From assembly GCA_030654015.1 (NCBI GenBank), contig JAURYI010000093.1, positions 1 through 58,523 of the forward strand: DNA of 58,523 nt. The letters run 5' to 3'. Within the stretch, counting starts at the first letter, position 1. Each line of letters opens with the position of its first letter. This DNA is from Methylococcales bacterium. GTDB taxonomy: Bacteria; Pseudomonadota; Gammaproteobacteria; Methylococcales; Methylomonadaceae. The notes below the pieces were generated by a model. It ran no database searches. It worked only from the letters and a program-made list of their open reading frames with translations, and had not been told where the DNA came from. Position numbers and translations under genes: made by a program. Positions 1 through 58,523 of the stretch are shown here, in pieces.

Positions 1-498
1 GTGGATCAACCCAATCAAGTCTATGTCGGTGACATCATTTACAGTCACACGCAAGAGGGTTGGCTGTATTTAGCCATCGTCATAGACCTCTACTCACGGC
101 AAATCGTAGGCTGGTCTATGGCGGAACACATGAAAACCAGACTGGTTAATGATGCGTTACTCATGGCAATCTGGAAGCGAAAACCGGCTAAAGGCTTACT
201 GTGGCACACCGATCGAGGCAGTCAATACGCCTCCAACAGCCACCGAAAACTGCTTAAACAACACGGCATTCAGCAAAGTATGAGCCGTAAAGGCAACTGC
301 TGGGACAACGCCGTCTCCGAAAGCTTTTTTCACACCCTAAAAACCGAATGCGTAAACCATGAACACTATGCCACCCGTGAAGCCGCCAAGAAATCCATCT
401 TCGACTACATCGAAGTCTTCTACAATCGACAACGCCTCCATTCTAACAATGGATACCTGTCTCCTGTAGAATTTGAAATGCAGCATAAAGCTGCTTAA
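1..498 (+). CDS. IS3-family transposase OrfB, catalytic core (5' end outside window)
   Basis: This is the C-terminal integrase core of an IS3-family transposase, which cuts and joins the element's DNA ends. The DDE triad is complete: Asp11 (VGDIIY), Asp71 (HTDRGSQY) and Glu107 (NAVSESFF), with exactly 35 residues between the second Asp and the Glu, the family spacing. The HTDRGSQY and NCWDNAVSESFF motifs are typical. The visible part is 165 residues, whereas a full OrfB is about 270-290, so the N-terminal helix-turn-helix region and OrfA lie to the left and the GTG at base 1 is probably an internal codon. Nothing seen suggests inactivation. Confidence 0.9.
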   Translation: MDQPNQVYVGDIIYSHTQEGWLYLAIVIDLYSRQIVGWSMAEHMKTRLVNDALLMAIWKRKPAKGLLWHTDRGSQYASNSHRKLLKQHGIQQSMSRKGNCWDNAVSESFFHTLKTECVNHEHYATREAAKKSIFDYIEVFYNRQRLHSNNGYLSPVEFEMQHKAA

Positions 499-528
499 TA
501 ATGTGTCCTGAAAAGTGTTGACACATCA
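1..528 (+). mobile_element. IS3-family insertion sequence, right-hand part
   Basis: The left end lies outside the window. The coding part ends at 498 and is followed by TGTCCTGAAAAGTG and TTGACACATCA, which fits a right terminal inverted repeat ending in the usual CA near 528. Directly after it the interrupted integrase reading frame resumes on the other strand, which fixes the insertion junction within a few bases. The left repeat and the target-site duplication cannot be seen here. Confidence 0.8.
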
Positions 529-1370
529 GTATCGCCATTCCTTAGCGGCAGGTCAATGTCCTTCCATTCCATTTGTCGTATTTCACCTGGCCGTTGAAAA
601 AGTAACGGTGTCAGTCTAAAAGCACACTGCACAATAAATGTGCCTTGATAGTTGGCTATGTCGCGTAGCAGTTGCGCTACGTCTTTGGGTTCTGTCAGTG
701 CGGCTCGATGTTTTACTTTTTTGGCGGGTATCTGTTTGGCTACCGCTTGCGCTGGATCGTAGTCGGTTAAGCCGTGGGCTATGGCATAACCATAAATTGC
801 GCTTATTTCACTGTGGACACGGTGAGCTGTTTCCAGTTTCCCTGCCAATGGTTTAATAAGGCTGTAAATAGCGGGCGATTTAATCTCATTAAGCACCATG
901 CCACCAATAACAGGGAATACATGAGCTTCAAAGCGTCTTATTTTCTTTTGGTGGGTGGTGTGATTAACCGTGTGAGCAATGGAAGTAAACCATTCACGCG
1001 CTACATACTCAAAGCTGTTGAGTATAGGCAAGCCCTTATCAAGACGGTTCTCATTTTCAGCCGCTTGTCGTTGATCGGTCTTTATTTGTTTTCGGGTATC
1101 GCTTGGATCAATGCCGTTGCTGATCTGTTTGCGGACATCTTCGGCTTTGCATCTGGCATCGGCTAAACCAATAACAGGATAGACACCCAGTGATAATGTT
1201 TTGCGCTTGCCCTAGATGCTGTAATCAAATCGCCACCACTTCGCGCCGTTGGGTTTTATAAGCAGGTAAAGCCCGCCGCCATCATTAAGCCGCTGGTCTT
1301 TGTCGATAGGTTTAACACTGCGCAGTGTTTTATCGCTAAGTATTTGTTTTGCGATGAATAAAACTCCAAT
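529..1370 (-). pseudogene. P4-type tyrosine integrase, amber stop and IS3 truncation
   Basis: Read on the minus strand, the frame gives a typical island integrase. The N-terminal arm-binding domain contains KTLRSV, LNDGGGLYLLIKPNGAKWW and LSLGVYP, and is followed by a SAM-like core-binding domain (FEYVAREWF, KIRRFEAHVFPVIG) and the start of the catalytic domain with its first Arg (QRPGEIRQMEWKDID). Two lesions are visible. An in-frame TAG lies at 1214-1212, between the FDYSI and GKRKTLSLGVY segments. The IS3 end at about 528 removes the rest of the catalytic domain, including the HxxR box and the nucleophilic Tyr. No ATG, GTG or TTG start is in frame near the expected N-terminus. Its position just beyond the 3' end of tRNA-Leu is typical of an integrated island, whose body should lie to the left. 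Confidence 0.85.
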
Positions 1371-1372
1371 TT

Positions 1373-1452
1373 GCAGTAATTTTACAGTAACTTTTTACCA
1401 CCGCTTAAAGTTACTGTAAAAGTTACTGCATAAATTGTCGAGTGTTACTGCA
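1373..1452. repeat. Five GTTACTGYA repeats, possible integrase arm-type sites
   Basis: Between the integrase start and the tRNA terminator the heptamer GTTACTG or its complement occurs five times: 1373-1379, 1384-1391, 1410-1418, 1422-1430 and 1444-1452. The first two point one way and the last three the other. Clusters of short direct repeats next to attL are what arm-type binding sites of a P4-like integrase look like. That role is an inference; only the repeats are seen. Confidence 0.5.
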
Positions 1453-1473
1453 TTTCGTTGTACTTCGTTGAAC

Positions 1474-1509
1474 AATAAAAAACCCGCAAAGCCTTATGAC
1501 TTGCGGGTT
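1474..1509 (-). terminator. Rho-independent terminator after tRNA-Leu
   Basis: A 9-bp GC-rich stem (AACCCGCAA with TTGCGGGTT, 11-nt loop) is followed on the minus strand by a T-rich run. It lies 35 bases past the tRNA 3' end and probably ends the secG-tRNA transcript. Confidence 0.85.
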
Positions 1510-1543
1510 CTTGTACTGCTTTGCATCTCGCTGGATGCTTATT

Positions 1544-1630
1544 TGGTGCCGATGACTGGACTCGAACCAGCATGACCTTGCGATCACCACCCCCTCAAGA
1601 TGGCGTGTCTACCAATTTCACCACATCGGC
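1544..1630 (-). tRNA. leuU: tRNA-Leu (GAG)
   Basis: An 87-base class II tRNA with encoded CCA at 1546-1544. The acceptor stem pairs GCCGATG with CATCGGC. The anticodon stem CCATC pairs with GGTGG around the loop TTGAGGG, giving anticodon GAG. A long variable arm and the T-arm GGTTCGAGTCC are present. It follows secG directly, as leuU does in E. coli. Its 3' end faces the integrase remnant, so it is the likely attachment site of the lost or displaced island. Confidence 0.95.
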
Positions 1631-1639
1631 ATTTGTTTC

Positions 1640-2218
1640 TTAGTGGTCTTTCTTAGCGTCTTTGCCTTTATGGGCATCTGCTTTTTTGTCTTTAGCAGCA
1701 GGTTTATGCTCAACTGGCTTTTTTGCTTCGGCAGGTTTTTTGTCTACCGCTGGAGCCTTTTCTTCTGCTGGTTTAACATTTTCAGCAGGTTTAGTTGTGT
1801 CTACTGCTTTGGGTGTTTCTACAGGAACAGCAACGGGCTGTTCAACAGATGGAACAGGCAATGCGGGAGCTTGTTGCGTATCAGGTGCTGCAACTGGCGG
1901 CATGGCATCTTGTATTTTTGCACCATCTACCGCAGGAAGACCTGATTCATTAGCCGCAGGGGTAGCCATTAAGTCGCGTTCGGTGTCTTTGTGACCGTTT
2001 ACTATCGCAAGACCTAAGCTGGTGGCAAAAAACAAGGTTGCCAAAATAGCTGTTGAACGCGATAAGAATGACGCTGCACCTTGCGCACCGAACACTGAAC
2101 CTGCTGAACCAGTACCAAAAGCGGCTCCTGCATCAGCTCCTTTTCCTTGTTGCATTAAAACCAGACCGATAACGCCTAATCCTAGCAACACATGAATAAC
2201 AATAATTACCTGATACAT
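1640..2218 (-). CDS. secG: Preprotein translocase subunit SecG with a long Ala/Lys/Pro tail
   Basis: SecG is a small subunit of the SecYEG channel in the inner membrane. Residues 1-75 are canonical: first membrane helix (VIIVIHVLLGLGVIGLVLM), the conserved loop QQGKGADAGAAFG followed by GSAGSVFG, and a second helix after FLSRSTAILA. At 192 residues it is far longer than E. coli SecG (110). The extra C-terminal part, from about residue 110, is rich in Ala, Pro, Glu and Lys with repeated KPAE, KKPAEAKKP and KDAKKDH words, probably disordered and highly basic. It lies 11 bases after tpiA and upstream of tRNA-Leu, so tpiA, secG and the tRNA are probably co-transcribed. Confidence 0.93.
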   Translation of the reverse strand: MYQVIIVIHVLLGLGVIGLVLMQQGKGADAGAAFGTGSAGSVFGAQGAASFLSRSTAILATLFFATSLGLAIVNGHKDTERDLMATPAANESGLPAVDGAKIQDAMPPVAAPDTQQAPALPVPSVEQPVAVPVETPKAVDTTKPAENVKPAEEKAPAVDKKPAEAKKPVEHKPAAKDKKADAHKGKDAKKDH

Positions 2219-2229
2219 GAAAGTCTAAA

Positions 2230-2982
2230 TTACTCTGAGATTGAATGATAAACGGCTAAAAAGGATTCCGCATCCAAGGAAGCCCCACCTATTAAACCGC
2301 CGTCAATGTCTGGCATAGCAAATAAGCCTTTTGCATTGTCTGGTTTAGCACTGCCGCCGTATAAAATTTGAACTTTATCAGCGATAGCTTGATCTTTTGC
2401 CGCAATGAATTGACGAATATAGTGATGCACTTCTTGTGCCTGTTCGTCGCTTGCAGTTTTGCCTGTACCGATTGCCCACACGGGTTCGTAGGCAATAACA
2501 GCGTTATTAAATGCGGCAATACCTGCTGAATCAATAACGGCGTTCAGTTGTTGGTCGATAACGGCGAACGTTTGATCTTCTTCACGTTGCTCTAAGGTTT
2601 CACCAACACATAAAACAGGGATGATGCCTTGCGTTTGTGCCTGAACAAAACGCGCGGCTACTGATGCGTCGGTGTCGCCGTAGTAGCTACGTCTTTCTGA
2701 GTGTCCAACCAAGGCATATTGGCAGTTGAATTCTTTCAGCATGGTCGCTGAAATTTCACCTGTATAAGCACCTGAAGCTTTATCGGCAACGTTTTGTGAA
2801 CCTAATGCTAAGCGACTGCCTTTGACAACTTCAGCAACGCTGGATAAATAAACGTAAGGAACACACACGGCAATATCACCAATATCCGCACCTAAACCAG
2901 CAATAATGCCTTGGGCAAGAGACTCGGCACTTGCACGAGTTCCATTCATTTTCCAATTTCCGATAACCAGAGACCGACGCAT
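2230..2982 (-). CDS. tpiA: Triosephosphate isomerase
   Basis: This glycolytic and gluconeogenic enzyme interconverts dihydroxyacetone phosphate and glyceraldehyde 3-phosphate in the cytosol. The TIM-barrel active-site residues are present: Lys11 in GNWKMNG, His94 in VGHSERR and Glu166 in YEPVWAIGTGK. The phosphate loop GGLIGGASLD is near the C-terminus. Three ATG codons stand in a row. I chose the third (2982) because the Shine-Dalgarno GGGAG ends 8 bases before it and the family begins MR-x-x-LV-x-GNWKMNG; the middle ATG (2985) is also possible. The product of 250 residues is normal length. It follows glmM by 57 bases and precedes secG. Confidence 0.96.
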   Translation of the reverse strand: MRRSLVIGNWKMNGTRASAESLAQGIIAGLGADIGDIAVCVPYVYLSSVAEVVKGSRLALGSQNVADKASGAYTGEISATMLKEFNCQYALVGHSERRSYYGDTDASVAARFVQAQTQGIIPVLCVGETLEQREEDQTFAVIDQQLNAVIDSAGIAAFNNAVIAYEPVWAIGTGKTASDEQAQEVHHYIRQFIAAKDQAIADKVQILYGGSAKPDNAKGLFAMPDIDGGLIGGASLDAESFLAVYHSISE

Positions 2983-3039
2983 CATCATTACTCCCACATA
3001 GAATAAAACTGCTAATGATATAGGTTAATGGCGTTTTAT

Positions 3040-4389
3040 TCAAGCATCCATTGCTTTTCTAACGTCATCAGCCAGTTGATTGGCGGATTCTCTGACCAGT
3101 TCTTCATGCTCGCCTTCTACCATAACGCGGATTAACGTCTCTGTACCTGAGGCTCTTAATAGTAGGCGCCCCGTGTCTCCGAGTTTTTTCTCAACTGCCT
3201 GTACTGAGCGTTGGATATATTCATTAGTGCTGATATTAATTTTTTTCGTGGTTTTGATGTTGATTAAAATTTGCGGGTATTTTTTCATACCCGATTTTAA
3301 TTCATGCAGGCTTTTACCAGTGTTTTCCATTTCTGCCATGACTTGCAAAGCAGCAATAATGCCGTCGCCTGTGGTAGTTCTGTCCAAACAGATAATATGT
3401 CCTGAGTTTTCGCCACCTAAAATACCGTTATGCTCATTCAACATTTCCATCACATAGCGGTCGCCGACATTGGCTCTCAGCAGGTCAATGCCTAAGCGTT
3501 TCAAGCCGTGTTCCATGCCCAGATTGGTCATGAGAGTACCGACGACAGGCCCTGCCATTTGCCCTGCTTCCTGTCGTGATTTTGCAATGATATAAATCAA
3601 CTCATCGCCATCGACTATTTCGCCTTTATGGTCAACCATGATGAGTCTGTCGCCATCACCGTCTAAAGCGATGCCTATATCAGCTTGATTGGCTAACACA
3701 GTAGCCACTAATTTTGCCGGACTGGTCGCGCCGCATTCCTCATTGATATTCAGGCCATTAGGTTCTGCGCCAATGGTAATAACGGTCGCGCCGATTTCAC
3801 TGAATACATGGGGTGCAATGTGATAAGTCGCGCCATTAGCACAATCAACCACAATTTTTAACCCGCTAAAGTCCAAGCGTGTGGGAACACTGCCTTTGCA
3901 GAATTCAATATAACGACCTGCGGCATCACCGATGCGTTTGGCTTTACCGAGGTGAGCCGATTCTACGGTGGTCATCGGTGAGTCGATGTAATGCTCTATT
4001 TTTTCTTCTAATTCATCGGGTAATTTTGTCCCCTGCACGGAGAAAAATTTAATGCCGTTATCGTAATAAGGATTATGTGACGCACTGATAACAATGCCTG
4101 TTTTGGCTCTTAATGTGCGTGTTAAATAAGCAATACCAGGGGTGGGCATAGGCCCTAATAAATGGGTATCGACACCTGCGGCGGTTAAGCCAGCTTCCAG
4201 CGCGGATTCAAACATATAGCCAGAAATACGGGTATCTTTACCCACCAGCACGAAACCATGTCCCTCGTTAGCAAATACCCGACCTGCCGCCCAGCCTAAT
4301 TTTAATAAAAAATCCGCTGTTATGGGGGTTTCACCGACTTTGCCACGAATACCATCAGTACCAAAATATTTTTTTGCTATATTTGCCAT
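3040..4389 (-). CDS. glmM: Phosphoglucosamine mutase
   Basis: GlmM converts glucosamine 6-phosphate to glucosamine 1-phosphate, the branch point to UDP-N-acetylglucosamine for peptidoglycan and LPS. At 449 residues it has the family length. Motifs in order: [10 protein letters not shown] at the N-terminus, the catalytic phosphoserine (Ser104) in ISASHNP, the Mg2+-binding loop DGDGDR, the sugar loop GGENSGHI and the phosphate-binding [12 protein letters not shown] near the C-terminus. In E. coli folP lies between ftsH and glmM; here it is missing and a strong terminator separates the two genes, so glmM probably has its own promoter between 4390 and 4457. Confidence 0.97.
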
Positions 4390-4457
4390 AATGTTAAACC
4401 TTAAAAATAGACGTAATTTTTATAAACTGGCATTATTGCTAATACCATCGGTCAATA

Positions 4458-4488
4458 AAAAAGGAGAGCTGTTAAGGCTCTCCTTTTT
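4458..4488 (-). terminator. Terminator between ftsH and glmM
   Basis: A 12-bp stem (AAAAAGGAGAGC with GCTCTCCTTTTT, 7-nt loop) begins with A and ends with T on both strands, so it could act in both directions. It lies just past the ftsH stop and should end that transcript. Confidence 0.85.
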
Positions 4489-4505
4489 GGTTAGTTTTTA
4501 TAAAC

Positions 4506-6428
4506 TTAGCCTTGTTCAGCCGTTTTACCAAGTGAAGTATCAGCTGGTTTATCTAGTTTAATCTCATCAGCATTGAGTCCGTCACGCGGTGGCTTATCAT
4601 CCCAACCTTGTGGATCACGCACTGGTTTGCGTGTCATTAAATCTTCAATTTGATATTTGTCGATGGTTTCGTATTTCATTAACGCTTCTGCCATTGCATG
4701 AAGAATATCAATATTTTCTTTGATCAATCTTTCTGCACGTTCATAGTTGCGATCAATAAAAGAACGAATCTCTTCATCAATAGTATGCGAGGTTTCTTCG
4801 GCGACCGTTTTGTGTTGTGTCACTGAACGCCCTAAAAATACTTCGCCTTCTTCTTCACTGTAAGAAAGTGGCCCTAAACGTTGTGATAAGCCCCATTTGG
4901 TGACCATATTACGCGCTAATTCAGTCGCCCGTTCAATATCGTTAGATGCGCCTGTACTGACTTGCTCCCAACCAAAAACCACTTCTTCGGCAATACGACC
5001 GCCATATAAACTGGAAATCATGCTGTCGAGTTTTTGTTTGCTGGCACTGTACTGGTCACGTTCAGGTAAGAACATAGTCACACCCAGCGCACGACCTCTA
5101 GGCATAATACTGACTTTATAGACAGGATCATGTTCAGGCACTAAGCGTCCGACAATGGCATGACCCGCTTCATGGTAAGCCGTCATTTTCTTTTCTTTTT
5201 CGTCCATCACCATTGTGTGTCTTTCCACACCCATGATGAGCTTGTCTTTGGCTTTTTCCAAGTCCGCCATATTGACGACGCGCTTATTCATTCTGGCAGC
5301 CAATAAAGCCGCTTCATTGATTAAGTTTGCCAAATCAGCACCTGAAAAACCGGGCGTACCTTGTGCGATATATTTCACTTCCACATCATCAGAAGCGGGG
5401 ACTTTTTTCATGTGAACTTTAAGGATTTGTTCACGTCCGCGTACATCAGGCAATCCAACAGTGACTTGACGGTCAAAACGACCGGGACGCAACAAGGCTT
5501 TATCCAACACGTCAGCGCGGTTAGTCGCCGCGATAACGATAATACCTTCGTTGCCTTCAAAGCCGTCCATTTCCACCAATAACTGGTTTAAGGTTTGTTC
5601 ACGTTCATCGTTACCGCCGCCTAAACCTGCGCCACGCTGACGACCGACTGCATCAATTTCATCAATGAAAATAATGCACGGGGCGTGTTTTTTCGCCGTT
5701 TCAAACATATCACGAACACGAGATGCACCGACACCAACAAACATTTCCACAAAATCTGAACCGGAAATAGTAAAAAACGGCACACGCGCTTCACCCGCAA
5801 TGGCTCTCGCCAATAGCGTTTTACCTGTACCTGGAGGCCCGACCATCAACGCGCCTCTGGGAATTTTACCCCCCAAACGTTGATATTTAGCAGGGTCTTT
5901 CAGGAAATCGACCATTTCCACCACTTCTTCTTTAGCTTCGTCACAACCTGCCACATCGGCAAACGTGACTTTAATTTGATCTTCTTCCAGCATACGCGCT
6001 TTACTTTTACCAAAGCTCATCGCGCCACGACCACCTGCACCGCCACCGTTCATTTGACGCATGAAGAATACCCACACGGCAATCAACAATAACATGGGGC
6101 CAAAAGACACCAGCAGCTGCATCAGCATAGAAGGTTGTTCAGGCGGAACAGCTTTAGTATCAACACCATTTGCCAATAAATCATCAATTAAATGCGGGTC
6201 ATTAGGCGCGTATATCTTGATTTGCTGACCACCCTGCATTTTTGCCTTGATGATATGCTCATCAATAGTGACTTGTTGTACTTGTCCCGATTTCACCGAA
6301 TCGATGAATTGTGAGTACGATAACGACGAATCAGCCCGTTCTTTTTGTGAACTAACGTTGTTAAAGAGAAGCATCAAGACAACTGCGATGACACCCCACA
6401 AGATTATATTTTTTATCATATCGTTCAT
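4506..6428 (-). CDS. ftsH: ATP-dependent zinc metalloprotease FtsH
   Basis: FtsH is a membrane-anchored hexameric AAA+ protease that degrades misfolded membrane proteins and regulators such as LpxC. At 640 residues it is close to E. coli FtsH. An N-terminal helix ([16 protein letters not shown]) and a second helix (about 105-123) enclose the periplasmic domain. The AAA module has Walker A GPPGTGKT at 197-204, the pore loop [12 protein letters not shown], Walker [10 protein letters not shown] at 252-260 and the second region of homology with RPGRFDR. The protease has the zinc site HEAGH at 419-423. It is oriented with rlmE upstream, as in E. coli. Confidence 0.98.
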
Positions 6429-6570
6429 TTATACGCCCTGGGCCTGAACGGCTCTTCCGTTTAAAAACTGAGCAATTATATCAGGAGTTAATGTCCTGAC
6501 TGTCGTTATTTATGGGGTACTCACTAACACTTAGAGTAGCCGATTTTGCAAATATAAGGGTTGATAGTGA

Positions 6571-7188
6571 TTATTTAAAGCCCTTAGCTAAAATATACAC
6601 TTCATTACTGCGTGGCCTAGAGGCTTTTGGCTTTCTTATGACCACTTTAGTGAAGTTTTTTTGCACTTCACGATGATAATCCTCAAAGCCTTCGCCTTGA
6701 AACACTTTTACTAAAAACGCACCATTTTTTGCCAAAATAGTTTTTGCGGTATCCAAAGCCAGTTCACACAAATACATGGAACGCGGCTGATCGACTGCTT
6801 TATTACCGCTCATATTCGGTGCCATATCAGACAACACCAGATGCACGGGCATATTATCCAATACCGCATAAAGTTCATCTATAACGGACTGTTCAAGAAA
6901 ATCACCTTGAATAAAATCCACGCCGTCAATCGGATCCATCGGCAAAATATCCAGCGCGACCAGCTTATTGCCTTTGCCTAGCCGTTGCTGAGCATATTGC
7001 GACCAACCACCGGGTGCTGCACCCAAATCGACCACATTCATACCCGCTTTAATCAGCGAATCTTTTTCTTGAATCTCAGATAATTTGAATACCGCGCGTG
7101 ACCGATAGCCCTGCGCTTGAGCCATTTTGACATATTCATCATGAAAATGTTCCTGCATCCATTGATTACTGCTTTTACTTCGTGCCAT
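6571..7188 (-). CDS. rlmE: 23S rRNA (uridine-2'-O)-methyltransferase RlmE
   Basis: RlmE (FtsJ/RrmJ) methylates the 2'-O of U2552 in the peptidyl-transferase A-loop of 23S rRNA, a late step of 50S assembly. The SAM-binding motif [12 protein letters not shown] lies at 53-64. The catalytic K-D-K-E tetrad fits Lys35, Asp121 (LSDMAPN), Lys161 (FLVKVFQG) and Glu196 (RSNEVY). At 205 residues it is close to the E. coli enzyme (209). It is divergent from yhbY with 50 bases between the start codons, which must hold both promoters, and it precedes ftsH. Confidence 0.97.
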
Positions 7189-7238
7189 AACGCCCTATTT
7201 TTGGTGTAGAATTAAGTTTTTGATTTTGAGAATAAAAA

Positions 7239-7505
7239 GTGAAAGCAGTCGATAAGAAAAAACTAAAGTCCGAAGCGCATAGTTTAAACCCCATAGTCAC
7301 CATTGGTCAGTCTGGACTTACCGATGCCGTATTAGCAGAACTTGAACAGGCACTCGACCATCATGAATTGCTTAAGGTAAAAATACGCGCCGAACGTGAT
7401 GACCGCAAAGTCATCAGTGAAAAAATCTGCACCAGCACAGGTGCGGAGCTTATTCAATCTATTGGACAAGTCATCGTTATTTATCGCCTGAATCCGAATA
7501 AATAA
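7239..7505 (+). CDS. yhbY: YhbY family ribosome-assembly RNA-binding protein (CRM domain)
   Basis: A small single-domain CRM protein of 88 residues. In E. coli YhbY associates with pre-50S particles. The domain shows the usual start (LRSEAHSLNP-like KSEAHSLNPIVTIGQSGLT), the helix ELEQALDHHELLKVKI and the closing strand GQVIVIYRLNP. The GLxx loop expected to contact RNA is represented by GQSGLTD. It starts with GTG at 7239; no better ATG is nearby. It is divergent from rlmE and convergent with greA, in the same neighbourhood as in E. coli. Confidence 0.93.
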   Translation: MKAVDKKKLKSEAHSLNPIVTIGQSGLTDAVLAELEQALDHHELLKVKIRAERDDRKVISEKICTSTGAELIQSIGQVIVIYRLNPNK

Positions 7506-7556
7506 TCGCAGAGGAAAAGCGCAAGACTTCGCGTCGAGTGCTTTTCGCCTTTCCTA

Positions 7557-8033
7557 TTAAATATACTGAATTGCAATAATTTCGTATTCGATATTTCCCG
7601 CTGGGGCTTTCACAATCACAATATCTTCCACTTCTTTACCGATTAAGGCGCGTGCAATCGGCGAACCGACAGAAATACGATTTTCCTTAATATCAGCTTC
7701 ATCCTCACCAACAATTTGATAAATCACCCGCTGTTCAGTGTCCAGATTTTCAATTTCTACCGTCGCACCAAATACCACTCTGCCGCCCGCATCCACCCTA
7801 GTGACATCAATAATTTGCGCATTAGACAGTTTGCCTTCAATTTCATTAATGCGACCTTCCGCAAAACTTTGCTGCTCTTTCGCGGCATGATACTCGGCAT
7901 TTTCTTTTAAATCACCATGCGCTCTGGCAGTAGCAATCGCATTAACAATGCGTGGACGCACGACTGATTTTAACTCTTCTAATTCTGCGCGTAATTTTTC
8001 TGCACCTTTGACAGTGAGAGGTACTTTAACCAT
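7557..8033 (-). CDS. greA: Transcription elongation factor GreA
   Basis: GreA enters the secondary channel of RNA polymerase and stimulates cleavage of backtracked RNA, rescuing stalled complexes. The N-terminal coiled coil carries the signature [17 protein letters not shown], with the acidic tip residues Asp and Glu, followed by [18 protein letters not shown]. The C-terminal FKBP-like domain has [27 protein letters not shown] start at 8033 ([14 protein letters not shown]), which gives 158 residues, the same as E. coli GreA, with GGAG 10 bases upstream. An ATG at 8042 sits almost on that GGAG and is less likely. It converges with yhbY. Confidence 0.96.
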
Positions 8034-8103
8034 TTCTTTCATACTCCGATATTGTTGGTTGGGGTAAGGTTTGAACCCCAACATTTAAGCAGTTTATTGT
8101 GTA

Positions 8104-8345
8104 TTGTTCCAACGCTCTGCGCTGGAATGCCTGTGTGACGTTCCAGCATCACGTCTCGCAATGCTGGAGCATTGCAGAATAAGTCCCCACGCTGGAGCGG
8201 TGGAAACTATAAAAAGCATCTATCCCGCCCCCAAACTCCAGTTTGGAAACGCCTATTACCAAACTCCGCTTGGTGTAACAACGAATAAAACAGGCTCATT
8301 TTCACGTTTATAAGCCCTGAACGTCAAGCAGAGCTTGAAAGCAAG
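8104..8345. repeat. Hairpin-rich intergenic repeat DNA
   Basis: No convincing gene. The stretch is packed with short inverted repeats built on the words GCTGGAA, TTCCAGC and GCTGGAGC. Clear hairpins include CCAAACT with AGTTTGG (about 8230-8246) and TTACCAA with TTGGTGTAA (about 8257-8281). It lies just downstream of the REP-associated transposase remnant and resembles dispersed palindromic repeats elsewhere in the window. Confidence 0.5.
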
Positions 8346-8349
8346 AAAC

Positions 8350-8874
8350 TTATTCCCCACCATACCATTGCCCTATTTCATAATACCCGCCCCAATCAGC
8401 GGTATAAAGTCCTTGTTTAACATAGCGGTGAAACGTTGAATACTGCCAATCGCGAACTTGTGCAACATAACCGTGTTTCACAGGGTTATAGTGAATATAA
8501 TCAACGTGTTTGGAAAAGTCGTTATCATCACGAATGGTATGCTCCCAAAATCGCCGTTGCCAGATTTGATATTCACCTTTGGCGTTATGGGTTAGATTGT
8601 CAGCTTTAGCGACTTGGTGTGAAAAACGGCTTTTGATTAATCGCCAGCGTCCAGAATAGTCATCATCACCGACGGGTAATGTCCAAACAGCATGAATATA
8701 TTCAGGTAACACCACCCACGCATCGATTTGAAACGGTTTTTCTTGCAGAGTTTGTCGTAGCGCGTCACGCAAAAAATCGATTCAGTCAATTAATAGTGAG
8801 GAGTGTCGATCTCTTAACGTCACCGTAAAAAAATACGTCCCGCTTTTAATACGATTGCGACGATATAAAACCAT
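8350..8874 (-). pseudogene. REP-associated tyrosine transposase (RAYT), in-frame stop
   Basis: RAYTs are single-copy relatives of IS200/IS605 Y1 transposases thought to move REP palindromes. The frame starts at ATG 8874 with the family N-terminus MVLYRRNRIKSGTYFFTVTL and runs to an in-frame TGA at 8784-8782. It then continues without shift as LRDALRQTLQEKPFQIDAWVV in segments to the end. Family motifs after the stop are VVLPEYIHAVWTLP, WRLIKSRFS, QRRFWEHTIRDD and the catalytic tyrosine region YIHYNPVKHGYV. The His-hydrophobic-His site normally reads HxH; here its first His is replaced (YIH). Stop and altered metal site together suggest an inactive gene. REP copies lie directly upstream. Confidence 0.85.
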
Positions 8875-8902
8875 CGGTTTTCCCCTTTTTAAAAGTTAAG
8901 AC

Positions 8903-8932
8903 GTAGCCCGCATGGAGCTTGCGGAATGCGGG
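8903..8932 (+). repeat. REP palindrome, copy 1
   Basis: GTAG tetranucleotide followed by an imperfect hairpin with arms CCCGCAT (8907-8913) and ATGCGGG (8926-8932) around GGAGCTTGCGGA. GTAG-headed REPs are the type linked to RAYT genes. Confidence 0.8.
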
Positions 8933-9023
8933 AAGATGTACGAGAACCGTGATATTTCAGCAAAAATTCCCAGCATTTTGTTACAACACAAAACCATTTT
9001 TTCCCATTTCAACATTTCAAAGC

Positions 9024-9053
9024 GTAGCCCGTGTGGAGCTTGCGGAACACGGG
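9024..9053 (+). repeat. REP palindrome, copy 2
   Basis: Same unit as copy 1 with compensating changes in the arms: GTAG, then CCCGTGT and ACACGGG around the identical centre GGAGCTTGCGGA. The paired changes show that the hairpin, not the exact sequence, is conserved. Confidence 0.8.
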
Positions 9054-9079
9054 GAACAGTCGTGTCGTCAACGAAAAGC

Positions 9080-9109
9080 CCCGCATTCCGCAAGCTCCAT
9101 GCGGGCTAC
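9080..9109 (-). repeat. REP palindrome, copy 3 (inverted)
   Basis: Inverted copy identical to copy 1 over 30 bases, ending in CTAC at 9109. With copies 1 and 2 it forms a head-to-tail and head-to-head cluster next to the RAYT remnant. Confidence 0.8.
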
Positions 9110-9113
9110 TTGC

Positions 9114-9794
9114 TTATGGGTTGGGAACACTCCGTGAAACCTCTCTATTTATATAAAAAGAGGAGCTTAACAATCCATCCCAGAATAATATTGAATAACA
9201 GTAAATCATCATGGCAATTACAAATGATGCACAAAGCAAAACAAATGTTTTAATAGACGGAAAAAGTGTAAATAATATAAAACAAGATGTAACCAATGCA
9301 AAAAGTGAAGCTCTTGCAAACATTATTTGATTAAATAGAAACTTTATCTCTCTACTTAACATTGTATTTTGTGTTCTTAAATATAGATAAACGTATCCCA
9401 CATGATGAGATACATGTTCCATAAGAACAGGTGATGTAGCACTAGCATTTATTAAGCTTGTAATTATTACGCATTTAAAACTATTACTTCTGAATTTATT
9501 AAGAAATGCGTAACATGGAAGGGCTAATAATGGCAGACTAAGACAATAGATAATAAATCCTATGCCATATATTGATGCGCCAACTAATATTGATATAGGA
9601 ATAAAAAGTTTTTCATTTATTGTAAAAAATGATTTGAATAGGATTAACATCCCATTCAAAAAACCAAGATTAAATAAATAATCTATAAATAGTAGAAATA
9701 TCATAAATGATGTTCCTACTAATAAAAAAGAAAATACCATTAGAGAATTGGAATCTTTGTTTGGTACGACTTCATTTTGAATTAAATCAGTCAT
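9114..9794 (-). CDS. Uncharacterised multi-pass membrane protein, AT-rich
   Basis: I do not recognise this family. The 226-residue product has about five or six hydrophobic segments: near 17-35, 40-56, 66-92, 105-125 (weak), 157-175 and 180-205. Charged residues are few, and it has no signal peptide or catalytic motif that I can identify. A GGAG lies 10 bases before the ATG, so it looks expressed. Its bases are clearly AT-richer than the neighbouring genes and it uses many AUA and UUA codons, which suggests recent transfer. It lies between the REP cluster and the nqr terminator, in an otherwise genes-poor accessory strip. Confidence 0.6.
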   Translation of the reverse strand: MTDLIQNEVVPNKDSNSLMVFSFLLVGTSFMIFLLFIDYLFNLGFLNGMLILFKSFFTINEKLFIPISILVGASIYGIGFIIYCLSLPLLALPCYAFLNKFRSNSFKCVIITSLINASATSPVLMEHVSHHVGYVYLYLRTQNTMLSREIKFLFNQIMFARASLFALVTSCFILFTLFPSIKTFVLLCASFVIAMMIYCYSILFWDGLLSSSFYINREVSRSVPNP

Positions 9795-9846
9795 ATTTAC
9801 ATATCTCCTACTAATTAAGTTATTTCACTGGGTCTACCGATTACCC

Positions 9847-9885
9847 AAAAAAAACGAGGAGCAGGCTTACACCCATCTCCTCGTT
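9847..9885 (-). terminator. Terminator of the nqr operon
   Basis: A 9-bp stem (AACGAGGAG with CTCCTCGTT, 15-nt loop) is followed on the minus strand by eight T residues. It lies 58 bases past the nqrF stop. Confidence 0.9.
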
Positions 9886-9942
9886 CCAAAAGCATTAAAC
9901 CTAGCCCTTAGCTAAACTCAGGACAGGATTTAAACTCCGACT

Positions 9943-11163
9943 TTAACCACCAAAATCATCAAGCATGATATTTTCTGGCTCAACGCCGTTATCTAATAAC
10001 ATCTTGATAACAGCGGCGTTCATCATCGGTGGCCCGCACATATAGAATTCACAGTCTTCGGGTGCTGGATGATTTTTTAAATACTCTTCAAACAACACGT
10101 TGTGAATAAAGCCTGTGTAGCCTTCCCAGTTGTCGTCGGGTAATGGATCAGACAACGCGGTATGCCATACAAAGTTTGGATTTTCCCGTGCTAACATATC
10201 AAAATCTTCTACATAGAACATTTCGCGTTTGCTACGCGCACCGTACCAGAAAGTCATTTTGCGTTTTGACTTCAATCTTCTGAGTTGGTCGAAGATGTGT
10301 GAACGCATTGGAGCCATACCCGCACCACCGCCGACAAATACCATTTCGGCATCGGTTTCTTTGGCATAAAATTCACCATAAGGACCTGATACCAGCACTT
10401 TGTCACCTGGTTTTAAGTCAAAAATGAACGATGACATAATGCCAGGCGGGACGCTTTCATCGGCACGCGGTGGTGGTGTCGCAATACGCACATTTAACAT
10501 GATTTCTTTTTCTTCAGGATAAGAAGCCATTGAGTACGCGCGTAACGTGGGTTCTTTCACAGTGGACACATAACGCCACAGGTTGAATTTATCCCAATCT
10601 TCACGGAAACGGTCTGCAACGTCGAAGTCTGCATATTTAGCAACGTGAGCGGGACATTCGATTTGAATGTAACCACCTGCACGGTAGTTGATTGCTTCGC
10701 CTTCTGGCAGTTGCAATACTAACTCTTTAATGAACGTAGCAACGTTGTCGTTAGATTTAACGGTACATTCCCATTTTTTCACGCCGAATACGGAGTCTTC
10801 AACTTCAACGTCCATATCGTGTTTAATAGACACTTGACACGCTAAACGCTCACCGTGCGCGGCTTCACGTTTGGTGATATGTCCTAATTCAGTCGGTAGA
10901 ATTTCGCCGCCGCCTGATTTCACTTTCACTTTACATTGTCCGCAAGTACCACCACCGCCACACGCTGAGGACACGAACAAGCCGTTATCCGACAAGGCAG
11001 TCAGTAGTTTTGATCCCGAAGGAACATGGATTTTCTTTTCATCGTTGATGGTGATTTCAACGTCACCTTCGGCGACTAATTTACTTTTCGCACCGATAAT
11101 GACAAACACCATGGCTATAACCAGCCCAGTGAAAATGATAATCCCTAAAATAATTTCCAGCAT
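9943..11163 (-). CDS. nqrF: Na+-translocating NADH:quinone reductase subunit F
   Basis: NqrF is the electron input of Na+-NQR: it oxidises NADH through FAD and passes electrons to a [2Fe-2S] cluster. An N-terminal anchor helix (about 2-23) is followed by a plant-type ferredoxin domain with Cys68, Cys74, Cys77 ([11 protein letters not shown]) and Cys109 (RLACQV). The FAD domain has RAYSMASYP and the NADH domain has [15 protein letters not shown] and MCGPPMMN. At 406 residues it matches the family (about 407). It is the last gene of nqrABCDEF; nqrE ends 12 bases upstream. No apbE or nqrM follows, so the flavin transferase and the iron-sulfur factor must be encoded elsewhere. Confidence 0.97.
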
Positions 11164-11175
11164 ATTGATACCTTC

Positions 11176-11784
11176 CTAAAGTTGGATGCCAGAGAAGGCC
11201 ATAAAGCCTAATGACATCAGACCCGCAGTGATAAAGGTAATTCCGAGACCTTGTAAGCCCGCAGGTATATCACTGTATTTGAGTTTTTCGCGTACACCCG
11301 CCATCACGGTGATAGCTAATGCCCAACCTAAACCACTGCCTACGCCGTAAGTGACACTTTCACCGAGGTTATAGTCACGTTCAATCATGAATAAACTACC
11401 GCCTAGAATGGCGCAGTTTACGGTGATTAACGGTAAGAAAATGCCTAGCGCGTGATACAAAGCAGGGAAAAATTTGTCTAAAATCATTTCCAGAATTTGT
11501 ACTAACGCGGCAATCATGCCGATACAACTGAGTAGTGCGAGGAAGCTTAAATCAACGCCTGTAATGCCCATCCACGATAATGCGTCTTCTTTTAACAACG
11601 CGTGGTACACGATGTTATTGGCAGGAACGGTAATGGCTTGAACGACCATAACCGCGATACCCAAGCCCATTGCAGTGGAGATTTTTTTCGAGACTGCAAT
11701 AAAGGTACACATCCCCAAGAAGAAGGACAGTGCAAGGTTTTCAATGAAAACCGCTTTAACAAATAAACTGATATAGTTTTCCAT
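11176..11784 (-). CDS. nqrE: Na+-translocating NADH:quinone reductase subunit E
   Basis: NqrE is a six-helix inner-membrane subunit, inverted relative to its homologue NqrD. Together they bind an intramembrane iron-sulfur centre through paired cysteines. Two candidate ligands are visible: Cys in [10 protein letters not shown] near residue 26 and Cys in [10 protein letters not shown] near residue 120. At 202 residues it is close to the Vibrio subunit (198). Its ATG overlaps the nqrD stop by one base (11784), indicating translational coupling. Confidence 0.97.
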
Positions 11785-12467
11785 TAGTGATGCCCTCCTT
11801 CACCATGAGCAATCGACATGATTTTGAACTCAACGGTTTCTTGTTGTTTGGGTTTCCATTGACGGACACCCCAAATAATCAGACCGATGATAAAAAATGC
11901 ACTCGGTGGCAACAGCATCAAGCCGTTTGGATCGTACCAGCCGCCATCTTTGGTTAGTTTGAAAACTTCGATACCCAGTAATTTACCTGAGCCTAAAGTT
12001 TCTCTGAAAAATGCGACGATGATTAAAATCAAGCTGTAACCTGCACCGTTACCGATACCGTCCATGAAACTTTCCAGTGGTGGATTTTTCATGGCGTAGG
12101 CTTCAGCACGACCCATTACGATACAGTTGGTGATAATCAAACCCACGAATACTGATAGCTGTTTACTCACGTCGTAAGCAAAGGCTTTCAAGCATTGGTC
12201 AACCACGATAACCAAGGAAGCGATAATGGTCATTTGTACAATAATCCGAATACTGCTTGGAATATGGTTACGAATGGCAGAAATCGCCGCACTGGAAAAC
12301 GCGGTTACTAAGGTCAATGCTAATGCCATAATCAATGACGTTGACATTTGTGAAGTGACCGCTAATGCCGAACAGATACCCAATACTTGTAACGTAATGG
12401 GGTTGTTGGTCACTAAGGGTTCGACTAATACCTTTTTGGTTTCGTCATTAAAAATTTCGCTGCTCAT
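11784..12467 (-). CDS. nqrD: Na+-translocating NADH:quinone reductase subunit D
   Basis: NqrD is the six-helix partner of NqrE in the membrane part of the sodium pump. The likely iron-sulfur cysteines are in [10 protein letters not shown] (near residue 32) and [13 protein letters not shown] (near residue 115). At 227 residues it is slightly longer than the usual 210, with a C-terminal cytoplasmic tail ending in His-rich GEGGHH. The start overlaps the nqrC stop by four bases. Confidence 0.97.
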
Positions 12468-13384
12468 GATTTTTTCTCCGCAACCGTTCTGACTTTGGAT
12501 AAATAGGTCGCAAAGCCTTCTTTGCTCATCCAGTATCTAACTAGGTTAGTTACGCCTGTACTGGTTAATGATGCGCCTGCTAAACCGTCTACTTGATATT
12601 GTGAACCTGCTTTGCTGGTATCAACTGTGCCTTTAATTAACGCCAGTGCAGGCTCGCCTTTATCCGCTTCTTCAATCAGCCCTTTTTCTAAAGAGGCTTG
12701 ATCTGATTCTGCATAGACTTTTTTGCCTTTCCACAATGCACGCCATTTTGGATTAACGACTTCGCCGCCTAACCCCGGAGTTTCAGCCTGATCGTAGAAG
12801 TTGATGCTTTGTACGGTTTGACCGTCAGCATCTAACGCCAAGAAGCCGTATAAAGTTGACCATAAGCCATAACCACTGACAGGTAAAATAATGGATTTGG
12901 TAGTATTGCCTTCTTTCACTAAATAGACTTTAGCCAGTTTCGCTTTAACACGGATGTGGGCAATGTCTTTGTCTTTAGGAATCGCAACGCTTTGTGTGGG
13001 GTCTTTTGCCGCTTTACGTTGATCGTATTCGTTGGCATTGCCTTCGGCGTATTCACCTGTTTCCAAATTAACCAATTTAGCTTCAATTTGGTTGGCGAAT
13101 ACTTTTTCAATATCGCTATCGGCTTGTAACAAACCAGCAACATCAAGAATATTTTTCTTCATGTCCAGTTCTTTGTTACTGATTTGCAACGGTTTTAAAG
13201 CAACCGCAGCTAACGATACCAATACCGCACACACTAAACACAGTGCAACCGCCACGGCGATGGTTTTTTCAAGATTATCATTGCTTAACGCTAAAACTTT
13301 TAGGCAATAAGCTTTGAATTTTCGGTATTGCTCATACTCTTCCAGTTTTGAGCAAAGTTTTTCAGTATATTGGCATTTAAGCAT
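12464..13384 (-). CDS. nqrC: Na+-translocating NADH:quinone reductase subunit C, unusual N-terminus and flavin site
   Basis: NqrC carries a covalently bound FMN in the periplasm. The usual protein begins a few residues before the anchor helix, here [17 protein letters not shown] at about 41-57. This reading frame has roughly 35 extra residues in front ([10 protein letters not shown] to KVLAL), and no in-frame ATG, GTG or TTG lies between 13384 and the helix, so the extension is probably real. The FMN-binding domain follows with [14 protein letters not shown] and ETPGLGGEV. The flavinylation motif, normally SGAT, reads AGAS at 269-272, so Ser272 (codon TCA at 12571-12569) replaces the Thr that accepts FMN. 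The start overlaps nqrB by eight bases. Confidence 0.93.
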
Positions 13385-14578
13385 GGCGTTTCATCCTTCT
13401 TCTGATATTTGCTTGCATGACAAAGTAATCGATAGTCGGAGCAAACATATTGGAAAATAAAATCGCTAACATAATGCCTTCAGGGAACGCAGGATTAACC
13501 ACGCGGATTAATACTGTCATACCACCGACTAACGCGCCAAATATCCAACGACCTGTATTCGTCATCGCCGCACTGACAGGGTCAGTCGCCATATACACCA
13601 TACCGAACGCGAAACCGCCGACGGTTAAATGCCAGTACCAAGGTAGCGCGAACATATGGTTGGTATCACTACCGATATAATTGAATAACAATGACGTAGC
13701 AACCATACCTGCAAATACACCGCCCATGATGCGATACGAGGCAACGCGGGTATAAAGCAAGAATGCCGCACCCAGCAAAATAGCCAAGGTAGATGTTTCA
13801 CCTAAACAACCAGGTTCAAAACCAAAAAAGGTTTGCATCCAGCTGTAATGTGCATTGTAAATCGCTTCCATACCGCCGTTAGCTGCTAAGCCTAATGGCG
13901 TTGCTGCGGTATAACCATCAACTGCAACCCAAACTGAATCGCCAGAGATAGAAGCTGGATAAGCGAAGTATAAAAATGCGCGTCCGCTTAATGCAGGGTT
14001 TAAAAAGTTTTTACCTGTACCGCCGAAGACTTCTTTACCGATAACAATACCGAAAGAAATACCCAACGCGACCTGCCATAAAGGCATATCAGGCGGCATA
14101 ATCAGTGTGTATAACATCGAAGATACTAAAAAGCCTTCGTTGACTTCATGACCGCGAACCGTCGCGAATAATACTTCCCACACACCACCGACCGCTAAAG
14201 TCACGATATAGATAGGTAAGAAATATAATGCGCCATGCGCGATACAAGACAATGGGTTAGACGGGTTGTAACCGAATACCATCATCGGGATACTGCGCCA
14301 GTTATCGATTTTGTCAACGTGCATTTCTGCCATTGCCAAGTTAGCTTGATAACCTGTGTTATACACTGCCATTAAAATACAGAAAAACGTCGCAATCACC
14401 ACAAACGTCATGGTACGTTTTAAATCGTTGCCATCACGAACGTGTGTTGTGCCGCGTGTTACATCAGCAGGGGTGTAAATGAACGTATCGACCATCTCAT
14501 AGAGACCGTAATACTTTTCCAGCTTTGCACCTTTGGTAAAATACGGCTCTATGCTGTCTAAAAATTTTCTAGCCGACA

Positions 14579-14579
<1 letters not shown>
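13377..14579 (-). CDS. nqrB: Na+-translocating NADH:quinone reductase subunit B
   Basis: NqrB is the large membrane subunit holding covalent FMN, riboflavin and the quinone-side chemistry. About ten helices are predicted. The conserved loop GHEVNEGFLVSSMLYTLIMP is present, as is GKEVFGGTGKNFLNPAL. The flavinylation site reads DGYTAAT, with the acceptor Thr at 227 intact, unlike NqrC. The 400-residue length is normal. Its ATG shares a base with the nqrA stop at 14579. Confidence 0.97.
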
Positions 14580-16398
<1,819 letters not shown>

Positions 16399-19077
16399 AT
16401 GGCGGTAGTATCACTGGCAAGTCCACAACAGCAACAACAAGCTCTGGTTTTAAGCACAGTCGCTTTTACTGTGTGTTTTGCAGTCTGGACGATTTTTTCC
16501 ATCATCGGTTTACAAATTCAAAAGGACTTGGGCTTAAGCGAAACGGAATTTGGTTTACTCATTGGCACTCCTATTCTTTCAGGCTCATTAATCCGCTTAA
16601 TACTGGGGATTTGGAGCGATCAATACGGCGGGCGCATTGTTTATGCCTGTGTAATGGTGACAGCCGCCATTGCCACGTTATTACTCACTACTGTTGATAC
16701 TTATATTATGTATCTGGTCGCCGCCTTGGGTGTCGGTATTGCAGGCGGTTCATTCGCGGTAGGGATTGCCTATGTCTCGCGCTGGTATCCTACCGAAAAA
16801 CAAGGAATTGCCCTTGGTATTTTCGGACTGGGTAATGTCGGTGCCGCCGTCACTAAATTCGTTGCACCGTTTGTGATGGTGGCGTTTGGCTGGCACGCAG
16901 TTGCGCAAATATGGGCAGTCGTTTTGCTATTAATGGCGGCAGTTTTCTGGTTTATGACCGAAGACGAACCCGCATTAAAAGCACGACGAAAAGTAGGCAT
17001 TAAACACGTTTCTTTTGCCGATCAGTTAAAACCTCTGCACAACATCCAAGTCTGGCGATTTTCTCTGTATTACTTTTGCGTATTCGGTGCGTTTGTCGCC
17101 TTGGCTTTGTGGTTGCCGCGCTATTTAGTCGGAGCTTACGGTTTCGATATTAAAACGGCGGGGATGTTGGCAGCTTCCTACTCTATTTTTGCCAGTCTGT
17201 TTCGTGCCTTGGGTGGATGGTTATCTGACCGTTATGGCGCACGATTAATCATGTACTGGACATTTATTGCGGGTGCGGTTTGTACGTTTTTCCTGTCCTA
17301 CCCGCTAACTGATTATGTTGTCCATGGCATCAAAGGCGACATCGCTTTCAGCTTGGCGATTCAACCTGTTGGTTTTATTCTGCTCATTTCTATCCTAGGA
17401 CTGTTTATGTCCTTCGGAAAAGCCGCTGTTTATAAACACATTCCTGTTTATTATCCTGACAATGTCGGTGCGGTCGGTGGTGCGGTCGGTATGGTGGGTG
17501 GCTTAGGCGGATTTTTACTGCCATTAACCTTCGGTATGTTGAACGACTTAACGAGTATTTGGAGCAGCTGCTTCATGCTGCTGTTTGTACTGGACATAAT
17601 TGCACTCACATGGATGCACTTCTCCATTATAAAAATGGAACGGCGGGTTGCACCAGAACTGGAGCACATTTCCAGAGATTTGCCTGAGTTAAGTCATCCC
17701 TCACCTTTAATTCTTACTGAATGGAATCCCGAAGATACCGTTTTTTGGGAAGCTACAGGGAAAAAAATTGCCAACCGTAATTTGTGGATCAGCATCCCCG
17801 CCCTGCTACTCGCTTTTGCCGTGTGGATGGTGTGGAGTGTAGTTGTCACCAATCTACCCAATATCGGCTTTAAATACACCACCAACGAATTATTCTGGCT
17901 GACCGCTTTGCCGGGTTTATCAGGAGCAACGCTGCGGATTTTTTATTCCTTTATGGTTCCTATTTTTGGCGGAAGACGCTGGACGGCTATCAGCACGGCA
18001 TCCTTATTATTCCCTGCAATCTGGATAGGTTTTGCCGTACAAAACCCGAATACCCCGTTCGTCTTAATGCTGGTATTGGCATTATTGTGCGGTTTAGGTG
18101 GCGGTAATTTTGCCTCCAGCATGGCAAATATCAGCTTCTTTTTTCCACAGGCGCAAAAAGGCACAGCCTTAGGTCTTAACGCAGGTTTGGGAAATTTGGG
18201 TGTCAGTACCGTACAGTTTATTGTGCCATTAGTGATTACCGCCGCCGTTTTTGGCAGTTTCGGCGGTGAACCGCAAGAATGGATAAAAACGGGCGTACAT
18301 AAATCCATGTGGCTACAAAATGCGGGTTTTATCTGGATTCCTTTTATTCTGGCTACCAGCCTCGCCGCGTGGTTCGGCATGAATGATATTGCCTCTGCCA
18401 AAGCCTCGTTTAAAGAACAAGCTATTATTTTTAAACGCAAACACAACTGGATTATGTGTTGGTTATATACAGGTACTTTCGGCTCATTCATCGGCTTTTC
18501 CGCAGGCTTACCGATGCTGACTAAAACATTATTTCCCGATGTTGATCCAACTCAATACGCCTTTTTAGGTCCTTTAGTAGGTGCATTGGTACGCCCTGTC
18601 GGTGGCTGGTTAGCCGATAAATCAGGCGGTGCGAGAGTGACATTCTGGAACTTCATCGTGATGGCTGCGGCAGTATTCGGGGTATTACACTTCCTACCCA
18701 GTGGCGCAGACGCAGGCGATTTCTGGGGCTTTCTGGCGATGTTTATTTTGTTATTTTTCACCACAGGCATAGGTAACGGCTCTACGTTCAGAATGATTCC
18801 CGTAATTTTTTTGACTGAACAACAACGTACTACCAATAACAATACGGATACAGGACTTGTGCGCAAAGCCGCAGCAAAAGAATCAGCGGCAGTGCTGGGT
18901 TTCAGTTCAGCCATCGCCGCTTACGGGGCGTTTTTTGTGCCTAAAAGTTACGGCACGGCAATCAGCTTAACGGGTAGTGTTAATGCGGCTTTATACTTCT
19001 TTATAATTTTCTATGTGAGCTGTATCGCTATCACTTGGTGGTTTTATGCGCGTAAAGGCGCGGAAATGCCCTGCTAA
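16399..19077 (+). CDS. narK: Fused NarK1-NarK2 nitrate/nitrite transporter
   Basis: The 892-residue protein consists of two major-facilitator units in tandem, about 24 helices in all. Each unit has the nitrate/nitrite porter signature: GIAGGSFAVGIAYVSRWYP then GIALGIFGLGNVG in the first, and GLGGGNFASSMANISFFFP then GTALGLNAGLGNLG in the second. Substrate-site arginines occur in LIRLILGIWSD and SLFRALGGWLSD, and in ATLRIFYSFM and ALVRPVGGWLAD. The join is near residue 445. In known fusions (Paracoccus) the first half is a NarK1-type proton symporter and the second a NarK2-type nitrate/nitrite exchanger. It leads the narGHJI operon; the start at 16399 has AAGGAG six bases upstream. Confidence 0.96.
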   Translation: MAVVSLASPQQQQQALVLSTVAFTVCFAVWTIFSIIGLQIQKDLGLSETEFGLLIGTPILSGSLIRLILGIWSDQYGGRIVYACVMVTAAIATLLLTTVDTYIMYLVAALGVGIAGGSFAVGIAYVSRWYPTEKQGIALGIFGLGNVGAAVTKFVAPFVMVAFGWHAVAQIWAVVLLLMAAVFWFMTEDEPALKARRKVGIKHVSFADQLKPLHNIQVWRFSLYYFCVFGAFVALALWLPRYLVGAYGFDIKTAGMLAASYSIFASLFRALGGWLSDRYGARLIMYWTFIAGAVCTFFLSYPLTDYVVHGIKGDIAFSLAIQPVGFILLISILGLFMSFGKAAVYKHIPVYYPDNVGAVGGAVGMVGGLGGFLLPLTFGMLNDLTSIWSSCFMLLFVLDIIALTWMHFSIIKMERRVAPELEHISRDLPELSHPSPLILTEWNPEDTVFWEATGKKIANRNLWISIPALLLAFAVWMVWSVVVTNLPNIGFKYTTNELFWLTALPGLSGATLRIFYSFMVPIFGGRRWTAISTASLLFPAIWIGFAVQNPNTPFVLMLVLALLCGLGGGNFASSMANISFFFPQAQKGTALGLNAGLGNLGVSTVQFIVPLVITAAVFGSFGGEPQEWIKTGVHKSMWLQNAGFIWIPFILATSLAAWFGMNDIASAKASFKEQAIIFKRKHNWIMCWLYTGTFGSFIGFSAGLPMLTKTLFPDVDPTQYAFLGPLVGALVRPVGGWLADKSGGARVTFWNFIVMAAAVFGVLHFLPSGADAGDFWGFLAMFILLFFTTGIGNGSTFRMIPVIFLTEQQRTTNNNTDTGLVRKAAAKESAAVLGFSSAIAAYGAFFVPKSYGTAISLTGSVNAALYFFIIFYVSCIAITWWFYARKGAEMPC

Positions 19078-19125
19078 ACAATCGTTGATAACAGGTTTAG
19101 TACACCAGCCAATCGTTCAATTTTC

Positions 19126-19158
19126 AAAACCTGATAGCGTTAAAACCTGTCAGGTTTA
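19126..19158. repeat. Degenerate palindromic repeat in the narK-narG gap
   Basis: AAACCTG-containing inverted repeat; the right part AAACCTGTCAGGTTT (19144-19158) is itself a perfect palindrome. It resembles the AGACCTGCGAGG family seen at 36458, 51064 and 55602 and may affect processing of the narK-narG transcript. Confidence 0.5.
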
Positions 19159-19180
19159 CATTATCATCAAGAGGTACACC

Positions 19181-22100
19181 ATGAGTCACTTTCTCGATCG
19201 CTTGCTGTTTTTCAAGAAAAAAACCGAAGCCTTTTCAGGCAATCACGGCATCATGACCGATGAAAATCGCAGTTGGGAAGATGCTTATCGGCAACGCTGG
19301 CAACACGACAAAATTGTTCGTTCCACGCATGGCGTGAATTGCACGGGTTCTTGCAGCTGGAAAATCTACGTTAAAAATGGACTGGTCACGTGGGAAACCC
19401 AACAAACCGACTACCCGCGTACCCGACCTGATATGCCCGACCACGAACCACGCGGTTGTGCGCGTGGCGCGAGTTATTCGTGGTATCTCTACAGTGCCAA
19501 CCGTTTGAAATATCCGATGGTACGCAGTCATTTAGTCAAACTCTGGCGCAAGGCGCGTACCACTTTAGCACCTGTAGAGGCGTGGGCTTCGATTGTCGAA
19601 GACAAGGATAAATCGCAAAGTTATAAATCCAAACGCGGTTTAGGCGGTTTTATTCGTGCCGATTGGGCAGAAGTTAATGAAATTATCGCGTCAGCCAATA
19701 TCTATACTGTCAAAAAATTCGGCCCCGATAGAATTATTGGTTTCTCGCCGATCCCTGCGATGTCGATGGTGTCTTATGCCGCAGGTTCACGCTATTTGTC
19801 GCTGATTGGCGGCACTTGTATGAGTTTTTATGACTGGTATTGTGATTTACCGCCCGCCTCGCCGCAGACGTGGGGCGAACAAACTGATGTACCTGAATCA
19901 GCAGATTGGTATAACTCGTCATTTATCATGATGTGGGGTTCTAACGTACCGCAAACCCGCACGCCTGACGCGCATTTTATGACTGAAGTGCGTTATAAGG
20001 GCGCGAAAATAGTCACCGTTTGCCCCGATTATTCGGAAGCGTCTAAATTTGCCGACTTGTGGCTGCATCCCAAGCAAGGCACGGATGCGGCGTTGGCAAT
20101 GGCATTCGGTCATGTCATTTTAAAAGAATTTCATCTAGAAAATCCCAGCGAATACTTTACAAAATACGTTCGTGAAACCACCGATATGCCGTGTTTAGTG
20201 CGCTTGGTTAAACAAGGTGAAAGCTATGTGCCAGAGCGTTTTATACGCGCCAGTGATTTTGCTGAAAATTTAGGGCAGGATAATAATCCCGACTGGAAAA
20301 CTGCTGCTTTTAATGAGCTGGACGGTAACGTGGTAATTCCACGCGGCTCTATCGGTTTTCGTTGGGGCGAGCAGGAAGCAGGACAAGGACGCTGGAATAT
20401 TCAACAAAAAGACGCACAGGGCGCGGAAGTTAAATTGCGCCTGAGTTTGATTGATGTAGCGCATGAAGTTGCCTCGGTGGCATTTCCGTATTTCGGCGGT
20501 GCAAAACATGAACATTTTACCCATAGCGACCACGACACCGTTCAACGCCGTAACGTACCCGTCAAAACCCTCACCTTAGCCGATGGCAGCATTGCCCACG
20601 TTGCCACCGTATTTGATTTATTGGTTGCCAATTACGGCATAGATCGCGGTTTGGGTGGCGGTAATGTTGCTGGTTCTTTTGATGATGACGTGCCTTATAC
20701 GCCTGCTTGGCAGGAAAAAATTACCGGTGTGAGTCGCCAGCAAGTGATTTTAGTGGCGCGTGAATTTGCCCGCAATGCTGATAAAACGCACGGCAAATCA
20801 ATGGTGATTTTAGGCGCGGGTTTAAATCACTGGTATCACATGGACATGAACTATCGCGGCATTATCAATATGTTGATGATGTGCGGTTGTATCGGTCAAA
20901 GTGGCGGCGGTTGGGCGCATTATGTCGGGCAGGAAAAATTACGTCCGCAAACAGGCTGGTTACCGTTGGCGTTCGCGCTGGATTGGCACAGACCGCCCAG
21001 ACAAATGAACAGCACCTCGTTTTTCTACGCGCACACCAACCAATGGCGGTATGAGAAACTGACGGTAAAAGAAATTCTGTCACCGCTTGCCGACCCCAAA
21101 CAATGGCAAGGCAGTTTGATTGATTTTAATGTGCGAGCTGAACGCATGGGCTGGTTGCCGTCCGCGCCGCAGTTAAACACCAATCCATTATGGATATGTA
21201 AAGCCGCCGACAAAGCAGGTTTATCACCCGCTGATTATGTGGTGGAAAATCTGAAATCAGGTGAGTTAAAAATGGCGTGTGAAGACCCTGATAATCCGCA
21301 GAATTTCCCGCGCAATTTGTTTGTGTGGCGTTCCAATTTATTGGGTTCATCGGGCAAAGGACATGAGTATTTCTTGAAATATTTGCTGGGTGCAACACAT
21401 GGTATTCAAGGCGTGGATTTAGGCGAACAAGGTATAACCAAGCCTAAAGAAGTGAAGTGGCATAAAGAAGCGGCAGAAGGTAAATTGGATTTATTGGTGA
21501 CGCTGGATTTTCGGATGTCCACCACTTGTCTGTATTCTGACATTGTGTTGCCGACTGCAACCTGGTATGAAAAAAATGATTTGAATACCTCCGATATGCA
21601 CCCGTTTATTCATCCCTTATCCAAAGCGGTTGATCCCGCATGGGAATCACGTTCAGATTGGGATATTTATAAGGGCATCGCCAAAACCTTTTCTGAATTA
21701 GTAGACGGGCATTTAGGTATAGAAAAAGATTTAGTCACCGTTCCAACACTGCACGACACGCCCAGTGAATTAGCACAAGCGTTGGATGTTAAAGACTGGA
21801 AAAAAGGCGATTGTGAGCCGATTGTTGGTAAAACCATGCCTAATTTAGTGGTAGTTGAACGGGATTATCCTAACACTTATAAAAAATTTACCGCACTTGG
21901 TCCGTTGATGAAAAAAGTGGGTAATGGCGGCAAAGGCATTGCATGGAACACAGAACACGAAGTGGATTTTCTGGCGCAATTGAATGGCATGGTTACTGAC
22001 GAAGGCATCAGTAAAGGAATGCCAAAAATCGACAAAGACATTGATGCCGCCGAAGTGATTTTAAGTTTAGCACCTGAAACCAACGGCGAGGTGGCAGTAA

Positions 22101-22948
22101 AAGCATGGGGTAGTTTAAGTAAAATTACAGGGATAGATCATCGTCATTTAGCCTTATCTAGTGAACACGAAAAAATCCGTTTCCGTGATGTACAGGCACA
22201 ACCGCGTAAAATTATTTCCTCACCGACGTGGAGCGGTTTGGAATCCGAAACCGTTTCTTACAATGCGGGTTATACCAACGTACATGAGCAGATCCCTTGG
22301 CGCACTCTGACGGGACGACAACAGTTTTATCAGGATCATCCATGGATGCAGGCGTTTGGTGAAACCTTGTGTGTGTATAAACCGCCCGTTGATACCCGCA
22401 CCATTGAGCCGATGCTGAATAAAAAACCCAACGGCAATAAAGAAATCGTTCTGAATTTTCTGACCCCGCATCAAAAATGGGGCATACACAGCACTTACAC
22501 AGATAACCTGTTAATGCTCACGCTGTCACGCGGTGGTCCTATCGTCTGGATCAGCGAAACCGATGCCACCAAAGCAGGTATTGTTGATAACGATTGGGTG
22601 GAAACCTTCAACACCAATGGAGCGTTGACCGCCAGAGCGGTAGTGAGTCAGCGCATTCCTGAGGGCATGATGATGATGTATCACGCGCAAGAAAAAATTG
22701 TAAATACTCCTGGTTCAGAAATTACGGGGCATAGAGGCGGCATTCATAACTCGGTGACTCGCATTACTCTTAAACCCACGCACATGATTGGCGGTTATGC
22801 CCAACAAAGTTATGGTTTCAATTATTACGGCACAGTCGGTTCTAATCGGGATGAATTTGTCATCCTCAGAAAAATGGACAAGGTACTGTGGCTGGACGGT
22901 ACCGATAAAACCGATGCCATGCCATCATCAAAGGAGACAGCACAATGA
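19181..22948 (+). CDS. narG: Respiratory nitrate reductase, alpha subunit
   Basis: NarG is the molybdenum subunit that reduces nitrate to nitrite on the cytoplasmic face of the membrane. The ATG at 19181 has AGAGG seven bases upstream and gives 1255 residues (E. coli 1247). With this start, key residues fall on E. coli numbers: the [4Fe-4S] FS0 ligands His50, Cys54, Cys58 and Cys93, and the Mo ligand Asp222 in DWYCDLPPASPQTWGEQTD. A longer frame opens upstream inside narK but has no ribosome site. There is no Tat signal, as expected for this type. The start lies 103 bases after narK and the stop overlaps narH by four bases. Confidence 0.98.
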   Translation: MSHFLDRLLFFKKKTEAFSGNHGIMTDENRSWEDAYRQRWQHDKIVRSTHGVNCTGSCSWKIYVKNGLVTWETQQTDYPRTRPDMPDHEPRGCARGASYSWYLYSANRLKYPMVRSHLVKLWRKARTTLAPVEAWASIVEDKDKSQSYKSKRGLGGFIRADWAEVNEIIASANIYTVKKFGPDRIIGFSPIPAMSMVSYAAGSRYLSLIGGTCMSFYDWYCDLPPASPQTWGEQTDVPESADWYNSSFIMMWGSNVPQTRTPDAHFMTEVRYKGAKIVTVCPDYSEASKFADLWLHPKQGTDAALAMAFGHVILKEFHLENPSEYFTKYVRETTDMPCLVRLVKQGESYVPERFIRASDFAENLGQDNNPDWKTAAFNELDGNVVIPRGSIGFRWGEQEAGQGRWNIQQKDAQGAEVKLRLSLIDVAHEVASVAFPYFGGAKHEHFTHSDHDTVQRRNVPVKTLTLADGSIAHVATVFDLLVANYGIDRGLGGGNVAGSFDDDVPYTPAWQEKITGVSRQQVILVAREFARNADKTHGKSMVILGAGLNHWYHMDMNYRGIINMLMMCGCIGQSGGGWAHYVGQEKLRPQTGWLPLAFALDWHRPPRQMNSTSFFYAHTNQWRYEKLTVKEILSPLADPKQWQGSLIDFNVRAERMGWLPSAPQLNTNPLWICKAADKAGLSPADYVVENLKSGELKMACEDPDNPQNFPRNLFVWRSNLLGSSGKGHEYFLKYLLGATHGIQGVDLGEQGITKPKEVKWHKEAAEGKLDLLVTLDFRMSTTCLYSDIVLPTATWYEKNDLNTSDMHPFIHPLSKAVDPAWESRSDWDIYKGIAKTFSELVDGHLGIEKDLVTVPTLHDTPSELAQALDVKDWKKGDCEPIVGKTMPNLVVVERDYPNTYKKFTALGPLMKKVGNGGKGIAWNTEHEVDFLAQLNGMVTDEGISKGMPKIDKDIDAAEVILSLAPETNGEVAVKAWGSLSKITGIDHRHLALSSEHEKIRFRDVQAQPRKIISSPTWSGLESETVSYNAGYTNVHEQIPWRTLTGRQQFYQDHPWMQAFGETLCVYKPPVDTRTIEPMLNKKPNGNKEIVLNFLTPHQKWGIHSTYTDNLLMLTLSRGGPIVWISETDATKAGIVDNDWVETFNTNGALTARAVVSQRIPEGMMMMYHAQEKIVNTPGSEITGHRGGIHNSVTRITLKPTHMIGGYAQQSYGFNYYGTVGSNRDEFVILRKMDKVLWLDGTDKTDAMPSSKETAQ

Positions 22949-24492
22949 AAGTACGCGCACAAATCGGCATGGTGCTGAATCTGGATAAATGTATCGGTTG
23001 TCACACTTGTTCTGTTACCTGCAAAAACGTCTGGACTTCTCGCGAAGGCGTGGAATACGCGTGGTTTAACAACGTGGAAAGCAAACCGGGTGTGGGTTTT
23101 CCCCAGCAATGGGAAAATCAGGACAAATGGAAAGGCGGTTGGCAACTGCTGCCTAACGGCAAATTAGTGCCGCGTATCGGCGGCAAACTCACCGTACTGA
23201 AAAACATTTTTGCCAATCCCGATTTACCCGAAATTGACGATTATTACGAACCTTATGATTTTGATTACGCGCATTTACAAAACGCGCCAGAATCGAAAGC
23301 CGTACCGACTGCCAGACCGCGCTCACTGCTTACAGGTGAACGCATGGAGAAAATTGTCGGAGGGCCGAATTGGGAAGAAATTTTAAGCGGTGAGTTTGCA
23401 ACCCGTGCGAAAGATAAAAACTTCGATAATCTGCAAAAAGCCATGTACGGTGAATTTGAAAACACCTTCATGATGTATTTGCCGCGTTTGTGTGAACATT
23501 GCTTGAATCCCACTTGCGTAGCGGCGTGTCCTTCTGGGGCGATTTATAAACGCGAAGAAGACGGTATCGTATTAATTGACCAGGATAAATGTCGCGGCTG
23601 GCGGATGTGTGTATCTGCCTGCCCGTACAAAAAAATCTATTACAACTGGAGTTCGGGAAAATCAGAAAAATGTGTATTTTGTTATCCGCGCATTGAAGCG
23701 GGCGAGCCTACCGTATGTTCTGAAACCTGCGTCGGGCGCATTCGTTATCTGGGCGTGTTGTTATACGATGCCGATAGAATTGAAAGCGCGGCAAGTGCGA
23801 CTTACGAACAAGATTTGTATCAATCACAACTGGATATATTTTTAGATCCAAATGATCCAGAAGTGTTGGCGGCGGCGCGTAAAGAAGGTATTCCTGAAAA
23901 TTGGCTGACCGCCGCGCAAGAATCGCCCGTATATAAAATGGCAATCGACTGGAAACTGGCATTCCCGCTACATCCTGAATATCGCACTTTGCCGATGGTG
24001 TGGTATGTGCCGCCTTTATCACCTATTCAATCAGCAGCGAATTCTGAACAGCTAGGCATGAATGGAAATATTCCCGATGTGCGCAGTTTGCGGATTCCCG
24101 TCGGTTATCTTGCCAATATGCTAACGGCAGGTGATGAAGAGCCTGTAGTTTTGGCGTTGGAACGGATGCTTGCCATGCGCTCTTATATGCGCTCTAAAAC
24201 GGTGGATAATGAAATTGACCTTGAGGTATTAAAACAAGTCGGACTGACACAAGCGCAAGTGGAAGAAATGTATCGCTATCTCGCTATCGCTAATTATGAA
24301 GATCGTTTCGTCATTCCAAGCAGTCACCGTGAATACGCCAGTAGCACCTTTGATGCTTATAATGAAAAAGGCGGTTGCGGTTTTAGTTTTGGTAATGGCT
24401 GTTCAGGTTCAGATACGCCCGATTTGTTTGGCAGTAAAAAACCAACCGAGTCGCAACACGGTACGCCTATTAAATTGGATAGAAAATCATGA
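22945..24492 (+). CDS. narH: Respiratory nitrate reductase, beta (iron-sulfur) subunit
   Basis: NarH wires the heme subunit to NarG through four clusters. The first group is CIGCHTCSVTCKNVW (Cys16, 19, 22, 26). Further groups are CEHCLNPTCVAACPSGAIYKR, seen in parts, and CRGWRMCVSACPYKK, where Trp replaces a Cys and gives the [3Fe-4S] centre. The last group is CVFCYPRIEAGEPTVCSETC. At 515 residues it is the normal length. The C-terminus carries extra Cys and Gly (GCGFSFGNGCSGSD). It overlaps narG and narJ by four bases each, so translation is coupled. Confidence 0.98.
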   Translation: MKVRAQIGMVLNLDKCIGCHTCSVTCKNVWTSREGVEYAWFNNVESKPGVGFPQQWENQDKWKGGWQLLPNGKLVPRIGGKLTVLKNIFANPDLPEIDDYYEPYDFDYAHLQNAPESKAVPTARPRSLLTGERMEKIVGGPNWEEILSGEFATRAKDKNFDNLQKAMYGEFENTFMMYLPRLCEHCLNPTCVAACPSGAIYKREEDGIVLIDQDKCRGWRMCVSACPYKKIYYNWSSGKSEKCVFCYPRIEAGEPTVCSETCVGRIRYLGVLLYDADRIESAASATYEQDLYQSQLDIFLDPNDPEVLAAARKEGIPENWLTAAQESPVYKMAIDWKLAFPLHPEYRTLPMVWYVPPLSPIQSAANSEQLGMNGNIPDVRSLRIPVGYLANMLTAGDEEPVVLALERMLAMRSYMRSKTVDNEIDLEVLKQVGLTQAQVEEMYRYLAIANYEDRFVIPSSHREYASSTFDAYNEKGGCGFSFGNGCSGSDTPDLFGSKKPTESQHGTPIKLDRKS

Positions 24493-25181
24493 GCGATTCA
24501 CGAACACTCAGCTTAAAAGCTCTATCGGTATTACTGTGCTATCCCAGTGTTGACATGATTCAGGCGTTACCAGAAATAGAAGCGGCATTGAGCGACGACA
24601 GTTTAGCGACCATCAAGCCATTGATTGAACGGTTTCAGCACACCGATTTATTGGCATTGCAGGAAAACTATGTCGCGTTGTTTGATAGGGGACGTGCGTT
24701 ATCCCTGCATTTATTTGAACATCTGCACGGTGAATCACGCGATAGAGGACAGGCAATGGTGGACTTGATGGATATGTACCAAAGTCACGGTTTTGACATC
24801 AATGCTCATGAATTGCCCGATTATATCCCGTTATTTCTGGAGTTTTTATCGCAACAACCGCACGCAAAAGCCTGTGATTTATTGGGTAATACCAGTGCTA
24901 TTTTGCAAGCTTTGGCGGAGCGATTAGAAGCGCGTGACAGTGCTTATTATGTGCTGTTCGACGCGCTGCTGGTATTAGCGGAAAAAAAACGCACCACCCA
25001 AGGGCAGATTGAAAAAGCCGTCGCTGAAACCGATGAAACCATTTTAAAAATGGATGAAATCTGGGAGGAAGAAGCAGTAACGTTTATGGGCAATAACAAC
25101 ACTTGCACTGCTAATACTGCTACCGAACAACCGATAAAATTTACTCCGCCCACAGCGGACGTTCGCGCAAAAACGAGTTAA
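24489..25181 (+). CDS. narJ: Nitrate reductase molybdenum cofactor assembly chaperone
   Basis: NarJ is a cytoplasmic chaperone that holds the apo-NarGH complex until cofactors are inserted and the complex docks on NarI. The TorD/NarJ fold is indicated by the helical composition and by FDRGRALSLHLFEHLHGESRDRGQAMV, seen in parts, and the region GFDINAHELPDYIPLFLEFLS. At 230 residues it is normal length. Its start overlaps narH by four bases and narI follows after 11 bases. Confidence 0.95.
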   Translation: MSDSRTLSLKALSVLLCYPSVDMIQALPEIEAALSDDSLATIKPLIERFQHTDLLALQENYVALFDRGRALSLHLFEHLHGESRDRGQAMVDLMDMYQSHGFDINAHELPDYIPLFLEFLSQQPHAKACDLLGNTSAILQALAERLEARDSAYYVLFDALLVLAEKKRTTQGQIEKAVAETDETILKMDEIWEEEAVTFMGNNNTCTANTATEQPIKFTPPTADVRAKTS

Positions 25182-25192
25182 GAGGTGATGTT

Positions 25193-25870
25193 ATGTCTTA
25201 TGTGAATACGCTTTTTTTCGGAATTTATCCCTATATCGCGTTGGCGGTATTTTTCATCGGCAGTCTGTTACGCTTTGACCGCGACCAATACGGCTGGCGT
25301 ACTGGTTCCAGTCAAATGTTACGCGCTGCCGAATTAAAACGCGGTAGCAATTGGTTTCATGTCGGTATTTTACTGTTATTTGTCGGGCATTTTGTCGGTT
25401 TATTAACGCCCGCAGCGGTTTACCATGCGCTTGGCATATCGACTTCTGCCAAACAGATAATGGCCGTTATTGCAGGCGGTGTATTTGGCGGTATCTGTTT
25501 GCGCGGCTTGTGGATTTTAACCAAACGCCGCATGACCGACCCGCGTATTCGCGCCACCAGCACCAAAATGGACATGGCAATTTTACATTTATTATTGGCG
25601 CAATTGGGTTTGGGTTTATTGACCTTGCCGTTTTCTTTGGCGCATTCTGATGGTTCAACCATGCTGCTGTTAGCGGAATGGGCGCAACGGATTGTGACGT
25701 TTCGCGGCGGCGCGGCTGATGTGATTGCCGATGTTAATCTGGTTTATAAAGCGCATATCTTTTTAGGTCTGACAATTTTTGTGGTGTTTCCATTCAGTCG
25801 CTTGGTACACGTCTGGAGTGTGCCGTTGGGTTATGTGCTACGTTCTTACCAGATTGTCAGACAACGCTAA
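25193..25870 (+). CDS. narI: Respiratory nitrate reductase, gamma (cytochrome b) subunit
   Basis: NarI anchors the enzyme in the membrane, oxidises quinol and holds two b hemes. Five helices are predicted in 225 residues. Heme ligands match E. coli: His56 (NWFHVGIL), His66 (FVGHFVG), His188 (YKAHIFLG) and His207 (RLVHVWSVP), shifted by one or two at the C-terminal pair. A GAGG lies before the ATG. It closes the narKGHJI operon; an 18-bp palindrome follows 26 bases later. Confidence 0.97.
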   Translation: MSYVNTLFFGIYPYIALAVFFIGSLLRFDRDQYGWRTGSSQMLRAAELKRGSNWFHVGILLLFVGHFVGLLTPAAVYHALGISTSAKQIMAVIAGGVFGGICLRGLWILTKRRMTDPRIRATSTKMDMAILHLLLAQLGLGLLTLPFSLAHSDGSTMLLLAEWAQRIVTFRGGAADVIADVNLVYKAHIFLGLTIFVVFPFSRLVHVWSVPLGYVLRSYQIVRQR

Positions 25871-26178
25871 CATCAAATAATTTTCCAATCGTGCCTGCAA
25901 GACTATCGCACTTTTTAAGTGCGATAGTCTTGCATTATCAATATGACGTAACTCGCTAAAAACGTTATTAGGACAACCATAGCTTCATGAAAAATAAACG
26001 ATTTCAGGTTTTTCCAATAACGCATTAAATAATAATCTCACCTGATAATTTGTAAAAATATTTACATTGATAAAGCATATAAACTACAAATAACTTCATT
26101 ATAATTCCATATCCCTATGAAAAATAAACAATTATGCTACAATAAATCAGTTATTTTAATTAAAAAAATGGTGGCTTT
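25871..26178. other. Intergenic region, narI to porin
   Basis: No gene is seen. It holds the long palindrome at 25896-25934. Two copies of ATGAAAAATAAAC (25987 and 26116) are of unknown meaning; the second sits in the likely promoter of the porin gene. The region just before the porin is very AT-rich. I see no clear Fnr or NarL box. Confidence 0.5.
25896..25934. repeat. 39-bp perfect palindrome after narI
   Basis: Two 18-base arms (25896-25913 and 25917-25934) pair perfectly around TTT. There is no following T-run, so it is not a standard terminator although it could halt or protect the nar transcript. Its size and AT-rich centre match the dispersed palindromes elsewhere in the window. Confidence 0.7.
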
Positions 26179-27495
26179 ATGCCTAGAAATCAACGCAATA
26201 TCCCATTATCAGTGATACTAATCTCACTGTCGGTTGGTAGCGGCTTAGCCTTAGCCGATACAACTAAAGATATTGAAGACGCACTCAAAATTGGCAAAGA
26301 CGGAGCTGTCAAAATTGATACCCGTTATCGTTATGAAAACGTCAATCAGGATAATGTCATTAATACCGTGAATGGTCGTCCTTTAGCCGCTCAGCCGCAA
26401 ACCGCTAATGCCAACACTATCCGCACGCGCGTTGGTGTACTCTCGCCCAGCTATCAGGGCGTACAAGGTTATGTCGAGTATGAAGGTACACACGTTTTAC
26501 AATCCGACTACAATAACGGTCGTAATAATAAACCTAATTATTCAACAGTTGCCGACCCTGACTGGAATGAATTAAACCAGTTATGGATCAGTTATTCGGG
26601 TGTTCCAGACACTGTTATCAAAGGTGGACGGCAACGTATTAAATTTGATGATGACCGTTTTATCGGTAACGTAGGCTGGAGACAGTTGGAAACCACGTTT
26701 GATTCGGTGTTAGTCACTAACAAATCCATCAAAGATTTAACCGTCAATGTCGGTTATATCGGTCATGTCAGCAGTTTCACTGCCACCAATGAAGACATCC
26801 GCGCCCCGATTTTGAATGTAAACTACAATATGGGTGCTTACGGTAATTTAATCGGTTATGGCTACTGGCTGGGCTACACGCAACCTGATACCACAGGCAG
26901 AACAGGTCAGAATTCCAAATCCAATCAAACCTACGGTATTCGTGTTATCAATCCTGAAAAACCATCGAAAAAGTTTATGGAACACTACAGCCCGCTGTAC
27001 ACGGCTGAGTGGAGCATCCAACAAGACTACATCAACAGCCCTGTCGATTATACCGCCAATCGTTATAACGTCATGGGCGGTCTACGCGCTTACGATCACT
27101 ACGATTTTATGGCAGGCATGGAACAGTTGAACGGTCACGGTCTGAACCAAACCTTTGTTACACCATTAGGCACTAATCACGCGTTCCAAGGCTGGGCAGA
27201 TTTATTTCTAGTCACACCTAAAGACGGTATTCGTGATGTTTATGGCAGCATCGTAGGCAGATTCATGGAAAATGACAGCTTGGCAGTAACAGGTACTTAC
27301 CATGCGTTCTCTGATGACACGGGTAACATCAACTACGGCAAAGAATGGGATTTTCAAGCTGAAAAGAAATTCGGCAAACATTACTCTATGTTAGCAAAAT
27401 ATGCTTATTTTGATAATGCTCAAGGTAAAACGGGGTTTAACTCTGGCGCGACTGATACCCAAAGAATCTGGGTGCAAGGTAACGTCAATTTCTAG
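26179..27495 (+). CDS. Outer-membrane channel, alginate-export-like, copy 1
   Basis: The 438-residue protein begins with a Sec signal peptide (PLSVILISLSVGSGLALA, cut probably after ALA) and continues as a beta-rich protein with alternating hydrophobic and polar residues. It ends in an aromatic residue (VQGNVNF), typical of beta-barrels. KIDTRYRYENVNQDN at the start and FSDDTGNINYGKEWDFQAEKKFGKHY near the end, seen in parts, resemble the alginate-export/OprD-like porin group. I infer diffusion of a small solute, and by context nitrate, across the outer membrane. A paralogue of the same length lies at 29417-30733, about three-quarters identical by eye. A strong terminator follows. Confidence 0.8.
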   Translation: MPRNQRNIPLSVILISLSVGSGLALADTTKDIEDALKIGKDGAVKIDTRYRYENVNQDNVINTVNGRPLAAQPQTANANTIRTRVGVLSPSYQGVQGYVEYEGTHVLQSDYNNGRNNKPNYSTVADPDWNELNQLWISYSGVPDTVIKGGRQRIKFDDDRFIGNVGWRQLETTFDSVLVTNKSIKDLTVNVGYIGHVSSFTATNEDIRAPILNVNYNMGAYGNLIGYGYWLGYTQPDTTGRTGQNSKSNQTYGIRVINPEKPSKKFMEHYSPLYTAEWSIQQDYINSPVDYTANRYNVMGGLRAYDHYDFMAGMEQLNGHGLNQTFVTPLGTNHAFQGWADLFLVTPKDGIRDVYGSIVGRFMENDSLAVTGTYHAFSDDTGNINYGKEWDFQAEKKFGKHYSMLAKYAYFDNAQGKTGFNSGATDTQRIWVQGNVNF

Positions 27496-27876
27496 TTGAA
27501 CAGGCGGTCAATCCGCCGTTTTCTGAAAGCGTTCACAATAAAAAACCCGCTGGCGCAATTCACCAGCGGGTTTTTTATTGCCTGACATTTTTGATAATCA
27601 GCGTAACTCATCATGATAAATACCATCAACGGCTTTCATGGCTTTTTGAGCAGTGAACTTGAGTGATATTGATTCAAATAAGTGCGAAGTTATTGTGACC
27701 GCCCCAAAAAAGATAGTTTTTATATTCAAAAAAACATTTAAAAAGACACCTGATATAAGCCCAACAAATTGATTTTTAAAGACAAATTAATTTATTAATT
27801 TTATGGCACACATAATGCTTGAACAGAAATGAATGTTTAATACATTTTTGTTCGATTATTACTTATTGAGGTCAGT
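27496..27876. other. Intergenic region upstream of the NrtA-like gene
   Basis: Contains the porin terminator, then AT-rich DNA that should hold the promoter of the next gene. TTGAT-TCAA-ATAAG at 27669-27682 matches eight of ten Fnr half-site positions but lies about 200 bases upstream. A minus-strand frame without a start codon is discussed under rejected items. Confidence 0.4.
27541..27576 (+). terminator. Terminator of porin copy 1
   Basis: A 13-bp stem (AAAAACCCGCTGG with CCAGCGGGTTTTT, 9-nt loop) ends in a run of six T on the plus strand, 46 bases after the porin stop. Confidence 0.92.
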
Positions 27877-29259
27877 ATGAAAATTGTTACGTTAAAAAAA
27901 CTAGCCGTCTGCATTGCGGCATCTACCTTGATTTCATTTGGAGGCGTAACAGTTGCGACTGCCGCAAGCAAAGAAAAATTGGAAAAACCCAATCTTAAAT
28001 TGGGCTTTATTAAACTGACTGACATGGCTCCGTTAGCCATTGCTTACGAAAAAGGTTTTTTTAAAGACGAAGGGCTGAATGTACAGTTAGAAGCACAAGC
28101 CAACTGGAAACTGGTATTAGACAGAGTAGTGAGCGGTGAATTGGACGGCTCACATATGTTAGCTCCTATGCCGTTCGGCGCGAGCATCGGCTTCGGCACT
28201 AAAGCCGACATTGTCACTGCCTACACGATGGGTGTAAACGGTAACGCCATTACCGTCTCTAATGATACTTGGAGCAAAATGAAAGCAGGCGGTGCAGGCG
28301 CACATCCTATTTCAGCCGAATCGCTTAAACCCGTAGCTGAAACCTACAAAAACGAAGGTAAAGCCTTTAACATGGGCATGACCTTTCCTGTCGGCAGCCA
28401 CAATTTTAAACTGCGTTATTGGTTGGCGGGTGGTGGTATTAATCCTGGTTATTATGCACCGCCGAATGATGTCTCAGGACAGATTGGCTCTATTGTCATG
28501 TTATCGGTCACACCCCCGCCACAAATGCCCGCAACCATGGAAGCAGGTACTATTTTGGGTTATTGCGTGGGTGAGCCGTGGAATCAACAAGCCGTTGCTA
28601 AAGGTGTAGGCGTTCCTGTCATTACTGATGATGAGATGTGGAAAGACATTCCTGAAAAAGTGCTGGGTGTCAGTAAAGAATGGGCAGAGAAAAATCCTAA
28701 AACCCATGTTGCGGTTGTAAAAGCCTTGATTCGCGCCTCTATGTGGCTGGACGAAGACAATGGTAAAAACCGCCCTGAAGCAGTGAAAATTTTGGCACAA
28801 AGTAAATATGTCGGTGCGGATGAGACTGTTATCGCCAACAGTATGACAGGCACGTTTGAATATGAAAAAGGCGATAAACGCAAGTTACCCGATTTCAACG
28901 TATTTTTTCGTAATAACGCCACCTATCCTTATTACAGCGGTGCAGTCTGGTATCTAACGCAAATGCGTCGTTGGGGACAAATTAACGAATATAAAGAGGA
29001 TGCGTGGTACACGGAAACTGCCAAAAAAGTTCTCAAACCTGATGTGTACATGGCAGCGGCTGATGCACTTGTTAGCGACAACAAAGCCACAGCGGCTGAT
29101 TTTCCTGCCAAAACCGAGACTGGTTTTAAAGCACCGCAAACCTATTTTATTGATAAAGTTGCTTTTGATGGCACAAAACCCAATGACTATCTGGCTAAAT
29201 TTGCCATTGGTCTGAAAGGCAAGCAAGTTGTAGAAGACGGCAGAGTGACCGGCGACTAA
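27877..29259 (+). CDS. NrtA-like periplasmic nitrate-binding protein
   Basis: It resembles the NrtA/CmpA solute-binding proteins of nitrate and bicarbonate ABC transporters. A Sec signal peptide (LAVCIAASTLISFGG to ATAAS) precedes the mature protein, with no lipobox. Family motifs are LKLGFIKLTDMAPLAIAYEKG, EAQANWKLVLDRVVSGELDG, HMLAPMPFGAS, SHNFKLRYWLAGGGINP and GYCVGEPWNQQAV; the Trp, His and Glu in them lie where NrtA holds nitrate. At 460 residues it is full length. No permease or ATPase gene is adjacent, so it is an orphan here. It may serve a transporter encoded elsewhere, or a sensor. Flanking porin copies support a role in nitrate capture; substrate identity is inferred. Confidence 0.85.
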   Translation: MKIVTLKKLAVCIAASTLISFGGVTVATAASKEKLEKPNLKLGFIKLTDMAPLAIAYEKGFFKDEGLNVQLEAQANWKLVLDRVVSGELDGSHMLAPMPFGASIGFGTKADIVTAYTMGVNGNAITVSNDTWSKMKAGGAGAHPISAESLKPVAETYKNEGKAFNMGMTFPVGSHNFKLRYWLAGGGINPGYYAPPNDVSGQIGSIVMLSVTPPPQMPATMEAGTILGYCVGEPWNQQAVAKGVGVPVITDDEMWKDIPEKVLGVSKEWAEKNPKTHVAVVKALIRASMWLDEDNGKNRPEAVKILAQSKYVGADETVIANSMTGTFEYEKGDKRKLPDFNVFFRNNATYPYYSGAVWYLTQMRRWGQINEYKEDAWYTETAKKVLKPDVYMAAADALVSDNKATAADFPAKTETGFKAPQTYFIDKVAFDGTKPNDYLAKFAIGLKGKQVVEDGRVTGD

Positions 29260-29266
29260 ACATACG

Positions 29267-29297
29267 GCTTGGGTTGCCGATTTTGGGCAGCCCAAGC
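29267..29297. repeat. Hairpin between nrtA-like gene and porin copy 2
   Basis: A 12-bp stem (GCTTGGGTTGCC with GGCAGCCCAAGC, one G-T pair, 7-nt loop) eight bases after the stop, without a T-run. It may stabilise the upstream mRNA or reduce read-through into the second porin. Confidence 0.5.
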
Positions 29298-29416
29298 TGA
29301 AATTGCAGTATAAACTCAGGTTTTTAGTGCTACACAAAAAAGCAGCAAACTGATTATTTTTAAGCACGTCGGCATGAAAAATAACTGCTTGCATTTCCAA
29401 TAAAAGAGGGCGTTTT

Positions 29417-30733
29417 ATGCCGAAAAATCAACGAACCACACCGCTATCTGTGGCACTGCTGTCACTGTCAGTTGCCAGTGGCTCAGCTTTGGCTGATGAT
29501 CTAACAAAAACTATTGAAGACGCGCTTAAAATCGGCAGAGACGGCGGTATCAAAATTGATACCCGCTATCGTTATGAATACGTCAATCAGGATAATGTCA
29601 TCAACACGACGACAGGAAGACCGTTAGCGACTGCTGCGCAACCCAAAACCGCCAATGCCAATACCATACGCACACGTTTTGGTGTACTGTCGCCAACCTA
29701 TTACGGTGTACAGGGGTATGTAGAATACGAAGGCACACACGCTTTACAATCCGATTACAATAACGGACGCGGTAATAAACCGTGGTATTCAGTGGTTGCT
29801 GATCCTGGTTACAATGAACTCAATCAGTTATGGCTGAGTTATTCGGGCATTCCTGATACCGTTATCAAAGGCGGGCGGCAACGCATTAAATTTGATGATG
29901 ACCGTTTTATCGGTAACGTCGGCTGGAGACAACTGGAAACCACTTTTGATTCAGTATTAATTACCAATAAATCCATTAACCATCTGGTTATTAATGTCGG
30001 TTATATCGGTAACGTCAATAGCTTTACCGCCACTACTGAACACATTAATGCCCCAATACTTAACCTGAATTACAATCTTGGCGATTACGGTAGAATGATT
30101 GGTTATGGCTACTGGTTGGGCTATACCGATATGGATACCACTGCTAGAGGCGGCTCAACGGCTTCTAAATCCAGTCAAACTTACGGTTTGCGTTTTATTA
30201 ATCCAGACAAACCGAAGAAATTTTTTGATCATTACAGCCTGCTGTACACGGCTGAATGGTCTATTCAAAAAGACTACCTCAACAGCCCTGTCAATTACAC
30301 CGCTAATCGTTTTAACGTGATGGGTGGTTTTACCGCCTATAACTTCAGCTTTCAAGGCGCGATGGAACAGCTGAACGGTCATGGTGTCAATCAAGCCTTT
30401 CAGACTCCACTGGGTACTAATCACGCCTTCCAAGGCTGGGCTGATTTATTTCTGGTTACGCCTAAAGACGGTATTCGTGACGTGTTCGGCACAGTGACAG
30501 GAAAATTTCTGGAAAATGACAGCCTTGTCATTTCTGGGACTTTTCATGCTTTTTCTGATGACACTGGTAACATTAATTACGGCAGAGAATGGGATTTTCA
30601 AGTAGAGCAAAAATTCGGCAAACATTATTCTATCTTAGCTAAATATGCTTATTTTGATAATGCAGGCAGTCGCTTTGGTGGCAATGCCACAGATACCCAA
30701 AGAATCTGGGTACAGGGTAACATCAGCTTTTAG
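29417..30733 (+). CDS. Outer-membrane channel, alginate-export-like, copy 2
   Basis: Paralogue of 26179-27495 with the same 438-residue length, a matching signal peptide (PLSVALLSLSVASGSALA) and the same C-terminal aromatic end (VQGNISF). Long stretches are identical, for example the segments around GGRQRIKFDDDRFIGNVGWRQ and NHAFQGWADLFLVTPKDG. Differences concentrate in probable surface loops such as the region after YGYWLGYT. A GAGGG precedes the ATG. It follows the NrtA-like gene by 157 bases and may share its transcript. I infer a second channel with altered selectivity. Confidence 0.8.
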   Translation: MPKNQRTTPLSVALLSLSVASGSALADDLTKTIEDALKIGRDGGIKIDTRYRYEYVNQDNVINTTTGRPLATAAQPKTANANTIRTRFGVLSPTYYGVQGYVEYEGTHALQSDYNNGRGNKPWYSVVADPGYNELNQLWLSYSGIPDTVIKGGRQRIKFDDDRFIGNVGWRQLETTFDSVLITNKSINHLVINVGYIGNVNSFTATTEHINAPILNLNYNLGDYGRMIGYGYWLGYTDMDTTARGGSTASKSSQTYGLRFINPDKPKKFFDHYSLLYTAEWSIQKDYLNSPVNYTANRFNVMGGFTAYNFSFQGAMEQLNGHGVNQAFQTPLGTNHAFQGWADLFLVTPKDGIRDVFGTVTGKFLENDSLVISGTFHAFSDDTGNINYGREWDFQVEQKFGKHYSILAKYAYFDNAGSRFGGNATDTQRIWVQGNISF

Positions 30734-30747
30734 TTGATTGACATGAA

Positions 30748-30773
30748 GGAGTACAAAACTGTGTTTGTACTCC
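30748..30773. terminator. Possible terminator after porin copy 2
   Basis: Perfect 10-bp stem (GGAGTACAAA with TTTGTACTCC, 6-nt loop) between the convergent porin and terB genes. The following plus-strand bases are not T-rich, so termination is uncertain. Confidence 0.45.
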
Positions 30774-30788
30774 TCACACCTTAACAAC

Positions 30789-31235
30789 TTACAACAATTC
30801 AAACTCGGCTGGATTCAAGCCTAATTCCTGCGCTATTTTCACCGCAATTTTTTTCTCATCCTTATCAAAATTACCATCTGAAGCCGCGATACTGATAATC
30901 ATACGAAGCAATAACCGCGCCGCTTCATTGTTTGATTTCATCTTCGCCAAGGCTTGATAGGCTTTCGATTCACCGATGTCTTTATCAAACTCCATCTGCC
31001 CGACAAAATCCTGAAAAGCCTTAATCACATCGCTGGTAGTAAACACCGACAACGACTCATTATGCTCAATGAACTTAATCATTTTTTGCTTTTCTTCCGC
31101 GCTGATAGAGCCGTCCGCCATTGCAATCAACGCAGAACCTGCCATTGCCGCATTGAGAAAATCTTTGTTTTTGAATTTCAATACATCGTTCTTTAATTCA
31201 TTCGCTTTGTTTTTTAAATCGTCAAAAAAGCCCAT
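30789..31235 (-). CDS. terB: TerB family tellurite/stress-resistance protein
   Basis: A 148-residue, all-helical, acidic protein of the TerB fold. The conserved metal-binding type acidic motifs are present twice: MADGSISAEEKQKMI near residues 40-55 and AASDGNFDKDEKKIA near 116-131. TerB proteins occur near the inner membrane and work with TerD-domain proteins and TerC in Ter stress systems; the molecular role is not settled. It is the last gene of a four-gene minus-strand cluster and lies 32 bases after the TerA-like gene. No terC, terD or terZ is visible. Confidence 0.88.
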   Translation of the reverse strand: MGFFDDLKNKANELKNDVLKFKNKDFLNAAMAGSALIAMADGSISAEEKQKMIKFIEHNESLSVFTTSDVIKAFQDFVGQMEFDKDIGESKAYQALAKMKSNNEAARLLLRMIISIAASDGNFDKDEKKIAVKIAQELGLNPAEFELL

Positions 31236-31267
31236 TATCGTTCTCCTAATTAGTATTGATAAGTATA

Positions 31268-32470
31268 TTATTTGCTGCCAGCGACATAATTCAAGCCCCA
31301 GCCATAAGCTCTGTCCATTTCTTGATGCCCTGAAAAATAGTCTACCAGCTTAGTGATTTTTACCTGATTATTAATGTTTTCCAGTACCGCAATGGCACAT
31401 AAAAACTGGTCATTGCGATAGCTGTCAAGGCGCACTTCAATATCAGGCTGGTCTTTGATTTTGATAGTAATCACCGCATCAACATGAGACCAGTTTGGTA
31501 TGCCTTCGTAAATAAAAGTATAAATTAAAATGCGCCGAAACTCCTGCCAGTAACGTCCGTTAATGCGTAAGGTTTCGCCGCCGACTGATTGCCCGCTACG
31601 GTCATCCTGATCCAGTTCAATAAACGGAAAGGCATGAAAATTACCAAAATGCCCACCTAAGGCTTGGGTTGCACCAATCTCGCCCTGCTCAAATTCCCAA
31701 AGACACGCCAAATCAAGGTCTATGCCTTCTATTGGGGCTTTACGGAAAAACCCCACCGATTTAACAGGCGTGGCATTCCAATTAAGATTAACCATAATTT
31801 CACTGAGTTCCCCTGCTTGTTTATCGAGTGAAATAGACTGCCCTTTCTTTTCCAGCGTGACTTTGCTGAGATTCAGTTTTGCGGGTGTAACATCAGGTAG
31901 CGGTGACTCAGCAGTCGCTGAACTGCTGTTTTCCGCTTCACTGACATCCACACCAAAATGTTCTGCCAAGGGTTGCAAGCCACCGACAAAGCCCTGCCCG
32001 ATGGCACGAAATTTCCAGTTACCCTGATGCCGATAGCATTCGGCAAGAATCAAGGCAGTTTCTTTGTTGGGCGCGGTATCCAGCGTAAAACAGGCTATTT
32101 CTATGCCTGTCAAAAAATCTTTCACCAGCACGGTAACGCTGTTGAGTTGGCTGAAATTCTGCCCTTTGCTTGCCCCATCGGCAATAGTCATGGCTAATGA
32201 TATTTTCTGTACGTCGCTGCTGGTGCGCTCTAAATGTAACGTAAAACGGCTTTGTTCAGGTTCCAGTAAAATACCCTGCTCGACTTTTGCAGGCTGATTA
32301 AAAAAAATAAAATCATCATCTGTTGATACCTTGCCTGCTGCATTCAGTAAAAATGCACTGACATCCAGTTCTATACCCTGCGGGCAAGTACCGTGACTCA
32401 CCAAAATATGCAGAGACGGCGTTGATAGCGGACAATTTTGTCCGGCAACCAAATCAATTCGATTATTCAT
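31268..32470 (-). CDS. TerA-like protein with two TerD-type domains
   Basis: The 400-residue protein has an N-terminal TerD-fold domain (HGTCPQGIELDVSAFLLN, then DDDFIFFNQP, about residues 25-75) and a C-terminal TerD-like half (NWNATPVKSVGFFRKAPIEG to about 395). The C-terminal half carries IDLDLACLWEFEQGEIGATQ and a Ca2+-type acidic cluster near IELDQDDRSG. A linker rich in Ser, Ala and Pro (about 180-210) separates them. The layout matches TerA. TerD domains bind Ca2+; the group acts in tellurite, phage and oxidative stress resistance. It stands between the CitE-like gene and terB, all on the minus strand. Confidence 0.82.
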   Translation of the reverse strand: MNNRIDLVAGQNCPLSTPSLHILVSHGTCPQGIELDVSAFLLNAAGKVSTDDDFIFFNQPAKVEQGILLEPEQSRFTLHLERTSSDVQKISLAMTIADGASKGQNFSQLNSVTVLVKDFLTGIEIACFTLDTAPNKETALILAECYRHQGNWKFRAIGQGFVGGLQPLAEHFGVDVSEAENSSSATAESPLPDVTPAKLNLSKVTLEKKGQSISLDKQAGELSEIMVNLNWNATPVKSVGFFRKAPIEGIDLDLACLWEFEQGEIGATQALGGHFGNFHAFPFIELDQDDRSGQSVGGETLRINGRYWQEFRRILIYTFIYEGIPNWSHVDAVITIKIKDQPDIEVRLDSYRNDQFLCAIAVLENINNQVKITKLVDYFSGHQEMDRAYGWGLNYVAGSK

Positions 32471-32513
32471 ATTTTCTCCTTCTATTCACTGCTATTAAAT
32501 TAATGATACACGC

Positions 32514-33446
32514 TTACACCGACACCTCGGCACACACCAACCCTGTTTCCCCGTTCACTCCATAACACTGTTGCCGCTGCAAAATACCTGCCGCCCAATG
32601 TCGATGCGTTGCCACTTCACACATGGCGTGGTGCATTTTGAAGACCGCAGGCGCGGCACTATCAACGAGTTTAACCGCCATTTCATAATCATCCAACTCT
32701 ACTGAATATGCCGCTTCAATGTTGGCTATTTGGCTGGGATGAATCGCGGTTTTGCCACACAAGCCATGCGCCAAGTCACGCTGAATTTCTTTTTGCAAGG
32801 TGTCATTGTCATTGAGGTATTCAAACACGGGCGCAGACAAGGCGAAATTATACGGATTAAACACGGTGACTAATTGGGAAATAACCTGCCCCATCGGGGT
32901 ATCGTATAACGTCAGCTGTCTGGGTCTGCGGATACCCAACAGATTCATCAAATCATTACCGCCAATGCGCAACATCAAAATACGGGCAAATACGTCGTCC
33001 TGTAACAATGCCTGTCTCAGCTCGCACATTGCCCCCACATCAAACACATCGCGGGTTTCCAGTGTGGGCATGATATTAAACTGCGTGTCTTTCAGCTGAT
33101 CAAAATAGGCATGAAATACGCTGGTATCAAATTTCGGCAATACAAAGCCGTCGATTTTATCAATATGCGGCAATTCCAATAACCGCGCCAACACCTCTGG
33201 ATTACGCACCCGAATAAACCGAAACCGTTCTGGCACGGATCGAAAGCCTTGTAGACATAAACCCAAATGCCGCAAACTGCTGTCTACTTCTGAATGCGAT
33301 ACCGCATCTTCAGTACAAAAAATCATCGAGCGTAACGACGGATATTTTTCGCCATTGGCACACTCTAAAATATCGTGACGGTGTGCAGGCATATACAGCG
33401 GCGCACCTAACGCCCACGGCGTACAAGGAATCGTGTGTGTAGTCAT
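32514..33446 (-). CDS. HpcH/HpaI aldolase / citrate-lyase beta-like protein
   Basis: A 310-residue TIM-barrel protein of the CitE-like family. Seen motifs are SLRSMIFCTEDAV near residue 35, the barrel strand FRFIRVRNPEVL, DGFVLPKFD, ARILMLRIGGNDLMNLLGIR and GLCGKTAIHPSQIANIEAAY, with the Glu and Asp that would bind Mg2+. CitE-like proteins cleave or form CoA-type esters; the substrate here is unknown. Genes of this type are recurrent partners in Ter clusters together with the StiP-like phosphoribosyltransferase next door, whose stop overlaps this ATG by four bases. Confidence 0.8.
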   Translation of the reverse strand: MTTHTIPCTPWALGAPLYMPAHRHDILECANGEKYPSLRSMIFCTEDAVSHSEVDSSLRHLGLCLQGFRSVPERFRFIRVRNPEVLARLLELPHIDKIDGFVLPKFDTSVFHAYFDQLKDTQFNIMPTLETRDVFDVGAMCELRQALLQDDVFARILMLRIGGNDLMNLLGIRRPRQLTLYDTPMGQVISQLVTVFNPYNFALSAPVFEYLNDNDTLQKEIQRDLAHGLCGKTAIHPSQIANIEAAYSVELDDYEMAVKLVDSAAPAVFKMHHAMCEVATHRHWAAGILQRQQCYGVNGETGLVCAEVSV

Positions 33447-34528
33447 GAATTAATTTCTTTAATAAGTGCCACGGCTTGATACGGCAAATCCGCACAGACC
33501 GTAACAGGAATGGATTTAGACTCAGCCAACCAGCGCAAATGGCGCGTAGCCTCAGCATTTAAGTCGCGTAATAACAAGCGTTGTGCTTCGCGGCGTAACA
33601 ACACCCGCGTGGCTTCACCAATACCGGGTTTGATGTAATTGGCATGACTGATGCCGTATTGTGCGGCTAGATTGTGCAACAGATTTTGCGAGATTTTCTG
33701 TAACTGCACACGGTTGATAATCGGCGGTTCAAATGTGCCGCTCTGCCACACGCGCTCCACACAATCCAGCATGGTTTCAATAAAGTAAGCTGATAAATCC
33801 TGTTCGGTGAAGTGTTGATAATACACACAACCATGAAAATCATCCGCTTCCGCGCTGTGCGGGTCGTACACCGAACGACTCACCAAACCTGACACGGTTG
33901 AATTTAATACGCTGGAGGGAATCAGATAATCTTCACAAGAGGCAGCAACAGCAGCACTGCCTGATAAATCGGTTAATACATACAATTCAGCAGGGATATT
34001 CACAGTGTCACTGAGTGCGAAATCCGCCAGACTGTCTGCCAATTGGCGGGCAATCACGCCTTTTCCCGTCCAGCCATCGACAAACACCAAGGATTCAGGC
34101 GCGTGATGTTGCAGAATAAAACGCAGCGCATTGGTATCCAAGCCAATATCACGAATAATCGACACCGAATAATGCGCCGCTTCGGTATTGAAATAGCGTT
34201 TTAACACTTGTTTAAGCAACACACCGACAGGCGTTCCTGCGCGTGCCAATGAGACTAAGGTAATACCTTTTGAACGAGTGGCTATCATCTGTTGTGCCAA
34301 TATCAACAGGTGCTTCGCGACACGCTCCTGATTTAACGCCATTGCCTCATGAAACAGCGCGACATAATCATCAGCAGGCAAGGACTCATGACTGAGCATT
34401 TGGGAATAATGTTTTTTACCTGACTGAATCAGGGCTTCTTTGAGGTGAACAGGCGTGTCGTCTACACGCATGGGTTTTAATAAAAACTGTACATCGTCTA
34501 ACGTATAGCTGCCTGTAAACGGGCGCAT
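33443..34528 (-). CDS. StiP-like phosphoribosyltransferase/PELOTA-domain protein
   Basis: The family is annotated in databases as StiP or Ter-associated phosphoribosyltransferase. Seen: the N-terminal GSYTLDDVQFLLKPM, a PRTase-like core with VSLARAGTPVGVLLK, SIIRDIGLDTNALRFIL and the PRPP-loop-like VFVDGWTGKGV, and a C-terminal PELOTA-like part with NYIKPGIGEATRVLLRRE. I start at 34528 because GAGG lies six bases before that ATG, while the ATG at 34534 touches it; the product is 361 residues. Comparative studies of Ter systems proposed that this enzyme and the CitE-like lyase make a nucleoside-type metabolite. The ATP-grasp and HAD enzymes often found with them are not here. Confidence 0.78.
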   Translation of the reverse strand: MRPFTGSYTLDDVQFLLKPMRVDDTPVHLKEALIQSGKKHYSQMLSHESLPADDYVALFHEAMALNQERVAKHLLILAQQMIATRSKGITLVSLARAGTPVGVLLKQVLKRYFNTEAAHYSVSIIRDIGLDTNALRFILQHHAPESLVFVDGWTGKGVIARQLADSLADFALSDTVNIPAELYVLTDLSGSAAVAASCEDYLIPSSVLNSTVSGLVSRSVYDPHSAEADDFHGCVYYQHFTEQDLSAYFIETMLDCVERVWQSGTFEPPIINRVQLQKISQNLLHNLAAQYGISHANYIKPGIGEATRVLLRREAQRLLLRDLNAEATRHLRWLAESKSIPVTVCADLPYQAVALIKEINS

Positions 34529-34615
34529 TCTCATCCTCGCGGTCGATTATTGATAAGGTGTAACCGAACTATTATAGCCGTGGTGCATGACAGCCGTGCG
34601 ACTTACGCACACCGT

Positions 34616-35197
34616 CTACGGCGTTTTGGTCTCTTTATCTGAGAGCTTCATTTCATTGTTTTTTTGTTCGATATTAAACAGACCCAACACATTCATGCCC
34701 AACAACGGCTGGCTTAAATTCGGCACAATCATGGCGTTGACATTGCTTAGAGTAAAATCGCCCAGTTTCATTTCAGTAATAGTCGTCGTACACACTTCGG
34801 CTCGACCATTAGCCGTTTCTATCAAGCCCTTATCATTACAAAATAGGGATGCCGATTTAGCAAACGCACGCGGCAATGAAACCATAGTCGCGCCCGTATC
34901 GACCACAAAAGTGAGCGAGTGACTATTCACTTCCGCATCCAAAAAATAATGCCCGCCCTGCCCTGGTTTAAGCACTAAGGGTTCAGCGGGTTTTTGTTCC
35001 TTTTTTTGAGCAGGCGTAGCAACCTGTGTCTTTAAAGTTAATGAACTGACCGCGTGCTTTTCTTCGGCACACGGTGTTTTTTGGTACAGCAATTTACCGT
35101 GTTCGTTTTTACATTTATACACGGTGTCTGCATTGCAAATACCGATGCTTAACACAGTGATAACGGCTATTAATAATGGCAGGTGATAGGTGCGCAT
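34616..35197 (-). CDS. Exported retropepsin-like aspartic protease with DUF4124-type N-terminus
   Basis: The 193-residue protein begins with a signal peptide (LPLLIAVITVLSIGICNA). A DUF4124-like segment follows (DTVYKCKNEHGKLLYQKTPC), then a basic linker, then a clan AA aspartic protease domain. The catalytic Asp lies in FVVDTGATMVSLP (near residue 112), the flap region in IETANGRAEVCTTTI, and the closing motif in PLLGMNVLGLFN. Such proteins work as homodimers in the periplasm; substrates are unknown. It stands 29 bases before the membrane-protein gene at 35226 on the same strand and may share its promoter. Confidence 0.8.
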   Translation of the reverse strand: MRTYHLPLLIAVITVLSIGICNADTVYKCKNEHGKLLYQKTPCAEEKHAVSSLTLKTQVATPAQKKEQKPAEPLVLKPGQGGHYFLDAEVNSHSLTFVVDTGATMVSLPRAFAKSASLFCNDKGLIETANGRAEVCTTTITEMKLGDFTLSNVNAMIVPNLSQPLLGMNVLGLFNIEQKNNEMKLSDKETKTP

Positions 35198-35225
35198 CCT
35201 ATTCTCTTGATTAGGTTGATGAGGA

Positions 35226-35975
35226 TTACATTTTTTTACGCAATTTTAAATCGTGGTATTGCAAATAGCCGATAACATAAAAATACGGCGTGATAACAGC
35301 CGCCAATAATTCAGAGGCTATATTCAGTGTGCTGGAAGATTCGGCAGTCGGGTCGGTAATACCGCCAAAAAAAGCCATCATAAAAAACACAATAAAAATA
35401 ACCAGTGTCGGCACAAAAAATACGATATTAGTACGCCACCAATCGCCCCACACCAGCCGATGACTTGCCATTAATGACTCATAACCGCCCAAGTCTTCCA
35501 GCAGAATAAAATACCCGCAAAATGCCAATGAAATCATCAGAATAATCGCTGGAATAACTAATAACAGACTGCCGATCGTGATAGCAATGGTATAAAGAAT
35601 ACCCGCCACGATAATGGCGGGGAATTTTTTAACTGCCAATAACAACACCCCGACAAAATCATCAGCTCGCTGGTTGACTAGGTTATCAATGCGATAAATC
35701 ATCGCACTATAAAGCACACAGGAAAATAAAATAGCAATAAACGCAATGCCCAAGGTACTGGGCAGCATTTGCATCGCCGCCGCCATTTGTTCTTCCGCGT
35801 CAAGCGTTGCATCAACCGCAGGCATGGCATCGGTAATAAAACTCGAAAGCACACTGTTAAGAACAAATACAATCAAACTGTAACCAATCACTTTAGTAAA
35901 ACTTTCAGCGTACAATTTAACACTGGCAGACAATATCTCTGTCACATTACTGGGTTGTTGCGGTAAAAACGACAT
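35226..35975 (-). CDS. Six-helix membrane protein, YciC/BPSS1780-like
   Basis: The 249-residue protein is an integral membrane protein with hydrophobic segments near 29-50, 74-96, 115-150 (two), 185-210 and 222-240. I recognise only general resemblance to uncharacterised membrane families of the YciC type. The start MSFLPQQPSNVTEILSASVKLY and the motif VIPAIILMISLAFCGYFILLE are the clearest features. No catalytic residues stand out. It precedes the aspartic protease gene on the same strand. Confidence 0.65.
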   Translation of the reverse strand: MSFLPQQPSNVTEILSASVKLYAESFTKVIGYSLIVFVLNSVLSSFITDAMPAVDATLDAEEQMAAAMQMLPSTLGIAFIAILFSCVLYSAMIYRIDNLVNQRADDFVGVLLLAVKKFPAIIVAGILYTIAITIGSLLLVIPAIILMISLAFCGYFILLEDLGGYESLMASHRLVWGDWWRTNIVFFVPTLVIFIVFFMMAFFGGITDPTAESSSTLNIASELLAAVITPYFYVIGYLQYHDLKLRKKM

Positions 35976-36123
35976 GATAAATTCCTTGCAACTTTTGAAG
36001 AATGGTTACGCTCTTTTAACGTAAAAACTGTGTGTTAGTCTAGCGTTTTATTTTGAGGCTCCGTTATTTTCTTTACCACTTTGCACCTACTCAATTAAAA
36101 ATTATTTTTAAGGCTCACAACAA

Positions 36124-36423
36124 ATGCAGATTTTATTTTACGGCTTACTTATTTTATCGGGCATTTTAGGAATAGGTGTCGGCGGCTTGGGTGGTCTACT
36201 CGGCTACACTTTGAAAGCGTCATACACAAGCACCGACCAAGCGTGGGGCTGGGCGATTATCTTATTTAGCCTGCTTTATTTAATACACCCTGCTTTAATT
36301 TACTGGTTATATAACCACACTCATGAAACCCTCGCGCTATGGCTGAGTGTGTGTTTTATACTGGTTAGCGGCGTTCTGCTGGTATTTTTACCTACGGCAA
36401 TTGAAGCAGGAGCAAGACCGTAA
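36124..36423 (+). CDS. Small uncharacterised membrane protein
   Basis: A 99-residue protein with three hydrophobic segments (about 4-29, 41-61 and 69-92). The first is Gly-rich (GILGIGVGGLGGLLGYTL). I do not recognise the family. It is monocistronic on the plus strand, between divergent and convergent minus-strand genes, with a plausible AAGG ahead of the ATG. The lack of charged residues in the helices and a sensible start favour a real gene. Confidence 0.6.
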   Translation: MQILFYGLLILSGILGIGVGGLGGLLGYTLKASYTSTDQAWGWAIILFSLLYLIHPALIYWLYNHTHETLALWLSVCFILVSGVLLVFLPTAIEAGARP

Positions 36424-36457
36424 CAACATAATCCTTTTTATTATCACAGTGCGAGAA

Positions 36458-36490
36458 AGACCTGCGAAGTTTTTAAAATCTCGCAGGTCT
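36458..36490. repeat. Dispersed palindrome, AGACCTGCGA type
   Basis: Arms AGACCTGCGA and TCGCAGGTCT around an AT-rich centre with TTTTAAAA. It lies between the convergent genes at 36423 and 36534. Near-identical copies occur at 51064 and 55602. Confidence 0.8.
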
Positions 36491-36533
36491 AAGTAACCTT
36501 ACCCGTCATAACTAAGCTGACGGTGTACTAATC

Positions 36534-36716
36534 TCAGCAACACCGCTTCACGCCCTGCCATTTTTCATCCTGCCATTTTTTAAAAAAGGCTTGTTTACTC
36601 AGTGGTTCGCTCTCGTCTGCATGATGTTCTGCATGATGACGAAGATACCGCTCATAAGCATCATCACCCGATAACTGGCGAATGGCTTGCCAGACAATTT
36701 TAATGGCTTGCAGCAT
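36534..36716 (-). CDS. YbdD/YjiX family small protein
   Basis: A 60-residue soluble protein of the family that regularly follows cstA genes. Family motifs are IWQAIRQLSGDDAYERYLRHH-like (seen as VWQAIRQLSGDDAYERYLRH) and a C-terminal KR-Cys-Cys end. I start at 36716, where AGGGA lies six bases upstream, instead of the upstream frame that runs into cstA. The gap to the cstA stop is two bases, so it is co-translated with it. The function is unknown; a link to the CstA carrier is inferred from constant pairing. Confidence 0.85.
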   Translation of the reverse strand: MLQAIKIVWQAIRQLSGDDAYERYLRHHAEHHADESEPLSKQAFFKKWQDEKWQGVKRCC

Positions 36717-36718
36717 GA

Positions 36719-38788
36719 TTAATCCCTGACCCATTCTTCTGCCAAGCGCGTAAAACTATGCGGTACTTCGGTCAACACGGGGACAGGTTTGCCCATTAAA
36801 TAACGCACACACACGCGCACCATATCAAACACAATCAGCCACAATAAGCTGACAAAAAACAACGTAAGCACTGCATCCAGCTGAAAATTAAAAATCAATT
36901 TTGGCGCGACAGCCGCCTTGTCAGGTGGCAATAAACCTGCGGCTAATTTAGCCGACAAATCATTCGCCGCCGCCAGAAAACCAATACGCACATCGTCGCT
37001 GGTCAGTTTTTGCCATGATGCGGTGCTGGTAATAATAATCAGCCACAACAGCGGCGCACCTGTGATAAAGGCATACTTGCCTTTCGCGGATTTGACTAAA
37101 ATCCCTGTTGCCACACACAAGGCAATCGCCGCCAACATTTGATTGGCAATGCCGAACAACGGCCACAAAATATTCACCCCGCCGTTGGGATCAATCACAC
37201 CGATGTATAAAAAATAACCCCATGCGGATACTACCACCGCGCTGGTAACAATCACCGATGGTAACCACGAAGTCCGTCCCATTGCTTCCCATTTATTGCC
37301 TAAAATATCCTGCAACATAAAACGACCGACGCGCGTACCTGCATCCAGCGTGGTGAGAATAAAAATCGCCTCGAACATAATCGCAAAGTGATACCACAAT
37401 GCCAACATACTTTCACCAAACGCACTGCCGAAAATACTCGCCATACCGACCGCTAAAGACGGCGCACCGCCTGTGCGGGCAAACAATGTCGCTTCACCCA
37501 TTTGTTGCGCTAACACCTGCATTTGCTCAACAGTGACGGGATAACCCCATGAGGAAATCTTAGCGACCGCATCCACCGCTTCTTTACCGACTACGCCCGC
37601 TGAGCTGTTAATCGCAAAGAATACCCCAGGGTCTAATACCGTCGCGGCTATCATTGCCATAATCGCCACAAACGATTCCAACAACATACCGCCGTAACCA
37701 ATCATGCGAATATCACGTTCATTGGTTAATAATTTCGGCGTTGTGCCTGAGGCAATCAGCGCGTGAAAGCCAGAAATCGCCCCGCAGGCAATGGTTATAA
37801 AGACAAACGGAAACAGTTTACCGCCAAAAATCGGCCCTGTACCGTCAATAAATTGCGTCACTGCGGGCATTTTCACATCGGGTTGCAACAAGATAATAGC
37901 GACCGCCAACAGCGTAATCGTGCCGAGTTTCATATAAGTCGATAAATAATCACGCGGGGCTAATAACAACCACACGGGCAAAATCGCCGCCGCAAAGCCA
38001 TACGCCATTACCCACCACGCCAGTGTTAGCCCTTCGTGGTCAAATAACACCCGCAAAGTCGCGCTTTCATCAATCACTCGTCCACCTGCAACCGCAAGTA
38101 ACAATAATATTACGCCCAACGCCGAGGCTTCCAGCACCTGCCCCACTCTTATATAGCGCATATACACGCCGACTATCATCGCAATAGGAATCGTCGCAGA
38201 CACGGTAAACGTCGCCCACGGACTGTGTTTCATGGCATTCACTACCACCAAACCCAACACGGCAATCAGAATAATCATAATGACAAAGGTAGCAATCAAC
38301 GCCGCTGTACCACCTAACGCGCCCAATTCATCCCGCGCCATTTGCCCCAAACTTTTGGCATCACGGCGCGTGGATAAAAACAGCGTCACCATGTCCTGCA
38401 CGCAACCGCCCAATACCGCGCCAAACAAAATCCATAGCGTTCCAGGTAAATAACCAAACTGCGCGGCAAGCGTCGGGCCGACCAGAGGGCCAGGCCCTGC
38501 GATAGCGGCAAAATGATGCCCGAACACTATCCAGCGATTAGTCGGCACAAAATCACTGCCATTTTCCAGCCGTTCAGCCGGAGTGGCGCGGGTTTCATCG
38601 ACCATTAACACCGTCGCCGCAATCCACGCCGCATAAAAACGGTAGCCGATAGCGTAAATACACAACGCGGCGGTAATAAACCACAGGGCGTTTATCGGTT
38701 CGCCACGATTGAGCGCGATACCCGATACAGCTCCTGCACCCAGTACCGCAACCATTATCCAGAGCGTGTTTTTTAGTAATGTATTCAT
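36719..38788 (-). CDS. cstA: Carbon starvation protein CstA / pyruvate transporter
   Basis: CstA-type proteins are inner-membrane carriers; E. coli members take up pyruvate and peptides. The 689-residue protein has about 16-18 helices and typical motifs: NGSDFVPTNRWIVFGHHFAAIAGPGPLVGP, seen in parts, LFGAVLGGCVQDMV, FVFITIACGAISGFHALIASGTTPK in parts, and FGIANQMLAAIALC near the C-terminus. It precedes ybdD with a two-base gap. A histidine kinase gene is divergent 180 bases away, which may signal control by that two-component system, although this is inference from position only. Confidence 0.95.
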   Translation of the reverse strand: MNTLLKNTLWIMVAVLGAGAVSGIALNRGEPINALWFITAALCIYAIGYRFYAAWIAATVLMVDETRATPAERLENGSDFVPTNRWIVFGHHFAAIAGPGPLVGPTLAAQFGYLPGTLWILFGAVLGGCVQDMVTLFLSTRRDAKSLGQMARDELGALGGTAALIATFVIMIILIAVLGLVVVNAMKHSPWATFTVSATIPIAMIVGVYMRYIRVGQVLEASALGVILLLLAVAGGRVIDESATLRVLFDHEGLTLAWWVMAYGFAAAILPVWLLLAPRDYLSTYMKLGTITLLAVAIILLQPDVKMPAVTQFIDGTGPIFGGKLFPFVFITIACGAISGFHALIASGTTPKLLTNERDIRMIGYGGMLLESFVAIMAMIAATVLDPGVFFAINSSAGVVGKEAVDAVAKISSWGYPVTVEQMQVLAQQMGEATLFARTGGAPSLAVGMASIFGSAFGESMLALWYHFAIMFEAIFILTTLDAGTRVGRFMLQDILGNKWEAMGRTSWLPSVIVTSAVVVSAWGYFLYIGVIDPNGGVNILWPLFGIANQMLAAIALCVATGILVKSAKGKYAFITGAPLLWLIIITSTASWQKLTSDDVRIGFLAAANDLSAKLAAGLLPPDKAAVAPKLIFNFQLDAVLTLFFVSLLWLIVFDMVRVCVRYLMGKPVPVLTEVPHSFTRLAEEWVRD

Positions 38789-38968
38789 GTGTTATTGTCT
38801 TTTTGGTGGTAGATTTACCAGTGATTATCCTGAAAATTGACGGTATTACCAACTGATGTTGCACACAAGAACATTTTTGCCTACGAAAGACAAAAAAAGA
38901 ATTATTCCTATAGCGCATCCTGCACGGGGCGTGAATAATGACGCTTTTTACCGCACGCAACGGATTCC

Positions 38969-40261
38969 ATGAGTTTACGCTATCAAATCAACATCCGAAT
39001 TTTTTTCCTGTCCTTGTCCGTGCTGTTGCTGGGCGGTTCTATTGCAATCTGGCAAGCACAGACTGCTGTTAATAAAGAGGTGACTTCATCCGTTCAACTG
39101 GCAGTCAAACTAATCAGTTTCGGCTTTTCGCACAGTTCACAAAATCCCGACTGGCTGCCGCAACTGAACGCACTGGAAGAAATTCGCCATTTAACCGTGC
39201 AGATACAACAACCCTCAGGGCAAATTATCAACTTTCCTCATAACACTGCCGCCGCGCATGAACACAATCCGCCGCAATGGTTTATCAATCTGGTGCAGGG
39301 CGAACCGCTGAACACGCAACACATCTTGACGCTCAGTGATGGCAAACAACTGACATTGCTGATTCAAGCCAATCCGCTCGATGAAATTACCGAAGTGTGG
39401 CAGGAAAATATCGCCTTTTTTACTTCGTTTTGCTCACTGACTCTGCTGAGTTTTTTTGCAGTTAATCTGGTATTTAACAAAACGCTGAATTCCATCACCA
39501 CCATTGTCAACGCCTTAAAAGTCATCGAATCAGGGCAGTATCAGCAAAAACTGCCGCCGTTTGCTATCAAAGAATACGCCGATATTGCCAACGCCATTAA
39601 CCAACTCGCCGACAAACTCAGTAGCGTTAAACGGGAAAACCGCACTCTCACCCAGCACACGCTGGAAATTCAGGAAGATGAACGCCGACGTTTAGCGCAA
39701 GAACTGCATGACGAACTGGGGCAATCGTTGACCGCCATTAAGGTGATGGCAGTCACCGCCGCACGACCTAAAGCCGATATTAAACAAAGCACTGATGCCA
39801 TTATTAGCACCTGTAATCATTTAATGACCGTGGTGCGTTCCATGATGCACCAGTTGCACCCCTTGATTTTGACCGAACTGGGCTTGACCGCCACGCTGGA
39901 AGATTTGATTAATCACTGGGCAATCAGACAACCCGATTTAACAATCAATCTGGATTGCAGTCATGAAGCCGATAAACTGGATGCTAAAATCGCCATCCAA
40001 CTGTTCAGAGTGGTACAAGAGTGTTTAACCAACACCGTGCGTCATGCCAAGGCAAGCCACGTTAACATCAAGCTGGCAATTGACCGCTTCGGCTTGCAAT
40101 TAACGGTATCCGACAATGGACAAGGGCGTATCAACAATGAAAAAACAGGCTTTGGTTTATTGGGAATGCAAGAGCGCGTCAACAGTTTAGGTGGTGAACT
40201 CCTGCTGCAAAGCAGCCCGCAACAAGGCATGACACTATTCGCGAGCATTCCCCATTCATGA
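38969..40261 (+). CDS. Sensor histidine kinase, MoxY/NarX class
   Basis: A membrane histidine kinase of 430 residues. Helix one (about 10-30) and helix two (about 148-170) enclose a periplasmic domain of about 115 residues resembling the LapD/MoxY N-terminal sensor. A HAMP-like linker (170-225) leads to the HisKA_3 dimerisation helix with phospho-His247 in RRRLAQELHDELGQSLTAIK. The ATPase has N-box FRVVQECLTNTVRHAKA, and G-boxes VSDNGQG and GFGLLGMQERV. It overlaps the response regulator by four bases. The ligand is unknown; MoxY-like sensors in methylotrophs control methanol oxidation. Confidence 0.9.
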   Translation: MSLRYQINIRIFFLSLSVLLLGGSIAIWQAQTAVNKEVTSSVQLAVKLISFGFSHSSQNPDWLPQLNALEEIRHLTVQIQQPSGQIINFPHNTAAAHEHNPPQWFINLVQGEPLNTQHILTLSDGKQLTLLIQANPLDEITEVWQENIAFFTSFCSLTLLSFFAVNLVFNKTLNSITTIVNALKVIESGQYQQKLPPFAIKEYADIANAINQLADKLSSVKRENRTLTQHTLEIQEDERRRLAQELHDELGQSLTAIKVMAVTAARPKADIKQSTDAIISTCNHLMTVVRSMMHQLHPLILTELGLTATLEDLINHWAIRQPDLTINLDCSHEADKLDAKIAIQLFRVVQECLTNTVRHAKASHVNIKLAIDRFGLQLTVSDNGQGRINNEKTGFGLLGMQERVNSLGGELLLQSSPQQGMTLFASIPHS

Positions 40262-40920
40262 ACATACCGATAAGCATTATTTTAGTAGACGACCACGCCA
40301 TAGTTCGCGCGGGTTTTCGGATGTTATTAGCCACGGAAGAAACTATCAACGTGATCGCGGAAGCGGAACGCGGCGAACAAGCCTGTCAACTTTACAGTGA
40401 ATTACAGCCTGATGTGCTGGTGATGGATTTATCCATGTCGGGTATCGGCGGACTGGAAGCGATTCGGCGCATTTGTCACCGTGACAGTAACGCCAAAATA
40501 CTGGTATTCAGCGTCCACGATGAAAGCGTGTATATCGACCGCGCTATCAACGCAGGGGCAAAAGGCTATATCAGCAAAAACGCTCATCCTGATATTCTGA
40601 TTGAAGCGATACAAAGCATCGCCGCAGGTGACCTGTACATTGAACACGGCTTAGTAAAACACACTGAACCCTCGGCTAATGAACCGTTACCCAGCGGGGA
40701 CGATTACAAAAAAATTATAGAATCATTGTCCGCCAGAGAGTTTGATGTATTTTTATTATTGGCAAAAGGCTACACCGCGCACAAAATCGCCGATGAATTG
40801 TGCTTGGGTTATAAAACCATTGCCAATTACAGCACACAAGTAAAAAGCAAACTGAAAGTCTCCACGCTAGCGGAGCTGGTACATATCGCGCTTTTATTGG
40901 GCATCATAAAAACGGAATAA
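40258..40920 (+). CDS. NarL/FixJ family response regulator
   Basis: A 220-residue regulator with an N-terminal receiver (Asp11-Asp12 acidic pair, phospho-Asp57 in DVLVMDLSM, Lys in GAKGYISKN) and a C-terminal LuxR-type helix-turn-helix (LSAREFDVFLLLAKGYTAHKIA, then GYKTIANYSTQVKSKL). It is the direct partner of the kinase at 38969, whose gene it overlaps by four bases. Target genes are not shown by the sequence; the divergent cstA is one candidate. Confidence 0.93.
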   Translation: MNIPISIILVDDHAIVRAGFRMLLATEETINVIAEAERGEQACQLYSELQPDVLVMDLSMSGIGGLEAIRRICHRDSNAKILVFSVHDESVYIDRAINAGAKGYISKNAHPDILIEAIQSIAAGDLYIEHGLVKHTEPSANEPLPSGDDYKKIIESLSAREFDVFLLLAKGYTAHKIADELCLGYKTIANYSTQVKSKLKVSTLAELVHIALLLGIIKTE

Positions 40921-40971
40921 ACAGCAGGAGTCCAAAACAGGTTTTGGCAGTGCATTAAATCTATTATTTTT

Positions 40972-41005
40972 ATGACTGCCAGTCCTTTAAAGCACTGGCA
41001 GTCAT
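40972..41005. repeat. Palindrome between the response regulator and the BFD gene
   Basis: Arms ATGACTGCCAGT and ACTGGCAGTCAT (12 bp perfect) around CCTTTAAAGC, between convergent genes. No T-run follows on either strand. The centre TTTAAA is shared with the other dispersed palindromes. Confidence 0.65.
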
Positions 41006-41023
41006 TCATGCTGTTGTCACTCA

Positions 41024-41230
41024 TTAGCCACGATTTTTCTGTTCACCTTGAACCAATAACTCCATCACTAAGTAATCACACGCCCCGCACCCTGTGGTTG
41101 CCCCCGTTTCGTAGGCTATTCCTTCCAATGTATTCACCCCATCAGCAATCAATATCTCAATTTTTTCTCGCGTTGTACCCGTACAATAACAAATACATTC
41201 TGGTTGTTTGTTTAAACTATTGTTGGTCAT
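41024..41230 (-). CDS. BFD-like [2Fe-2S] protein
   Basis: A 68-residue protein with a BFD domain. Four cysteines form the binding set: Cys-x-Cys in ECICYCTG near the N-terminus and Cys-x2-Cys in TTGCGACD about 33 residues later. E. coli Bfd releases iron from bacterioferritin; other BFD-type domains serve in assimilatory nitrite reductases and in NifU. I start at 41230 (MTNNSLNKQPEC), three codons inside the longest frame. The start overlaps nothing but lies six bases from the end of the Uma2 fragment. No bacterioferritin gene is adjacent; the ferritin-like gene at 55653 is of a different type. Confidence 0.8.
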   Translation of the reverse strand: MTNNSLNKQPECICYCTGTTREKIEILIADGVNTLEGIAYETGATTGCGACDYLVMELLVQGEQKNRG

Positions 41231-41235
41231 TATTC

Positions 41236-41337
41236 TCACTTTTCTAAATCGGTGTATTCATACTTGGTGTCGGCAAGTAATTCACCAGTTAAACACCCTT
41301 CTACGCTGATAAAGCGATTTTTTATCACTGCACTCAT
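41236..41337 (-). pseudogene. Uma2-family endonuclease remnant (N-terminal 33 codons)
   Basis: The frame from ATG 41337 has GAGG upstream and reads MSAVIKNRFISVEG, then GELLADTKYEYTD, then stops. It matches the N-terminus of Uma2 (DUF820) putative nucleases, in which ISVE-x-YL-x-GE and KHEYIDGEVYAMAG are usual. The rest of the about 190-residue protein, including the PD-(D/E)XK site, is gone. The intact BFD gene starts six bases later, so the deletion probably fused a Uma2 leader to that gene. Confidence 0.6.
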
Positions 41338-41494
41338 GGTTTTAACTCCTCACACCGTGTTTTATATCGCACAAATTTTACCCTATATTTAACAGCCGCT
41401 GTGACAACTAACACTTAACAAGCCGCCACAATCGGACTAGAATAATCCTGCCTTGATAGACAAGGCTTCACATTAACCAAGGGGATTCCTTGCT

Positions 41495-42544
41495 ATGAAA
41501 AAATATCAGTTCGCGGTCTTTATCGGTCGCTTTCAGCCGTACCATAATGGTCATCAGCACATTATCAGCCAAGGTTTGCAACAGGCTGAAAAAATGATTG
41601 TGCTGTGCGGCTCTGCGCATTTACCCGCATCACATCGTAATCCTTGGTCGTTCAATGAACGCAAGACAATGATTTTAAGTTCGTTTAGCAAAGAAGAAGC
41701 GGACAGAATCACGGTGTTGCCGTTAATGGATTCGCCCTATAACGATGCCATTTGGTCGCAATCAGTACAAACCATCGTCAATGGCGTGGTGCAGGCGTTA
41801 AATACCATGCCGCATAACACACCCGGCATTGCCTTAATCGGACATTCAAAAGATCACAGTTCGTTTTATTTAAAAATGTTTCCGCAATGGGAATCTATTG
41901 AAGTCGATAATCTGGATGGTTTGAACGCCACGCGGTTGCGTGATGATTACTTCAGCCACGCGGATAATTTTACCCACAGCGACCGCATTTTCACCACCTT
42001 AACGCCCACAGGCACACAACACTTTTTTGCCGAAGCATTCAGCCAAACCGCATTTGACACCATACGCGCTGAGCATGAATTTATCGAAGATTATAAAAAA
42101 CAATGGCAAGCCGTGCCGTATCCGCCGGTGTTTGTCACGGTCGATGCCGTAGTGATTCAATCGGGACATATTTTATTGGTTAAACGTCGCGCCAGACCGG
42201 GTAAGGGCTTGGCTGCTTTGCCGGGTGGCTTTATCGGGCAGCATGAACGATTACAGGAGGGCTGTATTCGTGAATTGCGTGAAGAAACCAAACTGAAAAT
42301 TCCAGAAGCGGTATTACGCGGCTGTATTAAACGCCAGCATACCTTTGATGATCCGCACCGTTCGGCACGCGGACGCACCATTACTCATGCGTTTTTGATT
42401 GAGTTACCTGTGGCAGAAGAGTTGCCTAAAGTGAAAGGCGGTGATGATGCGGAAAAGGCATTTTGGTTGCCGTTAGCCGATATGAAACCTGAAAAAATGT
42501 TTGAAGATCATTATTTTATTATCAGGCATTTACTGGGTGAATAA
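41495..42544 (+). CDS. nadM: Bifunctional NMN adenylyltransferase / Nudix hydrolase
   Basis: The N-terminal domain (about 1-185) is a NadM-type nucleotidyltransferase that joins NMN and ATP to give NAD. The motif FIGRFQPYHNGHQHII lies at 9-24 and the second nucleotide motif NATRLR near 144-149. The C-terminal Nudix domain (about 210-349) has GGFIGQHERLQEGC and RELREETKL, with Lys where the consensus has Gly. In cyanobacterial and Francisella homologues the Nudix half hydrolyses ADP-ribose. At 349 residues it is normal. Together with nadV at 54200 it completes a two-step route from nicotinamide to NAD. It is monocistronic on the plus strand. Confidence 0.93.
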   Translation: MKKYQFAVFIGRFQPYHNGHQHIISQGLQQAEKMIVLCGSAHLPASHRNPWSFNERKTMILSSFSKEEADRITVLPLMDSPYNDAIWSQSVQTIVNGVVQALNTMPHNTPGIALIGHSKDHSSFYLKMFPQWESIEVDNLDGLNATRLRDDYFSHADNFTHSDRIFTTLTPTGTQHFFAEAFSQTAFDTIRAEHEFIEDYKKQWQAVPYPPVFVTVDAVVIQSGHILLVKRRARPGKGLAALPGGFIGQHERLQEGCIRELREETKLKIPEAVLRGCIKRQHTFDDPHRSARGRTITHAFLIELPVAEELPKVKGGDDAEKAFWLPLADMKPEKMFEDHYFIIRHLLGE

Positions 42545-42589
42545 GTATCGCTTCCACGCCAGAACGCAGAAGCGATTACAGTAGCGCAT

Positions 42590-42976
42590 TCACTGTGATG
42601 TTGCTTCCTGCATTATTTTAGTCAGCGTTGTTTCAACATCTCGTGCTACGTCTTCAAGTTGCGGCACATTGAACATCGCTAACAGAAGGCTGGGTTTTAA
42701 GGTCGCTAAAACGGTTCTGCCCTCCTCCTGATACAGGCTGATTCGACAAGGCAAGGCAGTGGAGACACTCATACTTTGCTCAAGCACTTTTTTGGCTTGT
42801 TGCGGCTGACACACTTCAAAAATCAGGCATTCATTATTGAACTCCACGCCTTTTTTGTTCATGGTTTCTTTCAGATTGTGTATCTGCATCACGCCAAAAT
42901 GATTGGCTTGTACAGCGGCTTCTAACGCCGCCGCTGCTTCTGTGACCGTTTTGTCGGTAAAAAATTTGATTAGCAT
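42590..42976 (-). CDS. DUF302 domain protein
   Basis: A 128-residue soluble protein with the DUF302 fold: FGVMQIHNLKETMNKKGVEF, then LIFEVCQPQQAKKVLEQS, then PCRISLYQEEGRTVLATLKP. DUF302 proteins are common beside stress and metal genes and have no settled function; a small-ligand role is assumed by structure only. It is the leftmost minus-strand gene of the stress island and may be the last of its transcript. Confidence 0.82.
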   Translation of the reverse strand: MLIKFFTDKTVTEAAAALEAAVQANHFGVMQIHNLKETMNKKGVEFNNECLIFEVCQPQQAKKVLEQSMSVSTALPCRISLYQEEGRTVLATLKPSLLLAMFNVPQLEDVARDVETTLTKIMQEATSQ

Positions 42977-43024
42977 CGGGTTACCTTCGCATTGCTATGG
43001 TTCATTGTGAATAAGCGTCGATTA

Positions 43025-43053
43025 TCGTTTCCGCGTTCTGACGCGGGAACGAT
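43025..43053. repeat. Palindrome with GGGAACGATA arm
   Basis: Arms ATCGTTTCCGCG and CGCGGGAACGAT around TTCTGA, with one G-T pair. It lies downstream of the DUF3309 gene (minus strand), without a T-run. A similar ATCG/CGAT-bounded hairpin occurs at 52561-52619. Confidence 0.6.
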
Positions 43054-43079
43054 AAAACGTGGACACTACAAAATAGCAG

Positions 43080-43238
43080 TTAAATCCTGCCCAGTAACAG
43101 CAGAACTATCAGAATAATAACTATCAGCCCGATACCGCCAGAAGGTCTATAACCCCAGCTGCGGCTATGTGGCCACGTTGGAAAAGCCCCGACCAGCATC
43201 AGGATAAGAATGATCAGTAAAATTGTACCAATTGACAT
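43080..43238 (-). CDS. DUF3309 family small membrane protein
   Basis: A 52-residue protein with two membrane helices and the family signature between them: GTILLIILILMLVGAFPTWP, then HSRSWGYRPSGG, then IGLIVIILIVLLLLGRI. The true start is MSIGTILL at 43238, twelve codons inside the longest frame, matching family length. DUF3309 genes are widespread in small stress-gene groups like this one; the function is unknown. Confidence 0.9.
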   Translation of the reverse strand: MSIGTILLIILILMLVGAFPTWPHSRSWGYRPSGGIGLIVIILIVLLLLGRI

Positions 43239-43313
43239 GATTGCTCTCCGATTAGAGAAACTGAAAACCGTCATAAAAAGACGGCGTGATGTTAATCCTT
43301 GTGTTCAAGGATA

Positions 43314-43448
43314 TTAGAGGTGGTGCGACAGTCCCAAAACCCCGAGGACAATCAAATAAACAGCCACGAAATAATTTAAAAACCGTGGCACTATCAAAAT
43401 TAGAATTCCGATTATCAGAGCCAGTAAAGGTTGCATTGGAATATTCAT
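43314..43448 (-). CDS. DUF3096 family small membrane protein, copy 1
   Basis: A 44-residue protein read directly from the bases. It begins MNIPMQPLLALIIGILILIV and continues PRFLNYFVAVYLIVLGVLGL, two hydrophobic segments around the conserved PRFLNYFVA. AGGAGATCTGCC precedes the ATG. A second copy at 48917-49060 shares the core. The family has no known function. It is part of the minus-strand stress island. Confidence 0.88.
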   Translation of the reverse strand: MNIPMQPLLALIIGILILIVPRFLNYFVAVYLIVLGVLGLSHHL

Positions 43449-43490
43449 GGCAGATCTCCTGTAAAGTGAAAAAGTTTGAAATAAAGCCGT

Positions 43491-44012
43491 TTATTTTGAC
43501 CACGGTAAATCCGCATGGTTGTCTAATTGGCGACTGCCGTGACGAAGAGATAATGCGTGTCCATTGACTCCAAACAATAAAAATACGATAACACCCAAGA
43601 TAAAAATCCAGGCTTGCGCAAGTTGCAAGCCATACGGAATGGGGTTGACACTGAGCAGTAAAGCCAGCACCACCAATGAAGGTACTAACCCGAACACAAT
43701 AATCAGCGCGATAATAAATACAGGCTCTTCCGCGCCAGAAGGTTTTGTATGCGCAAATCCTGAAACGACTTTAATAATGGTTTGCCCGAACAGTACCGCT
43801 GAGCCAAAAGATAATTCAGGCGATTGAATGATCGCAAACACTGATCTACCAACACTCACGTCAACAATTGAAATCACCACCAACGGCAATATGATAAAAA
43901 GTAAATCGCCCAAGATGGCATACATTGCCGCCTTTCGATGTGGCTGTTTATCGCTGTCACCGTTAGCATTTCCGAATAAATCTTTAATCATTTGACGAAA
44001 CCTCTTTCTCAT
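43491..44012 (-). CDS. Uncharacterised four-helix membrane protein
   Basis: The 173-residue protein has a basic N-terminus (MRKRFRQMIKDLFG), then four hydrophobic segments near 31-52, 66-90, 97-121 and 130-150, and a polar C-terminus. I do not recognise a named family. The start has a moderate purine-rich site (GAGGTTTCG region). It lies between the first DUF3096 gene and the DUF883-like cluster, in the same orientation, which suggests a role with these envelope proteins. Confidence 0.65.
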   Translation of the reverse strand: MRKRFRQMIKDLFGNANGDSDKQPHRKAAMYAILGDLLFIILPLVVISIVDVSVGRSVFAIIQSPELSFGSAVLFGQTIIKVVSGFAHTKPSGAEEPVFIIALIIVFGLVPSLVVLALLLSVNPIPYGLQLAQAWIFILGVIVFLLFGVNGHALSLRHGSRQLDNHADLPWSK

Positions 44013-44071
44013 ATTTTCAAGTATTACGGAAGTGTCAAACTGATTGGCATTGAATCTCAGACGAATATTAA

Positions 44072-44461
44072 TTATGGATTCGCCTTTGTTCGCTTTGCAT
44101 CATTCGCCTTCATAGACGGTTCAAACTCATTTGTTTTATAACGGGACGTTAGCATCAAGACCAAGGGCAAAGCGGCATATAAGGTTCTCGCTGAACCGAC
44201 AAGACTAAGTGCGACTTTTAACGGCGATGTTTCCGTAGCGTTTGGATTATCAGCGGTGCTACAGCCTTTCTGAGTCAGTTCGCCCGCTATAAAGCCGATA
44301 CCGACCGCTAGCAGCAAGTTGGCAGGTTTAGCCATTTGCTGCTGTATTTTTCCAGCCAGAGCATGAGCGCGACTATCAACAGCGTTTTGATGGTTTAGTA
44401 TTTGCTGCCCGGTGTTCTTGATTTCGGTATTAATCGAAGCGGGCTTAAAGTAATGAGTCAT
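44072..44461 (-). CDS. Small envelope protein with one central helix (YqjK/DUF883-like context)
   Basis: The 129-residue product has a helical N-terminal half with many Gln and Ala, a Gly-containing hydrophobic segment (NLLLAVGIGFIAGELTQKG, about 48-66) and another near 85-105. The layout recalls proteins of the yqjDEK group, but I cannot name the family. Its ATG overlaps the stop of the YqjE-like gene by four bases, so they are coupled. Confidence 0.65.
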   Translation of the reverse strand: MTHYFKPASINTEIKNTGQQILNHQNAVDSRAHALAGKIQQQMAKPANLLLAVGIGFIAGELTQKGCSTADNPNATETSPLKVALSLVGSARTLYAALPLVLMLTSRYKTNEFEPSMKANDAKRTKANP

Positions 44462-44898
44462 AATAATTTATCCGTATCCCTGTGCGTTGGCGGCATAGGT
44501 TTAACACTACCGAGTAGAGCTGGAAATTGGAGATAATGACTCTTGCGACGTATCACGCCACAAAGAAGCAAAGCAATCAGCAAATTGACTATAACAGCAA
44601 GCAGGATGGCGGTACTCGCCACCATGCCCTGCTCTATCATCATCAGTACAGCGGCAACCATAAGTCCCAGCCACGCACCAATCATTAACACCGCAACCAT
44701 CACGCCTGCAATAATCATAGTCACCAAGCTTTCGCCTGCCCGCCGCGCTTCTAAGACGGCAAGCTGAAGGTATTCATAGATTAAGCCCTGCAGTTCATAC
44801 CATAATAACTGGATATCATCCAACACATTAGAACCGATGGGGTCATTATGCGTTGCAGTTTGCTCAATCGTTGCATCATTGGCGGCGTTCGGTTTCAT
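44458..44898 (-). CDS. YqjE / phage-holin-3_6-like membrane protein
   Basis: The 146-residue protein shows the usual layout of YqjE-type (DUF1469) proteins. An amphipathic N-terminal helix (LLWYELQGLIYEYLQLAVLEARRAGE) is followed by two strongly hydrophobic segments (about 58-85 and 91-115) with Gly and Ala, and a polar tail. In many proteobacteria yqjE lies with DUF883 genes (yqjD), as here. Despite the holin-like domain name it has no lysis genes around it. Confidence 0.75.
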   Translation of the reverse strand: MKPNAANDATIEQTATHNDPIGSNVLDDIQLLWYELQGLIYEYLQLAVLEARRAGESLVTMIIAGVMVAVLMIGAWLGLMVAAVLMMIEQGMVASTAILLAVIVNLLIALLLCGVIRRKSHYLQFPALLGSVKPMPPTHRDTDKLL

Positions 44899-44910
44899 AA
44901 TGGCGGCTAT

Positions 44911-45147
44911 TTAACGACGGCTTAAACCTAACAAGCTGCCCACCAAAAAACCGGTGGCGGCGGCAATACCCAATGATGTCACTGGGTTGGTGCGGACATA
45001 GCTTCGGCAACTTTTCGCTGCGTACTGTTCTGCGCGTAATATTTGTTCGCTTCTTTCATCAAACGCGGCTCTGGCCTGATGACCTGCACTGGTAATAGTA
45101 TCTGCGGCATCTTGTGCAAAATGGGCTACTTTATCTGCTGTGTTCAT
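44911..45147 (-). CDS. DUF883 (YqjD/ElaB-like) protein, copy 1
   Basis: A 78-residue helical protein with a C-terminal membrane anchor. The helical part DKVAHFAQDAADTITSAGHQARAAFDERSEQ is typical (seen in parts), followed by YVRTNPVTSLGIAAATGFLVG and LLGLSRR. E. coli YqjD and ElaB are stationary-phase proteins of the inner membrane that bind ribosomes. Its paralogue is at 45243. Both belong to the same minus-strand group. Confidence 0.88.
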   Translation of the reverse strand: MNTADKVAHFAQDAADTITSAGHQARAAFDERSEQILRAEQYAAKSCRSYVRTNPVTSLGIAAATGFLVGSLLGLSRR

Positions 45148-45185
45148 AATAAGTTTCTCTTCTGTGATTTTTATATTGAGATAAC

Positions 45186-45217
45186 AGACCTTTGAGGTTT
45201 TAAATATCTCAAAGGTT
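45186..45217. repeat. Palindrome between the two DUF883 genes
   Basis: Arms ACCTTTGAG and CTCAAAGGT around an AT-rich centre with TTTTAAA; a member of the same dispersed palindrome type as 51064 and 55602 but with a different stem sequence. Confidence 0.6.
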
Positions 45218-45242
45218 TATGTTCCCGTTTTAAATTGCTGAA

Positions 45243-45476
45243 TTAACGACCGCTCAGCAGGCGGCTTAATAAAAAACCGCCCGCGACCGCAATACCCAAT
45301 GATGTCACTGGATTTTCGCGGACATAAGTTTGGCAATTTTTTATCAATTGTTGCTCGGCGTTCATTATTTGATCGCTTTTTTCATCAAACGCGGCTCTGG
45401 CATGATTGGACGCATCTGCAAGCGCATCCACTGTCTCATGTGCAAAGTCCGCTACTTTGTCTGTAGTCGTGTTCAT
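45243..45476 (-). CDS. DUF883 (YqjD/ElaB-like) protein, copy 2
   Basis: A 77-residue paralogue of the gene at 44911: TDKVADFAHETVDALADASN, then YVRENPVTSLGIAVAGGFLL with the same C-terminal anchor. I start at 45476 (MNTTTDKV), which has AGAGGA about seven bases upstream; the longer frame adds ten residues. The duplicate shares about half its residues with copy 1. The second position in the group suggests co-expression with copy 1. Confidence 0.88.
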   Translation of the reverse strand: MNTTTDKVADFAHETVDALADASNHARAAFDEKSDQIMNAEQQLIKNCQTYVRENPVTSLGIAVAGGFLLSRLLSGR

Positions 45477-45515
45477 GGTTGGTTCCTCTTGTACGTTAGT
45501 GTTCATAATATTTCT

Positions 45516-45830
45516 CTATTTAAGACGCATATCGTTTTTAACGGAAGTCACACCTGTGACACTACGCGCCACGTTAACGGCTTTGTTAATATCGGCTTTA
45601 GAATTGACAAAACCACTGAGTTGAACTACGCCTTTAAACGTTTCAACGTTAATCTCGGCAGAACTCAGGCTGGGCTCGTTCAAAATAGCTGCCTTCACTT
45701 TGCCGGTCACAACGCTGTCGTCAACGTATTCGCCAGTACCTTCCTGCTTCGAGGTGGATGCACAACCGCCTGCCGTTAGTAACGTCAGGGTTAAAAAGAA
45801 GGCGGCAAAAAATCTAGTAAAGTGTTTCAT
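45516..45830 (-). CDS. BON-domain lipoprotein (OsmY-like)
   Basis: A 104-residue lipoprotein. The signal peptide MKHFTRFFAAFFLTLTLLTA leads to lipobox TAGGC with Cys23; the +2 residue is Ala, which fits outer-membrane sorting. One BON domain follows: YVDDSVVTGKVKAAILNEP, then AEINVETFKGVVQLSGFV, then AVNVARSVTGVTSVKNDM. BON domains bind phospholipid, and OsmY-type proteins respond to osmotic stress. I start at 45830, where GGAG stands before the ATG. Confidence 0.9.
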   Translation of the reverse strand: MKHFTRFFAAFFLTLTLLTAGGCASTSKQEGTGEYVDDSVVTGKVKAAILNEPSLSSAEINVETFKGVVQLSGFVNSKADINKAVNVARSVTGVTSVKNDMRLK

Positions 45831-45889
45831 GGATAAATCTCCAAATAATAAAAAATAACTGTCGAGTGCCCGTGAATGACTTGCAAAGG

Positions 45890-46303
45890 TCAGCCTTGAG
45901 GCCAAGTGAAAGACAGCGAAGTTCTGTGCTTTCCACCTACTGTTGCTGTTTTACGAACGACTCGCCCATCTTGATTAGCAGTCACGATGTAACGCCCAGC
46001 CTTAAGATTGGCGAAGAGCTTAGGACCATCGGCAACCGTGTCTAAATAAACGTTGCCGCTTGTGTCTGTGATAGTGACTTTCACGTCACTGAGATATTCG
46101 CCTGTTCCCTGCACGGAGAATAACAAGCTCACGTTATAGTCCGACTGCATGGCTCGCAGGGTATTTTGTTCATCAATACCCACACCGCCACTGACAAAAC
46201 TTACGTCGCCTTGGGTTTGCGGCTGGAGACCTGATTGTTCTGCAAGCGCAGGAAAGCTGGACAGGACGCAGGGAAGAACAAGTGCTAAATATAATTTTTT
46301 CAT
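45890..46303 (-). CDS. Exported protein with carboxypeptidase-regulatory-like domain
   Basis: The 137-residue protein starts at 46303 with AAGGAG nine bases upstream. A signal peptide (KLYLALVLPCVLSSFPALA) is followed by a beta-rich domain: YNVSLLFSVQGTGEYLSDVK, TDTSGNVYLDTVADGPKLF, ANLKAGRYIVTANQDG. This is the pattern of transthyretin-like/carboxypeptidase-regulatory folds found in periplasmic proteins. Function unknown. The same-strand BON lipoprotein follows by 59 bases. The phrase GTGEY recurs in that neighbour, by chance or by shared motif. Confidence 0.78.
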   Translation of the reverse strand: MKKLYLALVLPCVLSSFPALAEQSGLQPQTQGDVSFVSGGVGIDEQNTLRAMQSDYNVSLLFSVQGTGEYLSDVKVTITDTSGNVYLDTVADGPKLFANLKAGRYIVTANQDGRVVRKTATVGGKHRTSLSFTWPQG

Positions 46304-46355
46304 GGTAATTACTCCTTGAGGGTAAACATTAACAATCTTGAATTGCGGATTAAAT

Positions 46356-47972
46356 TTATTGGTGCATGGTTTTAAGCGCGTTGAACAGCACAGCAACATC
46401 GTGCTGTCCTTTAAATACAGGTGGAATCTCTTTTTCAAGATTAAGCAGCTGGCAGACTGCTATCAGTGCCGATCTTATGGAGTATTCAACGGTAAACACC
46501 ACATCATCGGGAATTTCACAAAACTGCCCGATAAAGGCGAAATTTTGCGCACCCGCAGGTACGACATCGGGTCTGTCGCCTTTCACTCTGGGCAGAAATT
46601 GGCTGGTGATGAACGGCATAAGGCACGGTATGCAATTGGCTGTCTTGATAATGGACTCCGCCTTATTACCCAGTTTGAGGTGCTGAAGTAATTCCATGAG
46701 AATCTCCTCACCCGTACAATAAGTCATGGGCTTGTTGACGAAATTACCGTAGCGGTCTGGAAATAAGCCATACCCCCAAAAGACGAAAGTATTGTCAGGT
46801 TGATTGATAAAATGCGGCTGATGCGCCAGCACGATACTCATAAACCAGTTGGAATCGACCAAGGTAACCAAGCCGCCCGTCCCTGCCTCATTACCTGTAA
46901 AATCTTCTATGAGCTGAAAAAAGGCAGGCTCATTGAGCGTTACGGTGAACGATTGCCACTTGCTGTGTTTAATATGATTGGCAAACACATCGGGGTGTCC
47001 GAAGCCAGGGCGACCGTTGGCAATGTCTTCCCATAAACTCCATGCGCCCCCTGTTTGTCTGGAATTTAAAATGGCAGGGGTGTTCATAGAGCCAAGACTA
47101 GATCCTTCGGTCATACAGCCCAATGTGACGAATAACAAATCTCGGTTTGCCAAGGCGATGGTGTTATGTTCACCGTCACAAGTGTAACGAACCCGTTTCA
47201 CGGATCGGCAGCCGTTGCCTAAATCAAAATCAACGTTCGTGACTTTTGCATCCAGCAGGAAATGTACGCCCTGCTCTTTTAGCCACGTCATCAACGGCAG
47301 TACCATCGAATCATACTGATTGTATGGTGTACGCCAGACCCCGCCCATTTCGTTAAAATCAGGAAATAATTGAATGAAGCGCAACAAATAACGCTTGAGT
47401 TCGACCACACTGTGCCAAGGCTGAAAGGCGAACATCGTTGCCCACATCAGCCAAAAATTGTGCTGGAAAAATTCGGGAGAAAACCAGTCTTCTATGCGTT
47501 TTGCTCCAAGCGAATCCTCGGAGTGGATAAGCAGTGCGAGCAAATCCAGCCGATCTTTTTCACTCAAATCAAACGAGGAAACATCAATCTTTTCGCCATT
47601 TTTCACTAAACGACAGCGCGATTTGGTGACATATTTATCGCTGAACTCAAAAATTTCATCTTTGACGCTTTTGGTGTGGTCAGTTAATGCGGGAATACTG
47701 GCAAACAGATCGTAAGTACACGCATAGTGTTCTTCAATCATACGACCGCCCCGAATCACATAACCTTTATCCGCTGACCCTGCACCGTCCAGACTGCCAC
47801 CGATGACCTTAAGCTCTTCAAAAATATGAATGTTGTCGCCAGAGAACGCGCCGTCGCGTATTAAAAAAGCAGCGGCAGCAAGAGACGCTATTCCGCCGCC
47901 GACAAAATACGCCTTTCGGTTGTTATTCTGAACCACGGTGTTTTCAATATTTGTTTTCTGTTTATGCGACAT
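46356..47972 (-). CDS. Oleate hydratase (myosin-cross-reactive antigen family)
   Basis: FAD-dependent hydratase that adds water to cis-9 double bonds of fatty acids to make 10-hydroxy acids. The 538-residue protein has the Rossmann motif VGGGIASLAAAAFLIRDG near residue 25, FEELKVIGGSLDGAG and RGGRMIEEHYACTYDLF with the conserved Glu-Glu-His. WFSPEFFQHNFWLMWATMFA, ETDG-type loops and IPDDVVFTVEYSIRSA follow. I start at 47972, eight bases after AGGA. It stands within the stress island, 52 bases before the exported protein gene. Such enzymes detoxify unsaturated fatty acids; the native role is not known here. Confidence 0.92.
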   Translation of the reverse strand: MSHKQKTNIENTVVQNNNRKAYFVGGGIASLAAAAFLIRDGAFSGDNIHIFEELKVIGGSLDGAGSADKGYVIRGGRMIEEHYACTYDLFASIPALTDHTKSVKDEIFEFSDKYVTKSRCRLVKNGEKIDVSSFDLSEKDRLDLLALLIHSEDSLGAKRIEDWFSPEFFQHNFWLMWATMFAFQPWHSVVELKRYLLRFIQLFPDFNEMGGVWRTPYNQYDSMVLPLMTWLKEQGVHFLLDAKVTNVDFDLGNGCRSVKRVRYTCDGEHNTIALANRDLLFVTLGCMTEGSSLGSMNTPAILNSRQTGGAWSLWEDIANGRPGFGHPDVFANHIKHSKWQSFTVTLNEPAFFQLIEDFTGNEAGTGGLVTLVDSNWFMSIVLAHQPHFINQPDNTFVFWGYGLFPDRYGNFVNKPMTYCTGEEILMELLQHLKLGNKAESIIKTANCIPCLMPFITSQFLPRVKGDRPDVVPAGAQNFAFIGQFCEIPDDVVFTVEYSIRSALIAVCQLLNLEKEIPPVFKGQHDVAVLFNALKTMHQ

Positions 47973-48038
47973 GGTGAACATCCTGTTTATTTATTATTTG
48001 AATGAGCAGAAAATACGGCGGCTCGTTTTATCGCCGAT

Positions 48039-48266
48039 TCAGTGACTGGCTTTTTTATTTGCAAAAAGCAGGAGTCCGCCGCCGGCGACTATCGCCGCTA
48101 CACTTGCCCAGACTGGAATAAACACAGTCTGAGTGTCTTTAACGGTCAGCTCCAGCGGCCCTATCTTGGCTTCCTGAGTGTCACGGGTGTAGTTGAAACT
48201 TCCATATCCCAGCCCCAAAATACCGCCGATGATTAATACGATTGCTATCAAATTGAGTGCGTTCAT
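48039..48266 (-). CDS. Small two-helix membrane protein (DUF3185-like)
   Basis: A 75-residue protein starting at 48266 with AGGA ahead. Two helices (MNALNLIAIVLIIGGILGLG and VWASVAAIVAGGGLLLFA) enclose a polar loop of about 30 residues with RDTQEAKIGPLELTVKD. Similar small proteins without names occur in stress-gene groups; a DUF3185 relation is only suggested. It lies 66 bases upstream of the oleate hydratase start. Confidence 0.75.
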   Translation of the reverse strand: MNALNLIAIVLIIGGILGLGYGSFNYTRDTQEAKIGPLELTVKDTQTVFIPVWASVAAIVAGGGLLLFANKKASH

Positions 48267-48322
48267 TTTGTCTTTCCTAAATATATTTACAAATCGGACA
48301 ACACTCTTAAAAGTGCTTGCTG

Positions 48323-48472
48323 TTACAGGACTCGTCGCCCTTGGATAACACGCAATAGAATGATGACCACTGCGACAACTAATAAAATGTGAATAAATCC
48401 GCCCATTGTGTAGGCAGAGACTAGGCCGAATACCCAAAGGATAATCAGAATAAGAGCGATAGTTTCAAGCAT
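48323..48472 (-). CDS. lmo0937-family small membrane protein
   Basis: A 49-residue protein starting at 48472, where GGAG lies eight bases upstream. It has two hydrophobic segments: MLETIALILIILWVFGLVSA, then the signature YTMGGFIHILLVVAVVIILL and RVIQGRRVL. This matches the lmo0937/DUF5670 type of tiny membrane protein, frequently listed next to CsbD and BON genes. Function unknown. Confidence 0.87.
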   Translation of the reverse strand: MLETIALILIILWVFGLVSAYTMGGFIHILLVVAVVIILLRVIQGRRVL

Positions 48473-48542
48473 GACTGCTTCTCCGTTAGAGACCGTCAAA
48501 TGACGGTGGTGTGAACTGTGATAAAAAGATGGCATCTTGTTG

Positions 48543-48569
48543 ACCGCGTAGCGGTTTTAGCTACGCGGT
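48543..48569. repeat. Hairpin downstream of csbD
   Basis: A 10-bp perfect stem (ACCGCGTAGC with GCTACGCGGT, loop GGTTTTA). No T-run follows on the minus strand, so it may be a stability element or weak terminator. Confidence 0.5.
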
Positions 48570-48583
48570 TTAAACATTTTGTC

Positions 48584-48760
48584 TTAGATACTGTCTTTAA
48601 TATCTTCTTTTAAATCGCCAATGCCCGATTGAACCTTGCCGATATTTTTTTGGACATTGCCTTCCAGCTCTAACTCCTTGTCATCCAATATAACGCCAGT
48701 CGCTTCCTTGACTTTGCCTTTGGCTTCTTCGATTTTGCCTTTTACTTGATCTTTATTCAT
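48584..48760 (-). CDS. CsbD family stress protein
   Basis: A 58-residue protein read directly from the bases. It begins MNKDQVKGKIEEAKGKVKEA and ends SGIGDLKEDIKDSI, the repeated K-G-K-x-x-E-A pattern of CsbD/YjbJ proteins. It is highly charged and has no hydrophobic segment. CsbD proteins are general-stress proteins of unknown action; E. coli YjbJ is among the most abundant stationary-phase proteins. A GAGACTGTC site precedes the ATG. A GTACG-N4-CGTAC palindrome lies 108 bases upstream. Confidence 0.92.
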   Translation of the reverse strand: MNKDQVKGKIEEAKGKVKEATGVILDDKELELEGNVQKNIGKVQSGIGDLKEDIKDSI

Positions 48761-48867
48761 GACAGTCTCCTGATGAGTTGGCTATGACCGAATGGTAATA
48801 ACCGAAGCGTGGAACATTGATTCCCAGTGCTTGACCTAGATAATACGCATAAAATTTAAGGTAGTCG

Positions 48868-48881
48868 GTACGGTAACGTAC
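48868..48881. promoter_or_regulatory. Palindromic operator candidate A
   Basis: GTACG-GTAA-CGTAC, perfect 5-4-5 palindrome, about 108 bases before the csbD start and just past the DUF3096 stop. Read on the minus strand it contains GTACGTTACCGTAC, matching copies B, C and D over the centre. Confidence 0.6.
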
Positions 48882-48916
48882 ACAACTTGAATAAAACTGG
48901 GATTTTGATAGTGGTT

Positions 48917-49060
48917 TTATGTAAGAGTGACGTGGTGCATCAACCCCATAATACCCACAACAATCAAGTAGATAGCCACAAAATAATTTAAAAATCGTGG
49001 CACTAATAAAATTAATATACCGACGATAAGAGCCAGTAAAGGTTCAATAGCAAGATTCAT
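48917..49060 (-). CDS. DUF3096 family small membrane protein, copy 2
   Basis: A 47-residue protein read directly from the bases: MNLAIEPLLALIVGILILLV, then PRFLNYFVAIYLIVVGIMGL. GGAG stands before the ATG. It shares most residues with the copy at 43314, and the DNA is also similar over the core, so the duplication is fairly recent. Palindrome B lies 66 bases upstream of its start. Confidence 0.88.
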   Translation of the reverse strand: MNLAIEPLLALIVGILILLVPRFLNYFVAIYLIVVGIMGLMHHVTLT

Positions 49061-49125
49061 GAGACATTCTCCTTAAGTGAAAAAACTGTGCAAATCCAGC
49101 GTAGCGACATGAGCGAATACAGTCT

Positions 49126-49139
49126 GTACGTTGTCGTAC
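49126..49139. promoter_or_regulatory. Palindromic operator candidate B
   Basis: GTACG-TTGT-CGTAC, perfect arms, extended by T and A to TGTACG/CGTACA. It lies 66 bases before the second DUF3096 gene (minus) and 183 before the first Crp/Fnr gene (plus), so it could serve either. Confidence 0.65.
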
Positions 49140-49222
49140 ATAAACCCATGATGCTGACATTTAGTCACTACTTACACAGTGAAAATTCAAAAATATTTAA
49201 CGACTTCGAATATTTAATGCTC

Positions 49223-49244
49223 TTATGTTCGGTAGCGAACATAA
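49223..49244. promoter_or_regulatory. Palindromic operator candidate E, Crp/Fnr gene promoter
   Basis: Nine-base perfect arms TTATGTTCG and CGAACATAA around GTAG; the core GTTCG-N4-CGAAC (49227-49240) has the same 5-4-5 geometry as copies A-D. It lies 82 bases before the ATG of the first Crp/Fnr gene, which fits autoregulation. Confidence 0.6.
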
Positions 49245-49321
49245 AGAAAGCCATTGAACTTATATAATCATAGAATTTCATAAATATTTAACTCTTAGCG
49301 CACACATAGAGAACTCACATA

Positions 49322-50050
49322 ATGAATAGCACCCATAGCCCCAAACAAAACCATCTGCTTGCCGCATTGCCAGAAGAAGAATATGAATTTCTTTTCCCGC
49401 ATTTGGAAGCAGTTAAGATGCCGCTGGGCGAAGTGATTTATGAGTCAGGTGGCGAATTGCGCTACGTTTATTTTCCCAGCACCTGTATCGTCTCGTTGCT
49501 GTATGTCATGGAAAATGGCTCGTCTGCTGAAATTGCCGTGGTCGGCAATGAAGGCATTATCGGTATTGCCTTGTTTATGGGCGGCGGCTCGATGCCGAAT
49601 CGGGCAGTGGTACAAAGTGCGGGTCATGCTTATCGCTTGAAAGGCTCATTGATAAAAAAGGAGTTTGCTCAAAACGGCCCGATGATGCGTTTGTTATTAC
49701 GCTATACACAGGCATTGATTACCCAAATGGCACAAACGGCGGTGTGCAATCGACATCACTCCATAGACCAGCAACTGTGTCGCTGGTTATTGCTCAGTCT
49801 TGATAGGTTGCCCTCCAATAAATTAACCATGACGCAGGAATTGATTGCCAATATGCTAGGGGTGCGCCGTGAAGGTGTCACGGAGGCGGCAGGAAAATTA
49901 CAGCAGGCAGGTTTGATTCATTACAGTCGCGGACAGATTATCGTGCTGGATCGCGCTGGATTAGAAGAACGAGTTTGTGAGTGTTATCAAGTGGTTAAAA
50001 CCGAAACTGACCGCTTGCTCCCCGCGCTTCCTGTGATAGCTAGACTATAA
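49322..50050 (+). CDS. Crp/Fnr family transcription regulator, copy 1
   Basis: The 242-residue protein has an N-terminal cyclic-nucleotide-binding-like beta-roll (LGEVIYESGGELRYVYFP, then VGNEGIIGIALFMGG, about 30-110). A long dimer helix follows, then a winged helix with TMTQELIANMLGVRREGVTEAA (about 175-196, seen in parts). The phosphate-binding cassette of Crp (RSA-type) is not evident, and no Fnr cysteines are seen. It ends with DRAGLEERVCECYQVVKTE, a Cys-x-Cys motif shared with copy 2. This subfamily is frequent next to small stress genes. It is followed by copy 2 after a hairpin gap of 172 bases. Confidence 0.92.
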   Translation: MNSTHSPKQNHLLAALPEEEYEFLFPHLEAVKMPLGEVIYESGGELRYVYFPSTCIVSLLYVMENGSSAEIAVVGNEGIIGIALFMGGGSMPNRAVVQSAGHAYRLKGSLIKKEFAQNGPMMRLLLRYTQALITQMAQTAVCNRHHSIDQQLCRWLLLSLDRLPSNKLTMTQELIANMLGVRREGVTEAAGKLQQAGLIHYSRGQIIVLDRAGLEERVCECYQVVKTETDRLLPALPVIARL

Positions 50051-50067
50051 ATCAATTAATTAATGTG

Positions 50068-50105
50068 CGCTAACACACCGATAGTAATGCGTTTGTATGT
50101 TAGCG
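50068..50105. repeat. Inverted repeat between the two Crp/Fnr genes
   Basis: Arms CGCTAACA and TGTTAGCG separated by 22 bases, 17 bases after the stop of copy 1. It may be a weak transcription end or regulator site; no T-run follows. Confidence 0.4.
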
Positions 50106-50222
50106 TGGCGGTCTGGCTGATTGAACAATGTGCCAGACAATGACCGGCATCAGGATTTCTTCCGCTTGAAACTCTTGTATACACCCTTGTCGGGTTTTAC
50201 AAATATCACAGGAGAGCATCCC

Positions 50223-50972
50223 ATGTTACCTACTTTAGAAAGCCACTCGACCAATTTGCTGTTAGCCGCTCTACCTCAAAAAGACCGTGACGCGCTACTG
50301 AGCGATTGCGAGCAAGTGGAACTGGTTTTTGCCGAAGAACTGTATCGTGCGGGCGACATCATCCCGCACGTTTACTTCCCCATTAAAGGATTTATTTCCT
50401 TGATAATGCCTGTTGACGATGACGCAAATCTGGAAGTCGGACTCAGCGGCAACGAAGGTATGTTAGGTATCACCTTAATACTGAACATTGATGTTGCCCC
50501 TTTCCACTCTCTGGTACAGGGCGCAGGGTCTGCATTTCGCATCAGCACCGCCTTATTTCGCCATCACTTGGCACGCAGTCCCGCACTGCAAAAGCTATTA
50601 ACACGTTACCTGTATGTGACCATCATGCAACTCGCGCTCACGGGAGCGTGTACGCGCTTTCATCTGGTAGAGGCGCGCCTTGCTCGCTGGCTGTTAATGA
50701 CGCAAGACCGTGCGCACTCCAGTCATTTTCATATTACCCACGTTTTTTTGGCTTATATGCTGGGTGTACGGCGCGTCGGCATCACTAAAGCCGCGACTTC
50801 GCTGCAAAAGAGAAATCTCATCAGCTATCGGCGTGGGAATATCACCATTCTGGATCGTGCGGGCTTAGAAGCCGCTTCGTGTAGCTGCTATCAAGTAAAT
50901 AAAGAGACCTATCAAGAGAGTTTAGGTCGCACTGCGGAGGATGAATTATTATTGCCAGTCACGGTTGAATAG
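50223..50972 (+). CDS. Crp/Fnr family transcription regulator, copy 2
   Basis: A 249-residue paralogue of copy 1. I start at 50223 (MLPTLESHSTN), nine bases after AGGAG; the upstream frame has no ribosome site. The beta-roll has LYRAGDIIPHVYFPIKGFIS and GLSGNEGMLGITLIL; the winged helix has HVFLAYMLGVRRVGITKAAT with the same MLGVRR-x-G-[VI]-T recognition segment. The end DRAGLEAASCSCYQVNKE repeats the Cys-x-Cys-Tyr-Gln-Val motif. The very similar recognition helices suggest overlapping operators. Confidence 0.92.
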   Translation: MLPTLESHSTNLLLAALPQKDRDALLSDCEQVELVFAEELYRAGDIIPHVYFPIKGFISLIMPVDDDANLEVGLSGNEGMLGITLILNIDVAPFHSLVQGAGSAFRISTALFRHHLARSPALQKLLTRYLYVTIMQLALTGACTRFHLVEARLARWLLMTQDRAHSSHFHITHVFLAYMLGVRRVGITKAATSLQKRNLISYRRGNITILDRAGLEAASCSCYQVNKETYQESLGRTAEDELLLPVTVE

Positions 50973-51063
50973 ATTCAAAAAACGGTAGCCCTAGTAATTT
51001 TTATAGCTTGATATGGCGGAGTACAAACTCAGTAGTCAGTCCATTTTACCGACGGTGCGATAG

Positions 51064-51096
51064 AGACCTGCGAGGTTTTTAAAACCTCGCAGGTCT
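51064..51096. repeat. Dispersed palindrome, AGACCTGCGAGG type
   Basis: Perfect arms AGACCTGCGAGGTTTT and AAAACCTCGCAGGTCT around a central T. Near-identical units lie at 36458 and 55602. Confidence 0.85.
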
Positions 51097-51183
51097 ACCT
51101 AGACACTTATACAAGAAGCATCAGCTTTGATTTTTTTCGTGCTTTTCGTGGACTATTGCTTCTTCATGTAACATCAGATACTG

Positions 51184-51214
51184 AATCTGCGAGGACTTAA
51201 AGACCACGCAGATT
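51184..51214. repeat. Palindrome variant, AATCTGCG type
   Basis: Arms AATCTGCG and CGCAGATT with inner GG-CTT / AAG-CC pairing, immediately downstream of the DUF1207 gene on the minus strand. It is a diverged member of the AGACCTGCGAGG family and could act as its terminator. Confidence 0.6.
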
Positions 51215-51232
51215 TTATCACTGCCTGTGTTG

Positions 51233-52369
51233 CTAGAAGTGGTAATGCAAGCCTAAGCCCAAATATTCCACTTTGCTTTTATAAAACTGTCCGCTTGGTG
51301 TGAAGCCGTTATAGTATTCCGCCATAAGCTGTAGCTTTCTGCTTAACACTTGTAACTGTTCAAACTCAACACCTGCTCTGGCTGATACGTCGGTACTCCA
51401 GTTATTTTCTTCAAAATTCTTGATGTCAACGGCGGCAATAGGTCGCATTGAGGCAAAATCAATACGCCACGGACTACGAAACTCAATCCCCGACTGTGCC
51501 GACCACGTTTTAAGATTACTGGGTTCTTTATGAAATATCCCGCCACCGCCGCCATAAATACGCACGCCATAAGGCAGTTCATAAGACAGTTTTAAATCTG
51601 CCCCTTCATAACTGAGGTTCACACGCTGAAATTTTGTGTTTTCCATGCGCAACAGAAATTCATCACCAAGGTGTGAGCTTTGATGATAGACCCGTCCGAA
51701 TGCTGAAAATTGACCCGCACGAACGCTTGAATACAGCGAGGCGATAAAGTCGGTGTTAAGTAAATCAGCCGATGGTGCACCCAGATTAAAATCACTGAAC
51801 ACCCCGCCTTGAATACCTGTTTCAATTTGTGCCAGCGAATTACCAATGTTAGTGCGATAGAACGGTATCGTTTCTCCAAAACTCACGGATGCTATATTTC
51901 TGCCATCAAAATTATTGCTTTGGTAATTACGATAAGCGACTGAAAAATGCGCCCAACGCGGATCAGCGATTAAGGGTTTAAATAAATGCCCTCTGGGTAA
52001 TAAGCCGTTGGGTAATACCGCTGTGCCGTTTTGGGACAGATTTTGATCGTTGGGCGGGCGGGCGGCTTCCTCGTCAGAGGTCGTTGCAAACGCTGGATTA
52101 CTGGCATCGGCTATTTTTACCGCATTAACACCCGGTATTTCCGATAACATCTGCACAACTTTGCCTTCATCGGCAGACGCTACGCTACCGACGGGTAGAA
52201 AAATCACGCCATTTTTTACGGTCAGGGTTCGCGTATCCAGCTTTAAATTTTGTTTTAATACCCCCGCCGCGTAACCTGCAATGTAAGTGTCATCATGAGG
52301 GGTGGCATAGGCAGAAGAAACGGACGACAGCATCACGCCTAACGTGGTTAGTACTCGATAATAATTCAT
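51233..52369 (-). CDS. Outer-membrane protein: BON domain plus DUF1207 barrel
   Basis: The 378-residue protein has a signal peptide (VLTTLGVMLSSVSSAYA) and a short BON-like domain (GYAAGVLKQNLKLDTRTL, then VQMLSEIPGVNAVKIAD, about 30-90). From about 125 it is a DUF1207 barrel: GHLFKPLIADPRWAHFSVAY, ASVSFGETIPFYR, FGRVYHQSSHLGDEFLLRM and a final aromatic FHYHF-like end (LHYHF). DUF1207 proteins are predicted outer-membrane beta-barrels of unknown role. Joining BON to DUF1207 would let one protein link periplasmic lipid sensing to the outer membrane. Palindrome C lies 160 bases upstream. Confidence 0.8.
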   Translation of the reverse strand: MNYYRVLTTLGVMLSSVSSAYATPHDDTYIAGYAAGVLKQNLKLDTRTLTVKNGVIFLPVGSVASADEGKVVQMLSEIPGVNAVKIADASNPAFATTSDEEAARPPNDQNLSQNGTAVLPNGLLPRGHLFKPLIADPRWAHFSVAYRNYQSNNFDGRNIASVSFGETIPFYRTNIGNSLAQIETGIQGGVFSDFNLGAPSADLLNTDFIASLYSSVRAGQFSAFGRVYHQSSHLGDEFLLRMENTKFQRVNLSYEGADLKLSYELPYGVRIYGGGGGIFHKEPSNLKTWSAQSGIEFRSPWRIDFASMRPIAAVDIKNFEENNWSTDVSARAGVEFEQLQVLSRKLQLMAEYYNGFTPSGQFYKSKVEYLGLGLHYHF

Positions 52370-52528
52370 TGTTTTTACTCAGGTAGGATTACAAGCATTT
52401 CGCTGTGTATTGACTTTTTTTGCCTGTGTTGTTTTTATGCCGCATTGCTTAGAAAAATACTTGATTGAAATCAAGCGCGGCACACTGAAAAATGGTGTGA
52501 ATACTGGCGAAGAGCCTGAATATTGTCG

Positions 52529-52542
52529 GTACGTTGCCGCAC
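52529..52542. promoter_or_regulatory. Palindromic operator candidate C
   Basis: GTACG-TTGC-CGCAC, one mismatch in the right arm, 160 bases before the DUF1207 gene. The preceding bases TCG match copy A. Confidence 0.5.
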
Positions 52543-52560
52543 CTAATTTTTAAATGAGGG

Positions 52561-52619
52561 CTATCGCTCCCATGCCCTGATTTAACAGCGCATACTCATG
52601 CTCAGGGCGTGGGAACGAT
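52561..52619. repeat. Long imperfect hairpin downstream of the collagen-like gene
   Basis: Outer arms ATCGCTCCCATGCCCTGA and TCAGGGCGTGGGAACGAT pair with a few mismatches around about 22 bases. It lies between the collagen-like gene and palindrome C. The ends ATCG/CGAT recall the hairpin at 43025. It may end the collagen-like transcript. Confidence 0.55.
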
Positions 52620-52665
52620 ATAAACTTTGTTGCTATTTGACTGATATATTCAGTCGGTCACGCTA

Positions 52666-52974
52666 TTATTTAGGCGCAGCAGGTGCATCGGGTGCAGCAG
52701 GTGGCGCAACAATGACAGTCGTATCACCCGACGCGCCAGTGTTGCCTTTGCCGCCTTCAGCACCTTGTGTGCCTGTTTTTCCTTGACTGCCTTGGTTACC
52801 TTGGTTACCTTGGTTTCCCTGATTACCTTGAGCACCATCATTGCCCGTTTTGCCCGCAGCACCTGTAGCACCAGCAGGGCCTGGGACGGGGACATTGACT
52901 ACTTGGGTTTTATCGTCACAGGCAGTAATGGATAGTGCAGTAAATAGTGCTGCTGTTATTATTAAACGTCTCAT
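52666..52974 (-). CDS. Collagen-like lipoprotein
   Basis: A 102-residue lipoprotein. The signal peptide RLIITAALFTALSITA ends in lipobox ITAC with Cys19; residue +2 is Asp, which in enteric bacteria retains lipoproteins in the inner membrane. Residues 32-82 form 17 consecutive Gly-X-Y triplets, first GPAGATGAAGKTGND, then four GNQ units, then GSQGKTGTQGAEGGK. The tail is Ala-Pro rich. Gly-X-Y runs form collagen triple helices, here perhaps stabilised by Gln and Thr instead of hydroxyproline. Palindrome D lies 126 bases upstream. Confidence 0.85.
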   Translation of the reverse strand: MRRLIITAALFTALSITACDDKTQVVNVPVPGPAGATGAAGKTGNDGAQGNQGNQGNQGNQGSQGKTGTQGAEGGKGNTGASGDTTVIVAPPAAPDAPAAPK

Positions 52975-53396
52975 GATAAATCCTTTAAAAATAGAAAGTT
53001 GGGTGGCGGGTGTTTTTGAGGTGTTCGCGAACAGACCGCTATGGCTGGTAATACCTTTGAGGTACAGTCACAGCATAGGGATATGTGATATACATTTCAG
53101 TACGTTACCGCACACAGAAGAAAATAAACTTTTATCCTGTGGGGAAATTAAAGTGATGATAAAACAGAGATGTTTAAACCTGTTTAAGCATGACTGGCAG
53201 TCATTAATTGCCGTAACAGACACCCGCTATTATTTGTGCGGCATTTGTTGGGCGAATGTTGTGCTTGTAAAAATCTCATCTTGAGATACTATAGCCTCAG
53301 TCGTCAAAACAAACGTTGAGCGAGTTTTTGAATTGAACCCTAGCAGGGAGTGAGAATTGAAAATGATGAATAATTTTTTATTAAAAGGTTATCAAT
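52975..53396. other. Intergenic region between the collagen-like gene and higB
   Basis: No gene is seen in these 422 bases. It holds palindrome D at 53100-53113, the spacerless palindrome TGTTCGCGAACA at 53022-53033 and a core palindrome ATGACTG-G-CAGTCAT near 53190. A promoter for the toxin-antitoxin pair must lie in the last 100 bases, which are AT-rich. Confidence 0.5.
53100..53113. promoter_or_regulatory. Palindromic operator candidate D
   Basis: GTACG-TTAC-CGCAC, one mismatch in the right arm, 126 bases before the collagen-like lipoprotein gene. Its left arm and spacer are identical to the minus-strand reading of copy A. Confidence 0.5.
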
Positions 53397-53699
53397 ATGC
53401 ACATCATCGCATACCCCATGCTACGCGACTTCTTCACAAAACACCCTAACAGTGAATCATCACTGAATACTTGGTACAAAATTGTAAAGAAAACCGATTT
53501 TTCCGACTTCAACGACTTAACAGCGACGTTTCCCAGTGCCGATGTCGTTAAAAATGCTCAAGATAAAAGTTTAACGGTATTTAATATTCACGGTAACAAT
53601 GTGCGTTTAATTACGGCGATACACTACAACACCAAAACCGTGTATATCCGCCATATTCTGACGCACGCCGAATATGACAAAGGACCATGGAAACGTTAA
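53397..53699 (+). CDS. higB: HigB-type toxin (mRNA interferase)
   Basis: A 100-residue RelE-superfamily toxin of the HigB-toxin type, which cleaves mRNA at the ribosome. The family pattern is seen: ESSLNTWYKIVKKTDFSDFNDL, then VFNIHGNNVRLITAIHYNTK and VYIRHILTHAEYDKG. AAAAGG precedes the ATG at 53397. The toxin gene comes first, as usual for HigBA. Its end overlaps the longest antitoxin frame, but the antitoxin probably starts at 53726. Confidence 0.92.
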   Translation: MHIIAYPMLRDFFTKHPNSESSLNTWYKIVKKTDFSDFNDLTATFPSADVVKNAQDKSLTVFNIHGNNVRLITAIHYNTKTVYIRHILTHAEYDKGPWKR

Positions 53700-53725
53700 G
53701 CCCCATCGTTATAGAGGACAAGGTA

Positions 53726-54127
53726 ATGAACAGCACACTCGCTACATTAAGCACTCATTGGCAAGACATCGCGCCCTTGGTTGCTACGCCCGACAACGAA
53801 CAACAATACCAAGACCGCCTTGATTTATTACACCAATTAATAGACACCGTAGGCGAAGATGAACAGCATCCATTAGCTTCGTTGTTACATTTTGTGGGCA
53901 TACAGATAGCGGAATATGAAAAACAACACTATGCAATGCCTGACGCATCACCGCAAGAAGTGTTAGCGTCATTCATGCAGGAACACCAACTGAAACAAAG
54001 CGATTTACCTGACATCGGCAGCCAAGGCGTAGTTTCCGAAATTCTTAACGGCAAACGCAGCCTAAATACCCGCCAGATTCAGGCACTGGCACAACGTTTT
54101 GGCGTATCGCCCAGCGTTTTTATTTAA
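53726..54127 (+). CDS. higA: HigA-type antitoxin
   Basis: A 133-residue antitoxin that neutralises HigB and represses the operon. The N-terminal part is acidic and helical; the C-terminal helix-turn-helix is seen in EHQLKQSDLPDIGSQGVVSE and ILNGKRSLNTRQIQALAQRF. GAGGACAAGG stands just before the ATG at 53726; a start at 53687 would overlap the toxin by 13 bases and is possible. It is co-transcribed with higB and lies 72 bases before nadV. Confidence 0.9.
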   Translation: MNSTLATLSTHWQDIAPLVATPDNEQQYQDRLDLLHQLIDTVGEDEQHPLASLLHFVGIQIAEYEKQHYAMPDASPQEVLASFMQEHQLKQSDLPDIGSQGVVSEILNGKRSLNTRQIQALAQRFGVSPSVFI

Positions 54128-54199
54128 CTTTACGGGCATTGCCCACTTTAACGAACTTGGGATAGACCTGAGTTTTTAATCATTTTGGAGGATTTTCAA

Positions 54200-55591
54200 A
54201 TGCACAACCCCATCTTTGACAATGTCATTTTAAATACTGACTCTTATAAATCATCGCACTATTTGCAATACCCAGAAGGTGCGCAGTTTGTGTCATCTTA
54301 TATTGAATCACGCGGCGGCGATTATCAGGACATCGTGTTTTTCGGTTTGCAAATGTTCATTAAAAGCTATTTGCTGACACCGATAACAGCAGCAATGATT
54401 GATGAAGCGGAACAGATTTTGATCCCGCACGGTGTACCGTTTAATCGTGTAGGCTGGGAATATATTTTAAAAACCCACAACGGTTTTTTGCCAATTCGCA
54501 TTGAAGCGATACCCGAAGGTATGGTCACAGAACCCAGCCAGATTATGGCGCAAATAGTCAACACCGACACCCGCTGTTTTTGGCTGACCAGTTATTTAGA
54601 AACCATGCTGTTACGCGCCTGCTGGTACGGCACAACGGTGGCAACGCGCTCCTATAATTGCAAAAAAGTCATTGCCCAGTATTTACGCGAAACCGCCGAT
54701 AATCTCAGCGGTCTGGATTTTAAACTACATGATTTTGGCGCGCGCGGCGTGTCGTCACAAGAATCAGCGGCAATTTCAGGCTTGGCGCATTTGGTGAATT
54801 TTAAAGGCACGGATACGCTGGCGGCGGTGTTGGCGGCAAAACGTTATTACAACGAAGCCAATATGCCCGCGTTTTCCATTCCAGCGGCTGAACATTCCAC
54901 CATTACCTCATGGGGACGTGATTTAGAAAAAGAAGCCTATCGCAATATGCTGACCCAATTTTTAGCCAAAGATAAGCTGGTCGCGGTGGTGAGTGATTCT
55001 TACAATTTATGGAACGCGCTGGAAATGTGGGGAACGGAATTTAAAAGCACCATTGAAAATTCCCAAGGCACGTTAGTGATTCGCCCAGACAGCGGTGAAC
55101 CTGTAGAAATTGTCTTAAAAACCATGCAAAAACTGGATGCCTTGTTTGGTTGTTCTTTAAATGCCAAAGGTTACAAAATCTTGCCATCATACATTCGGGT
55201 GATTCAAGGGGACGGCGTAAACATCAACAGCATCGGCGACATTTTACACACCCTGAAAGAAGCAGGTTACAGCGCGGATAATCTGGCATTTGGTATGGGA
55301 GCGGGTTTGTTGCAAAAATTAGACCGCGATACGCTGAAATTCGCCATGAAAGCCTCGGCGGTACAGATTAATGGCGAATGGCGCGATGTGTATAAAGACC
55401 CGATTACCGATCACGGCAAACAATCCAAACGCGGACGGTTGGCGTTGATTCGTAATGGCGCAGGACGGTTGGAAACTATCGCACAAGGCAGTATAGGTAC
55501 GCACACCAATTTATTGCGTCCTGTATTCCATAACGGCAAATTGTTGGTTGATGATACCTTCAGCCAAATAAGAGAACGGGCGATTATTTAA
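54200..55591 (+). CDS. nadV: Nicotinamide phosphoribosyltransferase
   Basis: NadV joins nicotinamide and PRPP to make NMN. The 463-residue protein closely follows animal NAMPT. Seen: NTDSYKSSHYLQYPEGAQF near the N-terminus, YESRG-like YIESRGGDYQDIVFFGLQ, LHDFGARGVSSQESAAISGL, SIPAAEHSTITSWGRD with the catalytic His region, VIRPDSGEPVE and FGMGAGLLQKLDRDT. I start at 54200, six bases after GGAGG; the upstream TTG frame merely reads through that site. With nadM at 41495 it forms a deamidation-free NAD salvage route, rare in bacteria and also used by phages. The HigBA pair lies just upstream. Confidence 0.94.
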   Translation: MHNPIFDNVILNTDSYKSSHYLQYPEGAQFVSSYIESRGGDYQDIVFFGLQMFIKSYLLTPITAAMIDEAEQILIPHGVPFNRVGWEYILKTHNGFLPIRIEAIPEGMVTEPSQIMAQIVNTDTRCFWLTSYLETMLLRACWYGTTVATRSYNCKKVIAQYLRETADNLSGLDFKLHDFGARGVSSQESAAISGLAHLVNFKGTDTLAAVLAAKRYYNEANMPAFSIPAAEHSTITSWGRDLEKEAYRNMLTQFLAKDKLVAVVSDSYNLWNALEMWGTEFKSTIENSQGTLVIRPDSGEPVEIVLKTMQKLDALFGCSLNAKGYKILPSYIRVIQGDGVNINSIGDILHTLKEAGYSADNLAFGMGAGLLQKLDRDTLKFAMKASAVQINGEWRDVYKDPITDHGKQSKRGRLALIRNGAGRLETIAQGSIGTHTNLLRPVFHNGKLLVDDTFSQIRERAII

Positions 55592-55601
55592 TTGGTACAC
55601 A

Positions 55602-55634
55602 AGACCTGCGAGGTTTTAAAAACCTCGCTGGTCT
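55602..55634. repeat. Dispersed palindrome, AGACCTGCGAGG type
   Basis: Arms AGACCTGCGAGGTTTT and AAAACCTCGCTGGTCT with a single mismatch, between the convergent nadV and ferritin-like genes. Third near-identical copy in the window. Confidence 0.85.
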
Positions 55635-55652
55635 ACGCTACCCACTGACGAT

Positions 55653-56546
55653 TTACGCCTTGCAGTATGACGGCACCCAGCTATGCTCAACAATACGCGG
55701 CGGTAATTGATTAAAATCAAACTCTTCGCCATCTTTAATCATCTGTTCAACATCAAATAATAATCCGACTTCGGGAATATCATCGAAAAACATCGTATAA
55801 AACGGTTTCACCAGCCATTTAGACACTTTAATGCCGATGCTGCCGACAAAATTTCTACGTTGCCCGACATGAGCCGCTTCATCAATGGTAATTTCATCCA
55901 ACAGAGCTTTTAAACGCTCGCGTACTTCTGGCTCATCAGCAAAGACATCATCAAATAATTTATCCAGATGACAGTAAAAAGTTACGCCCATTAATTCCGT
56001 CACAAACGCAGGTGCATCCAGTATAAAACTGGGCAGTTTAGGAAACACTTCGTAGACTTTTTCTTTCCACGGCGATAACGGCACCCATTCCACTTTATCC
56101 AAACCGCAGGTTTTCAGCATCTCGTCAAACAAGCGCACATGACAGAATTCTTCCGCTAAATGCACCCGCGAGATTTTATCTTGCAGAGTACGCGCCTCTG
56201 CCATACTCGGTGCGTAGTCCCACGCCCCTTTAATGCCCACCCATTCATGACGGGCGAATTTATAAATTCCTGTCAACATTAACGTCATGCGATCCAGTGA
56301 TTCAGGGTCATCCATCATCGTAACGTAATTACGATAGAAGCTCTCTGGATTGGCGAGCGGGGTACGCAAGCGCACGGGGTTGTCTTGAAAATACTGCAAA
56401 CGGGCGCGTTTTTTCAATAAATCCCTGTCTTCTTCCAACAACTCGCCACCGTGCTGTTGCGTGAAAATCCAATAATCGTCAAAGTTTTCTTGGCGTTGCT
56501 GCTCGGTACTTGCCGTAAAGATGGAACGATATTTCGCGGTACTCAT
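55653..56546 (-). CDS. Ferritin-like di-iron protein of unknown substrate
   Basis: I do not recognise the exact family. The 297-residue helical protein contains a full set of di-iron carboxylate ligands in ferritin-fold order: Glu101 (ARHEWVG), Glu133-x-x-His136 (AEEFCH), Glu184 (VTELMGV) and Glu223-x-x-His226 (DEAAHVG). This double E-x-x-H pattern is that of oxygen-activating enzymes such as ribonucleotide reductase R2, hydroxylases and aldehyde-deformylating oxygenase, rather than Bfr-type storage. No signal peptide or helix is seen, so it is soluble. It is monocistronic, convergent with nadV and divergent from the GNAT-nitrilase gene. Confidence 0.72.
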   Translation of the reverse strand: MSTAKYRSIFTASTEQQRQENFDDYWIFTQQHGGELLEEDRDLLKKRARLQYFQDNPVRLRTPLANPESFYRNYVTMMDDPESLDRMTLMLTGIYKFARHEWVGIKGAWDYAPSMAEARTLQDKISRVHLAEEFCHVRLFDEMLKTCGLDKVEWVPLSPWKEKVYEVFPKLPSFILDAPAFVTELMGVTFYCHLDKLFDDVFADEPEVRERLKALLDEITIDEAAHVGQRRNFVGSIGIKVSKWLVKPFYTMFFDDIPEVGLLFDVEQMIKDGEEFDFNQLPPRIVEHSWVPSYCKA

Positions 56547-56736
56547 GAGATGACCCTAATGTCTAAGTGAAGCAGGTATTTTACCTGAGATATAACGTTG
56601 CCATTGTATGGTTTTGTATTTAATCAGCAAAAAAATATCAATGTAACGATTGTGTCAAATTGCCTTGCTATGATGGAACTGATTACTGTGTGCTTGTCTA
56701 AACAGGCAAAACAATCAACATCTGCCCCGCATCGCC

Positions 56737-58266
56737 ATGAAAAAACCTAAACATCAAAAACACAAATTAGATCTGCGCAATTTAACCGCCGAAGATTACG
56801 ACAATCTTGCCGTATTAATGGAACACGTTTACGACAACTTGGGCGGCGCGTGGAAAAAAGAACAATATATGTCACAGATAACGCGCTTTCCAGAAGGGCA
56901 GATTGTCATCGAAGACAATGGCGTGATGGTGGCAGCGGCGTTAAGTATGATTGTCAATTATACGCGGTTCGGTGATACGCACACCTACTTGCAAATCACC
57001 AGTGACGGCTATTTAACCAATCACGATTCCACAGGCGATACGCTGTACGGTGTGGATATTTTTGTCCATCCCAAATATCGTGGCTTACGCTTGGGACGCA
57101 GATTGTATGATGCGCGTAAAGAACTCTGCCGTAATCTCAATCTGCGCCGTTTTATTGCAGGTGGACGTATTCCAGGCTATGCCAAACACGCCGCACACTT
57201 AACGCCGGTGCGTTATATTGAAGAAGTAAAAAATCGGGAAATTTTTGATCCCGTATTATCGTTCCAATTATCCAACGGCTTTCATGTACGCAAAGTATTA
57301 ACGGGGTATTTACCTGCCGATGCTGACTCCTTGGGTTACGCCACGCTGTTGGAATGGGTGAATCTGGATTATGTGGAAAAAGTTACGCACCTTGGCGGCG
57401 AAAAAATTGTGGTGCGTTTGGGTGTCGTGCAGTGGCAAATGCGCACCATGAACAGCGTGGAAGAGCTGTTAAAACACGCCGAATTTTTTATTGATGCGGT
57501 GTCGGGTTATCACGCCGATTTTGTGCTGTTTCCTGAATACATGAGTGCGCCGCTGATGGGTTTGTTTAATGATAAACACCCGCCCGATGCCATTCGTGCC
57601 TTGGCAGGTTTCAGCATTGATATTCGTAACGGACTGCTGGAAATGGCAATGTCCTACAACATCAACATCATTGCAGGTTCGTTGCCTGAATACAGTAATC
57701 ACGAACTGTATAACGTGTCGTGGCTATTACGCCGTGACGGGACATTTGAAGCGCAATATAAAATTCATGTTACGCCCGATGAAGTGGATTGTTGGGGTGT
57801 GCAGGGCGGACACGCGCTGAAAGTGTTTGATACCGATTGCGGCAAAATTGCCATTTTAATTTGTTACGATGCTGAATTCCCTGAACTGGCGCGTTTAGCC
57901 ACCATGCAAGGAGCGCAAATTTTATTTGTGCCATTCTGGACGGATACTAAAAACGCCTATCAACGAGTGCGTTACTGCTCACAAGCCCGCGCCATTGAAA
58001 ATGAATGTTTTGTAGCAATCACGGGCAGTGTCGGTAATTTACCTCATGCGGAAAACATGGATATTCAATATTCACAATCCGCCATTTTCAGCCCCAGTGA
58101 CTTTTCCTTTCCTCACGATGCGATTCTAGCCGAAGCCACACCCAACACGGAAATGACGCTGATTGCCGATGTCAATCTGGAATTATTAAAACAAGTGCGC
58201 ACACGCGGCGCAACCCGTAATCTGGCGAATCGACGCACGGATTTGTATCGGTTGGAGTGGTTGTAA
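56737..58266 (+). CDS. GNAT acetyltransferase fused to carbon-nitrogen hydrolase
   Basis: The 509-residue protein joins two domains. Residues about 10-205 form a GNAT fold with the CoA loop HPKYRGLRLGRRLY at 111-124. Residues about 225-505 form a nitrilase-superfamily amidohydrolase with the Glu-Lys-Cys triad Glu267 (LFPEYMSAP), Lys342 (QYKIHVTP) and Cys376 (LICYDAEFPE). The pair is a known bifunctional annotation in bacteria, but the reaction is not established; acylation and amide cleavage of one metabolite is a natural guess. A long 190-base gap precedes the ATG. Nothing follows it in the same direction. Confidence 0.88.
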   Translation: MKKPKHQKHKLDLRNLTAEDYDNLAVLMEHVYDNLGGAWKKEQYMSQITRFPEGQIVIEDNGVMVAAALSMIVNYTRFGDTHTYLQITSDGYLTNHDSTGDTLYGVDIFVHPKYRGLRLGRRLYDARKELCRNLNLRRFIAGGRIPGYAKHAAHLTPVRYIEEVKNREIFDPVLSFQLSNGFHVRKVLTGYLPADADSLGYATLLEWVNLDYVEKVTHLGGEKIVVRLGVVQWQMRTMNSVEELLKHAEFFIDAVSGYHADFVLFPEYMSAPLMGLFNDKHPPDAIRALAGFSIDIRNGLLEMAMSYNINIIAGSLPEYSNHELYNVSWLLRRDGTFEAQYKIHVTPDEVDCWGVQGGHALKVFDTDCGKIAILICYDAEFPELARLATMQGAQILFVPFWTDTKNAYQRVRYCSQARAIENECFVAITGSVGNLPHAENMDIQYSQSAIFSPSDFSFPHDAILAEATPNTEMTLIADVNLELLKQVRTRGATRNLANRRTDLYRLEWL

Positions 58267-58321
58267 CACCAAACCTAGTTCCCACGCGCTGCGGTCTACA
58301 ACGCGGCGCGTTAGCACTGCA

Positions 58322-58457
58322 TCACTGCCATTAAGTTAAGGATTTTTCCGTTCGCCCTGAGCTTGTCGAAGGGTGAATGGAAAAATCCTTAACCCCGAAG
58401 TTAAGCCGTTCATGGTTCGACAAGCTCACCACGAACGACTTAACTTAATGGCAGTGA
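58322..58457. repeat. Composite palindrome (MITE-like)
   Basis: Nineteen-base perfect terminal arms (58322-58340 and 58439-58457, TCACTGCCATTAAGTTAAG and its complement) enclose a second perfect 15-base hairpin: GTTAAGGATTTTTCC at 58335-58349 with its complement at 58379-58393. Two GTTCG-x-x-CTGAGCTTGTCGAA-type REP units lie inside, one in each orientation. It holds no ORF. Confidence 0.75.
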
Positions 58458-58494
58458 CGCGGCGCATGGGAACTAAGAAACCGCCGTGGGAGTG

Positions 58495-58523
58495 GCTTTA
58501 GCCACGATCATCGTGGCTAAAGC
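58495..58523. repeat. Terminal palindrome at the window edge
   Basis: Perfect 14-base arms GCTTTAGCCACGAT and ATCGTGGCTAAAGC around C, ending at the last base. The unit may continue beyond the window. Confidence 0.7.

Follow-up and report, generated by a model that had tools for sequence, protein, structure and literature searches.

The question raised by this locus is which protein recognizes a palindrome that recurs upstream of small stress genes in a 58,523-nucleotide stretch of Methylococcales DNA (the whole analysed stretch, hereafter the window), and how it may act on the adjoining promoters. The initial annotation had placed four copies before the csbD, DUF3096, DUF1207 and collagen-like genes and a fifth in front of the first of two tandem Crp/Fnr genes, 82 bp from its ATG; all five coordinates, the upstream placement and the 82-bp distance are correct. 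A sixth site, before the second Crp/Fnr gene, had been missed, and the five copies were thus not the full set (Table 1). At a probability of roughly 0.85, the sequence points to a class II Crp/Fnr regulon that has a palindromic site of its own and two tandem local regulators. What the computation shows is a motif that is linked to the regulator gene, keeps a set position relative to -10 boxes and recurs before the same target families.

In the window, the 48-bp promoter model, which was trained on promoters of other genomes pre-selected for a -10, returned the csbD, DUF3096, DUF1207, collagen-like, Crp1 and Crp2 promoters as its top six, and the maximum in the reversed window was -1.7. The DUF1207 promoter has CAGTAT at the -10 position in place of TAnnnT. 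The sites lie 108, 66, 160 and 126 bp from the starts of the csbD, DUF3096, DUF1207 and collagen-like genes, respectively. Their spacers were earlier given as TTAC, TTGT, TTGC and TTAC, which is correct when each is read on its TT-bearing strand; read in the direction of the genes, they become TTAC, ACAA, GCAA and GTAA, in keeping with an NYRN preference. The DUF5670 gene and csbD are possibly carried on one transcript, and the start of the collagen-like protein appears, in our own reading, lipoprotein-like.

Table 1. Predicted sites, -10 hexamers, regulator genes and putative target genes in the window.
Feature	Coordinates	Strand	Details
csbD activator site, predicted	48868-48881	-	GTACGGTAACGTAC; gene-oriented GTACGTTACCGTAC; model score 42.5, rank 1
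csbD -10 hexamer TATTAT	48840-48845	-	22 bp after site
csbD (CsbD-like, PF05532), putative target	48584-48760	-	57.2 bits, cut-off 40
DUF5670 (lmo0937-like) small membrane protein	48323-48535	-	domain match; downstream of csbD
DUF3096-gene activator site, predicted	49126-49139	-	GTACGTTGTCGTAC; model score 38.9, rank 2
DUF3096-gene -10 hexamer TACGCT	49098-49103	-	
DUF3096 small membrane protein, putative target	48917-49060	-	domain match
First Crp/Fnr gene site, predicted	49227-49240	+	GTTCGGTAGCGAAC; model score 23.9, rank 5
First Crp/Fnr gene -10 hexamer TATAAT	49263-49268	+	
Crp/Fnr regulator copy 1 (P0001)	49322-50050	+	HTH_Crp_2 and cNMP_binding domains; CRP-like fold
Second Crp/Fnr gene site, predicted (one-off)	50065-50078	+	GTGCGCTAACACAC; model score 23.3, rank 6
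Second Crp/Fnr gene -10 hexamer TAGCGT	50101-50106	+	spacing as at other sites
Crp/Fnr regulator copy 2 (P0002)	50223-50972	+	HTH_Crp_2 only
DUF1207-gene site, predicted	52529-52542	-	GTACGTTGCCGCAC; model score 26.0, rank 3
DUF1207 protein, putative target	51233-52369	-	domain match
Collagen-like gene site, predicted	53100-53113	-	GTACGTTACCGCAC; model score 25.8, rank 4
Collagen-like gene -10 hexamer TATGCT	53072-53077	-	
Collagen-like protein, putative target	52666-52974	-	Collagen repeat match

The profile of 235 site-gene pairs from other genomes, whose orientation was set from 18 ORF clusters that we chose out of 30 listed, gave the refined motif GTDCG-NYRN-CGHAC, with T(A/C)T-GTDCG-NYRN-CGHAC-A(G/T)A as its 20-bp form. 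The consensus of the initial annotation, GTWCG-N4-CGWAC, captured the core palindrome, but it allowed too few bases at position 3 (A 0.32, G 0.37, T 0.30 in the site profile) and included neither the outer TNT...ANA bases nor the spacer preference nor the link to the -10. Five copies of the refined motif, all at 48.8-53.2 kb, were found in the window versus 0.17 expected, and none of 100 shuffles reached five. The loose pattern GTWCG-N4-CGWAC with one mismatch was found seven times versus 4.5 expected; as 15 of 100 shuffles reached seven, it is not beyond chance in the window and was rejected as evidence on its own. The own genome (3.66 Mb) contains 17 refined-pattern sites versus 13 for the reversed control, which is therefore a weak control there, and we base our conclusions on the spacer scans and on the counts across genomes. 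Five of the 17 sites lie within the 4.3 kb of the window cluster, and seven lack TAnnnT at offset 36 (22 bp beyond the site) in either direction, three of them being inside long ORFs.

When all 1024 five-base arms were combined with spacers of 0-10 in 80 regulator loci (78 of the 81 other regulator genomes, without G002, G086 and G146, plus two own-genome paralogue loci), GTGCG-N4 ranked 1st, GTACG-N4 9th and GTTCG-N4 18th. Near copy-1 orthologues of other methanotrophs, the arms GT.CG/CG.AC occurred 213 times at spacer 4 versus 3-24 times at 12 other spacers. The same arms occurred 161 times at spacer 4 versus 16-40 times at other spacers in 71 non-methanotroph loci (80 loci minus nine methanotroph loci, which do not enter the cross-class counts because some of them repeat genomes already used); in the all-arm scan of the non-methanotroph loci, G+C-rich arms were on top and GTGCG-N4 was 13th.

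Across 201 genomes of the methanotroph family, with site counts taken raw per genome and our own regulator-detection thresholds of E<1e-40 and E<1e-50, the mean was 9.09 sites in the 82 genomes with the regulator versus 0.95 in the 119 without it; the reversed control gave 3.65 versus 2.56 in the same genomes, a difference with p 7e-5. In all 11 of the 11 genera that include genomes with and genomes without the regulator, the former had the higher mean. Outside the family, 33 regulator genomes had 3.39 sites versus 1.03 in 286 without it (controls 1.82 and 1.72), the class-wide medians being only 2 and 1, respectively, and at least five sites were found in 8 of these 286. Ten of the 119 family genomes without a detected regulator have at least three sites, and five of them at least six: G153 (11), G224 (8), and G064, G113 and G220 (6 each). 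The regulator gene of G153 runs off an apparent contig end, and completeness is 89% for G224 and 80% for G220.

The regulator and CsbD occur together in 76 genomes and one without the other in 6 and 6; both receive similar weight in a simple regression. Because their presence is nearly collinear, the counts within the family do not by themselves tell the regulator apart from the stress island, and genome co-occurrence was rejected as proof of the binder. This collinearity, together with the ability of both Crp/Fnr genes to carry the site themselves, would suit another regulator that travels with the stress island and binds the site, the Crp/Fnr genes being mere fellow targets. Such a regulator is nevertheless improbable, since a 14-bp inverted repeat at the class II position has Crp/Fnr geometry and since, outside the family, the site is densest beside the regulator and the 35 regulator loci that lack the tested stress families retain it at 7.5 sites per 100 kb, versus 11.3 in the 36 loci that have them. 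In the 71 non-methanotroph loci, the two 500-bp bins nearest the regulator hold 18.9 and 17.0 sites per 100 kb, and the density is up again at 8-10 kb (10.8 per 100 kb, where the control gives 8.1). A site lies within 400 bp upstream of a regulator gene in 19 of the 71 loci and within 400 bp downstream in 6.

In the methanotroph family, TAnnnT stands at offset 36 at 148 of 416 site ends, versus a mean of 6.5 at other offsets and 28 at offset 37; outside the family it does so at 54 of 278 site ends, with a mean elsewhere of 2.4, and the wrong-spacer controls gave 4 of 192 and 4 of 402. As both directions of every site were taken, the offset-36 count is independent of the chosen orientation of the ORF clusters. 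With a -10 box 22 bp beyond it, the site would be centred at -41.5 relative to the inferred start. No conserved -35 was found, TTGACA-like words (5 of 6 bases) standing most often at an offset inside the site (11 of 233 pairs), and beyond the 20-bp site and the -10 the profile has no conservation except weak T-rich positions before the -10. The predicted centre at -41.5, the sigma70 -10 and the lack of a -35 match the layout of a class II activator promoter, which suggests that class II activation is how the protein works. With such a centre, the site would also cover the -35 position, where a steric block is physically possible, and the protein could instead repress the promoters from there; this is unlikely, because the absence of a conserved -35 hexamer with the site is typical of activator-dependent promoters and because NtcA activates from the same -41.5 position (PMC3898017). 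The Crp/Fnr regulon predicted by the initial annotation is thus supported, in that the counts follow the presence of copy 1, the site is densest beside its gene outside methanotrophs, and the -10 position is fixed.

Both Crp/Fnr proteins match the PF13545 helix-turn-helix (58.4 bits for copy 1 and 56.4 for copy 2; cut-off 27). Copy 1 also matches PF00027 (31 bits, cut-off 27.5) and its whole chain has the CRP fold, and the domain search gave no PF00027 match in copy 2. The usual cAMP cassette has Arg-Ser/Thr at the position where P0001 has Arg94-Ala95. Invariant Cys/His residues (C142, R144-H145-H146, C153, C219-E-C221) are present, which makes a redox or metal signal one option. Copy 1, whose presence the site counts follow, is most likely the binder of the predicted site, and copy 2 is probably a regulon member and possibly a co-regulator. 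That copy 2 is instead the main binder would fit its sharing of the HTH family and the cluster with copy 1 and the presence of a copy-2-like gene in 22 of 81 loci, but is quite unlikely, as 23 single-match genomes in which no copy-2-like gene was detected still have a mean of 6.6 sites. The two copies could also act jointly.

Control of copy 1 by itself, as proposed earlier, is supported in the window by the perfect TATAAT at class II distance from the site at 49227, but this site, present in G002, is degraded in the same-genus G004. Elsewhere, a forward promoter was scored for only 26 of 83 copy-1-like genes versus 34 of 300 random ORFs from the same loci, and for 15 of 21 copy-2-like genes; among 46 sites that precede the regulator gene, a -10 at offset 36 in the direction of the gene accompanies only 8. 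Finally, chance or a REP-like repeat family as the source of the palindromes, with which the non-significant loose pattern in the window would agree, can practically be dismissed, and a repeat element was rejected, on account of the excess of the refined motif, the spacer-4 preference, the fixed -10 spacing, and conservation that stops at the 20-bp site and the -10 save for the weak T-rich positions.

The 14 bases of the csbD site are identical before the csbD gene of G025, and the DUF3096 site is kept in G002 and, with one spacer change, in G004. Genome-wide, related-genome and footprinting checks, which the initial annotation had suggested and which were made in reduced form, were positive overall, the first Crp/Fnr gene site not being conserved in G004. 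Predicted targets elsewhere in the own genome are a csbD pair and two PRC-barrel genes; further predicted targets are BON/OsmY, DUF883, PRC-barrel and squalene-hopene cyclase genes.

In the proposed class II Crp/Fnr regulon, the palindrome would be the operator of a Crp/Fnr subfamily to which both local regulators belong. A dimer of copy 1, or of a close paralogue, would bind the 20-bp site and presumably activate, rather than repress, the csbD, DUF3096, DUF1207 and collagen-like genes. Copy 1 may also drive both regulator genes, its own and that of copy 2, in a positively autoregulated, feed-forward arrangement. The small proteins CsbD, BON/OsmY, DUF883, DUF3096, DUF3309 and DUF5670 recur in stress islands, and their control outside RpoS/sigma-B hosts is, to our knowledge, poorly known. 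A tentative and rather doubtful extension is that the subfamily could be the master activator of a general envelope-stress programme across many Proteobacteria, including methanotroph hopanoid synthesis, through a dedicated class II promoter code where RpoS or sigma-B stand elsewhere, and with sensing by the invariant Cys/His residues, not by cyclic nucleotide or an FNR iron-sulphur cluster. The defined site and the fixed -10 spacing would make the regulon predictable from sequence in many genomes, and provide a predicted function for an unnamed Crp/Fnr subfamily and a link to squalene-hopene cyclase.

In agreement with the initial annotation, no description of this regulon or site was found in the open-access literature, although an existing one may have been missed. 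FNR/ANR and CRP share the fold of the present regulator, which is 13-20% identical to the fold matches listed. FNR has the same 14-bp core layout and class II position; its core, TTGAT-N4-ATCAA, and that of CRP, TGTGA-N6-TCACA, are not GTDCG-NYRN-CGHAC, and identity with the FNR site was rejected from the profile of the 235 pairs. P0001 has no cysteine before residue 55 and hence no FNR-type N-terminal cluster. The lxa locus of Burkholderia cenocepacia resembles the present one in combining a stress-protein cluster that includes a BON-domain protein with a Crp-family protein: according to PMC6127331 and PMC3759415, it is activated by low oxygen, and BCAM0049, described as an Anr-like oxygen regulator, is named as its potential regulator. 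The main text of PMC3759415 on lxa contains neither "motif" nor "palindrom", and the locus, likened by published description, is taken as a lead and not accepted as the same system. Neither Fnr nor Crp appears in the main text of two papers on methanotroph hypoxia (PMC6977074, PMC12607906). NtcA promoters, as described in PMC3898017, possess a GTAN8TAC site centred near -41.5 and a TAN3T -10 box. The A-variants of the present site contain GTA-N8-TAC, GTA being found in only part of the sites, and NtcA structures are among the fold matches of the present regulator. However, on the NtcA equivalog model (cut-off 244.95) the two Crp/Fnr proteins reach 24.4 and 20.9 bits, by which identity with NtcA was rejected. 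Unlike that of NtcA, the present site requires the inner-arm CG and may have A, G or T as its third base, and its predicted targets are stress and envelope genes instead of nitrogen genes.

The sequence evidence gives good support to the prediction that small stress and envelope genes form a class II Crp/Fnr regulon, and no description of such a regulon was found in the searchable open-access literature. All five palindromes reported by the initial annotation were found at their positions (Table). The loose pattern occurs seven times in the window against 4.5 expected, which is not unusual; the refined 14-bp form GTDCGNYRNCGHAC, derived from other genomes (hereafter the site), occurs five times against 0.17 expected, a number reached in 0 of 100 shuffles. 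The whole genome of the window (G000; 3.66 Mb, 141 contigs) contains 17 such sites and 13 matches to the reversed control (the pattern read backwards), and five of the 17 are concentrated in 4.3 kb of the window.

The motif was recovered in a scan, without the initial motif, of all 1024 five-base arms with spacers of 0–10 in 80 stretches of at most 20 kb around orthologues of the first Crp/Fnr gene (copy 1), of which 78 came from other genomes (one each) and two were paralogue loci of G000. GTGCG-N4 ranked first (29 copies in 23 loci), GTACG-N4 ninth (23 copies) and GTTCG-N4 18th (20), and the remaining places in the top 18 went to A/T runs and to such arms as TGCCG, CCGGC, CATGG and TTGCC; GT.CG-N4-CG.AC occurred in 213 copies vs 3–24 for the same arms with 12 other spacers. 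The spacer is preferably NTAN or NYRN and position 3 accepts A, G or T and almost never C. The GTTCG palindrome before copy 1, initially listed as a fifth palindrome, is a regular member of the motif.

Among 201 genomes of the methanotroph family, regulator presence was defined as a copy-1 match at E<1e-40, and the mean number of GTDCGNTANCGHAC sites was 9.09 with the regulator (n=82) vs 0.95 without (n=119); the reversed control gave 3.65 vs 2.56, a smaller gap that is still significant (p 7e-5). The regulator-bearing side was higher in 11 of the 11 genera containing both states. Two regulator genomes (G068, G158) had at most two sites, and both hold only 55–56% identical relatives; ten family genomes had at least three sites despite no detected regulator, and in G153 (11 sites, regulator not detected by the search) the regulator gene appears cut by a contig end. 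Since CsbD and the regulator are collinear in the family (both in 76 genomes, each alone in six), the family genome counts cannot separate the two, and their separation is better outside it.

In 71 loci from outside the family, whose labels include Nitrosomonas, Cupriavidus, Paraburkholderia, Pseudomonas and Halomonas, spacer 4 gave 161 sites vs 16–40 at other spacers; in the all-arm scan of these loci, G+C-rich arms were on top and GTGCG-N4 was 13th. Site density per 100 kb was 18.9 within 500 bp of the regulator, 17.0 within 1000 bp, 3.2 at 4–6 kb, 4.5 at 6–8 kb and 10.8 at 8–10 kb, where the control was also high (8.1), and 7.5 sites per 100 kb persisted in 35 loci without ten tested stress families. 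A site lay at most 400 bp upstream of a regulator gene in 19 of the 71 loci and at most 400 bp downstream in six. Class-wide, with regulator calls at E<1e-50 and two family members set aside, the mean was 3.39 (median 2) in 33 genomes with the regulator and 1.03 (median 1) in 286 without, with control means of 1.82 and 1.72. The scan of related genomes suggested by the initial annotation, run in reduced form, yields a spacer-4 peak and regulator-linked site counts both in and outside the family.

Alignment of 235 site–gene pairs by conserved downstream gene produced a profile with the 20-bp palindrome T(A/C)T-GTDCG-NYRN-CGHAC-A(G/T)A and, as one further conserved element, T36, A37 and T41, numbered from the first G. 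Of 233 unique pairs, 116 have a TAnnnT that starts at offset 36, against a mean of 4 and a maximum of 14 elsewhere, except for 22 at offset 37. Counted without regard to orientation, it occupies offset 36 in 148 of 416 site ends in the family (mean elsewhere 6.5) and 54 of 278 outside (2.4), with 4/192 and 4/402 in wrong-spacer controls; in G000, 10 of 17 sites have it in at least one direction.

The 236 site-plus-TAnnnT promoters comprise 148 from the 80 family loci, 54 from the 71 others and a remainder from the window and from loci partly repeating the 80-locus set. For 146 of them the ORF falls into one of 32 listed clusters, named by the Pfam match of one member each (the DUF883 member slightly below its cut-off). 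Site and -10 before squalene-hopene cyclase genes would connect hopanoid synthesis with the Crp/Fnr regulator. The arrangement seen in the window recurs in a MAG labelled Klebsiella pneumoniae (a label possibly wrong), whose locus combines DUF4398, BON, CsbD, YqjK and DUF883 with a site pair and two tandem Crp/Fnr genes.

A 48-bp matrix, for which 145 promoters from other genomes served as training set (a single locus, L120, belongs to the genus of the window), gave as its six best window places the csbD, DUF3096, DUF1207, collagen-like, copy-1 and copy-2 promoters (42.5 to 23.3); past reverse readings of four of those sites, the next place scored -5.8, and the reversed window reached -1.7 at most. 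Towards the nearest gene, four of the five exact window sites carry TAnnnT at offset 36 (TATTAT, TACGCT, TATAAT, TATGCT), and the DUF1207 site has CAGTAT, not TAnnnT. Elsewhere, the matrix scored a promoter for 15 of 21 copy-2-like genes, 26 of 83 copy-1-like genes and 34 of 300 random ORFs of the same loci.

Table. Predicted targets and features (unprefixed positions, window; C, contig of G000; L, fetched regulator locus)
Feature	Position	Promoter loci, family/others	Remark
csbD palindrome	48868		
DUF3096 palindrome	49126		
Copy-1 palindrome	49227		
DUF1207 palindrome	52529		
Collagen-like palindrome	53100		
One-off site with -10 TAGCGT	50065-50106		before second Crp/Fnr gene, class II distance; absent from initial annotation
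CsbD		21/4	
BON		14/3	
Regulator (copy 1)		7/5	exact site and -10
DUF883		11/0	
Squalene-hopene cyclase	L125:10989-12962 (one)	10/0	Pfam
DUF3096		6/1	
DUF3309		6/0	
PRC-barrel		6/0	
RlpA-like (DPBB_1)		4/0	
Collagen-like		4/0	
csbD pair	C103		site and -10, G000
Two PRC-barrel genes	C69, C98		site and -10, G000
Refined-form site	L206 ~1501 (G000:C104:20170)		start of 505-aa ORF (no Pfam match), ahead of divergent ORF; TATGCT at offset 36 towards 505-aa ORF
Copy-1 paralogue, 69% identity	C67:1144-1872		no exact refined site on contig
Copy-1 paralogue, 68% identity	C119:25768-26457		no exact refined site on contig
DUF883_C, Phage_holin_3_6, BON	43491-46438		resembles rest of a stress island; no high-scoring site of its own in matrix scan
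ORFs resembling nitrate transporters, narGHJI, two similar outer-membrane proteins	16378-30733		read by eye
PAS/GGDEF/EAL proteins; PAS hybrid histidine kinase	L285:11960-17988, L243:11587-13653, L186:11008-13113		

Copy 1 combines HTH_Crp_2 and cyclic-nucleotide-binding-like domains, and its predicted fold (pLDDT 84, pTM 0.82) resembles CRP, GlxR, FNR and NtcA. The recognition stretch GVRRE[GS][VI]T is present in 75 of 85 copy-1-like proteins caught by the search expression and deviates in copy 2 (GVRRVGIT). C142, R144, H145, H146, C153, C219, E220, C221 and Y222 are among the residues invariant in both alignments, and the invariant residues may act as signal sensors. In two loci outside the methanotrophs, the tandem regulators have PAS/GGDEF/EAL proteins as neighbours, and one target cluster in the methanotroph family includes a PAS hybrid histidine kinase; c-di-GMP or phosphorelay input to the regulator is a possible lead.

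A -10 at 36–41 would place the start near position 48 and the site centre at -41.5, which is the predicted class II layout. PMC3898017 describes canonical NtcA promoters in which GTAN8TAC is centred around -41.5 and the -10 reads TAN3T, and the predicted site resembles them in its class II placement.
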